Assembly: GCF_019649055.1 (NCBI RefSeq)
Contig: NW_026570227.1
Span: forward strand, 682,001-746,000
DNA from: Paramacrobiotus metropolitanus
Lineage: Eukaryota; Tardigrada; Eutardigrada; Parachela; Macrobiotidae
DNA length: 64,000 nt
Direction: 5' to 3'
Shown: positions 1-64,000 of the stretch, piece after piece
Numbering within the stretch: position 1 is the first letter of the stretch
How the letters are laid out: each line of letters begins with the position of its first letter
Position numbers and translations under genes: made by a program
Notes under the pieces: model-generated
Database searches by the model: none
What the model was told of the DNA's origin: nothing
Seen by the model: only the letters and a program-made list of their open reading frames with translations

Positions 1-362
1 CACAACGGCGTAGCCGACATTTGCACAAACATGAATGTACGACCATGGTTGTAAATACGCGGAGCATTAAATTAACTGAATCGCATTTATACGTAACTGA
101 GTTTATTTAGAGCCATAAACCATTTTTGAGATATGACACTGGTTGCTGGCAACTTGGCACTGAAAATACCAAACATTATTTTTATACAGTATACCAAATA
201 TAGATGGGAGACTATGGGGAGACTGTGCAACCGATGCTCAAAAAAATTATTAAATTTTCTGCCATCAATCGCTCGCAAAAGCTGAGAACATCTGGATTTT
301 AAACTGAACTTCTGTCAGAAAAAGCAGTTAAATTGCACCCGCCCGGACAAGCTGCCCTTTTG
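1..362. other. Non-coding, nothing recognised
   Basis: AT-rich sequence with only short chance reading frames. No coding exon, RNA gene or repeat with a partner elsewhere in the window was recognised. Confidence 0.4.
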
Positions 363-404
363 TCAACCATGGTCGTACATTCCGCTAACTAAACTTACTC
401 TGCT

Positions 405-770
405 GCCACCTCGCGTGCCGGTTCCGTTGCAAAGCAAACGTTGGTTGAAAGCACCCATATCGCTGTCTGCAGTGTATCCTTTCTGGTGCGTGTTCTCTTT
501 GGGATTAAACAATTTTGCAAGTGCTGTTGCTCCTACTCTTTTCCTCCACAGCTGCACGGTTGATTTCACGCTGTTTGCCTAGGAAATTCAATCATGCACC
601 AGTCTGCAGCGTTAAGGGTATTTCCCCAAGTGTATTTGTACAAACTTGTCCCGTTATTCAATCTCATCACCACAGAGACAAATACAAATTCTCGGGTTAA
701 GCCAAATTTCATACTACTACGCAGTAAGCACCGCGTCGCACTATTTACGCTCTACATGAATTCGGCATGG
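405..770 (+). repeat. Upstream part of the Gr-locus duplication, copy 1
   Basis: Diverged direct copy of the sequence at about 14500-14800 that precedes the Gr-like gene. Shared blocks include the stretch around GCAAAGCAAAC, CATATCG, CTGCAGTGTATC and ATTTCACGCTGTTTGCC, in the same order and spacing. Together with the pseudogene fragment at 1190-1440 it shows that the whole receptor locus, promoter side included, was duplicated. No reading frame is conserved here. Confidence 0.7.
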
Positions 771-1189
771 CTGATGCATGCCAAATATCGATCTAAACTA
801 TGAGCTAGCCATATAAGCTATATAATATTAATTTAATTTTATCCTTCTTAGTCACCATGAGTATTGAAAGGAGTGAATTTGTCGTTGCAGTGGACTAACT
901 GATGTTCATAAAGCAACTTTGCTCTTCCATAGATCAACTTTCTGCTAGATACATGCTATATATTGACGATAGAAATTACGGGCAAGGTTGTACAGAATTA
1001 CCCGTACACGATCAAAGCATGGTACACGTAATGCTCAGCAAACGTATCGGATGCTCGAGAATGCTTCCAGATTACTACTTAATTACTAGCGGTAGTCATT
1101 CGTCCGGCAGCAGTTTCATCTGTCTAGTGATTAAATGATGGTGCTTATTGCTTGGTTAAAAGTAGAGTATCATGTGTTTACTGACGTTT

Positions 1190-1440
1190 TAAATGCTAAC
1201 TGGTTTGGGTATTTTACAACCAAAATCAAGATCCGGAAGATGTTTATGAACAATTCCATAATTATGGCGTTTTTCACAAACGTTTTTCCGATTGGGATAT
1301 TGTTGTTGAATGGATTGGGATTAGGCTCTTTTCCACCGCGCAATCACCATCACGATCTTCTTGGACGACATATACATAAAAAAACTGGGCATATAAATCG
1401 CTCTCTACATTCTGTCTACTCAAATTGGCATATTATCTAA
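1190..1440 (+). pseudogene. Truncated Gr-like receptor pseudogene
   Basis: The frame starting at the ATG near 1264 (MAFFTNVFPIG...) matches the N-terminus of the receptor at 14894 (MAFFTNIFRIW...), as does the leader before it (ACCGACGTTTTAA / GGTTTGGGTATTTT). After about 25 residues the similarity decays and the frame ends at 1440, before any full membrane domain. A short block near 2521-2565 (CGAAAGACGCACAATTT) also matches intron 1 of the intact gene (15843-15885), so remnants of a longer copy remain, spread by intervening AT-rich sequence. It cannot encode a receptor. Confidence 0.65.
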
Positions 1441-1513
1441 TTTTTCCTTTTCTGTTGAGATAATATTAATATATATCGAGATATTTGATATATATCTCGA
1501 TATATATCAAGAT

Positions 1514-1580
1514 ATATATCAAATATCTTGATACGTGATATCAAATATCTTGATATCACGTATCAAGATATTTGATATAT
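1514..1580. repeat. Perfect 31-bp inverted repeat (hairpin)
   Basis: Arms 1514-1544 and 1550-1580 are exact reverse complements around a 5-nt loop (ATATC). It sits inside a 130-bp AT-rich tract (about 1460-1605) made of ATATC/GATAT blocks. Such palindromes extrude cruciforms and are typical of AT-rich MITE cores; no terminal repeats or coding capacity were found. Confidence 0.85.
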
Positions 1581-2599
1581 TTCAAGATACATATTTCCTA
1601 TATATACTAAATCCTGGTGTGTGTATGGGAGCAGAAAACAGTTGTGTTATCAGCTTATGTATGTAGTTGGTCAGAAATCCGCTGATAATCACGCACTCAA
1701 TATCTCGCAGGTTGGGACGATGATTAACGGACTTAACAAGAAAAATAGTGATGTCGCCGATAGTCGGATTCCGGAGCTGCGATTATCGGCGATAACAACA
1801 TTTTCATTGTGTCTTTACGTTAGCAAATATATCTTATAGACAGGATAAGTATATAGTGATGTATAACAGAAAAGTATATCGTATCCGGCTGAAATTATCT
1901 TCGACTAAAGCGACTATTTGCGAATCGTATGCCACGCGTGTGTCAGGCTCGCTGGGCACTTGCACATTCCATGATTTGGCCGCGCCAGTATTTAATTTTT
2001 CGTCATATATACTAGTAGCATAAACATTTATTAATACGGGTGACTGCAAGCACGGTGTATACGGTTCCAGGTGCTTGCAAACGTACAGCTTTTAACCTAT
2101 CCGCAAGGCTGTTGATATTTTGATGACCCGCTGTTTCGTCGACGGAAATTCGTTTACTGACAATAGGTCGAACAACTCGATATCGACAACTTAAGATTTA
2201 AGTCCGCCTTAGTTTTCTTAGTTTTTCGTAATTATGCTTTCTTGGGTCTCATACTCTTAGGTTTTCTTAGGCTTCTTTTTGGTTTTATGTTTTCAAGTTT
2301 TTACGTTGACCTGCGGTGTTGGCCGTCGTCGTCGTGCGGTCAGCTTTGTGCCGGTCGACGAAATGTTAGTCAACAAAATGTCGGTGAGGCAAATATTTGC
2401 AAACCAGCCAGGATTTTTTTTGTTGTACTCTGTACCGCTGTACCGCGCAGTTTTCATAACAAGCGTTTGTTTAATCCCAGCAAAACTCCATCCTTTTTCA
2501 TATTCTGCTCTTCTATCTGTTTACGGCGAAAGACGCACAATTTCGGTTTGATTAGTGTTTGCGCTCCCTGAGCTCAACAGGCAACTCTGCTAATCAATT

Positions 2600-3160
2600 T
2601 ATTGGCAATAGCCACCCCATTAACAAGTGGGTTACGCGGAAGTGGGCTGTTAAGCCTGTTATCGATCATGCACGTGGATCAAGAGGCCCGCGCTGAGGCG
2701 CTGAGTCTGATCCCTAAAGGGCTGAGTCTGACTAGGGCGCACCTGTCAGATGGTGATTTGTACTTTACCGGAAATACTGGCAGATGTCATAGACATCCAG
2801 TAATTAATGTGGTATTAATTAAGCCCTATACGCGAAGTACAGTAGTTTGACAGCGATTTTAACTCTGTCCGAAACGGGACGTTTAAAATAACCGCAGTGA
2901 TAATAATTATAAGCTATTGTTACGTTTGGCCACACTGCTCTAGTTAAAAATACTTAAAAGAAATACTGCAATTATTTCTTCATACTATTGAATTGTTTTC
3001 ATTATGTTACGACCGTGGTGTTGACAAGTTGACGGCGGCTATCGTGGTTTGATTAATTACCAATGTGCATGGTCTGCATGCTCGTTAGCAGGAGTATTAC
3101 TATGACCATATGCATGTGAAGATATTTATGGCCATATGTGTGCGAAGACATAATAATCAT
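2600..3160. other. Non-coding, nothing recognised
   Basis: Only short chance frames. No splice-supported exon and no partner copy in the window. Confidence 0.35.
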
Positions 3161-3166
3161 TATGGT

Positions 3167-3271
3167 GTACATGGTGACTCACCATGTACCCCATATTTAA
3201 AATTTCGCCGCGATTACCGCGCAACGTTTACGATATACTTTGCTCACCATTGGTGAGCAAAGTATATCGTA
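3167..3271. repeat. Two adjacent perfect palindromes
   Basis: First: arms 3167-3177 and 3179-3189 (GTACATGGTGA / TCACCATGTAC), single centre base. Second: arms 3229-3249 and 3251-3271, 21 bp each, perfect, single centre base, core CTCACCA-T-TGGTGAG. The motif CACCAT recurs in both, suggesting one folded element or a double-strand-break scar. Confidence 0.85.
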
Positions 3272-3649
3272 TCGACACACGGAACATACTCAGCGGTTAA
3301 AGATAGATGAGGTTTTGATGCCACTGCCACATCCGACCATTGGTCGCATGCCGGACATGACACATGTTACGCAGAGCACTGAGCAACGTGTGCGACTTTT
3401 TCACACACCCGATTCTGTAGTGCAAGCTCATCAAGCGACTCCGGTACTGTGATAAACAGGCGCAATCCGAGGCACATTAAGGTTACCCGTACCCCTATTT
3501 TGGCTTTTACCGTTCGCAAGTACAGAGATACAGCGGTAACACTGTAGGCACACGTCGTGGAAAACTTTTGGAATAGCAAAGAATAGGTTACAGGTTGATA
3601 AAAATGAAGCCGGCAACTACAAAATGGTGCGATACTTCCTTCCCGGCTA

Positions 3650-4640
3650 ATTTCAGCTATTTCCGGCTATTCTCCGCTATTCCGGGCTATTCTCCGCTAT
3701 TTTCCGCTATTCCCCGCTATTCCCCGCTATTCCCGGCTATTCTCCACTATTCACGGCTATTCTCCGCTATTCCGGGCTATTCTCCGCTATTTTCGCTATT
3801 CCCCGCTATTCCCGGCTATACCCTGCTATCCCCGGCTATTCGCGGCTATTCTCGGCTGTTCTCCACTATTTCTGACTATTCTCCGCTATTTCTGACTATT
3901 CTCTGCTATTCCCGGCTATTCTCTGCTATTCCCGGCTATTCTCCGCTATTCCCGGCTATTCTTTGTTATTCCCTGCTATTCTCCGCTATTCCCGGCTGTT
4001 CTCCGCTATTCCCGGCTATTCTCCGCTATTCACGGCTATCCTCCGCTATTTCTGACTATTTTCCGCTATTCCCGGCTATTCTCCACTATTCCCGGCTATT
4101 CTCCGCTATTCCCGGCTATTCTTTGTTATTCCCTGCTATTCTCCGCTATTCCCGGCTGTTCTCCGCTATTCCCGGCTATTCTCCGCTATTCCCGGCTATT
4201 CTTTGTTATTCCCTGCTATTCTCCGCTATTCCCGGCTATTCTCCACTATTCCCGGCTATTCTTTGTTATTCCCTGCTATTCTCCGCTATTCCCGGCTATT
4301 CTCCACTATTCCCGGCTATTCTCCGCTATTCCCGGCTATTCTTTGTTATTCCCTGCTATTCTCCGCTATTCCCGGCTATTCTCCACTATTCCCGGCTATT
4401 CTCCGCTATTCCCGGCTATTCTTTGTTATTCCCTGCTATTCTCCGCTATTCCCGGCTGTTCTCCGCTATTCCCGGCTATTCTCCGCTATTCACGGCTATC
4501 CTCCGCTATTTCTGACTATTTTCCGCTATTCCCGGCTATTCTCCACTATTCCCGGCTATTCTCCACTATTCACGGCTATTCTCTGCTATTCCCGGCTATT
4601 CTTGGCTATTCTTAGCTATTCCCTGCATGCTCGGCTGTTC
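3650..4640. repeat. 10-bp pyrimidine-rich minisatellite
   Basis: About 99 tandem copies of a 10-bp unit close to CCCGGCTATT, with variants CTCCGCTATT, CTTTGTTATT and CCCTGCTATT. Phase is nearly constant along the array; one 9-bp unit near 3795 breaks it. A higher-order pattern is visible: blocks of four to eight units that begin with the CTTTGTTATT variant repeat several times between 3960 and 4440. The plus strand is very pyrimidine-rich. Because 10 is not a multiple of 3, every frame reads through as a 30-bp, 10-residue repeat, which explains long frames of up to 306 residues here; these are not considered genes. Confidence 0.95.
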
Positions 4641-5000
4641 TTATTTTGATTAGTGTGAATATTATAGTGCTCGTATAGTTTTCTATGTGGCATTTGTTAA
4701 GCCCATCAGAGTGACTTTCAGAATTTAAATGCAAGCTGCGGCCTACTTTTAGCTTCTTGTCGTGCTACTCGGCAGTTGATTTTCAGCTGTGTCCTTTTGA
4801 AACTTACATACTGCCGGGGCAGAAGTAACCCACATCAATTCACATTTCTACCTGCTCTCAGAACAATAAAGATTTTCTATCCGCCCTCCAGGTTCAGTTA
4901 GTGCAACGAAACAGAAATCAGTGCTTCATCATTCTGTTGACGAAGATTCCGAAAATGAAGTACCATTAAGTTAATAGATTTTCACGTGATTTCTTTCAAT

Positions 5001-7594
5001 ATGGCTTCCTCCATTCTCCCAAAAAAGCGGAAAAACACTCCTGCAAGTGGAATTCAGGAGCCGCACGTGCAGGTAATGATATTAGATAAGGATGATTGAT
5101 AACAATAATATGTGCAAAGATTACGTCAAATGAGGACGCATCTTTTTATTTTGTCCTGTTTTTTGTTTTACAAAGAGCTTAGTGCAAGATATTATGAAAA
5201 CGCTAAGTCAGGTAATATACTGGCAAAATATTGAGGTGTCGTGCTCGACAGCGATTTGTTTAAACACCTTGTAACGATGGTTAATAGAAACGCATTTACT
5301 TAACTACCAGAAATATGGCAGGTTCCCGACATCAGATTCGCAGAAACCACAGTTAATGGACGCTACGAAACATTTGTCATACGAAGGGTTGGTAACTCTG
5401 AGAAAAGAAAGTCAATGGCCAACTTCGTTATGCGATTCCGTTTTATGATGCGAGGTAACACTGCCGAAAACAAGGCAGCCGTTGGTGGATGGTGGGTGGA
5501 AGTGCTCGCTGATTTCACTGACACAGATTCCGCGTAAGTTTATTGCATATACTCAATTTTGTATATTATAATTTAAACTGGTAACCAAGTATATTTACCC
5601 AAACTGTAATCAGCGGAGTAATTTGCATGCCGTTCTTAACAGGTTGTCTGCTCTCGATATAGAAATGAATGTACTGGCATAAATAACACCAAGTGCGTGA
5701 CCTTTGCACGACAATTTTTGCACTTTTTTATCTGCACGAAATACAGCTGTATATCAAACTTAAATAAACAATCCTACAAAACTAAGATAACTGCCTGAAT
5801 TTTAAGAGTTTTAAGCGCGCCGTAGTACCGGCAACGATGCCGATATACCGGAACTTCTCTGCCAAGTTCTCGTGAAGTTTATGAAAATAAACCCGAAGGT
5901 ACGCACATGGTTTAGCTACACATAATATAATTAAATTAGGTATACACATAATTTCGAACAACTTACCAGGGCCCGGTCACCGGCTCCCCGGTCAGAAAAA
6001 TTTCGTTTTTGTTTAGAGCCGGAGTAGGTACCAAGAATTCTTAAAGATGTATTTTCCTCGGCATTGGTCCAGTGGGCGTGGAAAAAAACCAATTTGTTTG
6101 TGGTCTGTATTGTCAATGGAAATATGGCACTTATAGTATCTGTATTTTTTAGCACGTATGTTTTTTCAGTAGTATAACTAGAAGTTTTTAGCCACGCCTA
6201 CTGGACCGTTGCCGGTGAAATAATTTTTTTGTTATCAGTACTAAATCTGTAGTGACCAGGCCCTGGTTAGTTAGCTCGTGGATCTGTAACTTGCACCGTG
6301 AATTATTAAACTTTGATTACGATTACATCCGGTAGCGCAACTAAATAAGTAGCTACGGATAAAACAGCAATAATTTCCTGTTGGGATATTTTAGTGGCAT
6401 AAAGCTTTGCACTTGACGATCATCAGCAAAGAGCTTGGACAGCAATCATGTGTCGGGCTCAGAACGACACAAATTTTTGAATGTTTGGAAGCTTGTGCCG
6501 ATCCGGAAGTGAAACTGCTTCTGAAAGACATCAGCGTCGCTCAAGCCAACGGTTGGTTGCGGGAAAAAGATGGCAAGCAGAAACGAGCCACAAAAGGCAG
6601 CATAAACGGGTTGTGTCATGGCATCAGTATGTACGGAGACATACTGCCAACCCACAACCTTGGAACGCAGAAAACAGTGATTAAGGGTACATACACTACA
6701 CTACAATATATATGTAGTAATTATGCAAACACTTCTTAAGTTAACGTTTCGTTTTAATATTAATGTTACTGCCTGTTTAGCGTTTATTTGGTCAATTTTT
6801 ATTGTTTTAAACTATTGATATAGTGCGTTAATATTAATGCGTGACCGTCGCAACAAAAAGTCCGTTCAAAAGCGAATTACACATCTAATACACAGCTGCA
6901 TAGACGCGCATAAGACTAGATTAAAATAACGTATTTTACTTTCACCGGTAGAAGCAGAATCACAAAGTCATGACCCGGAAATTCTGCGTTGTGGCTTTCA
7001 CGCCAAGAAAGCTCGAAAGGTCACCGTTGAACTATCGGATGCTGCTACAGTGCGAAACGCAGGAGAAAAGGTATTTGTAACTAATTGCGACAAATACTAA
7101 TACAAACCGATCTTTCATTAAATTGTATCGCAGCAGTGCATTTTGGCACCTACAACGACCGAGAGCGGCAAGCACCTCACCGTAGAAGCACCTGCTTCGC
7201 CTTCGGATATGACCGCTGCTTTTGAAAGCGTGGACTTAGCTGCACACATCGGCGATGCAGAAGATTCCTCGCCAAGCACAGAACCAACTGCAACAAGCGG
7301 TTCCGTGCTGGCGATGATTGGCACACCAGAAGTAAGTGACGATCTGGATAAGACCCAAGTTAGCCTGGGCCTTAGTGAACCAGAACCGCCAGCTGAAAAG
7401 AGAACAACCCGAAGTCGTGCAGCCAACAATCTCCTGATCGCCACCAAAATGACACATTCAAGCCCAGTGCTGTCACAAAAATTTGCGCGGTGTGTGAAAC
7501 AGGAGGCGGGCGTTTTTTTAAGTGTTCAAAGTGTCACAAGTTTGCTCATTTGGTGTGCAAAGCGGAAAAAAATGTTTGTTCGGTCTGGCGATAA
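5001..7594 (+). CDS. Uncharacterised spliced gene with C-terminal Cys/His zinc finger
   Basis: Seven exons with matching phases: 5001-5072, 5176-5211, 5322-5533, 5826-5898, 6395-6686, 6952-7070, and 7134 onward. The protein starts MASSILPKKRK, a nuclear-signal-like basic stretch, then has a conserved-looking globular part in exons 3-6. Exon 7 is Ser/Thr/Pro-rich and ends in a finger spaced C-x2-C-x9-C-x2-C-x4-H-x2-C, PHD/RING-like but short, stopping at 7594. To reach the finger the frame must shift once near the A-run at 7446-7449; no phase-compatible intron was found, so one missing A is the simplest reading. AATAAA at 7711 fits the 3' end. An alternative exon at 5643-5682 would end the protein early. 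No family recognised; a nuclear or DNA-binding role is inference. Confidence 0.6.
5965..6267. mobile_element. MITE inside intron 4 of the zinc-finger gene
   Basis: Terminal inverted repeats ACCAGGGCCCGGTCAC (5965-5980) and GTGACCAGGCCCTGGT (6252-6267), 15 of 16 matching. Inside is a second inverted pair around GGTCCAGTGGGCGTGG and CCACGCCTACTGGACC. There is no coding capacity. A half copy with the same sub-terminal block and end lies at 22730-22866, so this is a dispersed family. Confidence 0.75.
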
Positions 7595-7710
7595 TTCCTG
7601 TACTGGTATGAAATCGTTTCCGTTTTATGGGTTTGTTGTGATTGTTCGACTGCAGGTTTTCCCCGTAGGGCAGTGTACCCCACGGTTTCCCTGCTTTGAG
7701 ATGTGCAGTT

Positions 7711-7716
7711 AATAAA
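7711..7716 (+). terminator. Polyadenylation signal AATAAA
   Basis: Canonical hexamer 117 bp after the stop of the zinc-finger gene, followed by a GT-rich tract (GTCTGTATTGTGTACG). Confidence 0.55.
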
Positions 7717-8218
7717 GTCTGTATTGTGTACGTAAGCGCAAACAAAAATTTTGCAAAGCTATTTATGAAATTCTTATCCCCGCGTGTTAGTCATACCCGG
7801 CGTATTTCGACTATACTCAGCAAAACATGTAACATCGCATCCGCTAAAACTGTACTCGTACTCTGTTACTGTACTTATACTGCACTTCATTGTGAAATCT
7901 TTGCTGTTAACTCAAACATGTACTTCATTTTGAAATCTTTGCTGTTAACTCAAACAAACTCCGGTTTGCCTGTTCCTGTCCTTTCAGCATACGAAGCAGT
8001 CGAGAAGAGACATACTGATCTTATTAATTATGACAGTTGAGTCTGGAACTGCACAATTCGGAGTGTGACTTAGTACGACTGATATTATCAATCGTTTGCA
8101 ATCCAAGCACGCAAAACACACTGGAGCATAACGAGGAAACTTTTTCTGTCCCATTACTTTTCCACACAGTTTACTAGTTATACGAGTACATAATATTATA
8201 GTGTTTTTATGCGGAAAC

Positions 8219-8618
8219 ATGAGTTACAGTCCCACCTCTGAAGAACGCTTGGTTAAAGATCTTGGTGCCGATGTTTTAAGAAAAACAGTGCGGGCAGTTC
8301 AAATATGGCCTGCACCAGACGAAAGACTGCCGCAGATAATTGAGGTAGAAATTTATCACTGGCAATGCTCGGTATTTTAATTACAATTTGAATTTGCTCT
8401 GCGCGTGCAGGCATTGATGGAACAGTATAATATGCAAAATTTTTTTCTAGAAAACCGCCACGTTTGTTGATGTATCAGCTAGCGCTCTGGTGCCCGCCAT
8501 GAAGCGAGTACTTTGGGAATGTCCAGCGCTTACTCAAATGAATGTTTCTCCAACAACAGACCCAAGAGGGATTAACTCGAGCAAAATCAATTTTTTTCAA
8601 AATCGCCGTCGCAATTAG
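8219..8618 (+). CDS. Small two-exon gene, function unknown
   Basis: Exon 1 8219-8344 (42 codons from ATG, MSYSPTSEERLVKD...), donor GTAGAA; exon 2 8451-8618 after the acceptor TTTTTTTCTAG, phase 0 on both sides, ending in TAG. The product is 97 residues, with a basic tail (FFQNRRRN). No domain was recognised. It lies 0.6 kb downstream of the zinc-finger gene on the same strand and could be a separate gene or the start of a longer one. The donor is weak, which is the main doubt; without splicing the frame stops after 54 codons. Confidence 0.4.
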
Positions 8619-8629
8619 ACTTTTACGAT

Positions 8630-9720
8630 ATCTGTACATCCACTGTCAAAATTTCAAAATTCTACTTTGTTCCGTTAGTGACTAGGTAATTTTCAAAGCC
8701 TATTAACCGGATTTTTAGCTGTAGGATTCGAAAGTTCATGCAGAGATAAATCTCATTTGAAGATGTTGGCAGTCTCAGTTCACCACACATACCACGTAGG
8801 AATAGCCCGAAAGACCAACTAGACAGCCGATCGTGCGCTGCCCAGCTACACTCACGTGTGATCAAAAGTCTTTTGTCTTCAGAGTCTGCATCCATTTTAC
8901 TACGGTTTTATGACCCAGTAAAACAAAAGATACCAATCGCAAACAGGTGCTCCCCATTCATTTGGCTGCATGTCCAAATCTGATCGCTTGCATATACACA
9001 GGCATGCAAAATGGTAAGCCGGGCCGGTCATTAATTACAGTACTGGCTGCTCTGGGTCGAATACTTTAAAAATTCATATCTCGCCTCCCGGTTATTATAT
9101 TTCTATACACCTTTCCCCACCAGATAGAGCACACTACAGTTGGTGGGATTGCGAGTTTTGAGAAACTGGCCTTTTTGAGAAAATCCAAAATAGGGGTAAC
9201 CTTAACTGCTGTGAGGAAAACCGCTACAACACAACGACAACTAAAAAGCGCGCTGCCGTGTTTAATTACCGAAATACATTAATTGACAACACATGTTCAA
9301 GATAACTTTATGTTTACATTCCGTCACACATTTGTATTTCACTGCGCGTAATGTTCTCGAACTATCCACACCTTGTCAAACTGCTTGAAACGCGTTATCA
9401 ATTAAGGATGTGCTTTATTGAGAACGCAGTCGGTATCACAGCGTCATAATAGCTCTGCCCAAAAATTTCATGTGGCCACACAGGAACCTGCAGTTGTTAT
9501 AGGCCGTGTTTGTTTTTCTTTAACTAGTACGTGACCCCATTGACAAACAACTGATGTGCAGCTGGAAAATAGCGAGCTGACTTCATATCGTTAGCTAGTA
9601 ATACAGAAAGTCCAGTGCACGGAAAAACCCCGCGTGAATCAGCTGTGTGCCCGACCAATTAACGTCGCCGATGATTCAGAGAACGCAGTGGAGCTGCCTG
9701 CTTACGGCACAGTCATAACT
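8630..9720. other. Non-coding, nothing recognised
   Basis: Intergenic sequence with short frames only. The last few hundred bases are presumably the promoter side of the P-loop gene; no TATA or other element stands out. Confidence 0.35.
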
Positions 9721-9727
9721 CACAAGC

Positions 9728-10960
9728 ATGATCGGGCCAGTGAGACCGCGCGCAGCCACGCTAACTTTTCAGTCGGAAATAAAATCTACAGGCGTTCACT
9801 ATCAAACGCTCTGCATGGAAATATTAGGCGCAGTGATACTTCCCGTAGCAATCGACGCTATCCGATCCATCATGCGTGTATGGACATTAAAACCGGCGGT
9901 GGATGTGGACGCCATCACGCGTCCCCTGAAGCAGGAGATGGAACGCCGCGAAAAGCAATAGGAGCAGCGGCGCGAAAAAGACAGCCATCTCCTGCAGCAG
10001 CGTATCGACGGGCTGAACAACACCAACGCGGCGGAACGCGCTCGCATGCAGCAAGATTTCCTGGACCAGCAGAAACAAGCGGACCAGAAACGACGCGTCG
10101 AACAGGAGCGCTACGAAGCTCAACTGCTGCAGCTGCGACAGGCGATGGAAGCCAGTCAGGCGGAGCTGCAGAAGGTCACCGAGCAACTGCAACGCCCCAC
10201 CAAGGACCGGGAGGAGAAGATCGCCTTTGTCAATGGTCTAAAATTACCGATCCGTCAGACGGATTCTCTGCTGCTTGTGGGACCGAAGGGAGCCGGGAAA
10301 AGCACCTTCTTGTGGCTGTTGAACCGAGGACCCAAGCCGGAAGCTTCACGCTCCGACGGGACAAAGAAAATCCAGCATGTCGACGGGTTCGTGGATTCCA
10401 TCGGGCTGAACGGATGGGCACAGGAGGAACTGCTGAAACTGCTGGTCTTGATGATCCACGACAGGATTCCCAAAGACCTCATCATCTTCAACAACGACCG
10501 CATCTATCATCCCAACATGTCGCTGGGTATGTTGGGTGTCAATAATCCCATGATCGTCATGATGTCCGGTGATTTTTGGGGGAATTTCGAACCGGAAGAA
10601 GCTGATGACCAGATCATTCACCTGGTGGAGGACTCCAAAGGGGTTCGACGTGTGGAACCAGAAAAGCACTTGAAGCGCGTGTACAACATGAAAGTGTACG
10701 ACGACATCAAGAAACACCAACTGGGCGTCACGCCCGTCACGCACCACGACGACCTGGAGCTGCTGGTGCAGCAGCGGGAAAAAGCCGGGATCGAGCCGTT
10801 CCGCTTTCTGATGAAAGAGCTGGGTGATGAATTCCATGTGGAGATGGATAACTCGCACACCATGGAGGCGCTCTTCCGCTTCATCTATATCTACGAGAAG
10901 ATTTACAAAAGAGATCCCCTCATGTTTATGAACCACGCCAAGCTGCAAGACTTCAAATGA
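9728..10960 (+). CDS. P-loop GTPase-like protein with one in-frame TAG
   Basis: One frame runs from 9728 to 10960, interrupted only by TAG at 9959-9961. A likely start is the ATG at 9815 (MEILGAVILPVAIDAI, a hydrophobic N-terminus). A Gln/Glu/Arg-rich coiled coil follows (about 9930-10220), containing the TAG in a CAATAG context where one substitution from CAG would restore Gln. The G domain has GPKGAGKST (Walker A/G1) near 10280 and a G4-like TPVTHHDD near 10735, suggesting a GTPase of the TRAFAC/immunity-GTPase type. After the TAG 333 codons are open; the first internal ATG (10046) would give 304 residues keeping the G domain. No introns: a retrocopy or a naturally intronless gene. The exact family is not recognised. 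Confidence 0.65.
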
Positions 10961-11100
10961 AGATACGGGTGAGTCATGGCTTTGTGGTGGGTGCGTGAAT
11001 GGTGGATTGCTCTAGTTTTTTCTGTCTCGCATATTCCACCATATGTCTGCAGTTTTCAGCATCATGCAGCATCCTTATTCTGTGCTGAATTTATGTTTAT

Positions 11101-11106
11101 AATAAA
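11101..11106 (+). terminator. Polyadenylation signal AATAAA
   Basis: Hexamer 141 bp after the stop of the P-loop gene. A donor-like GGGTGAGTC at about 10967 suggests the 3' UTR might be spliced. Confidence 0.5.
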
Positions 11107-11129
11107 ATATCGAATGCTTCTGTTGTTTT

Positions 11130-13780
11130 GAAAATGTGCCCAGATTTTGTACGCCATCGTTAATCGAGAATATAACGGGGTTCCTGTAATCGAGGCCATG
11201 GTGGAGCGGAGGAATTAACAGTGCTTTTGTTGTCATATAGAGTAGTTGACATTTTATTTGCTTTCAGTGTTTGTAATTCGTTTCGGAACTAAAAGCAGGA
11301 GTTAAATGAGGATATTTTGTCGGTAACGTAACTAACGTTCACAATAGATCAGTATCCTAAAAGCTGAAACGTTCGTACTTGGTACTTCTATGATGATATG
11401 TCGCAAACAGAAGCTGCACAACGCCACACATTTCCCCGTTTCCCAGTAATGTACAGTAGACAAGCTACAAGGCAATGAAGCACACGGCTTAAATTTTCAT
11501 ACCAGTTTACACAGGTTGCGCTGTTAATTTTGCCGTACGTTTGCATACGGCTGGTTGCACTGCTCGCATGCAAAAACATGAAGACGTGCTCGTGCCTTAT
11601 TTTGTGGCGCAGAGGTTAAAGATGAGGTAATACGTAGATTATTCATCATACAAATGATACAATACATGCCACGCTGCATTCTGAAGCTGCCTACCAAATC
11701 AACAAACATCGTGAGGTGACCGGTCCGAAACGGTTAACAGTTAAAAGATCAACTTGTTTATATCAGGAGCACGTGTGTATGTGCTTTACAGTTTATACTT
11801 GCTGTGCACGAGTTACTGTAGCGTGCACAGTTGCTTCCGGTTTATGGCCAAAGACTGGCCGAGTCATTCATTTAACTAGCCGGCTTATCGCCACGGAATC
11901 GCCGATCATATTATGGCCTTTTCGTAATTTCCGGCCTACGCCGCTGCTTTTCAACACCAGTTTACATACCTCGGGATACTCGGTCATGTGTTTCTATACC
12001 ATCCAATGTTTGTTGCGGCTCTAATTGGTGCGATTTGTTTTAGTTTTCTTCAGAATTCAGCATTATACTGACTGCGCTCACCCAAGGAAATACTTAATGC
12101 TAATGATTAATTTTCTCGGGGTATGCTAAGTACAGAGCAATAAGTCTGGTGGGAATTGATGACCACACCATTCGCACGCTGTAGTGTACAATACAGTGCA
12201 AGTACACGTACGTACAAGTGCAAACTGTGCAGTGATGTGTATTCTCGCGAATGTGAGTAATGTCTGATGTCCAGTATGCCTTAAAAAGTGGTAAATGAAT
12301 GAGTATTTATGAGAGTACGTATACGTATGAATGAGAATACGTATGAGTATTTAGCTGGTTGTTTGCTGCTGTCCCGAGCGGAAATAATAATAAAAAACAA
12401 TGCGTTCGGTAAATATAATTTTATATGACACACGTGCCCACTGGTAGCTGATACTCACCGGAATTTGCAGCCTCTGGGCCCGTCCAAGCGATTTTTGCAC
12501 AATTATCACAAAATAACTATAACTTTTAATACAGAATACGAAAAAAATAAGGGACACTGAATTTTGACAATCGTGTTGCACAGATAGTCGTCTGCGGTCG
12601 TGTGCAAGTCGTGCACGATATTTCCGTTAATAGTTCAGTCGACTGCGGACTAGTAACAATTGTTACAAACCCGTAAGAACCGCAGCGAAATTTCCCTGGT
12701 AAGATTTACGCAGGTTTGCATGCAGACGATCACGGACAAGAAATGTACAGTATTACAAATTACCAGACCGCATAACACTAATTGTCGTGTACGTTGCTCT
12801 CCTTGCAACTACTGTTTTACTACTTACTTCTTTCTGCTGCACTTTCTGTCATTCTACCTGCTGCGCAGTTGCTGTACACATCATTAATTATGTAGTATTA
12901 ATTAACTATTGAAGTATTACTTATGCAATACTTCAGACTAATATTATTGTGAAATTACCGCGATTTTGCGTATATTCTGTTCCTTTTAAAAATAAAGTAC
13001 TGCATACGTTTTTTCATATTTTGGTTACCGGTCGGCGGTGATGCAACGGCATCACCTCTCCTGTGGCCCGCTACATGAATAACCGTTATTCGCACAATGT
13101 GGCTTTTTTACCTCCGTTTTATTATTATCCAGTTATAAAAACATATCGAAATTTAAATTTGTTTACGTGGAAGGCCGGTACCTTTGCATGGTTCCCGGTC
13201 CAGTTCCCGTTTGTTTATCTTGCTTTGTTTTATGGAACTTTATTCATGTTTATGCTTGGAAATTCATAAGCAAAGTTTGTACTGTTAGAGTTCAATTATT
13301 TCTGTAAACTTCGTTTTTCTCGGAAACTTTACACCTACAGAAATATCTGTACATAAGTATGGTTGTATGTATGTTAACCCGTTTCGACTGTTTTCAACAT
13401 TCCACCAGAGACCACAGCTGTCTAATGCTGTGTATTATTCTGCATTTTTCAAGACTATATTTAAAAATTTAATGCGGGAATGAACAAAGTTATGAATTTT
13501 CATAGATTTACGTTAAAACAGCCTGTGGCATGGGCCACCGCACGCGCGCTTCTGTTAAGTTGTCACTTGATAACTGGAGGGTTCACAGATGGTGCAATGG
13601 CTGTAAAATCACGAATAAAATCAAGTAAAACGCCACTTCTGCACAATATTATTGTGCAGTGTGCACTCGCACAAAATTCGAATAACTGTGTTCACTGTAC
13701 TGTAAATAGGTTCCATTTTCCGAATGGTGGTGCCAGAATTTCCCTGTTATACAGATACCTACTTGTTTTCAAACACTTGA
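11130..13780. other. Long non-coding stretch, nothing recognised
   Basis: About 2.6 kb of AT-rich sequence with scattered short frames that lack codon bias, splice support or similarity to anything else here. Local GTACGTAC-rich spots (12190-12340) are simple sequence. Confidence 0.35.
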
Positions 13781-13795
13781 CTAGGCTTTTCGTTT

Positions 13796-13995
13796 TGACC
13801 AGACAAATTCCTTCCCTCTTTCGACCGCTCGAAATCCCTTCCTTTACTTTCTCCGTCTTTTCGACCGCTAAAATTCCCTTCCTTTAGTTTTCCCTCCCTC
13901 TTTTCGACCGCTCAGAATCCCTCCCTTTAGTTTTCCCTTCCTCGTTTTCACCAAAGAAAATCCCTCCCTTTAACATTCCCTACCTCTTTTTGACC
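13796..13995. repeat. Degenerate tandem repeat, unit about 40 bp
   Basis: Four to five imperfect copies of a unit built from TTTTCGACCGCTC, AAATCCCTTCC and TTTAGTTTTCCC. The last copies lose the CGACCGCT core. Pyrimidine-rich on the plus strand, no coding sense. Confidence 0.7.
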
Positions 13996-14489
13996 CTGGC
14001 CAAGCATTTCCATGCGCTTTAACAGCATTTAACGGCCAAATGTTATATGAGATTAACGCCGAGCGAGAGAATTCTTTCCTTCCGCGAGCAAGCAAACCAT
14101 GTTCCGCGCAAGCAGAAAAGCAATTGTCCCGGCATCAGAAGCTGCAAGAAGCGATCGGCGAGCTAGCTCGATAAGCATTAAGTGTATTATGCAAAGACCA
14201 GCGTTTTAGATTCAAAGGCAGCACTTTAAGAAAATGTGCACGTGATAAGTATGAGCTTGCACATAATACAAAGACTGCCGAGAACAAAATGCTGTCTGTT
14301 GTAAAGGTCATTAGTTTTAGATTTTCTTGTTCGTTCTTAGAACTGAAACATCGGCCTTACATCTTAAATGCTGTAAGATAAACAATTAGTTCACGCCCGT
14401 TTGTCATTGCCGCTGTTTTCAAATCTCCGGTAAAAGTTACATATCGATCGACGATCGTCGAGGGGTGGGCTGGTTCCGTTACCTGAACC

Positions 14490-14800
14490 CTCTCTGGTGC
14501 AACTTGGCAGGCCGGATCAGTTGTAAAGCAAACTTTGGTTAAAAGCTCCCATATCGGTATCTGCAGTGTATCATTTCTGGTAAATGTTCTCTCTGCGGTT
14601 TTAAAGTTTCAGACGTGCAGTATCTCCTACTGCTGCATTGCGCCGATCCACGGCAGATTTCACGCTGTTTGCCAACGAAATTCACCTTCGGCGTTAGAAG
14701 CATTTCTACTGTTGTATTTGTTCAAGCTTGACCCGTAATTTCAACTGCATCAACCCAGCGATTAATACAAATTCACGGGTTACGCCGAATTCCATACTTC
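14490..14800 (+). repeat. Upstream part of the Gr-locus duplication, copy 2
   Basis: Partner of the block at 405-770, directly upstream of the intact receptor gene. The conserved order of blocks makes this the likely promoter/5' UTR region of the gene. Confidence 0.65.
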
Positions 14801-14893
14801 GACGCGCCGCGCCACACAATTTGCACTCTACGTAAATTTGAATTCATATTTTTACCGACGTTTTAATGTAAAACGGTTTGGGTATTTTCAGTG

Positions 14894-16445
14894 ATGGCGT
14901 TTTTTACGAACATTTTCCGGATCTGGATAATGGTGTTGTGTGGATTGGGATTCGCCACGTTCCCCACCAGACTCGTGCCATCATCATCGTTTGGACTTCG
15001 GATGCTTGAAACACTGGGCATATCAATAGCATTCTGCATTGTACCAGCCCACATGATCATACTGTGGGGCGTTTTCAGCGAATATACATTCAACACATTT
15101 ACCGAGGTCATTTTATTTACGGCTAGTATTCTGGACTCGGCCATAATGGTGTACAGTGTAATCCTGTGCCGAAAAGCAGAAATTATGCTTTCTAAACTGG
15201 CAACGAGCTTTGACAACTGGCAGCAGCTCAGCCAGCGTCTCAATAGGACAACAACGGCGGCAATTATTGGATTAGCTATGATATGGTCATTCTTGCAATG
15301 CGGCGTTCCCCTAGTTCTATTACTGGCGACAGACATCCCCGTCTGCCAGAATGCCTTCATCGGAAGAGATATGTCCAAAATCGCTATTGGCTTATCTGGC
15401 TCATTATGGCATATTGCGGTTATAGGCACACGCTTGTTCCACGGATTGATAGTTTTCACAACCGGTGTATTAGGATTTTTGGCCAGAACAGTTGTTCGGG
15501 AAATCCGGTGTGCGCGGAGCGATTCAGTAACTGGAGCGTTAAATCAATACATGGCGCTGCGTCACGATGTCCAATCGCTGGATTCGTACATATCCCATTT
15601 CAGTTTATTATTCACATTCAGGGATCTCTGCTATACGATGCTATCAGCATATCTGGGTGGACGGAAGTTTGCAGTTACTCACGAACCGGATAGGCTGCAG
15701 CTCCTGACCCAGGCGAACGGAGCTCTGCGGTCAGCGGCGGCATTACTGTCTTTCCTGTATCTTCAGGAAGGAGTAAGTAGATAGTGACGTAGATCGTACT
15801 TTCGGCAAAATCTGGGTTATTTTAATAAGATGTTTTTTTCTGTAGCGCGAAAGACGCAGAATTTGGATTAGCTTAGTGTGTGCTTTTCTTTTTTAAATCG
15901 TAGTTTTAAAGTTGCTTGCAAATAATGTTAACACAGAAAAGCGATACGCCTTCTGTGTCCATGAGGCGACGTCAGAAAACAGATAATCTGAGCTCGACGG
16001 GCAGCTTTGTTGATTAAACAAGTTCGGCTTGTAAAGAAATAATTTGAAAACACACAAGTTGTGGCTTAGGTTTTTATACGAATAGTTGACATTTTGTGAC
16101 CGCTTTGACAGATGGATGCCATACTGCCGGCCATACGGTGCTTGGACAGCCTGACAAGACAGACGCCACCAGTGCAAAACGTTGTGAAGAGTGTGACTGA
16201 TTTTCCAGCCGCTTTGACGCTTGGCGGCATCACCGTTTCGCGCAAACTCGTGTTCGCCGTAAGTCGTAAGACTTGGCAGAATTAAAACCGTTCCCTAAAA
16301 GGCATTTATTGCTCTTTAGCTCACTTTCGTCGTTTACGCAGCCTGCATCATATTGGCCGAGAAGGGGCAAGAGAGCGGAGGAAGGACCTTTAATTCGCTG
16401 GACGGAATGGTTCGAGGCAACTTCTCCATCCTGGCTCGTTATTAA
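14894..16445 (+). CDS. Gustatory-receptor-like seven-transmembrane protein
   Basis: Three exons, all phase 0: 14894-15772 (donor GTAAGT), 16112-16258 (acceptor TTTGACAG, donor GTAAGT), 16320-16445 (acceptor CTTTAG, stop TAA). The product is 383 residues, the usual length of insect-type Gr chemoreceptors. Hydrophobic segments are visible near residues 5-25, 45-65, 75-95, 115-145, 170-200, 240-265 and, across the exon 2/3 junction, at the C-terminus. The C-terminal block around TLGGITVSR followed by a hydrophobic helix resembles the last membrane segment of Gr proteins, though the strict TYhhhhhQF signature is absent. A TTTTCAG acceptor just before the ATG suggests a 5' UTR intron. Role: membrane chemoreceptor, by family resemblance only. 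Confidence 0.6.
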
Positions 16446-16599
16446 CAAGGAACATCCTACAAGCAACCCGCTGGGCCTTCCAAAAACTGATGTTTCCTGT
16501 TTTAGTTGTACGCTTGTGGGTCATTCGTATCAGGTCATTCACGATGTACTTAAATGGAAGTCAACTCCCTACAATTTACTAACGTAGCAAAGGAAAATG

Positions 16600-18220
16600 C
16601 AGTTAGTGGAATCAGGTCTCAGCGTTAACGCGTCGGCTTTGCAGCGGAACAAGCGTATTCATTCCTTTTACAGTATACTCATGTCCTGTATGGTAGAACT
16701 GGCACACCGACAACTCGCTGACCGACATCTTGCTGACCGACAACTTGCTGAAGACTATTTGCTGACCGACAAAATGTTGACCCGACAGTTTGTTGAAACA
16801 ACAAATCGTTGAACGACATTTTGCTGAACGACAGTTTGCTGACACCGACGATTTGCTGACGACATTTCGTTGACTGTCAAAATGTTAACCCGACAACTCG
16901 CTTACTTACTAAATTGTTGACCGACATCCTACTGACCGACGTTTTGTGGAAATACCGACAACTCGCTGACCACAAATTTACTCTTTTGCGTTTTGACCAT
17001 AAAATCCTTGTGGAACACACATAAACAAACTCTCCAGTTGGATTAAAATATGTCACTAAAACAGCCGTTGCAGATGCAGCACAAAAGTAATGTCACTACT
17101 GAGTACTGACACAGCTGTTATGTATCTTCGTACTAATTATGCATCTAGGTATTTATCTAATATTATTCTTATCGTGTTTATGCTTAATGACACACAGTTA
17201 CACGTTTATTAAAACAGAATGAGCTGTACTAATTAAACAAAACAAAATCCATTAAATTATACATTTACCCTTAAATTCCGGACTAAAGGTTAGCTGGGAT
17301 GTTCTCCAAATAAGCCACAACATTTTCCCGATCATAACTCTGTGCGACTTTTAAAAGTTGTTCATTCAGCTTCACATACCCTGATCGGCGTTTTGCTGGA
17401 GGTTTTCCAGTTTGCAGATCGTTAATGGCGACTTCCTGCAGTGCTTGCTCACGAATAAAGTCCTAAATAACAGAATACGCCTTAAATAACAGCACGCGTT
17501 GTGTGGAATATAAGTGCTGCTGGGTTCTGGGTACGTAGTCTACTGACCCTGATCACTTTGCGAAAAACAATACTATTACTGACAGATATTTGTTTCCAGG
17601 ATGTGCAAACAGCAGGATGCTATTGTGCCCATAAGCATTAAGCAGTAACGAAATCTGTTCTCGCGTGGCGCAGAAACACCTTAGCGCTAACCATACAAGT
17701 TTGACTTTTGATTATTAAACAGAAACTTATGCCGCAGACCGAATACCACCGTTGACATTATGAATATGTTATTGAGAAATATTAATAAATAATTAATATC
17801 GACTAAGACAACAACATATTCGTTAACTTAATATGGCGTAATAAATTGCAAAAAGTTAGATTTCAGTAATAACTATCACAATATTGCTTCATTTTACGAA
17901 ATTAACGTAGATTTTCATTTTCGCGTAAATATTGCTAATGTGCGTTGAACTAGTCAGCAAATTGTCGGTCAGCAAGTTTTCGTCTTCTACTAGTTGTCGG
18001 TCAGCGAGTTGTCGATTACCGACATTTCGCTGACCGACAAGTAAGCTGTCGTTCAGCAACTTGGTTTCAGCAAGATGTCGGTCAGCAAGTTTGTAGAAAA
18101 GCGAACTGTCGGTCAACGATTTGTCGGTCAGCAAGTTGTGGTAGTCAGCAACGAGTCGGTCAGCAAATTGTCGGTCAGCAAAATGAAGGTCATAGAGTTG
18201 TCGTGATACCGGTAGAACTG
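16600..18220 (-). mobile_element. Mutator-like element with tandem-repeat inverted ends
   Basis: The left end (about 16690-16970) holds repeated CGACAACTTGCTGAC units; the right end (about 17945-18205) holds the reverse complement, GTCAGCAAGTTGTCG. The tips also mirror each other (GGTAGAACTGGCACACCGAC on the left, against GTCGTGATACCGGTAGAAC on the right). Between them is a transposase-tail exon on the minus strand. Arms made of 12- to 15-bp tandem units, in opposite orientation on the two sides, resemble foldback and long-TIR MULE elements. Truncated relatives lie at 26975-27065, 33835-33880 and 44200-44840. Confidence 0.65.
17283..17462 (-). pseudogene. MULE/FLYWCH-type transposase C-terminal exon
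   Basis: After the acceptor TTATTTAG, 59 codons run to TAG: a polar stretch, a basic turn (GKPPAKRRSGYVKLNEQL) and an end around ENVVAYLENIPANL. This pattern of LNE-QL, then a D-R-x-V-x-x-YL tail is what I associate with the C-termini of animal FLYWCH/MULE transposases. A further minus-strand frame at about 17575-17670 (CATREQISLLLNAYG...) may be an earlier exon. The catalytic DDE core was not found, so the element is non-autonomous. Confidence 0.5.
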
Positions 18221-18229
18221 TCTGTAACC

Positions 18230-19350
18230 GGATTTTTAAAACCCGTTTAATAGTTATTACTGATTGGATAGTTTTCATTAGCGCTACCGCGATTTGTTTT
18301 TAATGGGTATTGGCGAATAAGGATTATTTTACTGAAGGATGAAAAGAATTTCACGATACAAGATCGACTGTCTACTTTACTAAATCTGGGCCATCAGTTT
18401 GCCAGCTACGCCACGCCAGTTTCGCATAAAAATATTCCAAAAAGCAACCCTTTTTTTGCAACCGTTGAAAATTTTTCACTCCAATCAGCACAAGAAGTCT
18501 CGTGTAAAAGTGCGCGATTGCCACAGTCACTTAGTGTTTGTTATTTTTGAGACTATTGTGGTAAAATCGCTAACTGAATCTACAACGGTAATTTGCACCG
18601 GTCAACGGCATTAAACGGTTCCGACGGTATGGTCTGTCGTACGCATTTGAGATTGTGTTGCCACATGTGACGTAAAAGCAATGATATTGTGGACGGTAGA
18701 AACAAACCGATACTGTCAAATGCTGTGGAATCTGATTCAGCCTTACTCCATATCGAAATCGAGGTGGGCAAGCGAATCTGAGTGTGAAAACCGGCAAATA
18801 ATGTTACTCAAATCGCGCTTACTGTAGCAGCTAGATGAAGTGAGACCACAGAGTCTGGTGTACGAAAAAATGCAAGCCCAATATACATACTTTGCTCCAT
18901 GCAAAAATGTTTTTTGGTTTCCCTGTGCTGCGACCAACATTTGACATGTTTTACTGTTCTTTGCTATTTTTTAATTTTTCGCAACGAAAGAAATTTAAGA
19001 GCACAATGACAGAGCTTCGGTAGTTTTCTATTTGTGAATCGGTTTCTGGGGTGCCCCTGGTGGGGGCAGCACAATCCTAAATTCAATGCAAAGTGTGCGT
19101 CGCCCGGTGGGAGGAAGGCTCGTGTCAGGCATTGAGCACTCGCTCAATGCCTGACGCGTGGAAGGCAGCGCCCGGATCTAACAGTGGTCTCACTGCATCT
19201 AGCTTACGGTGCCCTGATTAACGCCATTCTATCTGGTAAATAAATACACTGAAGATTACGACTAAAACGGTAGTTGATTCCAGTACCGTCACCCCGCAGT
19301 TTTGTTGTCAACAGCGGGGACAGCGTTTAAACAGTTTTAATTTGTGATGT
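18230..19350. other. Non-coding, nothing recognised
   Basis: Intergenic sequence. An inverted pair CATTGAGCACTCGCTCAATG lies at about 19130-19150; otherwise no structure or exon was recognised. Confidence 0.35.
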
Positions 19351-19364
19351 ACTTTCCTTGTTAG

Positions 19365-19541
19365 ATTTCTGCTCGAACTGGGATGTTGTGAATGCCGATT
19401 CCATCATCAAGAAGGCGATGGATGAGGCGGAAAAGCGGTTGGGTGTGGCATCGCTAATCGACGCAAGCGACATGGTTAGCCCGGACACTGATGAGCAGAG
19501 CACGATGACGTATCTCGCGCAGTTTCCCGCCGTTTGCCGTT
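19365..19541 (+). pseudogene. Orphan calponin-homology (filamin CH2-like) exon
   Basis: After a TTAG acceptor the frame reads as the C-terminal half of a CH domain of the filamin/actinin actin-binding type: a Trp-containing start, AEKRLGVASLIDASDMV, then a DE-S-MTYLAQFP end, the hallmark of CH2. A donor-like GTTAAGT follows. A second piece after TTTCAG at 19598 ends in a stop within 25 codons. The first half of the domain and the rest of an actin-binding protein are absent, so this is a duplicated or stranded exon rather than a gene. Confidence 0.6.
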
Positions 19542-19559
19542 AAGTAGATTCATGATTCG

Positions 19560-20300
19560 TCTACGATTCCCCTTATCGCTCTGCGCTGACCTTTCAGAAA
19601 AACCTCGACGAAGTTCAGTGGAAAGACGTTCAGTGGATCAGGGATAATTTTTCAAAGGAATTTTTTTCGTAATTTAATACACATTTTATCGTATCTTTGA
19701 TATGCACAATGTTTTAGTTGAACTTTTGCGTACCGGTTAATATTGTTTTCAGGGTTATTGTTGGTGTTATTACTTGAACTGTCTATAGGTCTTGATTAGG
19801 AGCGATTCCTTGTACCTGTAGACATTAAGCAATAAATCCTAAACCCTAGTCTACGATTCACCGTCGATTATAGGAAAACAAAATGCCGCATTGTCACCTC
19901 TTACATTTTCAAAATATGGTGTTCTGGCATAAATATAAGTTGTAAACTTTGTAGTCTTTCCTTAAAACGTGCGGTACGAAAAAGAGTGTGCTGAATTGAA
20001 GTGACAAGGACGATAGTATCATGATACGAATAAATTAGTATGAAAACCAAGCTCAATTGATTCTTACGTAAATGTGACATCGGCCTGCCGTATTCAAATG
20101 TGACTTCGGCCTGCCGTACACGAACAACAAGCAGAACTACACTTTGACCTTTTCAGTTACTTAAACGCATCTGTACACGTGTAGCTTTTTACACCAGTTT
20201 AAATTATGTACGCAGTCAATAAAGGTCAATGAAAATTATTTAAAAAATCATCTGCATAGAAGTGATTGTCGCGAAAAGCACTACCGTGCTAAGCTGTCAG
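19560..20300. other. Non-coding; short direct repeat
   Basis: GTGACTTCGGCCTGCCGTA / GTGACATCGGCCTGCCGTA occurs twice at about 20075-20120. Otherwise nothing recognised. Confidence 0.35.
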
Positions 20301-20575
20301 CCTGATAAGACCAGTCAGTCAAGCCATGGTGAACCAATTCGATAACAGACGTTGTAGTACTCATTCAAATCACAAAAAAACCTCGACCATCGAGGATAGC
20401 CGGCGCAAACAACACCAGCTCAGAGAGTTAACAAAAGGCAGCATACTCTGTCCCGCTGCAGCGATCAGAAGCATTGCGACAATAACAAAAAGCAGTGGCG
20501 ACCGTTCTGCCAGGGCTCATCCGTGTCTCGCCGTGCAGCGAATGAGAACGCTGAAAAAGAGTGTTAACGGTCGCA

Positions 20576-21099
20576 TCAGCGCAGCAACTTGTGGTGGACG
20601 GCGAGAGTGACACAGGCTGATACGGGGGCCGCGCGAGCGCCGGGCCCACCCGCCGGCAACAGACTGTTCCACTGATTCAACGCGACATCGTACACTTCCA
20701 TGCCGCACGATTGCACCCCGTCGCGGCTGTACCCACCGCACACGTACAACCTCTCTCGCAGGATAAACATAGAGTGCCCGTAGCGAGGCACGACCAAGTC
20801 ATGCAGCGGCTCCCACTGGGCGCCGGCCACGCCCAAGGGCAGGCGCTCGCAGCTGCTGAGAATGCTCGAGCCCGGGCCCACGCCGCCCGTGACGTACAGG
20901 TGGTCGTTGAGAACTTTGGCGGCGAAAGTGCAACGGGGATGGTGCATCACCGGCAACTCACTCCACTGGTTGGTCGCCGCGTCGTACATGTCGCCGGTGG
21001 CCAGGATGTGGCGCTCAGGGTGTGCATATCCGCCCAGGACGGTGAAGTATCGATCCTTCCACACGTCGAAGGCCGCTTCTCTCCTGAGAACGAATAATC
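20576..21099 (-). CDS. Kelch-repeat exon(s) of a BACK-Kelch gene
   Basis: Minus-strand frame with at least three Kelch blades: YFTVLGGYAHPER, LYVTGGVGPGSS and LYVCGGYSRDG, each with the GG pair and followed by MYDAATNQW or VYDVALNQWNSL. It ends at TAA 20576. The probable acceptor is TTTCACCAG before 21099. It should follow the BACK exon at 21768-22412, but phases do not match the obvious donor, so an exon may be missing or the gene is decaying. Kelch proteins of this type normally act as substrate adaptors for Cullin-3. A broken inverted copy lies at 27260-27807. Confidence 0.65.
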
Positions 21100-21439
21100 T
21101 GGTGAAACTAGCAAAAATTAAACAAATCAAACCAAACAAAAAAAAACTATGCACAGACTGAAAACACACCATCTAGTCCGAATTGCTTCTCAGCAGTTAC
21201 CAAGAAGCAAGCAGCATTACCACGCTGAATTTCACTACTAAAACGTTGCAACAGAAACTTCGTTGCGCGAACTTCTATGTTCTGTTGTATTTCTTCCCCT
21301 GGTCAAACTTACCCATGCGAATGTTTGGGCCCGCGGTCAAGCTCGGACTAGGACTCGGAGTACTAAAACCTGGACTTGGACCACACTTGGACTTCATAAC
21401 TTGGACTTGGACATCTAAATGAACTTTTCTTAACCTGGA

Positions 21440-21700
21440 CTTCAAAACCTGGACTTCTAACTTGGACTTTAAAAAAAAACCTGGTAAGCCTGAGAAACCT
21501 AAGAAAACTAAGAAACTTAAGAGACCTCAGAAACCGAAGAAAACTAAGAAAACAAAAAACACTAAGAAAAATAACAAAATTAAAAAACCTAAGAAACTTA
21601 AGAAAACCAGAAAAACTAAGAAAAATCTAAGTTGAAGAGTCCAAGTCCATGTTTAAAGGTCCAGGTTAAGAAATCCAAGTGTGGTCCGAGTCCAAGTTTT
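21440..21700. repeat. CCTAAGAAA / CTTGGACTT simple-repeat arrays
   Basis: Runs of degenerate CCTAAGAAA (21480-21630), flanked on both sides by CTTGGACTT / AAGTCCAAG-type blocks. This lies in the intron between the BACK and Kelch exons. The same CCTAAGAAA unit forms a larger array at 26000-26340. Confidence 0.8.
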
Positions 21701-21767
21701 AATAGTCTAAGTCCGAGCTTGAGCACGGGCCGAATATTGGTACTCGGTTGCCTGAACGGTTGTATAC

Positions 21768-22412
21768 ATTGTTGTAAGAACTAACTGACCGAATGCGCTC
21801 AGGAATGACGATATTATGGTCAAATTGGCGCGTGTCGGGATCGAACGCGTAGGCAATCGAGTTCTCCGCGGCGCCGCTACTCCAGCCGTACACGCGGCGG
21901 TTTAGGCTAACCAGCGCATCCATCGCGCCCTTCACGGGATCCTTGCGTACGTACTCCATCGCCGCTGTCGCCGGGTCATCCGCCAGCGTCAAGGCGTACA
22001 TGCGCCACTTCCGAACGTGTTCAACACGGAACCACACCCGATTATTCACCACTGGGCCCATCTCCTTGACGACGTTCCACGTCTGTAGCTCAGGCGGCAG
22101 CGCGATGGCCTGCAATTTGTTCAGGCGCGCGTCGTACAGGCGCAGACTGGTTTGGTGTCGGTCGGAGTAGAACAGACAGGCCACCTCGGTGAAGTAGCGT
22201 TCCCATGGCACGCCGGTGAAGTGCGTGCCCGGAGCCGGGGAAAAGCGTGCCTGCTGCTCTAACAGGACCTCGCGCAACGCTCCGGAGGCGCTGCGGATAG
22301 CTCTGGGAAGCTCGTGAGACAGCAGATTCCAGCGGAGGAGCGGGAGGATGGCCTCGAAAATCTCCTTCGTGTGGCGCGTCGGATAATCCACGTTTAACCA
22401 TTCCATCACTTT
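21768..22412 (-). CDS. BACK-domain exon of a Kelch-type gene, BTB part missing
   Basis: After acceptor TGTACCTCCAG, 215 codons in phase 0 to donor AAT/GTATAC. The first 60 residues (WLNVDYPTRHTKE...LLRWNLLSHEL) have the pattern of the second half of a BACK domain. The rest contains Kelch-like blades (ACLFYSDRHQTSLRLYDARLNKL; VYGWSSGAAENSIAYAFDPDTRQF). A BTB domain, always N-terminal in the KLHL family, is absent: the THAP gene on the same strand ends 450 bp upstream and a MITE half copy sits between. Either the gene was 5'-truncated or the BTB exons lie far away. Confidence 0.6.
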
Positions 22413-22729
22413 CTGGAGGTACACGAGACAGACAGATAATAAGTGCCACGAGTACTGACTGCATTTGAGAGAGCGCAAATAGCGTTTCTTGGACTGCTTA
22501 CCAGGAACCGGACAGAGGCTTTCATTGAGCCGAGAAGGGCAAACAGCGATAAAACTAATTTTTACACTGCCATCTATCAAACGAGAAAAGTGAGGAGGCA
22601 AATCTTACAGAGCTAACGCATAATACTACCCTCGGAAAATACATATCCTCCCTCACCAGAAAAACAGGAATAGTACTTTTGTTGTGGTACTTAATACACT
22701 GCCAGTAAACACGATACTCGCATCCTCCA

Positions 22730-22866
22730 TATTAGTTTTATGCCACGCCCTTGGACCATTGCCGTTGAAAATACATGTTTAAGTATTCCCACTACTTACT
22801 CTGTCCTCGAACGAAAAGCGAATTTTTTCTGATGGGGGAAGCCTCTGACCGGTCCCTGGTTAGGTT
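22730..22866. mobile_element. Half copy of the ACCAGGGCC MITE
   Basis: Contains GCCACGCCCTTGGACC and ends with GACCGGTCCCTGGTTAG, matching the right half of the MITE at 5965-6267. It sits between the THAP gene and the Kelch-type gene. Confidence 0.6.
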
Positions 22867-22869
22867 TTC

Positions 22870-24676
22870 TTAGGTTTTTTTGTTACGTTGCCTTAGCTTT
22901 CTGAGATTTCTGCTAAGCTTGTTCACTTTGACACGATATTCTCTACTCTCTGCCCGTCTTACATCATAGAGTTCCGTTTCGGACATCGGGAGGAAGTCCT
23001 GCTGTAGAGCAGCCCGCAGGGCGCTGAGCGACAACTGCGCGTCAATCACGGCGCAATCACCCGGGGGCGGACAGTTCTGACTGGGGGCTACGGGCTGTGT
23101 GTTCCCAGTACTCGAGGTGGACGATGTCAGTGGTGGTTCCTGTTGCTCATCGCCACCGCTCGTGGTCGTGCTGCTAGCGTCGCCTGCATTCTCCCCGACC
23201 GGGTCCTGTACACTTTTCTTGCCACTCCCACTAACCGTGATCGCTTTAACAAACAACATAACAAACGTGATTACCGTGAACTCCGTGAGATTAAACAACT
23301 GGAATACTGATCATCCCTGCGAATACTGAACGCCCGGATAGAAACCGGCGCGTCTCGTAGGTTGCGAAAGCGACTGCGAATATTGAACAGCTACTTACGT
23401 TGAACACTTTTAAAGGAACCGCAAGGTGTTCAGATTACATCGGTAAACGTTTTACAGCATACGTATTAGTTATTACGTACAGTGTCGGGGGGAAGAAATA
23501 ACGCAATAAAACAAACACACTATAACACACACCTTCGCTACTACTTCCATCCACTCCCACAACCAGCGCATTATGGGTCACCACTGCGGTCTGGTCAGGC
23601 CGCGGCGACGCTGGGGATGAAGGGGCTTGCAGCTGTCCCGCCAGTGCAGCCCGGCTGTTGCGCCGCCCTTTCTTCCACTGCAGTAGATCGGCTTCCGCCT
23701 GGTCCTGCGCAGCAATGTGGACGCCGTACTGACGATCGATTTCTGTCCATGTATTCGGCGCCTTTTTCTTCCTCGTCGTCCGACGATGACCAGGGTTGCG
23801 TACCAAGAGCATGGGACGCAACGGCATCTGGCGCAGGAGATAGCGTTCGCGCTCCGCCAGCAGCCACTGCGGACAGGGAGCCTGCTCCTTCGTGCCCAGC
23901 ATATGCCAGCGACACTGGTCCCGCCGTACCAACACTTTACCACAATATGGGCAGCGGTGCTTGGCTGGCTTTGCCGGCTTTGAACGGCCGGTCAAGGCCG
24001 ACCGCGCCCGCGGCACGTAGTCCTCATCAGCGCTCTCGCTATCTGACACTTTGGATAAGCGGCTGCGTTCGCGCGGCGGAGGTCGCGTCGTCAGAGGCCG
24101 CGTCGACGGTCGAGGCGCATCACTCAACTGGCGTATGCGGGGCTTCACAGGCGCCAAGGGTGGGGCGACTGGCTGGAGCGCACGAACGGCATCCCGAACC
24201 GATGGTGACAATGGTCGGCTCCGGGATGGAGGCGTACTCATCTTCCGCTTACTGGGGATCTGCATCGGCCCATCGTCGTCCTCATCATGCCTTTCCTCAT
24301 ACGCGTTCATATCATCGTTGTTCTTGTCGTCGACTCCCTGATTCGCGCTGCCTGCTGCGTCGTTGCGCTCGCCCTGCTCCTTCGGGTTCCAACTGAATCG
24401 TGTCGGGATGGCTTCTTTGGTGGGACGGAGACGGGATCCGGTGGATACCGTCTGACGTTCAATGTGCTGTTCCTCAAAGTGCATAGAGCATACGCGGGTG
24501 TTGTTTGCAGTGCTGCAGTCCGGAGAAGAAACTCGATAGATAGTACGCAGCCATACGGCACGACGGGCATCGTTCTCCGGTGGAAACCGAAAATATCCAA
24601 TGGCCCGGCCCGCTGGATCGATTTGATGCTGAGAAGCACGGTTATTACAACCAGGTACGCAACAGAATTTGTCCAT
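22870..24676 (-). CDS. THAP-domain DNA-binding protein
   Basis: Two exons: 24676-23533 (donor GTGTGT) and 23243-22870 (acceptor TTAAAG), phase 1 on both sides, giving about 505 residues. Residues 1-95 form a THAP zinc finger: CCVPGC, the conserved Trp in AVWLRTIYR, the C-x2-H pair in VCSMHF, and AIPTRF in place of the usual AVPTIF box. A long acidic/basic disordered region follows, then a Cys2His-like finger (RCPYCGK...WHMLGTKEQAPC). The C-terminus is a basic coiled coil (YRVKVNKLSRNLRKLRQRNKK). THAP proteins are sequence-specific DNA binders related to P-element transposases; no transposase core is present here. Both exons are open and phases fit, so the gene looks intact. Confidence 0.8.
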
Positions 24677-24779
24677 TTTTATCCTGCAGAACGCTTGGCA
24701 CTTGCACCGAATACCGTTGCCACGATCTGCACAGCCAATGAAACAAACTTGTTGAACTGAATTTAGAATTTACATACTA

Positions 24780-25690
24780 ATCTCTTTAATTTTTCTGTTA
24801 CGGTGCTACAGTCTGGCATTATTCTGTTCCATAGATTTTTAGTATTATTGAAGGTCTACAATTTTGGTATGCATAAAAGAGCTTAACACTTCTATACTTC
24901 TCACTATCCGAGAGGTTCGGTAGTCGTGTGTTCTTTACCTCACAAAACGTTCCCAGATTGTTGAGGCACGAATCCAACAGCAGTATCCTGACTAAGCACG
25001 GCTACTGAGTCGTCCACCGTCCACGATTCATCCAAATCCGAGATTGAGTCTGTCACGCAGCACTAGCTTCTCCGTGCACAAAAAAGGTATCTTGAGACTG
25101 ATTTGTGCATATGCAACTACAAATTTCCATCTGAAATGAGAGACTTGCCTTTAAAACCGCAGAAATTCAAGTGAGAAGATTGAGTTCTCTCAGGGAGAAG
25201 TTAATAACGCAAAAATAAACTGTAATATCAAAAACAGCCTGTGGGTTTCCTGTTCAGACTGGCACTGGCTTCGCTAATCGTCGCATAACCGCTTCAGTTG
25301 CAATGCAGGCAAAGTTCGGAAAATGGGTGGTTAGCTTGTGGACACTGGACAGCGATACTACTAGTACTGTAGAGCGCTTGGATTTCGTCTGATGCTTCAA
25401 TCCTTCAACGTAGAGAGAATATTCACAGTCAGTAGAGATTAGTGGGCCAGGTCAATTACATTTGGGTAACCATTGCGCGTCGGGTAACGGAGAAACGCGT
25501 AAAAATCTGTCCATGATTCAGCGAAAAATTTATCGTCCAATCGTAAGTCGAGTACGCTTCCGCGGCAAGAAAGAAATTGAACAACTGCAAAACTGAAGTG
25601 GAACCGAAAATTTTATTTTTGATGCTTTAATGTGGTAATACGTCAAAAAAGTTAATTCTGAGTTTACGAGTGTGAATCTGGGTCGCTGGA
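24780..25690. repeat. Dispersed duplication, copy 1 (about 24880-25390)
   Basis: A roughly 500-bp direct repeat of 30610-31110, 75-85 percent alike by eye: CCCAGATTGTTGAGGC, CAGCAGTATCCTGACT and GGCAAAGTTCGGAAAATGGG occur in both in the same order. No frame is conserved between the copies, so it is non-coding or a dead element. The remainder of the interval shows nothing else. Confidence 0.7.
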
Positions 25691-26660
25691 TGCACTTTTG
25701 GTTCAAACAAACAAAATTGGCACCGCGACATTTCGCCGCCGAGAACTCGTTGCAGGACTTTTGGTCGCAGACATTTCGCCGCAAGGTCATGTCGCATTGC
25801 GACACTTCGTCGCGGGACATTTAACCGGCAGGACACTACGACGAGAGTCATTTCGTCGCCAGGCCGTTTCGACGCCGAGACATGTCGCGCAAGGCCTGTT
25901 TCGGCGAAAAGTCAATTTAAGCAGATACGTTTGTTATCAGGCTAATTCAAACTGGCAGGAATTCCTAGGAAAAAAATCCAGGAACTCAAAAAAAAACTAA
26001 CTAAAAAAGACCAAGGCAAAGAGCTGTAAGAAAACTGTAAGAAACCTAAGAAGCCTAAGCAATCTAAGAATAACCTAAGAAACCTAAGAAATATAAAATT
26101 AACCTAAGAAACCTAAGAATAACCTAAGAATAACCTAAGAATAACCTAAGAAACCTGAGGAACCTAGGAAACCTAAGAAACCTAAGAAACCCAAGAAACG
26201 CAAGAAATATAAAAATAACCTAAGAAACCTAAGAAATCTGAGGAACCCGAGGAACTTAAGAAACTTAAGAAACCTAAGAAACCTAAGAAACCGAAGAAAC
26301 ATAAGAAAACATAAGAAAACATAGGAAAACTTCCAAGAAACCCGCGAAAATTAATGTCACGACCTGGCGCCTAGTTTATTAGCAGGCAGCAGCCAGGGAG
26401 CTGCTCATACGCAGAATAAGTGTCGCAGCACGCAGAAGCGTGTCGAATTCGTTTGCGGCGAATAGTCCGCGACCGGACGTCTTGCGTCAAAATGTCCCAA
26501 AGTCATAATGTCTCAATGCAAATTGCCCCAAACCGAAGTGTCCAAGCGTCAAAATGTCCCGCGGCGAAATGTCTTCGCGGCGAAAAGTCGTGCGTCGAAT
26601 TTAATTGCTGCGAAATGTCACACTCCCAAATGTCCGGGTGCGACAAAATTTTGTTCATCT
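25690..26660. mobile_element. Foldback-type element with tandem-repeat arms
   Basis: Left arm 25725-25910: degenerate 12- to 14-bp units around GACATTTCGCCGC. Right arm 26450-26645: the same units reversed, GCGGCGAAATGTC. The centre (25980-26350) is a CCTAAGAAA array. No coding capacity. Architecture parallels the MULE at 16.7-18.2 kb but with a different unit, suggesting a second family built the same way. Confidence 0.65.
26000..26340. repeat. CCTAAGAAA minisatellite
   Basis: About 30 degenerate copies of a 9-bp unit, with AATAACCTAAG variants near 26060-26150. Same unit as at 21480-21630. Confidence 0.9.
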
Positions 26661-26974
26661 TTGCAGGAGAGTACGAGTTACTCGTAGTTTGGGTAACGGT
26701 TGCGCTTCGATTTCGAAGCGCAACGGTTACACGCACGGGTAAGCTGAAAACCCATCCCAGAATTCTGGTTTACCAATCAAATCGTTTACCTACTTACGCG
26801 CCCTGACGTCATGATTTTTTACCCGACTGCCTCTTGCGCGTCGCGTAAGACTTACACAGAGCAATTGACCTAGCCCAGTAATTTAGTACACATCGCTCTG
26901 TATGCTACAACTCCCATCTCTCCCCGTTCACGTATACAAAAATCGATTACGCTTGCTTTACAGTACGAAAAATT

Positions 26975-27065
26975 GACATCCTGTCGGTCAGCAAGTTGTT
27001 GACCAGCAACATGTCGGTCAGCAAATTCTTCGGGAAGCAAGATGCAGGTCAGTAATCAGTAAATT
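26975..27065. mobile_element. Arm fragment of the CGACAACTTGCTGAC element family
   Basis: Contains GTCGGTCAGCAAGTTG and ACATGTCGGTCAGCAAATT followed by GTGCTACC, the same order as the right tip of the MULE at 18205. It borders the start of the inverted Kelch duplication. Confidence 0.6.
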
Positions 27066-27109
27066 GACGTGCTACCCTACAAAACATTCGCATAAGTTTA
27101 CCCAGGTGG

Positions 27110-28085
27110 AGAAATTCACGCAAAGCATTTTCTTTTACAACGTTTCAACACTGAAATCCAGCGTTGCGTTCTTGAGAACTGTTGAGAAGCAGCATAAGCT
27201 ACAAGTAGATGGTTTCTTTTCAGTCCGTGCTTAGTTTTCATTTGACTAAATTTTTCTATTCTTACTACTTTAACCAGATTGCTCGTTCTCAGAAAGGAAG
27301 CGGCCTCCGCCATGTGGACCGATCAGTTCCTCATAGTATTGGGCGGATAGTATCTGGCCGCGGGACCTGAGCGCAGCATCGCGGCCACATGTACGACGCG
27401 GCTACGAAGCTGTGGAGTGAGCTGCCGGCGATGTTGTATCCGCATTGCAGTTCGCCGCCAAAGTCCTCAACGGTTACTTGTACGCAGTGGGCGGTGTGGG
27501 CCCGGACTCGAGCATTCTCAGCAGCTGCGAGCGCCTGTCGTTGGGCGTGGCCGGCGCCCAGTGGGAGCCGCTGCATGACTTGGACGTGCCTCGCTACGGG
27601 CACTCTATGTTTATCCTCCGGGAGAGGTTGTACCTGTGCGGTGGGTACACCCGCGACGGGGTGCAATCGTGCGGCATGGAAGTAAGTGTACGATGTCGCG
27701 TTGAATCAGTGGAACATTGTGTAATTCCCGGCGGATGGGCCGGGGCCCGCTCCTCGCCCGTCTCCGCCTGTGTCACTCTCGCCGTCCACCACAAGGTGCT
27801 CCGCTAATCCGACCGATAGCAGACTTTTTCAACGTTTTGATGCTTTCCACGGCGAGACACGGATGAGCCCGGACAGAACGGTCGACACATGGCTTTGTTA
27901 TTAGCGCAACGCTTCTCACTGAACGCTGCAGCGGGACAGAGTATGCTGCTTTTTGTTAACTGTTTGAGTTTTGTATTTACTTGCACTGGCTGTTCTCGAT
28001 GATCGAGAATTTTTGTGATGTGAATTTTTACTACAGCTTTCGTTATCGAACTGGTAAGAGGTTCACCATGTCGTGACTGTCTGGT
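27110..28085 (+). pseudogene. Inverted, broken copy of the Kelch exon and its flanks
   Basis: Mirror copy of 20300-21260. The Kelch frame is recognisable (LRKEAASAMW, MYDAATKLWSEL, LYAVGGVGPDSS, LYLCGGYTRDG) but has a stop at the first GG, at least two frame changes before 27445, and an altered C-terminal junction after CGMEV. Outside the exon the flanks match too, down to the CATGGTGAACC block at 28066. The duplicate therefore came from genomic DNA, not mRNA. It has no promoter-side or BACK sequence. Confidence 0.75.
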
Positions 28086-28089
28086 CTCA

Positions 28090-29400
28090 CCAGTGGGACA
28101 CGAGGTAATGTCACTGCAGAGAAGTCAAAGCTGGGAATAGCATTCACATCTGCTTCCAGTTTTTCGGGTATAATTATGTGATCTTCGCGTCCAGTAAACT
28201 TAACTTGTGCTTAGCTTATTGATTCCGCTGCTCACGATGTGCAGTCGCGGCGTTGCCATAATTGCTCACAGTTTTACATAATCCACAGTTAGCACATTCA
28301 GTCCTATCGGGAGGGAAATCCAGACAACTGGCCCTAAACTCATGGCAAACCCGAGCCACCCGACAAACCTGGTTTTGTTTTCACTCAAAGCAGCGGTATC
28401 AGAGGTTTACCTGGTTCACCTGACGCCAAAGATTTTTATGAGCACAGAATCACTGAATTTTTATGAACACAGAAGCACAACGCTTAGCTATAAATTACAA
28501 GCAAAAGATAATATTTACGACAGAGTACGTGGCGGAAAGAGAACACGATACACAAATCAACAAACTCTAGCACCATGAAAGGACAAGGTGGGCTACGTTT
28601 CACCTAATTATGGCATTTCTTTTAATGGATGAGCGTATAAAGCCTAAATTCTGGAAATTCCGAACGCATTTGGTTAAGAACATTAGAAGAATCCGTTGTG
28701 GCGGGCATTTAGGATATCTTAGATGTACCGCGCGACCGTACCACTCCACAAGGAGGAATATAGTACTGTATTATAATAAGACAGCGCACCGCGTTCGCAG
28801 CGAGCCAATACTGTAAATCATATACCAGCGCCCACACGCGATCCCCTATTGGCTAGCAGAAGTGTATGCAAACATCGGGATGCATTAGATGCCAGAAATA
28901 AGATCACCAAAATCTCATTTCTGCAGACACATGGTACACCTTCGCAGTACAAACAAGAAAAAATAATTTCTTCTGCTGGCCAAAAAACGAACATTTACAT
29001 TCGATTACTTGGCAACTTGATACGGAAGACAAACAGAAAACGTGCAGAATAGGTTAGCGTCGACAGAAATTAGCGGATGCTAACCGGTTCCAGCAGCGAG
29101 ACACGCGACGGCAGTTCCTGGATGGAGGCGCTATGGGCACGCGTGTCCAGTCTCATCCGGTCTCGCTGGGTCCGCACGCTGCAAGTGACTGCCACCAGCC
29201 TCACCCGTGCTCCCTACAGCAGCAACAGAAATGACAATTGGCCCCATACAAAAGTATACGGGTTATTTGCAATAAGTAAAGCACACGTGTTGTTATTACA
29301 GCCGGTGCCGGCTTTCCCACATGTTTTTTTACGAGGTAACAATGTAACCACGGTGCGTCGACGGACGAGCTGCTCATGAAGTGAACAGTGTTTAATTTTA
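28090..29400. other. No supported gene; possible GC-rich exon 29077-29225
   Basis: Mostly AT-rich, with short frames. The GC-rich block at 29077-29225 is open on the plus strand from an ATG but has no splice support or recognised similarity. Confidence 0.3.
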
Positions 29401-29408
29401 TGTTGCAG

Positions 29409-29683
29409 TGAGCAAGGCAAATCTGCATCGTCGTCAAGTCAAATCAACCGACACTACATGCCTACGCATTAAACGGTATTTTGAGCTCGCCGCAAAACAG
29501 CAAACTGGCGGTGTCCTGTCGAATAAAAAGCGTGTGACATACAAGTGCCGGCCACCATACAACGGACTGTTACGAGACGAACAGCACCCGTGCGCTGTTT
29601 TCAGATACAGACCCGTTTCAAAAACCGTTGCTCGCTATAACAGCGAAATCGTAGAAACAAAGTCGTTAGCCATTTTCCCTAGG
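29409..29683 (+). CDS. Putative internal exon, unknown protein
   Basis: Open frame between acceptor TGTTGCAG and donor AGG/GTAGGT. About 91 residues, basic and Cys-containing (CLRIKRYFELAAK, KKRVTYKCRPPYNGLL, HPCAVFRYRP). The composition is protein-like, but no adjoining exons were identified and no family recognised. A transposase-like basic protein is one possibility. Confidence 0.35.
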
Positions 29684-29689
29684 GTAGGT

Positions 29690-30600
29690 GTTTCCTTTCC
29701 AAGTTATAGCTACTGCTCACTATTCAAATAGCGCACGCACCTTGATTTGGCCAGTGAACTGAGACGTGAGGGCGGAGAATTGGCGCGCGTGGGGGTCCCG
29801 GGTCGCGTGCTGGGATACCATAACCAATTAGCCGAATGCGCGACTTCAGAGGTGGCACCGGTGCTGGCGCCTGCGGGAAAGGGTCTGCAAAAATAACTTG
29901 CTGCAAAAACTGATACCCGTGCACACAGCCAACGCCCTTGTTTTCCCGTGCACGCAGCATCAACATGCATATTAGATTTGCGACCCGACGTACTTGTTGG
30001 GGACGGTCCACGGACAGGGTGCGTGCTTTGATTGGTGATCAACTCTCGATTGAGAATGCTGACGAATTTTGTGGCACTGGGGATGTTGGAATGGTTGAGC
30101 TGCAATGGAGTCACAGTGTTGCAACAGACTATGCAGGCCATTACGAGTTCTGCTTAAAACCGCTTTTACCACCCACCGGGTCTCCTATCAGTAGCCGCTG
30201 TCGTTTCCGATATCGTGCCTGATTTGTCGTTTTTCGTGGACGACGACCAAGACTGGATTTCTTTTTCCCCATGACTTGTGCTTCGATAAACTAGAAGTGC
30301 CAAAAATCCACAATTCACAAGCTTACAGTTGCCGACTTGATCAAACTTAAGTCACAAGGAGCATACCAAAGTCAAGTACGAGACTCGAAACTGAATCGCA
30401 GCCACCTGTTGATCGAGGCCAAGGTCCAAAACAAAAAGTGAGAAAACAAGATGAAAACAGGCGCCGTATTTCAAACATTTCTGCTGTATTCTAAAAATGT
30501 AATCAGTACATACTACAAAATTTATCTTAAAATCATGCTTGTTATTTGTTAATATTAAGAGAAGACCGACAGACGGCGACAGTAACGCAAAGCACCCGGA
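29690..30600. other. Possible proline-rich minus-strand exon, otherwise nothing
   Basis: On the minus strand a GC-rich frame follows the acceptor ATTTTTGCAG near 29890 and reaches donor CAAG/GTGCGT near 29740, with proline-rich content (PQAPAPVPPL). No neighbours in phase were found. The rest shows nothing recognisable. Confidence 0.25.
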
Positions 30601-30609
30601 ATTTTATCA

Positions 30610-31110
30610 ACATGGCTATACTCTGTACTTCTCACGTACTCGGTAGTCGTACGCTCATTACTTTACAAAACTTACCCAGATTGTTGAGGCGCTACTGAAA
30701 CAGCAGTATCCTGACTCAGCACGGCCACTGAATCGCCCACGAGTCATTAAAATCCCAGATGGAGTCTATCACGCAACCGTAGTTCCTCAGTGCAAAACAA
30801 ACTATCTTGAGAATGATTTGTGCATATGCAGCTACAAGTTTGCAACTGAATATTAATGAGAGACTCGAGTAAGAGGACAGCAATTCAAGTAAGAGGATAA
30901 ATTCAAGTCTCTCAGAGAAAAGTTTAAGAACGCAAAAATATACTGCAGTGTCGAACCGCAGCGTGTGGGTTTCCCGGTCAGAGTGGCACTGGCTTCGCTT
31001 AGTTCGCTAATCATCGGGTAAAGAACCACAGGAGTTGCAATGCAGGCAAAGTTCGGAAAATGGGCGGTTGGCATGTGGACACAGCGATGCTACTGTACAC
31101 TAACGTAAGC
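30610..31110. repeat. Dispersed duplication, copy 2
   Basis: Direct repeat of 24880-25390 (see there). This copy is slightly shorter, with small gaps. Confidence 0.7.
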
Positions 31111-31119
31111 TGTAGTAGT

Positions 31120-32490
31120 TTACGCTGACGACTCACTTTTTAACATGAATTTTTTACTTTGTGGGGTGCTCTTACTTATTGTAAAGTAGAAGCACTGTAA
31201 TTTCTAATACTGTTTTGGTCAAGCTGTGTTAGCTGAGTACTATGCACTTCTTATCGCACCCATGGCATCAAGCTTATGATTGACCACTGGACCTACCCAA
31301 AGGATTCGGCAAGAAGGCAACAATCCTGGATCCACTTCTAGTCGGAGGGTATTTTGCTACACTTTAAAGCAGCAAAATTGGTTTAAGTGGAAGCCGAGTT
31401 CATCTGCGAGTAGACTGCGACAAAGGACAGGAGCCGAAGTCCTGACACAGACCATTAGTATTCATGAAAAGGCAACCGCACGTCGTCTGGCAGTTCAACA
31501 CAAGCCATGCTGCACACCCATTATTCCCCCTAAATTGTGAGGTACACAAGAAGAGAAATAACAATAACCCACAGGAAGATATATGATACAATAACAAGGA
31601 AAGCCAAATGGGTTTCAATCAACAAGGGCCCGGCGGAAGGGTTGCGCGAAATCATTCGGAAGTCTCAGTCTTGCGTTATTCTACGATGAAAACTGAGCAA
31701 TAACTTTATACTTCCTGCCCCTTTCACTGATTCCCTACTGCTCCCGCCGAGGTGTCCCCCGGTGCCGCCGTACTTGCTTATGTGTAACAGTGTAAGTATT
31801 ACTTTCAAATGAACGGAGCCTGATCCATATAGAATCTGAAGATCTAACGGCGGTGCATTTGGGTCCAAATCGAGTTATCAGATATCCATAGCAAATCGCA
31901 TCTTTATATTAAGGAATTCGCGCCTCTGCAGTAATAAACTTAAGGGATTTACGATTAGTAAGGGCCCACCACATGACCACAAGTTAAACGGTCACCGCAC
32001 TGAACAGTTTCCGGAAACAATTTCCGCACAACGAACTATCGCTAGAAGCGCCCATGATGAAATCACTCGTCCATTTGAACAACGAAAGGATAAAAATCAT
32101 ATATAAAAAACAGAACTTTTGGAACGAGCGTAAGTAAGGCCGAGTAAACGGGACAGTTCCAACGAAGTTGGTTGTTTTTTTTTATGTTTAGATTTGAATC
32201 ATTATTATCAGTGCGACCGCGAAGGCTTGTTTTGTTATGTTGATGGCTTCTGCCCAATAAAAGAGAAAAACAGAAGAAGCCTTGCAAAAAACAACTTTAT
32301 ACGGAAGCATCTCAGCAAGCCATCGGCACCACACTCTGCGCGACCACCTTTATCCTTCCACAACGTCTGCTCAATAGTACCCGTACTGCTGGTACCCGTA
32401 CTGCACAGGAAACTGCAAAACAAAACCAGCATGCGGTTACTCGTCGGAGTTGCAGGGAAGACAGGCTTACTGAAATCTGGCTGACAGGGG
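31120..32490. other. Non-coding; possible fragment of an RRM-gene exon
   Basis: At about 31740-31790 the minus strand carries GGGGACACCTCGGCGGGAGC, resembling part of the exon at 34596-34785 (ATGGACACCTCGGCGGGAGC). This may be a partial duplication or chance in GC-rich sequence. Nothing else recognised. Confidence 0.3.
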
Positions 32491-32494
32491 ATCC

Positions 32495-35400
32495 CTATAT
32501 GGCATAGGCTGGTCCTGGCGGCGGCGGTGGAGGCAGGAAAAAGACTGGCTGCGTCGGCGGGAGAAGGAGGACCGGCGGCGGCGGTGGTGGTGGATAATAA
32601 TAAGCCGGCATCTGAAACGGTGTCCGCATGGGGACACCCGGGCCAGGCACAAGCGGGTGAGGAGCGAACACAGTCGGGCCATGATGCGGCATCTGTCGGG
32701 AACACGAAGCGTAGGATAGTCAAGCAGGGGGATTAATTTCTTGCGCAGAGATTGCGCAGGCAGTACATATCAAGCGTCATGTTATTAAGCGCCATGTAGA
32801 CGCTTTAGAAAGTGGCCCCTACAACTACAATTATCGCAATGACCAATTGATGAATTATATGAATAATTAATTACATTAGACTGCTAAATTTCTCCATTAC
32901 GATAAAAATGTTTTTAGAATATCAGTATGTGGAGCTTGGTGTATTACCCTTGAATTTGTATTTCTCGCTGTACAATTACCAAAAATAATGCCGAGCTGTA
33001 TGTAATCAGCACACGGTGCCCTTACCAGCGGCGGTCTGGGTCCAGCGACATCCGGTGCATCTTCTGTGGCCTCTCGATGAACATCCGCCGTCTGGTAATT
33101 GGTGGCCCTGTGGCGGCGTCGGCGCCGGCGCTTCCTGCCAAAAACACCACAACCCTGTACAGACACACCGGCTCGCACTATCTAGCTGATTCGAGCATGA
33201 CCAGACCACCTACGATGGAATATACGGCTGTCCTTGCTCGGCTGCTCCGCTGGGCTGCTCCGGGGGCGCGTCCGCGCTCTGCCATTCCACGAACTTTCCG
33301 TTAGTGGCTCTGCAACGGCAAACAAATGTCCATTCTCTGACCTCCGTTCGGCGTCCCGCCAATGTGCTGACCGACGTATTGCTGGTTTTTGCAAGCAAAC
33401 AAACAATAGGAAACAAACAAATTTGCTGCTGGATTTAACAACGTACCCGACCTGGGCAGTTATAATTAAACTCTATAACTCAACGCGAGTTATTTGCGAG
33501 TTTTATCATGACTATAAGATAACTCGCTACTCAGAAAACTTAACTCTAACGTAATTCGGCCAAAATTTGAACATGTTGTCGGGGTAGCGTAACTCGCGGT
33601 AAAGCTCAAAACTCGGTTTTACTTGCTTTAATAGCGTAACTCGCACGCTACCTGTAACTCGTAACTCTAACGATGGGGCATTTTCCATAACTGCCCAGGC
33701 CTGCAACGAATGTTCTTGGTACTCTTCTTTAATTCTTGGTTCTCTTCTTGCTTATGTTATTCTTTTTCTGTTCTCACGTAAAACTAAAATTATTCTAATG
33801 TTTTCGTATACTTCCTTGTGTTTTTGCCATAAGGATGTCGTCAGGAAATTGTCGATCAGCACAATTGTCGGTGTGCTAACAAACTGATGAAGGTTTTTTT
33901 TTTCTACTGAACCGGTCAACCTTACAGCGACCTACTTGAACTCATCCGCGGCGGTCTTATAGTCGAAGGGCTGCCGCATCGTAACAAACACTCGCTGGCT
34001 GAACGCGTCGATCTCCCGTTGCTTGTCACGACGATCCACCTGAACAACCCGAAAGCGTACGATCGTGCCGCGTGCGCTGAAGAAGGCCAGCACGCGTGGA
34101 ATTAATTCTTCGTCCGAAGCTGCAGAAAATCCCCGGTTCGGATCAGTCAGGTGCACCACCAAACAATGTAGGACGAAATGGTCGCAATAGCCCCATACCC
34201 ACCATTCTGTACGCAGGCGGTGCAGTGCACTTTTATAGGAACCCCGCCCCCCCCCCCCAACAGAAGCCCTCCCCGTAATTGGAGCCCTCCTTAAGGTGGT
34301 TCGAAAATTATAAGCCCCCCCCCCATGAAATAGATGCCCATGGGCTATATAAGATGCAAACAAATGCTGCCAATAAAATACATTTGAAATATAATAGCCC
34401 CCCCCCTAAATACAAGCCCATGCCCGTAATTAAAGCCCCTCGGAAGGGCGTTCCAACTTTTGAAGCCCAGGGCTTATAATTGGATTTTACGGTATTTCGA
34501 ACTCTGTCGTACAGTGCACTGCGCTGCGTGCGTACTGAATGCCGGGTATGCGACCATTTCGTCCTAAGCTGTACGCATACAGCAGCGAAACCTACGCAGT
34601 CCGTAAATGACAATCCCGAGGAGATACGTCTCGGTCGCGACCGGTACTGGCAACTGCCCACGGCCGCTTCCGGTCGCTCCCGCCGAGGTGTCCATCGGTG
34701 GCGCCGTGTCACCGAACTTCATCACGTCGCTGTCTTCCGGGGCGGATGGCGACGGTGCCGGGACACAAATTCCAGGATCGGGTAGCTGGTATACATATAA
34801 TAATAAGTTAAGCAACGACAAGATACAATACTGATCAGTAATAATAATTAACAGTTTAATACAATTAAAGATAGTAAATTAGTTAAATAATTATAATACT
34901 GATAATAACAATTAATATTAAAAAAAGATATATATCATTAATTCGTAACATTTGATTCAGTAATTATTACAACTTTTACACCATCCGCTGCCCTCCAGTG
35001 CATAAAAAGCTGCTCTACACCATTCGAAGTTACCGGTAAAAAACCAACAGCGATAGCGGTCGGTTCGCTGTTTTCCGTCTCCATCGCTTTGTGTTGCCCC
35101 GCACTAGCACCGATGTTCGCCACCGCCGCTGGACAATCCACACGTTTCTGGGCAGTGGATGCCGTGGCTCCCTCATCGCCGACCGGGGCTTCCGTGTGAT
35201 CAGAAACTTCCTGTACAGTTTAATCAATACTTAATCACTATATCTAACTCAATTTTTTTATTTCCTAGTTTATTTTTTTAATTTTTGTGCTGATTTTGCA
35301 TTTTTTTCTTTATGTCTATGGTATTCTTTTAAAACAGAAAGTATGATGTACCAGTTTCTTGAGTCAACCTATATTTTATAATTTATTCAGCACTAACCGT

Positions 35401-35574
35401 TGCGCCATCTACAGGGGCATCTGGCTGAGCTGGCGTATTCGGTTTACTGCGCTTCGTCTTCCGCATGGTGGGTTTCGCGAGAACAGTGGGTGGCGGCGCA
35501 GTCCGAAGCGGCGGGCCAGATTGATTTTGGCTTCGCAGAACGGAAGGAATACCGGTGGCAGCTACGGCCTTACC
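32495..35574 (-). CDS. RRM-containing protein, 5' part missing
   Basis: Six minus-strand exons with matching phases: 35574-35398, 35210-35034, 34785-34596, 34119-33936, 33134-33026 and 32692-32495, about 285 residues to TAG. The first two exons encode low-complexity Ala/Pro/Thr-rich sequence. An RRM-like fold spans exons 3 and 4: strand LLGIVIYGLP, helix SDEELIPRVLAFF, and an RNP1-like strand QRVFVTMRQPF. Then comes an Arg-rich stretch starting KKRRRRRRH and a proline-rich C-terminus with Tyr (PAYYYPPPP...). Likely a nuclear RNA-binding protein; which one is not recognised. No initiator exon was found: upstream lies the truncated retroelement from about 35.65 kb. A foldback element occupies intron 3, between the two halves of the RRM. 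Confidence 0.6.
33451..33699. mobile_element. Short MITE with CCTGGGCAGTTAT ends
   Basis: Perfect 13-bp inverted ends CCTGGGCAGTTAT (33451-33463) and ATAACTGCCCAGG (33687-33699). The inside is rich in TAACTCG/CGAGTTA blocks, themselves inverted. 249 bp, non-coding, inside an intron of the RRM gene. Confidence 0.8.
33835..33880. mobile_element. Small remnant of the CGACAACTTGCTGAC family
   Basis: AAATTGTCGATCAGCACAATTGTCGGTGTGC resembles two arm units (shorter parts: TTGTCGATCAGC, TTGTCGGTG). Very short. Confidence 0.35.
34169..34567. mobile_element. Foldback element with poly-C core
   Basis: Arms of about 55-60 bp: 34169-34230 and 34513-34567 are imperfect reverse complements (GACGAAATGGTCGCA / TGCGACCATTTCGTC at the outside, GTGCAGTGCAC / GTGCACTGCGC towards the middle). 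The core has several C-runs of 7-11 bases after TATAAG or AATAG, and ends with GGATTTTACGGTATTT. No coding capacity. Confidence 0.65.
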
Positions 35575-35654
35575 CTGGAGAAACCGTGATTGGCTTAATT
35601 ACAATCTATATTTAAAAATCTTATGGCATTACAAAACGTACATAGAGCTGCTAA

Positions 35655-36898
35655 AATAAAAAGGGTGCAAAAAGAGGTGCCTATAATGCACGGGAGTGGG
35701 ATAAGAAGGAACAGAAGTCATCCGAAGTGGTACCATCATCGGAAGAATCATCCGAAGACGATGACGAAGATGATGAAGACTTCCAAACACCTGGAGGTGG
35801 ATCGCCAAAGGATGACGATGATGACGACGAGAACGGTAAACCACCACCGTCGGCTCCGGCACCTCAACAGCAAGGCGAACCGGAGATACCGGACAAACAA
35901 CCGGAACCCAAGGAGAAGGACGGAAACAAATCCGCCGATAACTCCAAGGACGACGACGGAGGAGTATACGTCCCTCGCCACTACGGTCATCGGATATCAG
36001 TGACACCGGATTCCGATGAACAACCACTCCGTAACGAATGGAACGAGGACAGTAGGCATGAATTGCCGAACGACATTCCCCCGTTGGCCAACGTCAGGGT
36101 AAAATGTACCGGCATCAAGAGCGCCCAACAGCCGAAACCAAGCGTCTCCGAATACGATGCCGGATGGATGTACACATACGCCGCCCTGAAAGCCCTCGCA
36201 ACCCGCGGACCGAAATTCGCCACACCGAAAATCGCACATAAACTCCTCCAACATTGGAAGGTGAATGAATTCGAATGGCGACAAATGAGTATCGGCCTCG
36301 TCGGACGTTACTGCGACCTCGGATACTGGGGAGGAAAACTTATCCGGACGTACACCAGCTCAAAGCGGATGTACTATGAGTTCCCACCGGAGAAAAAAGA
36401 TCCGGCTCCTTCAACACACGAAGGATGGATACACGCCATTGAAGCGTGTATGGAAATGTCATGGCACCCGGACGGGATGACGCGCGGTGAACTCCTACAC
36501 CAACTGACGGCACGATTCGAGTTCGCCTGGTTTGCTAAAGAACCTCAACTGACGGATCCCAAGTACAAACCGAAGAGGGATTCGAAGAGGAAGGGCTACG
36601 ACCTGGCCGAAGAACTGGAATGGGTCTTAACGAAAGGACTCTCCCAAAACCGGTTCGCCTCAAGAACGGACTTTACTTCCCCAAGCCAAAGGTTTGTAGC
36701 ATGCAATCCATCAACCCACCGACATGGACACCTACCGAAGGAACGACCGGCCGCGGAGCAACAGAACGAGTCGCCCGACTCTCTCCAAGCGGATCGGCCG
36801 GAACCAACCGACCCTCCTACTCGGGAATGAGGAGACGCGGAAAGCGTCGGAGGAGTTGCAGAACCGACTACCTCCATAAAACACCGCAAAGATGTTAA
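35655..36898 (+). CDS. Retroelement unit A', tandem winged-helix-like protein
   Basis: The frame is open from 35655 without a proper ATG. A very acidic Ser/Asp/Glu stretch comes first, then two modules of about 75 residues: the first from WMYTYAALKALATRG to MYYEFPPE, the second from GWIHAIEACMEM to LYFPKPK. Each begins with a Trp-containing helix and ends in a Tyr-x-x-Pro strand, as a winged helix would. The second module's last strand is reached only after a -1 change at the short C-run near 36658; the frame then ends at 36898. The homologue is at 52061-53403. Confidence 0.6.
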
Positions 36899-37067
36899 TC
36901 GACCAACAGAAGTCGACCTACCTCATTCGGCCAACAGAAGTCGAACAGGCACCACAAAGGAGCCTTGCACCAGCTCGAGAACCGACCTGGCCCGACCGTA
37001 GTAATTATAGGGTGTAAACTTATAGGATGCAACCGAGAAACGGTTTGCTTAACTCTTACTTTGACAG

Positions 37068-37706
37068 ACCCGTACGGAGCCCTATACCAGGGAATGCTCA
37101 CAGTGTAATGACTATGCGACACGGGACAACAACCGACTCCCCTGCGCGCAGTGCATCATTTCCTTCACCAATGAACGGACTGAACTGATCGGACTACAAC
37201 CACGGGCTCAGGCAGCGGCACTTTACCTTAACGTTGTCGCTGGAAACTTGAGCGCGTACCGCTACCTGGCCGGACGAGAATCCTTAGTGGACCAGTTGGA
37301 AGCACACGAGCAGGACAATCTGGCCACCATCCAACGGCAACGAAGCGCGGACTTGAGATGGGAAAGAACTCGACCCCCAGTCTTAACAGACAGACTGTGG
37401 GAATACCGGCAAATCCAGGATGTGAAGCGGTAAATGGCGGATCAGAAGAAAATTAAGGAGGTGGACGAGAAGATCGCAACAATGCGAGTCCACCCACCTC
37501 CGACCTCTTATGAACCGGAGATAAAAATCCGACTTCCAGCACCCACACAGGGTCGCTCGGAAGCCGAACAGTTGATTCACAACATACGTGATGTCTACGT
37601 CGGGGATCCCCAACGACCATTGAAGGAAGCCTCGGTAAAGATGATGATGAATATGCCGGACGGAACTCAACAGATGGTTACCCTTACACCGGCAACGGAG
37701 GAATAG
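37068..37706 (+). CDS. Retroelement unit B', zinc-motif protein with internal TAA
   Basis: The frame has a stop just before 37065 and no upstream ATG, but begins exactly after an acceptor-like TTTGACAG, so a spliced subgenomic RNA is likely. It opens with C-S-Q-C-x13-C-A-Q-C. The minus-strand homologue has C-P-D-C-x13-C-W-Y-C. An alpha-helical stretch follows, TAA at 37431-37433 with ATG immediately after, and a further 90 codons to TAG 37704-37706. Unlike unit B on the minus strand it lacks an RS domain. Either the TAA is a mutation or the two halves are translated separately. Confidence 0.55.
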
Positions 37707-39254
37707 TTGACGGCAGTCAAACAAAGGGCTATGCCAGTAGTCACACAGGCTCGGCCAGCTGTTCCCCAGCAGATTCCTCAACCCGGAACTTCAACCCGAA
37801 CAATGGCTCCACCGACGACTCAACAGCAGTCACGTCGACCAGCCAGAGATCTTGCCGGACACGACCTCCGACATCGGATCGGCCAAGACGCTCGACACAA
37901 AATCGAGGAACAACGGGCCGTTATCCGAAGTGTCGGTATGGAACCAACCAGACCTCCACCAGGAAAACGAACTGGATCCGGAGAAACCGGAATCGGACTG
38001 GTGATCGACTCAACGAGGAAGTCGAAGAGGAACGTGGTCCCACCCGAAGAGCAACCGGATGCCCACATGGCAGAACCGGCGGTTGAAGTGAATGCCGAAG
38101 CGCAACCCGATGCTCAACCGGACCAGATGGACGTCGAAGTGGCCGACCAGATGGCACAATTACCCGAAGTCGACGTGCCAACCCGAGACGACCCTCGGTA
38201 CGACCTTGCCAGACAACAGGCAATTGAAGTCGTTATGCCACACCCGACCGAACGGACGAATTACATCATGACCACTATGGAGTATGAGGAACGACATCGC
38301 CCACAAGTATGGCGGATGGTAGAAAACCTACGACAGTTCCTCGTTCGATCCGGATACCAGACATTGGTTGAACAACAACAATGGAAACCGGACTTCAACA
38401 TGGACGCCCACACCAACAAGAACGTGGAGCATCCGTACACCAGAGCGAACGCCTTACTGTCAATGACTGACCCGAACTTGCTGAACATACCTTTGTACAG
38501 TCCGGACTGGACACGTGCAAGTCAACTTGGGGCTCGCGAATACGCCCATGACGAGCTGGAAGGTATGGCCCAGTTCTTCATCACTGACGCCCACCCGGCC
38601 TTCGTCATCACCGCAGCACGAGCAGCACTGGACTTGGTCCAATATCTCCCAGAAGGGGAGGTCGACATGGCTCCTGACGGTGTTACGGCATTCCTGCGAT
38701 ACATCTTCGCAGCGAGAATCGGCAATTACTTCTGCCACTACACATTGTACGGACTGTACCAGAACCAGCAGATACCAGCCGAACTCCAAACCATCGTGGC
38801 CCAACTTGGCACTCCGATGCGAAGCAGCATCCAAGCCGTCTGGTTACGCGACCTACTTTACACCCACGAACGTTACGCGGTGAAGTATGGCTTTAGCGAG
38901 GACTACATCGATCCTTGCGACGACGCAACCAGATTCATCAGCTGGTACCGAGAACACAAAGTTCTCCCCAGCGGATTTACGTCGCACCCATACGAATCAT
39001 GGATGTCAGACGCTTTGGCACCCGGCGCACAACCGTTTGCGCTGAAGCTTCGGAAACAAGCTGCCAAGGAGAAGAAGACTCGAGCTGAACGCTCCGGCCA
39101 GGAAACGGATGAGACAGACGACACGTCTCAACGGAGTGGCCCGGCGACATGTAAACCGTCGTTGTTACGTCCACACCACCGACATCGCCCCGACGACGAC
39201 CACGAAGATGACTACTTCGGCGGCGACCCGCCGATCAATGTCGAACTCGGATAA
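37707..39254 (+). CDS. Retroelement unit C', conserved helical domain
   Basis: In frame with unit B' and separated from it only by TAG; the first ATG is 8 codons in. A disordered Pro/Gln/Arg-rich N-terminus of about 170 residues precedes a globular, mostly helical domain. Motifs shared with unit C at 48938-50320: PNLLNIPLYSPDW / LNLLGVPLDTVD, AHPAFVITAARAALDLV / VNPAFKVLAARAAIGLV, and FLRYIFAARIGNY / WGQKIFAARLAHY. The tail is basic then acidic. Size, order and tails suggest a structural or nucleocapsid-like protein, but this is inference; no family recognised. Confidence 0.65.
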   Translation: MTAVKQRAMPVVTQARPAVPQQIPQPGTSTRTMAPPTTQQQSRRPARDLAGHDLRHRIGQDARHKIEEQRAVIRSVGMEPTRPPPGKRTGSGETGIGLVIDSTRKSKRNVVPPEEQPDAHMAEPAVEVNAEAQPDAQPDQMDVEVADQMAQLPEVDVPTRDDPRYDLARQQAIEVVMPHPTERTNYIMTTMEYEERHRPQVWRMVENLRQFLVRSGYQTLVEQQQWKPDFNMDAHTNKNVEHPYTRANALLSMTDPNLLNIPLYSPDWTRASQLGAREYAHDELEGMAQFFITDAHPAFVITAARAALDLVQYLPEGEVDMAPDGVTAFLRYIFAARIGNYFCHYTLYGLYQNQQIPAELQTIVAQLGTPMRSSIQAVWLRDLLYTHERYAVKYGFSEDYIDPCDDATRFISWYREHKVLPSGFTSHPYESWMSDALAPGAQPFALKLRKQAAKEKKTRAERSGQETDETDDTSQRSGPATCKPSLLRPHHRHRPDDDHEDDYFGGDPPINVELG

Positions 39255-39259
39255 GATCA

Positions 39260-42200
39260 GGTTCCCACATTGGAACCTGATCCCCCACTCGGAACATCCG
39301 AAGGGATCGAACATCGACCACAAAGGCCGATTATGGTCGAGAACCGACCTGACTGAGAAACAGTCCAGCTGAGAAACAGCATCGTCGAGAAACGACTTCG
39401 GAATAGAACGGACACCTTTTTCTTTCTTAAGTTTTTTTTACAGAAACCGACCAACCATGTTAACAGCGGAAGTCAACAATGACTACGCCGGATTCTTCGG
39501 TCTGACCCGGAAACGAGTGGTTAGACCTGGGTACTTCGGTCCTTTCACCTTACCGGTACGTCCCCCGAGGAATCCCCTGGAAAGAACTGGGCAAACTGAC
39601 CCCAGTTCCCCAGCACGGCAGGAGCAGATCGCTCGAACCACGCTCTGCTACCAGGCATGGACAGATCGTGAACCACATCTGCTAACAACAGCACATTGTG
39701 AACCACGTTCTGCGACCATCGGGGCCAACAGGAGCCCCAATCCGCGTTACATGGAGCCGCCAATAAGTTACATGGTGTTACATGGTGCCATCAACTACGA
39801 CCGCCTACGAACGGTATTCCGGCCAACCGACTCCGGAGCATCGACCGAGAGGTTTCGCTAACATGGCGTAGAACACGTCGCTGCGCGCTCTTCGTCATGT
39901 TTGCCGAGCACCCGTGGCCAACTAAGGAACCGGGTAAGCCGACCAGCAACCTTCACCATAGGTAACAGCGGATATCCTCAGCGGCACTGCCAACAGCGCA
40001 GAGTGATCAACCCCGATCACAGGAAACTAGGTCGACCACAAAGGCCGACCTTGTCCCCGCAACAACCATATAACTCTCGTCAACCGCTGAACCACGACCA
40101 GAACGGATCGGACAGGGAAGCATAAATGAAGACGCAGACCGCGCCAAGGATCACAATGGCTAAGTCGTACCGGATTCTCCGCTGAACCCAGAGCTACAGA
40201 CTCTGTACCTGGAGTCCAACCGACGTCTCCCCTGGAGGATATCGGACATAACCGCCGATTCACCGGTGTCCACGACTACGCGCGCTTCGAACGTGCTGTC
40301 ATTACCTGAAGAGGAACAACGACGGTGATTCGGCTACCGGTGTACCGACGACTCCGCCGCCAACCTGCTTCCCCATGTCCTCAATGGAACATCCTAGGCA
40401 GACCGTGTTAGAATACGCGACCTGCACCCCTTGACGAACACCGTTGACGAAGATCGTCTGTCCGCAACAGTGTCGGCCAGGTGTTCTGCGTCATCGGCAA
40501 AGAATCCCGTGGACTTTGGACGTCTACCCCCAACAGACGTGGCTAGGTGTCCCTGGTTTGCGACAAAGAAACGAAGAATTGGATCTGATACGACCTCAGT
40601 AACTTGCATGTGCATGACGGATTTAAACCAAAGAGGATGGTGAAAAGAGACCACAAAGGCTCTTTACCGCCGTCCGAAAGCATGATGCATGAGGAAGTAC
40701 TAGTCATTTGGCCAACAGACGCCACGGCAACATGCCATTGCTCAACATGGAGCGGGACTCTGACGCCTGAAGGCATTTCACTCGAGCCGACCAACCAGGT
40801 GACGCGCCGGGACTCGGACCCGTCCAACGGCACTTCGCTCGGATCGACCAACAGAAGTCTAGATCCGACCCAAAGTTCATGTCAGGAGCGCAGCCGCAGA
40901 AGAACGGAGTTGCGCTGCCGAATATCCTTCTGCCAGTCCGAACTGACCGAGGGATGTCCGAACACAAGAGACCCAGTCAACTGTGGCTGGAAGCACGGAA
41001 CATCCGAGAGTAAGTCGACTTGACGAGTGCCGACTAGCCCCACATTGGGCGTAACGGTATAAGTCGTTTTAACCGACCTCAAAGTCGGAGGTCGGAAGTG
41101 ACCAAACGAAGGTCGGATAAACGCGACAACAAGTCGGAACAGCAATCAGACGTCGGAAATCAACCTTCTCAGCGGAAGAATCCAGCTTTGGGACGGATGG
41201 AAACACACTTCATCCGACCTCGGGACGTCGGACATACCCGACCTTGGAATATCCGACCCCCGTCGGATCAGTTAGCCGACCAACATTGGTCGACTAGCTC
41301 AGTCAACTACGACGGAAGAGGACGGGGAATTACCTCGCGATGGACGAATCCAACCAAGGTCGACCATCGATGGATAGAATATCCGACCTTGAGTCGCACA
41401 ACACTGTGACCGACCATAGGTCGGATAACAACGGAACACATCGAACCACATGACCGAACGGAGGTCGGAAATGTACGACAACAAGTCAACGGAGTAACCA
41501 GAGGTCGGACATCGATCTCCAAACGGAAGAACTCCACTTTCTGACGGCGAGAAACACAACTTAGCCGACCTAGGAATATCCGATCTCACTACGGATACCA
41601 TTATATCCGACCTCACATCGGATAACGGTATGACCGACCTTGAGTCGCCCAACATTGTGCCTGACTACAGGTCGGATGGCAACAACATGCATCGGATGGA
41701 AGTCAACCGGACACTCCCACCGAAGATACCAAGGATTTCCGACCGGACCTTCGAGCCAGTTCGCATCGGATAACTTCATAACCAGGCTCGTGGTAGCAGA
41801 TTTTACGGTTTAACCGACCACTTTTGAACGGAACTGCTGTACTAGACGACCACAAAGGTCGCATGACTTAAGTATAGCTTTGTCCGACCTGGACTTCGGA
41901 GTTCGGAACTTAGCCGGATCTCCGAACTACCGGTCAACTTACCGGTAGTCCGACCTTGGTCAAACCGACCTCGGTCCAACTCCCCCATTTAGAGAGGATG
42001 CTTCGGCATTTGCAACTGCAACGGTGCCTCTCTCTTCCCAACGGACGGATACGAGTCGGAAGTAAGTGTTAACCATGCTTATCCGACCTCGGTGATTTTA
42101 GCCGGTTACGACGGGTAACCCGGGAACCGACGCCCCGGACCCAACTTACCGGATGAGATTGGACAGGAGACCCCGTGGCAACTTAAGCACCCCGTGGACG

Positions 42201-42660
42201 TCATCCTAGTCGGAATAGGACCCCGGACAGATTTTTGCATTTATTTCTTAGCATTTTTCCTAACAAACGGAATTGTATTTTTCTAGTTCGATCTCTTTGA
42301 CAGATCTGTTTTGTAACCTTTTTGCTCACTGGAATTGTGAATAAAACTTTATTTTTCTTTCGCGCTGTATAACTTTTATTACATTTTCATTGTTCTCCGA
42401 TGCCACCCGACGCAAAGAAGCCAGCCAACAGATGCATCACCGGCCCAACGAAACGCACGAGCAACTTCCGGATTTCTCGGCCGTGAGCTGCTTGCCTCTC
42501 ACGGGTTCGGAAGTGGATGAAGGGACGGTCAACAAGACACCGGACTCCCAGCTGCCAGAGGACGCGTACCGGCGACCCCACACTGGGTCCAACCGGAGAG
42601 TTGTGCAGTACTGGTGCGGTACTGAGTCGGAGCATCCTTCGCGGGAGCTCGGATTCCCGC
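39260..42660. repeat. Non-coding repetitive 3' region of the truncated element
   Basis: Dense degenerate repeats of CCGACC / GGTCGG, most regular at 41040-41780. The motif ACCACAAAGG recurs at about 36951, 39319, 40036, 40651 and 41850; CCAACAGAAGT recurs at 36903, 36929 and 40849. Frames here are short and not conserved. Confidence 0.7.
42340..42345 (+). terminator. Polyadenylation signal of the truncated element
   Basis: AATAAA in the context GGAATTGTGAATAAAAC. The minus-strand element has TTGGAATAAAAT at the equivalent place (48240-48245), with a shared ACAGATCT block upstream, so the 3' processing region is conserved. Confidence 0.55.
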
Positions 42661-43129
42661 CCAGAGGCATGTCAGGCACATGAGCCTGTGCGTGGTGCGT
42701 ACGGCTCAACATGGAGCGTACTTGCACCCACTTACATGCCATATTGCCTCTCTCTTGTACGTACGTGTGACGCTGCACTGCACTCATCCACTGAAGTGGA
42801 TATACCGCACAGCGCACACACTGAGCGTACTTGCTCTCTCGTCCCCCTTTCGCAGTACTACTCAGCGTTCATACGCTCGCGTTGGGTAGAGTCCAGTCTG
42901 CGCATCACACAGCTGATTCACGTCTTGGCCTGCATCACCACGCACGTGTTGGCCGCCAGGATTCAATTGACACTTACTCGCCAACGAGACGCATCAAGAA
43001 CCCTTTTGAGCATACACTTTGCTATTTGGCCACACGTGCCTTTGTTCTTTCTTCCTGCTATTACGCAGCATTGTCAGCCTTTATAGTCTAATAAAGACAG
43101 CATCGTGAGCTCCTCGCCACACTCTGTTA

Positions 43130-44185
43130 CAATAGTCCAAATTAGTAAATCAGATGCAACATGGAAATTAACGGAGCACCCCATTAAAATAAACAACGTC
43201 TTTAGTCGGTGGTTTGGGCGCCGGTTTTTCTCTTCTAGCCAATTAGCTGGTTGCAAGCTCAACGCCTGACCAGCATTCAATACTGCCATTCGTTTGAAGC
43301 AATACGGCTCTGTATTTTGGTATGCTGTTAGGAACTGAGCGCAGTTAGTAGCCTGATGTAATGTCTAATGATTAATATCTGATATGTACATAATATCTGA
43401 TACGTACAAGCTTGTCCCGTAATTTCCATCGTAAAGGTACGGCTAGCGCGAAATTTGCGCTTGAAACGGTGGCCACGTCACTACGCTTATCTGATTGCCT
43501 AAATCCGCTCCGTAGATGGATTGTCCATTACCACACCGACAGTTTCTTAGCCACTTTACGCCAGGCAGTTACTGTTATTCTCATTGAATTATATGGCGTG
43601 TACCAAGCCCCCAGCCAGCCAAATGCATGTTACGTGTGGCGTGGCGCGCCGTAGTACGGATTTACGCGGAACACGTAAATTTGTAATGTTCGCTGTTCTG
43701 ATGCGATGGAAATTACGGGACAAGCTTGTACATATTTCAAAATACCCATAACTGTAACTGTGCTGTACGTTGTCAGCTGTAATTTCTGTAATGTCCCAAT
43801 GGGTACAGCATACCAACGATTTTGCACACTGGTGCCACTTAGTCGCTCGTAAGATTTACTTCATTTTGACCAATCTAAAAGAACGAAAATTATGGCAACG
43901 TAAAAAAAGAACAATCGTTTTAAAGGTGACCTTAAGCAATTTTATTTGCTGCAGCGTAAAAAGGAATTAGTTACTGAGTTACCAGCGCTAGTCAAGGACT
44001 CAAGGTGGCAGATTTTGGTACAGTGAGCCGTATTTGGATACTGTATACTTGGTAACTAGCCAGTCTAGACTCGCAACTACAGTAATCTTAAGATAAAAGA
44101 GCGATTGTCAAAACGGGTTAACCAATACTTTTTGCTATGAAAGCATGTATGGTTCCAATTGTTAACATTTTTCCAGTCAAAAATG
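43130..44185. other. Non-coding; short inverted pair
   Basis: ACAAGCTTGTCCCGTAATTTCCATCG at 43407 is mirrored by CGATGGAAATTACGGGACAAGCTTGT at 43703 (shortest shared core GTCCCGTAATTTCCATCG). The pair of about 26 bp encloses 300 bp and is probably a small MITE. A similar CTTGTCCCG occurs near 645. Nothing else recognised. Confidence 0.5.
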
Positions 44186-44194
44186 TTGACGTTA

Positions 44195-44840
44195 GTAATA
44201 CGGCACACCGACAACTTGCTGGCCGACATCTTGCTGGCCGACAAAATTTCGACCCGGCGATTTATTGAAACAGGAAATCGCTGAACGACAGTTTGCTGAT
44301 ACCGACGATATGCTGACAACATTTTGTTGAATGACAGAATGTTTACCCTACAACGTGCTGACTTACTAAATTACTTACTTATTAACAATTAATGTTGACT
44401 GAGATATGAACAAACTAGTTATTCGTCAATTTAAATCAGCAAGTTGTGATAGTTGGCAACGTAGCCGGTTAGCAAATTGTCGATCGACGAAATGTGTTAG
44501 AATTTATATTATGATATTATTATAGTCACGGGAACAGAAACCGGAAGCGTCGCACACACTGGTGTCAGTTCTGTTATTGTTCTGTTCATCAATGTTATAC
44601 AAGCAGGTTGCTTATATAGCACACGGTACATTCACGGTATTAGTAAGTTACTGCACCTAAACATCTGATAAACAAGGGGATTGGTGACCTGGGTGCACCG
44701 TACACTCATAGATCAGTTAGTAAGACAATGGTCATAGTTCACAAGTGCATGACACATCATGAGTGTATATTATATTGGTAATATAATTTCTGACAAAATG
44801 AAAAACTCATAGAGTTATCGTGCTACCGGCAGCGGCAGCC
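44195..44840. mobile_element. Deleted non-autonomous copy of the MULE-like family
   Basis: The left tip CGGCACACCGACAACTTGCT (44200) and arm units to 44345 match the left end at 16.7 kb. Reversed units (AATCAGCAAGTTGTGATAG, AGCAAATTGTCGATCG) at 44435-44490 and the tip TAGAGTTATCGTGCTACCGG at 44810 match the right end at 18.2 kb. The transposase exon is absent. Confidence 0.6.
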
Positions 44841-45155
44841 GAACACCGTAGCTTGTGAGTGAAGCTGCTTTCAGTTATCAGCGATTTCTGGGTGTGTGCT
44901 CGTGAAATACCAAAAAGCAGCGCGATGTCCCGTGAACGCTGCAAAAATGTTTAACAAAATTTACTGACGTCACTAACTACGCAGTTACTGTCGATGATGT
45001 ATTACTAACGGCTTTTTGAGGCATTTATATGGTATAATATAGTTTGCAATAATTTTTAATCTTGTCTTTGCTGATTTTTATATGCTGGTGATGCTGATGA
45101 GTTTGGGATTGTAACATTCATTTTGGAATTTGCAGCACTTTCTTTCTAACTAAAA

Positions 45156-46645
45156 ATGGATACCAAGCGGCGAAATTTTGGTAGTACCTGCGAGTACAGC
45201 CTTAACGAGAAAGGTTTTATTGGAAGAGGATCCTTTGGTCATGTCTACGAAGCAGAAATTACAGAGAGGGGTGACTTTAGAGGAGCACAGGTGGTGGCCG
45301 TTAAAGTTGTGCAACAGAAAACTGAAGGTGGTTTCCTCGAGCTTCCGGATGGACAAAAATGGCTGATGCGAATGGCAGATGTATTAAATCTGAGAAACAA
45401 AAATGTTGCTGCCTACCACAAGGTGACGGTAATCGAAGGAAAAATGAGATGTACTGTACAGATAATGATGGATTACTATCAAAGTAAGTAGCGACTATAA
45501 TAAAGTCTTTTGGTTGAATGCAATAATAAAATTAATGAGTTAGCTCGAAATTCTTTGTCAATTATATTTAGGTGATCTGTCATCACTCCTGGACAGCTAT
45601 AAGAAGGGCAACCGTTTTCTCGGTTTGACAGATGCCATCCGGTATATATTCAATATAACCGAAGGACTGCACTACTTACATGGAAAAAATATTATTCATG
45701 CAGACTTAAAGCCGGGAAATATTTTTGTCAACCAGCATGACGAGCTGTTGATTGGTGATTTGGACGATCACATTCACATGCACCATAGTATCACTGTTTC
45801 GAATGATATTTCGCAATTACGTGGTACGGCGCGCTACATGTCCCCAGAAATGTGTCACAAGTCCTTACTGATAGATCAAGACTGTCTCGTTGGACGTAAA
45901 ACTGATATCTGGAGCCTTGGCTGCATTATGCAGGATATAACTGACTGTGTGTACGGAATAAGAACAAAATGGCTTCACAAAAAAGGTGAAAAAATAGAGG
46001 TGGAAAGTGGTTCCGAAAAGGTTTCTGGGAACCACTTTGTCATACTAATCATCAAAGGTTACGTTCCGTTTATTAACGATGCCGTACCCAACGTTATCGC
46101 CGCATGGATGCGACACTGTCTACGAACGGACAGCAGGGACAGGATAACTGCCAGTGATTTAATCGATTTACTGCAGTATACTATTTCCAGTACAGTTAAC
46201 GTCGACGCCTTAACCGTAATCGGTGAAGATGACGCCTTAACTGTTATCGAAGATCGTAGTGAAGAAAGAATTGCCGCAGAAGGGGTTTTGGAAGAGTGTG
46301 ACAGCAGAGTGACTGTGGAGGAGGTAGAGTTCGGAAGTAACTGCCAGTACGAGGCAAACCAAAACGAGTTTTTAGGACAAGGAGGCTTTGGACACGTTTG
46401 CAAAGCAATAGTCACAACGCGAGGAAATTATACTGGCGAAGACAACGTGGCCATCAAGTTCGTGTACAATTTATTTGGCAAAAGCTCTGTGACGGTTGTG
46501 CCTCGTAAAAAACTGACGACGCTTCTTCGACGTATGCATCTGCTAGTCCAGTTCCGGCATAGCAATCTGGTCACCTACCACAAAATAAGCATTCATAACG
46601 GAGAAAGGGGTCCGTATATGAAGCTTATGATGGACCGGTATTACG
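45156..46645 (+). CDS. Tandem protein-kinase gene with truncated second domain
   Basis: Exon 1 45156-45483 (donor GTAAGT), exon 2 45572-46645 (acceptor TATTTAG), phases 1/1. Domain 1 is complete: Gly loop GRGSFG (residues 23-28), Lys in VAVKVV, catalytic loop IHADLKPGN, Mg motif region LIGDLDD, YMSPEM in place of APE, then a C-lobe to WMRHCLRTDSRDRIT. HRD is HAD and DFG is DLD, but the catalytic Asp, Lys, Asn and metal Asp remain, so activity is plausible. A linker with a duplicated DALTVI motif leads to a second domain (GQGGFGHV, VAIKFV, hinge MMDRYYG), which ends at a donor GTAAGT exactly where the C-lobe exon should follow. The next AG leads to a stop. Relationship: Ser/Thr kinase of STE/MAP3K or NEK-like type, not certain. 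Confidence 0.75.
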
Positions 46646-46659
46646 GTAAGTAACTGGAT

Positions 46660-47790
46660 CCAACATTAAATGATTACATTAAACTGGGCGGATTATGTGC
46701 CGTATATTTAGTTATCAGCTGACCTCTTGGCATGGCGGTACTAAAGAGAAGGCGTACGCGCGCCATTGGTGACGTCACAGTAAAGGAAGCAGCCCGTTAC
46801 CGCAGTGTTTTAAGGCTCGTAGGCTCCATAGGCATAAACTACTATGATAAACGCACTTCACTGAGTTCACTCCCCGTGCTGTGGGACCACCGAGTTATAG
46901 CTAAACAGAAAGAGATAAAAATTTCAAATTTTTATAATGCAAATGTCTTCAGTAATAAAGGCGAAGTGAGATTTTTAAAATGTTTTCTAGCTGGGATTAC
47001 AGCGTGATTTGTAGCTACTTCTACTTCTGTTTACCAGCTTCTTTCCATCCAGCTCCCAGCCTCCCTATATCCCACAGCTTGCAAAAAAGAAATATCCATG
47101 GCATTTTTATCGAATTTCTAGCAGTTTGCCCGGTCAATTTGTCCGTTGGCTTCGCGCTTCGTGCGAGCTGATTACCCGCTCGAATTTAACAGTTATGTAT
47201 AAAAATGTCGTCTCCCCAAACAACATCTACAAACGTCATCTCGAAACAGCCATTCAGAAATTCATCAACACTTAAGTATCTTAATTCGTACAAAAGTCAA
47301 ACAATTTTAGACTTCGCCCCCCAGGGGAGGGGGGCAAAGCGTCCCCCAGGGCGGCGTTCATCAATCATCATTGATTTTCCACTATTTCAGTCCCCGATTT
47401 CTAAGTAAGCCGAGTTCGCATACAAGGTCCGTGCAACGGTCGGTCCAGACCGCACTACCGTTGTGTGCTAACTGCATGCACTCTGAGACTTTCTTAAAAC
47501 ATTAAATCGAATTCAATTGCACACATAATATACAAGGAAAACTTTTGAATTTTTTTGAACTTTCTCTCAGCTATAGCCCGCTCATTGTCAACCTCTCAAA
47601 CTCAAAGTCGCTTAAGGGATTTGGTCCGGTACATAGCACCAAATTCATATACATCAACGGCAACTTTCGCTGTCGCGCACCCCCAAACACTTTTTTGCAT
47701 TGCTTTATGATTTTTTTTAGCCAAAGGATTCGTACACATAGCCTATTATAACGTGGTACTCAGAATGAGTCCAGGACAGAGATCCCCACT
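46660..47790. other. Non-coding; GC-run hairpin
   Basis: CGCCCCCCAGGGGAGGGGGGC at about 47317-47338 contains self-complementary C/G runs. The frame at 46732-47007 has no splice support or similarity and does not continue the kinase. Nothing else recognised. Confidence 0.35.
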
Positions 47791-48239
47791 GACAGGATCC
47801 TGCGTAGCGTAATATGCTGAGAAATCTGGATAAATGCGCAACGCACGACATCCACTAGCATACGTACACTTTATTGAGTGTGCAAATCAACTGACTGAAC
47901 AACTGAATGAACAACTGGCAAATCTGCCAAGCGAAGAGCCAAATCCACGCTCATCGCAGCGCACATAGGCGCGCCCACACAAGGCAAACACAATGGACGG
48001 CTTTAGCCGCCAACCAATCAGAAGAGACACAACACAGACACGTCATCCGCATAACGCCACAGGCGTGAGGGTGGACGTGAGTACAGCCATGGCTCACATG
48101 CCTCTGGGAGGGATGCCGAGCTCCGTTCGAGGCTGAAGTCCATCTCCGCGTTGAATCCAATCGTTTGGCGGACGGCCTGTGTGTGCTCATAATGCTAATA
48201 AAAACATCATCTCTTTTAGTCCATTTTATCACATCTAAT

Positions 48240-48245
48240 TTTATT
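48240..48245 (-). terminator. Polyadenylation signal of the giant element
   Basis: Minus-strand AATAAA in TTGGAATAAAAT, downstream of unit C; matched in the truncated element at 42340. Confidence 0.5.
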
Positions 48246-48249
48246 CCAA

Positions 48250-48930
48250 GTACACGATGTGAAAATAAAGAGATCTGTAAAAAAATACTATAACATCAAC
48301 AGTAAAAACAGATCAACAGAAGTATTTAAGCAATTCCGTAGACTAGGATCCTCCACTCAGGTCACAGGTATCCTGTCCACCGTTAGGAACTTTGGCCCAT
48401 TCCTGCTCCATTGAGCAACTTCGCTCCGCTTGAGCATCTTGCGCATTACAATGCGACTTCATCACGTCAGATCCGCTTGAGAATCAGGTGCGTATCATCG
48501 TACGACTTATGAATACTGCTTCATCTTTGGAATATTTGCGTATCTATTGTACGACTTCGGTCAGATGAGATCCGTATGGGTCATGGAGGGACGTCTTGTA
48601 GACAAGCGAAGTTCGCTTCCTCCCTGGTGAGGTCATCTTTTTAGATGATTTGGGATGTGCGACATCGTAATAATTCATCATCCATATGTCATGGAGGAAC
48701 TTTTAGTCGTTTTAATATCGACTTTTCAAGCTCATTTCAGCTCGCCTCCCTGGTAAAGTTGTTCATCTGTCGCACATCTCATCCTTATTACAGAGAGCCG
48801 GCAAGTTATACCGTAGCAACTCCGTTTAGAGATCCGGCTAATTACCGTCGATTCTCACACTTAAAGATGAGCTGAGTTTGATGGATCGTAAGAGAGCCGA
48901 CTTTTAAGCCGTAGCATCTCCTTTTTAATC
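48250..48930 (-). other. 3' non-coding region of the giant element
   Basis: Contains repeated GTCATGGAGG and CCTCCCTGGT blocks (48590-48630 and 48685-48760) separated by ATC/GAT-rich sequence, but far less repeat than the equivalent 3.4-kb region of the other copy. No frame. Confidence 0.45.
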
Positions 48931-48937
48931 ATTCGCC

Positions 48938-50320
48938 TTATTCCATCATCTCGTTCGACTCATCTCCGTCGCCACCATCTCGCGGCTGACGTTTCTTCGT
49001 TGCCGTCGGCTGGTTTCGGTCGGAAGTTCGATCCACAGGTTCTGTCGATGCTGCTTCTGCAGCTCGTCCCGCTTGTACAACTCGGACGGCAACATGACGT
49101 GGACCACGACCCTTTCCTTGGCGACTTCGTTTTATCGCCTCGAGCCGATGTCGTGCATCATCTTCCTCCAGCTGCAAGTCCCGGTTTCGAGGATCTTCAG
49201 CCAACCGTTGTCTGACATCCTCATAATGATCGCGAATCTGCTGATTCTTAGCAGCTCGTCTCCCGGGTGCGTTGGGGACTTGAGGTGGTGCCTGTTGTTT
49301 ATGTCCGTGTAGATGCTCCTTGAAATACGTATGGACATGATCTTTCGGTTCAGCATATTGGGTGTCCACCGTCTCGCGGATTCGGTCGAGCATCTCCTCG
49401 TAGTTAGTGTCAAAAATTGTCCGCAGATTATTGTCTTCAAATCTGTTCTTAACACTCTTCAGGTCATCATCCGCTTTCTTAGCGATCGCCTGGTGTTTCG
49501 CGGCTGACCCCATTTTGGCTGCTTTATCCCGAAACACTAACGGGACTTTGTTCTTCATCATATCCGAGCTCAATTGGCCAATTGACGAGTAATGCGCCAG
49601 TCGTGCAGCGAAGATCTTCTGACCCCACGTTCTTGCGTCATGGCTGGTAGGATCAACTACCAGGCCAATCGCTGCTCTCGCTGCCAGCACTTTGAATGCC
49701 GGGTTCACATGTCGTAATACGAACTGCGCAACATATTCTCGTCGTTCCTTTATTTCTTGGTATTCGAATTGGGTCCATCCCGTGGTATCGACGGTATCCA
49801 ACGGAACTCCCAGTAGATTCAAGTCCAACAGACTCGGCAAACCACACTGTCTGATTGGCGTATAGTATGTATTCGCATCTTCAGTTGTGATTTCCAATCG
49901 CCCAAGCCTGCTTTCCCGAATTTCTTCCGCGTAATTCGAATCGATGAGGAACTGTCGCAGGTGCTGCAACTGAGCCAAGATGATTCCTGACTGTTCCGAT
50001 TCAATGTCGAGTCCTAGATATCGGACTATTTCAGCTCGCTGGTCTTCTAAATCATCCATATTAAACGTTTTTCGGATGAACTGGGGACGACGTTGCTGGT
50101 TATTAAACCGGGACGGTTTATTCGTTGGGCGACGATCGTCTTCTCGTCGATGTTCCGGTTCTCGTCTATCTTCCTGTTGACGTCGTTCTTCGATAATACG
50201 ACGAACGTCCTGGTCACGTCGCGGCGGTGCCTTACTCGCCGATGTCGACGGTTGAAGATCGTTGTCAAGGATCACCTGTCTTTTATGGACAACATTATCT
50301 TGTGGTATTGATGTGTCCAT
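48938..50320 (-). CDS. Retroelement unit C, conserved helical domain
   Basis: 460 residues from ATG. The N-terminal 90 residues are Arg/Glu-rich and disordered. A helical domain of about 230 residues follows, carrying the motifs shared with C' (LNLLGVPLDTVD, VNPAFKVLAARAAIGLV, KIFAARLAHY), then a charged stretch and a tail that is basic and ends acidic (GDGDESNEMME). In frame with unit B, three codons after its TGA. A nucleocapsid-like or chromatin-binding role is inferred from the charge layout. No membrane segment is visible, so it is not an envelope protein. Family unknown. Confidence 0.7.
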   Translation of the reverse strand: MDTSIPQDNVVHKRQVILDNDLQPSTSASKAPPRRDQDVRRIIEERRQQEDRREPEHRREDDRRPTNKPSRFNNQQRRPQFIRKTFNMDDLEDQRAEIVRYLGLDIESEQSGIILAQLQHLRQFLIDSNYAEEIRESRLGRLEITTEDANTYYTPIRQCGLPSLLDLNLLGVPLDTVDTTGWTQFEYQEIKERREYVAQFVLRHVNPAFKVLAARAAIGLVVDPTSHDARTWGQKIFAARLAHYSSIGQLSSDMMKNKVPLVFRDKAAKMGSAAKHQAIAKKADDDLKSVKNRFEDNNLRTIFDTNYEEMLDRIRETVDTQYAEPKDHVHTYFKEHLHGHKQQAPPQVPNAPGRRAAKNQQIRDHYEDVRQRLAEDPRNRDLQLEEDDARHRLEAIKRSRQGKGRGPRHVAVRVVQAGRAAEAASTEPVDRTSDRNQPTATKKRQPRDGGDGDESNEMME

Positions 50321-50329
50321 TGGTTCATC

Positions 50330-51769
50330 TCACGGTAATGTGACAAAAAAGTGGTTCCACAACATGAATAGTGGACAGCATCCGAGTGTATTTTGGTGAG
50401 CTATCTTCTCGTTCTCCACTAGAAGATCGTTTAGTTGGCAACTCGAATGTATTGTAGAATGCCGCATCCTCCTGCCAGCACTTGTCGTATGGGTCGGGAC
50501 TTCGATTACGACGTTCTCGTCAGGTCGTCGCTCAGTATTATCCAAATGTGGTCTGCGTCGCGCGCCAACTTCGACGACTTCATCTCCGTGGCGCTCCCAT
50601 CCTCTCGGGCCACGCTGATCTCGATCGCGAGATCGTTCACGGGATCGATCATCTCGTTCGTTATGATAGTCCCGTGTTCGTTCACGAGAGTATTCCCTCG
50701 ATCTCTCATTTCGGAAATCATAGTTCCTCTCGCGGGAATATTCACGTGATCTTTCGCTTCTTCGGGTAGGTGATCGAGGTCGCACAAAGCCCTCATCTCG
50801 TTTGAAGCTTTGGAATGCTTTCATCACTTCGGCCTCTCGTTGACGCGACTTTCGAGCTTCTTCGGTCATCTTCTCGATGAGCATCTGTGTCTCAGGTTTC
50901 GGTGGTTCACCTCGTTCCAACCTGAGCTTCTCACGCAGAAGAGCTTCAAACAAGTCTTTTCGAATGTCCAGAGGATTTTTGATCAGCGCATCAATCTGTA
51001 TCGTTAACGATTGAACTCTGGCGCTTGCGTCATCTTCGTTTAACTTGGAGACGGTTATTGGCGCTTTTCCTTTTTGTGCCAATTTGGCCCGATGTTCACG
51101 CGCTACTGGTTCCTCTGCACGTTTACGGTTGGCTACTGCTTCAGCCTCCAGCTCTCGTCGTCTTTTATCCTCCGCTTGCAATCTTGCGGAATCTGCCTCG
51201 AACTGTTTCCGATATGCGTCCGCTTTATCATCTTGTGGTGGTTCAAAAGTGACATCCCAACCAGGTTCGTTATTCCTGATGGCCTGACGATAGCGGTCTT
51301 CAACTAACATCTTTTCTCTTGGTGGAACCGTTTTCCAAACTTCCGCAGAAGTAAGAGCACGGAAGACGTCCCTATTCCCACGGATCGCTTCCGTGTACGC
51401 CACCAGTGTTCGGCCAGATTCTTTAAAGATGCAGTACCAACATGGGTTTTTCCCGTTATCAATTTTACTGTTGCGGATACAGTCCGGACATTTTGGATTA
51501 TAGCCCGTAAACTGATCAATCTCCGGGTCGATCGGTTGGTTATCTGATGGTAGCGCCTGACTTGTGGACGTTGCTTGACTTCTCGCTGGCATAGGTGCTG
51601 CTTGGCTTCGTGCCGCCAACGGTGCCGGTTGATTTGTTGACCTGGCCTGGATCTGCTTTGTCATCTGTACTTTCGGGTTGGCTTGACTTTTTTGAGCCAT
51701 CTTTTCCTTGAATCTGTAACCAGAACACTTTATTTGACATCTCATCATCTCATCATCTCCATATTGCAT
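50330..51769 (-). CDS. Retroelement unit B, zinc motif, coiled coil and RS domain
   Basis: 479 residues. After a Gln/Ala/Ser-rich leader comes CPDC-x13-CWYC, then helical sequence homologous to B', a Glu/Arg/Lys coiled coil (ADSARLQAEDKRRRELEAEA), a conserved block SARVQSLTIQIDALIKNP, and a long RS/RE domain (repeated SREYSRER and similar) like that of splicing factors. The ATG at 51769 is followed after 16 codons by TTCTGGTTACAG, a possible 3' splice site; B' also starts at an acceptor-like site, so B and C may come from a spliced RNA. Stop is TGA. Confidence 0.7.
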   Translation of the reverse strand: MQYGDDEMMRCQIKCSGYRFKEKMAQKSQANPKVQMTKQIQARSTNQPAPLAARSQAAPMPARSQATSTSQALPSDNQPIDPEIDQFTGYNPKCPDCIRNSKIDNGKNPCWYCIFKESGRTLVAYTEAIRGNRDVFRALTSAEVWKTVPPREKMLVEDRYRQAIRNNEPGWDVTFEPPQDDKADAYRKQFEADSARLQAEDKRRRELEAEAVANRKRAEEPVAREHRAKLAQKGKAPITVSKLNEDDASARVQSLTIQIDALIKNPLDIRKDLFEALLREKLRLERGEPPKPETQMLIEKMTEEARKSRQREAEVMKAFQSFKRDEGFVRPRSPTRRSERSREYSRERNYDFRNERSREYSRERTRDYHNERDDRSRERSRDRDQRGPRGWERHGDEVVEVGARRRPHLDNTERRPDENVVIEVPTHTTSAGRRMRHSTIHSSCQLNDLLVENEKIAHQNTLGCCPLFMLWNHFFVTLP

Positions 51770-51774
51770 GAAGT

Positions 51775-52055
51775 CCTTCTTATCTTTTTACGCCTATTTT
51801 AGGCTATTCCTATACTGAGCTGAGACCTTCCTAGCTCATAACGCCCTTCTTATGCCTGCCATGTCTTAAGCTCAGTCGCCTAATCTGACTGACTTTTCGC
51901 CTCTCGTTTGGCATCTATTTAGCACTTTCGCTAAGTTTCTCCCAATTGTGACTTTTAACGCTGATTCCCGTTTGATCGCCTTCTTTTAATATAAACTGAT
52001 GGTGTTCTTCTGTGATATGCGGTGGACCTTCCTAACCGCATATCACACATCTCTT
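51775..52055 (-). other. Short spacer between units A and B
   Basis: AT-rich with CTTAC/TAGGC-type blocks and several stops in all frames; may hold the branch point and pyrimidine tract for the proposed acceptor of unit B. Confidence 0.35.
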
Positions 52056-52060
52056 ATTCA

Positions 52061-53420
52061 CTAGTCCTTCTGCGATGTGTCAGCTGGATCAGCTGACACA
52101 GACTCAGTCGACTTCAGTTCAGTTTCATCAGTTTTCGAATCGTTCGGGGTGATTGCTATTGGCTTCGGATCAGGTTCAGCTGCCTTCGTCTCAGTTGGTG
52201 GCAGCTCCTGCGGAATGGGATCAGTTTTTCCGGATGTCGCTGCCTGTGCCGTTTCGTCTGTTTGCAGCGTTTCATCTGACGTTTCTTCTGGTACGGAGTA
52301 GATTTTATCATCCTTGATCTCCAACATATTCTCGTCGGCAAGGCTTTCAACTGCCTTCCTGATCCATTCGCGATCCTTTTCAATATTGAATTCCCCTAAC
52401 TCGTAGTTCACGGCGAAGAAATTCGATAGATCGTCCCATGTCACTCCGTTAGTTCCGCCCAGTCTTGGTATCGCTGCATCAGTCATAGCGATTTTCCAAA
52501 ACTTCAGGTCCATCTTTAGCCGGGGGGTTCGTGTCGGCTGTGGCGGCAAATAATATACCCATTTGTTGGTTTCCGAATAACTGAAGCCTAATTTCACTTC
52601 TTTGTAGGCTCGTTTAGTCATCCGGTCGAAGCTGTTTCCCGATAATTTCAGTAGTCTATTGGTGCACATGGCCGATTTGAGCTCCCTGTGACCCATCGTC
52701 TGGTCCGGTTGATTTGCAAGGAACCGTTTAAGTTCGCACCAGATTTGGTTGGCGTTATCCAACGGTATTCCGAGCATATACTCTCGGTCTTCTGATTTCG
52801 CTCCGGTGTCCGAACCTTCTGTTGAGTCCGTCACAGGTCCTTTCTCATCGATTGTGAGTTTCGCCATTGAACTTGACGATGATTTTGTCGATTTCGGTTC
52901 AGTGCTCTGGGAGGGTGCCGAGTCCGCTTTGTTGTCTTTTGGCTTGCTACTGCCAGCTCCACTGGTCTTAGGTAGCGCGAGTCCAGACGTCTTTCGTCTT
53001 TCACGCATGGCTGCCAGTTCAGCCTCGCAGTGCGTGATTTGGAAGAAGCACGATCTGCCTGTTCCAAGTCTCCTTGAGAAGTATGCTCTGTAGCTTCACC
53101 CTCGTTTATGGGATTTTTGGCCAAATTTCCCGCTTCCGCGTTCAGCTTTAATGTAACTGCCGTTTCAAAGTCCTTATCCTCTTTTCGAGGTCTGCCTCTT
53201 CGCTTTTTCGGCTGAACTTCGTTTACCCCATCTTCTGTCGTTTCAAGAGCACGTCGCGGTTCACGCTCTGACTCCACATTTTCCGTTTCAGGTAGCAGAG
53301 GTGGTTCGGAAAATGATTTACTATCATTTTGCGGTTCTCGCTCTGCCTCCAACTCGTTTTGAGGCTCCCGCTCCTTTGCCAATGGCTTATGCCAAGGTTT
53401 CAACCGGTCTATGGAGACGA
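52061..53420 (-). CDS. Retroelement unit A and integrase tail, with one frame break
   Basis: Two overlapping frames. The first (from 53403 back) begins with the end of the integrase GPY/F-type module (VVSIDRLKPW, RLKP being typical), then a Glu/Pro-rich tail with an AT-hook-like KKRRGRPRKED. The second (53008-52061) carries a Ser/Lys-rich linker and two winged-helix-like modules: NANQIWCELKRFLANQ to KWVYYLPPQ and LKFWKIAMTDAA to KIYSVPEE, matching A'. The change between the two is of the -1 type at AAA 53038-53040; another -1 change at the C-run 53443-53445 separates it from Pol. Without them A would be the C-terminal part of one Pol-A polyprotein. The tail is Thr/Glu-rich and acidic. Confidence 0.65.
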
Positions 53421-53423
53421 CTT

Positions 53424-56400
53424 TCAGATCCGCCTCTTTATCGGGTTCTGTTCGATGACTTCAGCTTCGTTCACTCTTGGGAAGCTGAGAATTTTCCATA
53501 CTTTATCGTATTTCGCCTTAAAATCCGATTGAGTTTGTTTCTTCCCTTGTTTCGTATCTTTGGGGAGTCTGATCAATACGAGATCGCCCACTTTGAAGTT
53601 CGGTTCGGATTTCTTCTTGTTATAGATTTCAGCATTCTTCTCATACGCATCTTTTATGTTGCATTTCGCAACTTCTTCGGCGAAAGTCAAGTTCTTTTTC
53701 ATGGTCTCCACCCATTCGTCTGGAGTACCATAATCATCCGGTAAGTTCGTTCTGGTCACCACATCCTCTGGCATGGTCATCTCTCTTCCATGCAGCATGT
53801 AATATGCCGAGTAGCCAGTTGTGGCGTGTACAGCTCTATTCATCCCTGAGACCACATATGGCAGGTACTTATTAAATTTCCGTTCATTCCCTGCCTTCAT
53901 GTACTGTGCCAGGCCATCTCCGATGATCTGCATCTGCCTTTCAACTTGGCCCTGGCCTTCAGGGTGATACGCTGTTCCGAACGTGTGTTTTATTTTGAAC
54001 ACGTTGGTGACTTTCGATAAAACTTCCGCTGTGAAGTGTCTTCCACGATCCGTATGCAGGATGTGCGGTGCACCATGTACCAATATCACATGCTTTACGA
54101 AGACTTTGGCGAACTCCTTCGCTGTCGCCGTCTTCATTGGTACCGCTATCACATATTTTGTCAGCTGGTCGATGAAGACCGCTATATACTTATATCCACG
54201 CTTCTTAGTCGGTAATAACGGTCCTTTCAGGTCAGCGTACACTCGGAAGAAAGGATGTCCCACTTTAATCTCCTGCAACTTTCCAGGTGGACACTTCCGT
54301 GGTGTCTTGTGGAACTGACATCCTTGGCATGCAAGTATATACTTTTTGACGTCCGTACTCATTCTGTCCCAATAGTATCGCAGTCTGATAGCTGCCAGCG
54401 TCTTTTCAAATCCAAGATGGCCTGCTGACTTCTCATCATGCAGCGCATGGATGATCGCTCTCCTCATTGACAGTGGTACGACGTACGTCCTTTCAAGTCG
54501 GCCTTTGTTATCTTTTACCCGATATAGGATGCCGTTCCATAACTGGTAATGGACTTCGAACTTCGATCTCGTTTCGGCATCTGGCAGGTGCTCCAATTCA
54601 TCGATGATCATCGCAAGGTGAGGGTCTTTCAGCTGCTTATTTCGCAATTGGAGATTCGAATCATCTACTTCTTCCTCATCTCCTTGCAAGTTAACGATTC
54701 GTACAGTTGCTGTACTTAACTCATTCCAATCCGAGATGACTTTGCATCTTGGCAGCGGTTTGTGCCGATTATTCATCTTTTTGGGGAACTTCAGCAGCTT
54801 TATTGGGCACTCATTTAATGCCTGCGCAACTTTATCTGGTTCCCAATGATCATCTCGATGTTCACTTCGCTCGCTAGGCTCAGCTCTCTGAGCTGCCGAG
54901 TCAGGTCCAGATCCACTTTTAAGACGGTTGACGTTGATCGATGTCTCAGCCGACTCTTTCGCCGTAACTGAGTTGATCTTTATTTGCTTTTCTCTTTCTT
55001 CGGCTATCTGAACGAACAGCTGCCAAACTTCGATAGCTGGTTCTTTTATATCGTACTCTTTTTTGATGTCCTCAAAGTTCGGAATTTCATCAAACTCTTC
55101 ATCATGGCATGTCGGACCTTCGATAGGTGCTCTCGATAGAGCATCCGCGTTATCGCAGTACTTTCCCGGTTTGTACTCGATCTTGAACTGGTGGCCTTGT
55201 AACGCCATAGCCCATCTCGTTAATCGCGGATTCATGCCGACTTTGTTCGTTTCCGATCTCAACAGATTCGTCAGTGCCTGATGATCAGTTCGTACGGTGA
55301 ACTCGGAGTAGTCGATATACGGTTTAAATTTTCTGACGGCAAATACGACCGCCAGACACTCCCATTCAGTTACACCGTAGTTCCGTTCAGCTCCGTGTAA
55401 GACGCGGCTCGCGTAGGCAATTGGATGACCTTCTTGTGACAGTACTGCTCCAATTCCTTCTTTGCTCGCGTCGCATTCGATGACTGTCGGTTTAGCTGGA
55501 TCGAATTTGGCCAACACTGGACCTTCACATAGCAACTTTTTCAAGTTCTCAAATTCCTTTGTGTGAACTTCTGTCCAGTCCTTTCGCACATGTTTATCAT
55601 TTCGTAGCAACTCGTATAAGTGACAGGTATGCTGTGCGTAGCCAGCTATGAACTTCCGGTAATAATTTGCAAGTCCAAGGAACGATCTCAGCTGTCGTTC
55701 AGTCTGAGGTCGCTTGAATTCAGACACTGCGGTGATCTTTTCGGGATCCATTCGAACTCCATTTTCGCTGAGTATGTGACCCAGGAATCCCATCTCCCGC
55801 ATTCCGAATTCACACTTTGTCGGTTTAATGGTAAAACCTGCTTCAACCAAACTTTGGAGGACGTTCCTCATGTTTTGCATGAAAATCTCCCAAGTCTTTC
55901 CAGCAAAAATGACATCATCGATGTATCCAAAGACGCAGCCCTTTCGCTTCGCCTTGGACAAAACTCTGTCCATGCAGAGTTGAAACGTTGCAGGTCCGTT
56001 ACAGACTCCGAATGGCATCCTTTTGAACCGATACATGCCATCTTGAGTCACGAATGTCGTTTTATTGATCGACTCCGGATCCATGGGAATTTGCCAAAAT
56101 CCACTTTGCAGGTCCATTTTCCCATAGTATTTGTTGCCTGCGCACGCATCCAGCAACTCATCCGGGTTCGGTAACGGGTAGTTATTCTTTTTTGTCAGCT
56201 TGTTTAACATGATGTAGTTGACGCAGAACCTGGTGCCCATTGTCCCGTCACCGTTCTTTTTCGCTGCCAGCACAACTGGAAAACTCCAGTCGGCATCTGA
56301 TGGCTCGATGACGTCCTGCGCCAGCATCTCTTCAATATGTTTCGTTATGAACTCTCGGCCTGTCCAGCTGGTTCTGGCGGGGTTGCATTTTACCGGTTTC

Positions 56401-59400
56401 GCATCTCCCGTATCAATCACGTGGGTGATCCCTTTGACATCTCCATACGGTTTTTTCGATGTCGGTAGCACCTTCCAGAACTCCCAAAATGCGTTATACA
56501 CATCATTCTTCTGTTCCTGTGTCAGATCAGGTCCGAGTTTCAGGTTCGCGATGATCTTTGTCAGCTCAGCCTTCGTTACGTCATCGACTGTCGGATCAGA
56601 GAGCACGTTCCTTACTGTGCCACTATTGACCTGGACGTTCTCCATATGATCGTACGGTTCCACATATCCAAGGAACTGTCCCTTTTTCACAACTTGCCGT
56701 TTAATGCTATGATTAGCAATGACCAGATCGAAGTGCTTTCCTCTATGATCTGTCACTCCGGCTAGCGGTTGAACATCCGTTTCCACTTGGAAGACAGGTG
56801 TGAACATCAGCTTCTCGTTAGCTGGTACAAATCGTGCCATCTTGACTTTGACACGTGTGCAAACAGATGGTTTCAGGAAGATTCGTTGATCGCTGTAGAC
56901 TCTAATGGTCTCTCGGTTTAATCTCATCCGTTGCACCTTCGTTCTTCGCACTTTGATCTCCTGCTCCTTTTCTTCATCGACCTCGTCATCTTCATCGAGA
57001 TCGAGCAGGTCTTCTTGTTCTGAGAGATCGTTTACTCCAGAATCTTCTGAGGTCGTTGAGTTGTCACTTGAACTCGTCCAGTCTGAATCTGAGTTGCTGC
57101 TCTCATCATCTTTTGCAACTCTCTGTTCAAGTGGTCGCTCATCAGCTCCTTTTTCAGATGAGACGTCATCTTCATCACCTCGTGGATCGTTAAGTTTTTT
57201 CGTTTTCGCATTTTTGGGCAGAGGTTTACCCGTTTCCATCGTTTTTCTTCCATATTTAGCTGCGATTCTTGGATGACTACGCATTACGCGTATTTTCGCT
57301 GATGATCTTCGTTCATCTGGAGCGGATTTCTCATCGTTGGGAGCTGCTTCTTCCAGCTCATCGATCTCCTCGAGGCTCATCAATCGACTTTTCTCGACCG
57401 GTGGACCTTCCTCACCGTTATCGAGTGTCTCCTCGTCTTGTTTTGCCTTTGTTACTGGGTCTTGATGCCCGTCTGAGATCTTTTTGAGCTCCTCGTTGAA
57501 CTTTTCCCACATCTTTCCTCTTTCCGTTAGCATTTGTGCAATTTCAAAAGCATTTGGGGATCGTTCTTCAGTTGCATTCGATTCCTGTTCAGCTGCTTCT
57601 GTGGGCAGTTCCTCTTTGTGCGTCTCTTTTGCGGGCTCTCCATCTGCCTTATCTTTCTGGGCCGTTTCGTAGCCTTTAGGTCGTTTAGGACCAACAAAAA
57701 CGCAATTCGCCATCAGCTCTTCGGTGACCCAATCGTCACTTGGAATCGTTTCGTACATACACCACGTGTCACCACCCCGCTCCGGGTATTCAACGCCGTC
57801 AGGATCTGGTGCAAAAGTCACCTTCTTCTTTGTCATAAAACCCGCTTCCCTTCTTTTGCGAGTTACCTGTAACTCCCGCATTTCCTTAACGTCGAATTTG
57901 GGGATTTCGTCTTCGAACTTTTTCCAATACGTTTCAAATATCTCCGAGTCGTCGTGGTGAAGTGCCTTGCAGAATTGCTCGACTGACTCATAAACAGGTG
58001 TGCCAAGTCCTGATGGGAAGTTAATCGTTTTCCCTTGGCCTCTGTACATATGGTTGATGCGGAAGTCCCAGAACAATTCAATTCTCGCATTTTCCCATAA
58101 CTGGATCTCCTCGTTCATTTCTTCGGTTTCAATTTCAAGTTTCCGTTTTGACAATATTACCTCATTTGGGTCTTGGATTCCGTTATCCACACATCGTTGC
58201 CAGTATTGCAACCACTTTCCTCTTCCATATATGAAGTTTCTAACGCATGATAGCCACGTTCGGTATCTGTTCCACTGATAGCGTTCGATGTGTGGGTTAC
58301 ACATGCTCATGGTCCGTAAGACACTTCGCACTTCTTTCAGGGCGTGACTTTTAAGATCTGCTATCGCTGCGTTACATTTAGGCCATTCTGAAAGGTCGTC
58401 TTGTGATGCGATCCGGTTACACTCAGAGCATTCCCGCTGCGGTTGAATTCTGCGCGGATCTTCGTAATAACCATGGTGGCAACTCCCGGCTCTTTCTTCT
58501 GGGGTTAAAATTCTATCAGCTGGTTGTGTGACCAATACCTCGTTTCGTTTTGTGGCGCTTTGCTCACATTCAGTAAGTGTCACACTCGCTCCATCTGAGG
58601 ATATTTCAATCACCTCCTTTCCCGCTTTCTTCTGGTGGCCTTTCAATTGTTCAATTGCTTTGTCGCGGATTTCTCTCGCGAACATCTGTTCCTCTTCAGT
58701 TATTCGTTTTAATATCTCCATTGGGACTTCCATCTTTTTATTTGTCCGGATTTTAACGCTTTTCACTCCCAGTGCCTCTGGTACTGGGATAGGCTTTGAC
58801 CACTCCAAGTCCGGTACAAGAGCTCGTTTCGTTTCGATTGCTGCTTCCTCTTGTGTAGCTGCGATTTGCTCCAACGTCAGGGGAGCTTCATCTTTTGTTC
58901 CCAGTGCCTCTGGTACTGGGATAGCTCCTTTATCAGCTCCTTTTTGATCCTCTTTCGTCGTTTCCCGTGCCTCTGGTACTGGGATAACGACGTTAACCCG
59001 GTTTATCGGTTCAACTGGTGATCTCCCCAACCTGGTAGAGATCTCCCGCTGGATAGCTGTCATTCGCTCCACTATCGACGGCTGGGCAGATGAACCTCCC
59101 CTTTTTATGTTCATCTCCTTTGATCCCAGTGCCTCTGGTACTGGGATAGCCCTTTGCTCCATTTTAACTTTTACTGCTCCGTTTACAAGTTCAGCAACTT
59201 TTCCAGCTTGAACTTTGGCAGTTGGCTTCGGGTCATCTTCTACTTCCTCCTTTACATGATTATCGATTAAGACGAACTTTGTCGCCAGGAAATCATGTCC
59301 CAATAGGACCTGGACGTCATCTGTCTTTGGACGTACGTAGAAGGAGTGTTGAGAAGTTCGTTTTCTCAGCGTTACTGGTGCCACGCAGTAATGTGTAACG

Positions 59401-61268
59401 ACGAAGCCCGATGTGCCGCTGATTCCGTTTATCTTCACCAATTTATCTGGTGGTAGCGGTAGCATGTGGAGACCATTTTTTTCACAAAACGGTTTGCTGA
59501 TCAGCGATGTCCCAGCTCCAGTGTCTAACATCGCGATGACTTTATTGTCTCCGACTTTCACCTCATGTGTGTAGGCCTCGATCCTTTTCGGCAAGTTCCC
59601 GTTTTGAACTTTGAGAGTTCGAACTGTGCACTTGACCGGTATCAGCGAGACAGGTCCCGGATCCATGTCTGCTGTTGAGGAAAGCACCTGCCCGTTCGCA
59701 TATGTGCTATTCTTCCTCAATATCGAACTCAGGTGATCAATGCGATGTGGCACATTAGTTCGAATGTCATAAAACTCTCTTTTCTTCATCTCCTTTGAGC
59801 TTTTTGACTCCTCATATTCGTTTTTCTTCTCCACTTTCTCATCACTGGTGGTCATTGTGACCTCGTTTAGTTGCCCCTTCGCAACTTCTTTGTGACTTTT
59901 TGTCACCTCAGTGATGGTCTGATACAGCTTAGTCTCATCTCGGTCATCTGCCGGTTTATCACGCAGCTTGTCAATGACTTCCATTGTTATCTGCTCAGCT
60001 AGTGTGAGCTCATCTTCTTCGCTATCTTTCAACTCTTCTGGTGATCTCTCATAGATGATCATTTTATGCTCGTTTTCTTTCATCCAATCAGTTATCTTTT
60101 TAGCCCATTCGTTGTCCGTTTGCTTCGGGTCAATCTGTGAAGACATCCCATCTGTTCTGGCTGGTGACCTGTTAGCGTCATCCTGCAGAACTTGCAAGAA
60201 ATCCCGTGCTTTCTCTTTCTTCTTTATGGTAAATCCGCCGTTCGGCAACTTTTGCAACGGAACTTTTTCTCCGTAATTCGGCGGCTTGCCTTCTGGTGGG
60301 GCATTTGTCAAGTAGCAGAAGTCAGCTGGTGTCTTCTTATACGCTGGGGCTGTATTAGGCACATCTGGGTTTTGCGTTGAGCACGATGAACACTTCCGGG
60401 TCGGGACCGGGTTCTTTAACCCTTTGGCTGGTTTCCCGGTAACCAACTCCTCGAGACGTTTTCTCGCAGCATCCGTTTGAAGCTGTTTCATGTCCCAGAA
60501 GTCTTCTTGCGACATTTGCCCTTTCAGTTTCGCTTTAGGCGTAACCGGTATCCACATCCCATGATTCCCATTGGGTCGATATGCCACTTTTTGCCACGTC
60601 TGGTTATGATTCAACGTGTTCGCATCATCCAGCGAGTCATCGGAGACCTGTTGTGCTCGTTCGCTCTCGTTTAGCTGCACATTTCGCAGCGTCAGTTCCT
60701 TTGCCTGACCTGTTTGGACGACCTTTTTGTCGTCTTTTTCAGCGACTGCACTTGCTCCTTTATCTCGTACTGGTGCGGCAGGTGGTGGGATGTCTTTTTC
60801 TCGGTTACGAAGGAACTCCCGGAACCATGCGTGGTGTTCTTCCGTTTCCTTTTCTTCCTCCATCTTCTTTATGAGGTTCGCTTTTCGGATTATCTCATTA
60901 CGTTTAGCTCGCCGTTCTTTCAGCTTCTCTTCGCTACAGTAAGGTGATCTGTCCTTATTGTTCACCTGGTTGCTCACAGTAGCATTCTGCGGCAGTGGTC
61001 CTTTGCCCACTTGTGATGGCATCTTATTAGCCGTATCGCCTGCAGTCTGATTCTGCGGCTGTGGTCCTTTGTCCACTTGTGATGGCATCTTTTGAGCCAT
61101 CTGGTCTGCAGTCCGATTCTGCGGTGGTGGTCCTTTGCCCACTTGTGATGGCATCTTTTGAGCCATCTCCTTCAGGTGCTGTGACGGCATCCTATAAGCC
61201 GTTTCGCCTGCAGTCCGATTCTGCGGCTGTGGTACTTTGCCCACTTGTGATGGCATCTTTTTAGCCAT
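53424..61268 (-). CDS. pol: Giant Pol polyprotein (PR, unknown region, RT, RNase H, IN)
   Basis: 2614 residues from the first ATG; the frame opens further upstream into gag. Residues 1-95: five imperfect 20- to 25-residue repeats (MPSQVGKGPQPQNRTA type). Protease near 565-680 with LDTGAGTS and LLGHDF. Four IPVPEA repeats near 705-840. Unknown Cys/Trp-rich region about 925-1170 (CHHGYY, CSEC, TWLSCVRNF). Acidic linker about 1330-1450. RT about 1600-1790 with FGVCNGPATFQ and YIDD. RNase H about 1925-2040 (ECDASKEGIG, RTDHQAL). Integrase about 2280-2450 with an HHCC finger (HDEKSAGH, CQGC) and the DDE core (ADLKG, TDRGRHF, GQVERQ). All catalytic residues I checked are present. Expressed by -1 frameshifting from Gag. 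Confidence 0.9.
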   Translation of the reverse strand: MAKKMPSQVGKVPQPQNRTAGETAYRMPSQHLKEMAQKMPSQVGKGPPPQNRTADQMAQKMPSQVDKGPQPQNQTAGDTANKMPSQVGKGPLPQNATVSNQVNNKDRSPYCSEEKLKERRAKRNEIIRKANLIKKMEEEKETEEHHAWFREFLRNREKDIPPPAAPVRDKGASAVAEKDDKKVVQTGQAKELTLRNVQLNESERAQQVSDDSLDDANTLNHNQTWQKVAYRPNGNHGMWIPVTPKAKLKGQMSQEDFWDMKQLQTDAARKRLEELVTGKPAKGLKNPVPTRKCSSCSTQNPDVPNTAPAYKKTPADFCYLTNAPPEGKPPNYGEKVPLQKLPNGGFTIKKKEKARDFLQVLQDDANRSPARTDGMSSQIDPKQTDNEWAKKITDWMKENEHKMIIYERSPEELKDSEEDELTLAEQITMEVIDKLRDKPADDRDETKLYQTITEVTKSHKEVAKGQLNEVTMTTSDEKVEKKNEYEESKSSKEMKKREFYDIRTNVPHRIDHLSSILRKNSTYANGQVLSSTADMDPGPVSLIPVKCTVRTLKVQNGNLPKRIEAYTHEVKVGDNKVIAMLDTGAGTSLISKPFCEKNGLHMLPLPPDKLVKINGISGTSGFVVTHYCVAPVTLRKRTSQHSFYVRPKTDDVQVLLGHDFLATKFVLIDNHVKEEVEDDPKPTAKVQAGKVAELVNGAVKVKMEQRAIPVPEALGSKEMNIKRGGSSAQPSIVERMTAIQREISTRLGRSPVEPINRVNVVIPVPEARETTKEDQKGADKGAIPVPEALGTKDEAPLTLEQIAATQEEAAIETKRALVPDLEWSKPIPVPEALGVKSVKIRTNKKMEVPMEILKRITEEEQMFAREIRDKAIEQLKGHQKKAGKEVIEISSDGASVTLTECEQSATKRNEVLVTQPADRILTPEERAGSCHHGYYEDPRRIQPQRECSECNRIASQDDLSEWPKCNAAIADLKSHALKEVRSVLRTMSMCNPHIERYQWNRYRTWLSCVRNFIYGRGKWLQYWQRCVDNGIQDPNEVILSKRKLEIETEEMNEEIQLWENARIELFWDFRINHMYRGQGKTINFPSGLGTPVYESVEQFCKALHHDDSEIFETYWKKFEDEIPKFDVKEMRELQVTRKRREAGFMTKKKVTFAPDPDGVEYPERGGDTWCMYETIPSDDWVTEELMANCVFVGPKRPKGYETAQKDKADGEPAKETHKEELPTEAAEQESNATEERSPNAFEIAQMLTERGKMWEKFNEELKKISDGHQDPVTKAKQDEETLDNGEEGPPVEKSRLMSLEEIDELEEAAPNDEKSAPDERRSSAKIRVMRSHPRIAAKYGRKTMETGKPLPKNAKTKKLNDPRGDEDDVSSEKGADERPLEQRVAKDDESSNSDSDWTSSSDNSTTSEDSGVNDLSEQEDLLDLDEDDEVDEEKEQEIKVRRTKVQRMRLNRETIRVYSDQRIFLKPSVCTRVKVKMARFVPANEKLMFTPVFQVETDVQPLAGVTDHRGKHFDLVIANHSIKRQVVKKGQFLGYVEPYDHMENVQVNSGTVRNVLSDPTVDDVTKAELTKIIANLKLGPDLTQEQKNDVYNAFWEFWKVLPTSKKPYGDVKGITHVIDTGDAKPVKCNPARTSWTGREFITKHIEEMLAQDVIEPSDADWSFPVVLAAKKNGDGTMGTRFCVNYIMLNKLTKKNNYPLPNPDELLDACAGNKYYGKMDLQSGFWQIPMDPESINKTTFVTQDGMYRFKRMPFGVCNGPATFQLCMDRVLSKAKRKGCVFGYIDDVIFAGKTWEIFMQNMRNVLQSLVEAGFTIKPTKCEFGMREMGFLGHILSENGVRMDPEKITAVSEFKRPQTERQLRSFLGLANYYRKFIAGYAQHTCHLYELLRNDKHVRKDWTEVHTKEFENLKKLLCEGPVLAKFDPAKPTVIECDASKEGIGAVLSQEGHPIAYASRVLHGAERNYGVTEWECLAVVFAVRKFKPYIDYSEFTVRTDHQALTNLLRSETNKVGMNPRLTRWAMALQGHQFKIEYKPGKYCDNADALSRAPIEGPTCHDEEFDEIPNFEDIKKEYDIKEPAIEVWQLFVQIAEEREKQIKINSVTAKESAETSINVNRLKSGSGPDSAAQRAEPSERSEHRDDHWEPDKVAQALNECPIKLLKFPKKMNNRHKPLPRCKVISDWNELSTATVRIVNLQGDEEEVDDSNLQLRNKQLKDPHLAMIIDELEHLPDAETRSKFEVHYQLWNGILYRVKDNKGRLERTYVVPLSMRRAIIHALHDEKSAGHLGFEKTLAAIRLRYYWDRMSTDVKKYILACQGCQFHKTPRKCPPGKLQEIKVGHPFFRVYADLKGPLLPTKKRGYKYIAVFIDQLTKYVIAVPMKTATAKEFAKVFVKHVILVHGAPHILHTDRGRHFTAEVLSKVTNVFKIKHTFGTAYHPEGQGQVERQMQIIGDGLAQYMKAGNERKFNKYLPYVVSGMNRAVHATTGYSAYYMLHGREMTMPEDVVTRTNLPDDYGTPDEWVETMKKNLTFAEEVAKCNIKDAYEKNAEIYNKKKSEPNFKVGDLVLIRLPKDTKQGKKQTQSDFKAKYDKVWKILSFPRVNEAEVIEQNPIKRRI
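58768..59147 (-). repeat. Four hairpin-forming repeats encoding IPVPEA
   Basis: Copies at 58768-58790, 58900-58922, 58964-58985 and 59125-59147. Three copies have CCCAGT and ACTGGG arms around a 9- to 10-nt loop, so each could form a stem in the RNA. They encode IPVPEALG (IPVPEARE in the third). Nucleotide identity is much higher than that of the sequence between, so the DNA or RNA itself may be constrained, or the repeats spread recently. Confidence 0.8.
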
Positions 61269-61290
61269 CTCGGACGCAGTCCGATTCTGC
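60990..61290 (-). repeat. Tandem repeats at the Pol N-terminus
   Basis: Five imperfect 60- to 80-bp units containing CCCACTTGTGATGGCATC and TGCAGTCNGATTCTGCGG (plus-strand view), coding for MPSQVGK and PQNRTA blocks. They lie between the frameshift site and the protease. Confidence 0.85.
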
Positions 61291-61324
61291 GTTCCTCCTT
61301 TATCCGGTGGTTTCGGTTCGGGAG

Positions 61325-61367
61325 GATCAGTAGGCTCACCGGCGCCTACTGATCTTGGCCGTTTCCC
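61325..61367 (-). promoter_or_regulatory. Programmed -1 ribosomal frameshift signal, gag-pol
   Basis: Read on the minus strand. Slippery heptamer GGGAAAC at 61367-61361, placed in the gag frame as G GGA AAC. A 6-nt spacer (GGCCAA) follows, then a perfect 11-bp stem GATCAGTAGGC / GCCTACTGATC (61354-61344 and 61335-61325) with an 8-nt loop. The stem contains the gag stop TAG (61348-61346). The pol frame is -1 relative to gag and is open through the heptamer. Heptamer class, spacer length and stem all match known retroviral-type -1 sites. Confidence 0.9.
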
Positions 61368-63985
61368 TGGTTCATTTCCTGCTGCGGGACTTGCTCGTTT
61401 TGCTGTCCCTGGCCGGCGCCGTTCGCGCCGCCGACGTTATTCTGGTCGCCACCACCATCGTTCCTGTTGGGGCGCCAGTTCCGGTTGCCGTATCCGCCGC
61501 GTCCATTACCGCGACCTCTTCCGCGGAAGCCTCCTCTGCCACCGCCGTTATATCCGCCACCCTGGCCACCTCCTTGGCCACCACCGTTCTGCTGCTTGAA
61601 CTGGCGCCAGGCTGCAACCAGGTCGTAGCCGTTCGCTACTGCCTGTCTCCAGCCGCCTTGGGTGCGGAGTCGTTCCCATTCTTGGGTGGCGAACAAGTTC
61701 GGGTTCCGGTTCAGCGGCATGTTGGCGAACATGCAGTTCTGTGCGTTGTGGTTGCCGAATCCACAATTCTGGCACAGCTGCACGCCTTGGGTCACCCAGT
61801 CATCAATTTGGCCGAATTTCCATTCGGTTCGGGAACCCTGCTGAGGCTGATAGTTGCCTCGATTCTGCTGGTAATTCCCTTGGTTCCGGTTCTGATTGAA
61901 GTTGCCATTTCCCAGGCCATTATTCCAGTTGGCATTTCCGTTTCCGTATTGATTTCCATTGTTGGGCCTTCCTTGCTGAGGTGGCACCCCTACGTTCAGG
62001 GGGTTCGGCATCGCATTAGCCGGGGCCACTGGTCTCGCTTGTGCTTGCGCTTGTATCGCAGCGACCATGGCATATGTGATCGGTTGTCCCGTCTGACTAT
62101 CGATAAACGTCACTTGGTTTTGGACGGGAGCTGGTGATCTCGGCCGGTATTCCACTTGTTGAGCTGGTGCTGCAGCATATTGCCTCGGTGCCATCTCGAC
62201 TTGGCCCGAGCGGATGGTCACGACCTCCGGTTGGTTGCGTTGACCTTCTGCCACTTTGTATTTATCCTCACCAGCTGTCCACGATCGGAAGAAGTCCTTT
62301 ATTTCCGTTGGCGTCTTAAATTCTCTGATCTTCAGAGCTTTATATAGATCGGGGTCAGTTCTGCATCCATCGATTAAGAAGGCGACCGCCTGCAGTTCGG
62401 TGATGGCCTTTTTCGCCTTGAACTTCATCATTGCCTGGTAAAACTGTTCAGGTGTTTCCTTCCCCGGTTTAAATTTACGGGCCATGGCTTCTCGTAAGCC
62501 AAGGACTTCTTCGTTCCGATCTCCGAACTCATCTTTGAACTTGGTCATCCATTCTGTGACCGTATAGACCTCTTCTTCTGCTTCTTCGATGTCCCTTTCA
62601 CTGTCGAACCAGACTTTCGCTGGTCCTCTTACGGCACTGGCGATGTCAATCATGATCTGCTCATCGGTCAGATCATATGTACGCTGTGTCTCTTTAACGA
62701 TTCTGATCCATCCGTTAACCGCGTCTCGGTTGCCGTCGAAAGTTGTCAAATCGGTTTTTCGGCCCATGTTTTCGATAGACCTGTTAAACTCCCGCTGGAC
62801 ACGTTCGTCGATCCGCTCGTTTCTTTCGTTTCGTTCGTTTCGATACTCCCTGAAGTATCTCCCATCATGTTCATGTCGGGGGGAACGCACATCTCGGTTC
62901 ACATCATCTTTAATTGCTGTTTCGGTATGCTGTTGAGATTGCGAAGGATCACCGGAGCTCATATATGGCTGGTGACTGCCCGACGGGTTCCGTTTATCTG
63001 AGGTTTCATTATCTTTTTCCGTTTTGACATCGCCTCTGCCGCCACCCGTTCGTAGCGGCATTTCGAAGTGGGCACTCCCGCCAGCTCCTTTTCCCTGTGC
63101 CTTACTATAGCTGGGCGGGGGTGATTCGTCGGTCGCTTTCTTCGCACCGAATTGCAGGAGCTGTTCATCCTTATGCTTATTCGTCATCTGGAGGCCTTTA
63201 TTCTCATCTTCCAGGCGTCTGTTTTTCAGGGAGAGCTCATCTCTCTCCTTCCTCAATCGATCGTTGTCCTGCTTGATCTTCAACATATCGTTCTGAAGTT
63301 TGATGGTTCGATTATCCATCTCTTTATGTGTCTCTTCCTTTAATGTGATCATTCGTTCGGCAAGCTGATTCACCTGCTGTTCGAGCTCGGTGTATGCCTG
63401 CCCTGCCGATATCAGCTGGTTTCTCACTTCCGTGGCTTCATCTTCTCTTAACATTGCTGTAGTCGCCATTGCGGTCAGCTCTGTGTTGAGCCTGATGTTT
63501 TCCTCGAGCTGCTCATGGACCTTTCGTTGGTTTTCTTTGTCGGCTATCTCAAGAGCTGTGACCATTGTGTCCAGCCGGTATGCTTGAGCCTGCCACTTTT
63601 GACTTTCCTCTGTTAACTTCTTAATCTGTTCCGTTAAATTCACGTTTTCTTCGTTAACTTCTTTAATTCCTGCCTTGAGTCGTTGACCTTCGGTCGCTCC
63701 CAACTCGGTGAGCTCCTTCGCCACCTGGAGCGCTTCATCAGCTCGTTTCTGATGAGCTTGCGATTCCTTTTGGAGGATGCCAATATTCTCATCTTTCAGC
63801 TTCAGATCGTTTCTGAGCTTGAACATGTCTGTTGACATCGTCGCCAATCGTTGTGTGGCTTCTGCTAACTTAGTAGCGTATTCGTTGCGCTTGACCTCAG
63901 CTTCGTTCGCCTTCTTGCGAAGCTCATCACATTGATCCTTTAGTTCGGCTACATGCCGTGATCTCTCAGTTGATTCCTCGGACAT
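61346..63985 (-). CDS. gag: Gag polyprotein with coiled coil, capsid region and CCHC knuckle
   Basis: 879 residues from the last visible ATG at 63985; the frame is still open to the window edge, so the true start may lie beyond. Residues 1-290: heptad-rich coiled coil, far longer than in typical Gag. About 410-575: retrotransposon-Gag capsid-like region (FDGNRDAVNGWIRIV, PAKVWFDSE, FKPGKETPEQFY). About 735-750: zinc knuckle CQNCGFGNHNAQNC (C-x2-C-x4-H-x4-C). C-terminus: Asn/Gly-rich with RGG-type motifs (GGRGGFRGRGRG), an RNA-binding layout. Ends at TAG 61346-61348, within the frameshift stem. Forms particles and packages RNA, by family knowledge. Confidence 0.88.
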   Translation of the reverse strand: MSEESTERSRHVAELKDQCDELRKKANEAEVKRNEYATKLAEATQRLATMSTDMFKLRNDLKLKDENIGILQKESQAHQKRADEALQVAKELTELGATEGQRLKAGIKEVNEENVNLTEQIKKLTEESQKWQAQAYRLDTMVTALEIADKENQRKVHEQLEENIRLNTELTAMATTAMLREDEATEVRNQLISAGQAYTELEQQVNQLAERMITLKEETHKEMDNRTIKLQNDMLKIKQDNDRLRKERDELSLKNRRLEDENKGLQMTNKHKDEQLLQFGAKKATDESPPPSYSKAQGKGAGGSAHFEMPLRTGGGRGDVKTEKDNETSDKRNPSGSHQPYMSSGDPSQSQQHTETAIKDDVNRDVRSPRHEHDGRYFREYRNERNERNERIDERVQREFNRSIENMGRKTDLTTFDGNRDAVNGWIRIVKETQRTYDLTDEQIMIDIASAVRGPAKVWFDSERDIEEAEEEVYTVTEWMTKFKDEFGDRNEEVLGLREAMARKFKPGKETPEQFYQAMMKFKAKKAITELQAVAFLIDGCRTDPDLYKALKIREFKTPTEIKDFFRSWTAGEDKYKVAEGQRNQPEVVTIRSGQVEMAPRQYAAAPAQQVEYRPRSPAPVQNQVTFIDSQTGQPITYAMVAAIQAQAQARPVAPANAMPNPLNVGVPPQQGRPNNGNQYGNGNANWNNGLGNGNFNQNRNQGNYQQNRGNYQPQQGSRTEWKFGQIDDWVTQGVQLCQNCGFGNHNAQNCMFANMPLNRNPNLFATQEWERLRTQGGWRQAVANGYDLVAAWRQFKQQNGGGQGGGQGGGYNGGGRGGFRGRGRGNGRGGYGNRNWRPNRNDGGGDQNNVGGANGAGQGQQNEQVPQQEMNQGNGQDQ

Positions 63986-64000
63986 GCTCTCGTTCAGCTC

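Follow-up and report, generated by a model that had tools for sequence, protein, structure and literature searches.

Many metaviruses carry env behind pol, and the extra genes found in this position are usually envelopes or enzymes. In Cer1, an LTR retrotransposon of C. elegans, the protein CERV is the product of a spliced RNA and is needed to export the unspliced genomic RNA (PMC10309623). LTR retrotransposons from bdelloid rotifers have a family-specific, non-envelope ORF3 behind pol (PMC5408684). Likewise, in the 64-kb stretch of Paramacrobiotus metropolitanus DNA analyzed here, which we refer to as the window, extra non-envelope genes sit behind pol in a Ty3-type element, an arrangement that is supported for its minus-strand copy. 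With a probability of roughly 0.4, we read this element family as a giant "complex" Ty3-type LTR retroelement of Paramacrobiotus that would carry the regulatory genes A and BC and no envelope.

The minus strand of the window contains a Ty3-type element that exceeds 15.9 kb. Read from position 64000 to approximately 47745, gag, which runs off the window edge, is followed by pol and the extra genes, after which come noncoding sequence and a presumed LTR. The gag ORF (61346..64000, minus strand) has its start beyond the window edge. By eye, we take its N-terminal part to be coiled-coil-like and the part that follows to be capsid-like; a Pfam search with gag, including the capsid part, gave no significant match. 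A motif scan located one CCHC knuckle, CQNCGFGNHNAQNC, at residue 743 of the visible part. The pol ORF (53424..61268, minus strand) encodes 2614 amino acids and overlaps the end of gag, because its frame stays open to 61436. Pfam domains for protease, reverse transcriptase (RT), RNase H, and integrase follow one another at residues 569-662, 1673-1833, 1898-2024, and 2264-2436, respectively. The top PDB match of pol was the Ty3 Gag-Pol polyprotein (E 3.6e-88), with caulimovirus-type and retroviral RTs ranking behind it. The closest relatives of pol, P0010 and P0011, are P. metropolitanus proteins (89% over the aligned part); P0010 matched the window pol at 77% over 2442 positions.

The alignment with P0010 runs past the stop of the window pol in a second frame. 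It covers 60539-53436 in one frame and 53481-52981 in the next (minus strand), which indicates that the frame shifts close to the C terminus of Pol in the minus copy. Residues 2404-2561 of P0010 match the second stretch (52981..53481, minus strand) at 44%, marking it as the C-terminal tail of Pol, and this two-frame alignment assigns the ORF at 52831-53403 to the Pol tail. The original prediction had let gene A begin at 53403. This start was rejected, since the part upstream of 53008 is frame-shifted Pol tail according to P0010. The motif RGRPRK, which we take to be AT-hook-like, lies in this tail. No counterpart of the last 125 residues of P0010 was found in the window, so the minus copy may also have lost DNA at the Pol/A border.

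With the relatives P0008 and P0009 as a guide, gene A occupies 52061..53008 (minus strand) and encodes 315 amino acids. It is predicted to be a tandem winged-helix protein of DNA-binding type, so that binding to DNA would be an expected property. Structure prediction followed by a fold look-up, a check that the original prediction had proposed for all units, placed a first winged helix at residues ~81-158 (52535..52768) and a second, linker-histone-like one at residues ~164-241 (52286..52519), both on the minus strand; it was productive for A, whereas BC returned weak helical matches only. The two winged helices of A showed no detectable likeness to each other by profile. The globular domain of linker histone H1/H5 has the winged-helix fold predicted for domain 2, and in the look-up the linker-histone rows were tied with other winged helices. 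However, A differs from H1/H5 in being tandem with a second winged helix and in its acidic tail (6 K/R, 18 D/E), which is not the lysine-rich C-terminal tail of linker-histone type. The linker-histone Pfam model did not match window A, and in the A family it matched one of five members, P0008, below the cut-off (E 0.12; 13.1 bits versus 22.4). Searching the PDB by sequence with A and BC yielded acidic low-complexity or chance-level matches, or nothing. The position behind pol would suit an envelope, a reading that we regard as extremely improbable given that A has a winged-helix model and that a membrane-like segment is missing throughout. The absence of membrane segments, part of the original prediction, held in seven window pieces and eight relatives, in which the top 19-residue Kyte-Doolittle mean was 1.24. 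With no membrane segment among these 15 sequences, an envelope was rejected.

Three genes, A, B, and C, had been proposed for each copy. Long ORFs for all three units are indeed present in both copies, but the relatives reveal A plus a single gene that we call BC. P0002, P0003, P0005, and P0006 each combine B-like and C-like sequences in a single chain, and P0004 crosses the junction. It is well supported that BC is one protein in the relatives and that its division into B and C results here from a frame change in the minus copy and from stops in the plus copy. On the minus strand, ORF and relatives define the first part of BC (formerly B), which includes an RS-rich stretch, at 50330..51769, and ORF, relatives, and profile comparison define the second part (formerly C) at 48938..50320. 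The junction lies in a different frame at 50349..50510, where residues 27-81 of P0004 match at 64% in frame -3. A cysteine motif with the spacing CxxC-x13-CxxC had been reported; a motif scan gave CxxC-x12-CxxC in both copies, at 51431-51490 in minus BC and at 37095-37154 (plus strand) in plus BC. The motif is also present in P0002 and is missing from P0003 to P0006 as annotated, with P0006 beginning beyond the motif position.

Window B contains 92 basic and 77 acidic residues, and the RS-rich stretch of the minus family amounts to 16 RS/SR dipeptides in it. The predicted model of P0002 reached a mean pLDDT of 38.9, with only blocks 61-150 and 171-200 attaining 54-79. The loose helical matches that the fold look-up produced for BC fell mainly on the low-confidence part and were left out of the interpretation. 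Possible signs of BC splicing, taken from DNA and protein sequence only, are an acceptor-like end at 37067 and a differing N terminus in P0002. When a C profile was compared with approximately 5.8 billion proteins (8000 candidates scored), five reached an E value of 1 or less, all of them from P. metropolitanus. A search for C relatives in IMG/VR gave 67 stretches that fit the pattern, none of which was confirmed.

The plus strand carries a diverged relative of the minus element, apparently truncated at its 5' end. Its long ORFs cover 35655-36830, 37065-37433, and 37707-39254. The A-like unit (35690..36830, plus strand) starts abruptly inside the gene at ~35.7 kb, where the base composition shifts; P0007 matches it with residues 330-473 only (35736-36161, 71%). 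Residues 56-779 of P0002 match plus BC (37065..39254, plus strand) from end to end at 73%, and in-frame stops interrupt it at 37431-37433 and 37704-37706. Both window copies bear lesions. Searches with the window pol, P0010, and P0011 detected no pol match on the window's plus strand, and P0042 produced only an acidic match (22%). The location behind pol that had been assigned to both copies applies to the minus element and is not supported for the plus copy within the window.

Of the three units thought to be common to the two copies, C and B were recovered and A was not. By tblastn, C matched plus C at 27% over 180 aligned positions (E 2e-11), a score that none of 1000 shuffles reached, and hhalign joined the two C families with a probability of 98.4 (E 6.8e-15). 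B and plus B matched at E 7.9e-5 and 7.0e-4 in the two tblastn directions, with 1 of 1000 shuffles reaching the score; an hhalign comparison intended for B aligned C parts and was excluded from the evidence for B. For A against plus-A, tblastn yielded nothing at E 1. The score between the two A cores was reached by 227 of 1000 shuffles and is not significant (Pol tail versus plus-A, 326 of 1000; unrelated control of C versus A, 423 of 1000), and hhalign of the A families returned a probability of 0.5% (E 0.12) for a collinear stretch. Judged from these sequence comparisons, homology between the copies is firm for C, supported for B, and not significant for A, and the gene order and the unity and homology of BC can be regarded as well supported.

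Presumed 3' LTRs, with ends guessed by eye, lie at 47745..48098 (minus strand) and 42670..43141 (plus strand). Their starts are common to the two copies (30 of 35 bases identical, E 5e-06), which argues that the plus copy, too, represents the 3' terminus of an LTR element. When the 3' regions were aligned over a greater length, the score was 581.5, hardly above the maximum of 575.5 in 20 shuffled comparisons. No LTR pair was detected as direct repeats in 34000-64000 or by self-comparison of the window; the 5' end of the minus element is outside the window. We also considered that A and BC are host genes, or genes of other mobile elements, that were captured once and are dispensable, with the plus module representing a separate gene family and not an LTR element. 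The plus strand without a pol match in the window, the lesions in both copies, and the relatives of A (n = 3) and BC (n = 5), which are listed on different contigs with no linkage seen there, would all be compatible with such a capture. However, the units follow the same order in both copies with sequence support for B and C, the presumed LTR start is common to the two, both have loop families in their gaps (see below), and the C residues that are kept at deep divergence suggest constraint. At the least, BC is retained in the deeply diverged second copy as well as in five proteins of P. metropolitanus. Overall, we judge a single capture to be unlikely.

A new feature of this locus is that its noncoding gaps contain hairpins with a fixed loop and differing but complementary stems. 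In the plus copy, the motif CCACAAAGG forms hairpins at 36945..36967 in the A-BC gap and at 39311..39333, 40029..40051, 40644..40666, and 41843..41865 in the 3' region, each identified by motif, pairing, folding, and covariance model; the last is the weakest, with its outer stem unpaired. Five copies in 64 kb compare with 0.52 expected and were reached in none of 100 shuffles, where these and the following statistics come from the same sequence in which the hairpins were first spotted by eye and not from independent copies. All five are on the sense strand of the plus element and in noncoding gaps. Four are closed by 4-6 Watson-Crick pairs that differ in their letters, and the fifth pairs 3 bp outside the core. 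Every copy folds with CC/GG closing an ACAAA loop (z -4.2, -2.4, -2.0, -2.0, and -3.0). Across the alignment, 90% of the pair cells are paired (a value reached in 2 of 500 shuffles), four of the six pairs differ on both sides (12 of 500 shuffles), and covariation is 0.533 (4 of 500 shuffles), with every slid control lower; the pair count is lowered because one alignment row is a base off. The covariance model built from the five recovers them by construction (E <=7.5e-06), and its next match (E 0.33) is a GAGAAC-ACAAA-GTTCTC hairpin within plus C.

The minus element has its own motif, AGGAAGGTC, with three exact copies, all on its sense strand. Two were identified by motif and pairing in the A-BC gap, with stems of 13 bp (52011..52047) and 6 bp (51816..51838), and a third, found by motif, pairing, and folding, lies inside the pol coding sequence with a stem of 5 bp (57399..57417). 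Their folding z values were -2.9 (for a slice in which the stem is truncated), -1.5 (-1.47, unremarkable alone), and -3.0, respectively. When one mismatch was allowed, 13 copies compared with 10.8, which is not above chance. The 3' gap of the minus element also holds two copies of a three-way-junction RNA motif with identical ends and differing arms, at 48684..48757 (z -3.97) and, in a like shape, at 48576..48631 (z -2.49), both on the minus strand. Families of 8-letter loops in the gaps exceeded all 500 shuffles in both elements, and seven control stretches gave 0 or 1. The plus element had four such words, two of which represent one loop, and the minus element had two, representing one loop; its largest family was equalled by 3 of 500 shuffles. 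Loop words of 6 and 7 letters showed no excess in the gaps. Mean folding z was -1.91 for the 3' region and -2.70 for the A-BC gap (3 windows) of the plus copy versus -1.17, -0.83, and -0.33 for controls, and the values for the minus gaps (-1.36 and -1.08) were not clearly below those of coding controls. No known RNA family matched 35600-64000 at an E value of 1 or less.

Inverted repeats look alike in DNA and RNA, and A is of a predicted DNA-binding type, so these repeats might be DNA sites, for example, operators for an A dimer. We find this quite improbable. An operator would keep its arms, whereas here it is the centre that stays constant while compensating changes occur in the two arms, a pattern that suggests a loop in RNA recognized by a protein, and the 3' region of the plus copy folds in excess of its controls. 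The hairpins could also act as packaging signals scattered along the RNA and recognized by Gag or BC, with A and BC serving as parts of the particle or nucleoprotein, such as an extra capsid, a nucleocapsid, or a DNA-condensing protein. Repeated stem-loops with a common loop fit such signals, and a literature search on shared-loop stem-loops found no paper; winged-helix domains can condense DNA, and BC is heavily charged with both signs. The element is already equipped with a CCHC-knuckle Gag, however, and the RS-rich stretch would better suit nuclear RNA proteins. On balance, a particle role seems improbable.

In the complex retroelement that we favor, A would bind DNA and either drive transcription of the element or handle its DNA in chromatin. 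Given the great length of the element and the position of its extra genes behind pol, spliced RNAs would probably be needed for these genes, and the unspliced RNA would need help in leaving the nucleus. Its Cys motif, RS-rich stretch, and helical C part suggest that BC may be a nuclear RNP protein translated from spliced RNA. As a guess, BC would recognize the fixed-loop hairpins, which are mostly in noncoding gaps, although the reader could be Gag or a host protein. It might then assist the very long RNA, in its unspliced form, during export from the nucleus or packaging, by analogy with CERV for Cer1; splicing, nuclear site, binding partners, and function are all points that we infer. More tentatively still, and with considerable doubt, we propose a two-part nuclear control in a non-vertebrate complex retroelement, in which A would act on element DNA and the Cys/RS protein on the hairpins, protein and loop having co-diverged between two lineages. 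If true, this would represent an independent origin of retroviral-style regulation, and two diverged protein-RNA pairs in one genome would be a ready system for comparing specificity in vitro.

In literature searches of partial coverage with few subscription papers, we found no description of the module in work on tardigrade gypsy elements (including the accessible part of PMC11071193), on Paramacrobiotus and retrotransposons, or on Rev-like accessory genes, ORF3 without env, winged-helix ORFs, and linker histones together with LTRs. CERV resembles BC by description: both are element-encoded, non-envelope proteins with a cysteine-rich stretch, and for BC the splicing and export role would be shared. 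CERV differs in being a single protein from five exons with peptides partly common to GAG and in the spacing of its cysteines, and the accessible part of its report describes neither hairpin families nor a partner with tandem winged helices (PMC10309623). The bdelloid ORF3 products are a DEDDy exonuclease and a GDSL esterase, whereas a predicted winged-helix protein and a Cys/RS protein are found here (PMC5408684). Orchid Ty3/Gypsy elements with an m6A RNA demethylase domain have also gained an RNA-acting domain, which is a known enzyme domain gained in plants, unlike the tardigrade module (PMC9289625).

The border between gag and pol of the minus element, a Ty3-type element, is marked by a perfect 11-bp hairpin on the minus strand (61325-61354; GATCAGTAGGC-GCCGGTGA-GCCTACTGATC). 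The gag stop codon lies at the site of this hairpin, within an overlap of about 90 bases between gag and the pol frame, which is open from 61436 on the same strand. As judged from the sequence, the hairpin at the stop codon is a possible signal for frameshifting or read-through.

At the other end of the minus element, and likewise in its diverged relative, the plus copy, an acceptor-like ...ACAG/ATCT followed by AATAAA was seen by eye ahead of the presumed LTR, at about 48270 (minus strand) and about 42300 (plus strand), respectively. In both copies, this order of motifs looks as if it belonged to a spliced 3' region.

A second loop, CCAACAGAAG, was observed in the plus copy at 36899-36945 and about 40850-40880 (plus strand), lying, as in the first hairpin loop family, between complementary arms. 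CAACAGAA occurs three times in the noncoding gaps, and two of these plus-strand occurrences were counted as hairpins.

Elsewhere in the window, self-comparison revealed two gene pieces, presumably kelch-like, at 20302-21276 and 27110-28093, which are inverted relative to each other and 78% identical over 1010 positions. By eye, an ORF with a THAP-like zinc-finger start (23435-24769, minus strand) was noted, as were ORFs resembling protein kinases, together with another, incomplete kinase unit (45150-46653, plus strand). A minisatellite of about 48 copies of a 20-base unit occupies 3656-4621.

Between protease and RT, Pol of the minus element carries four IPVPEA repeats (58750-59160, minus strand; Pol residues 708, 762, 783, and 827), and P0010, a pol relative from P. 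metropolitanus, contains six copies of IPVPE.
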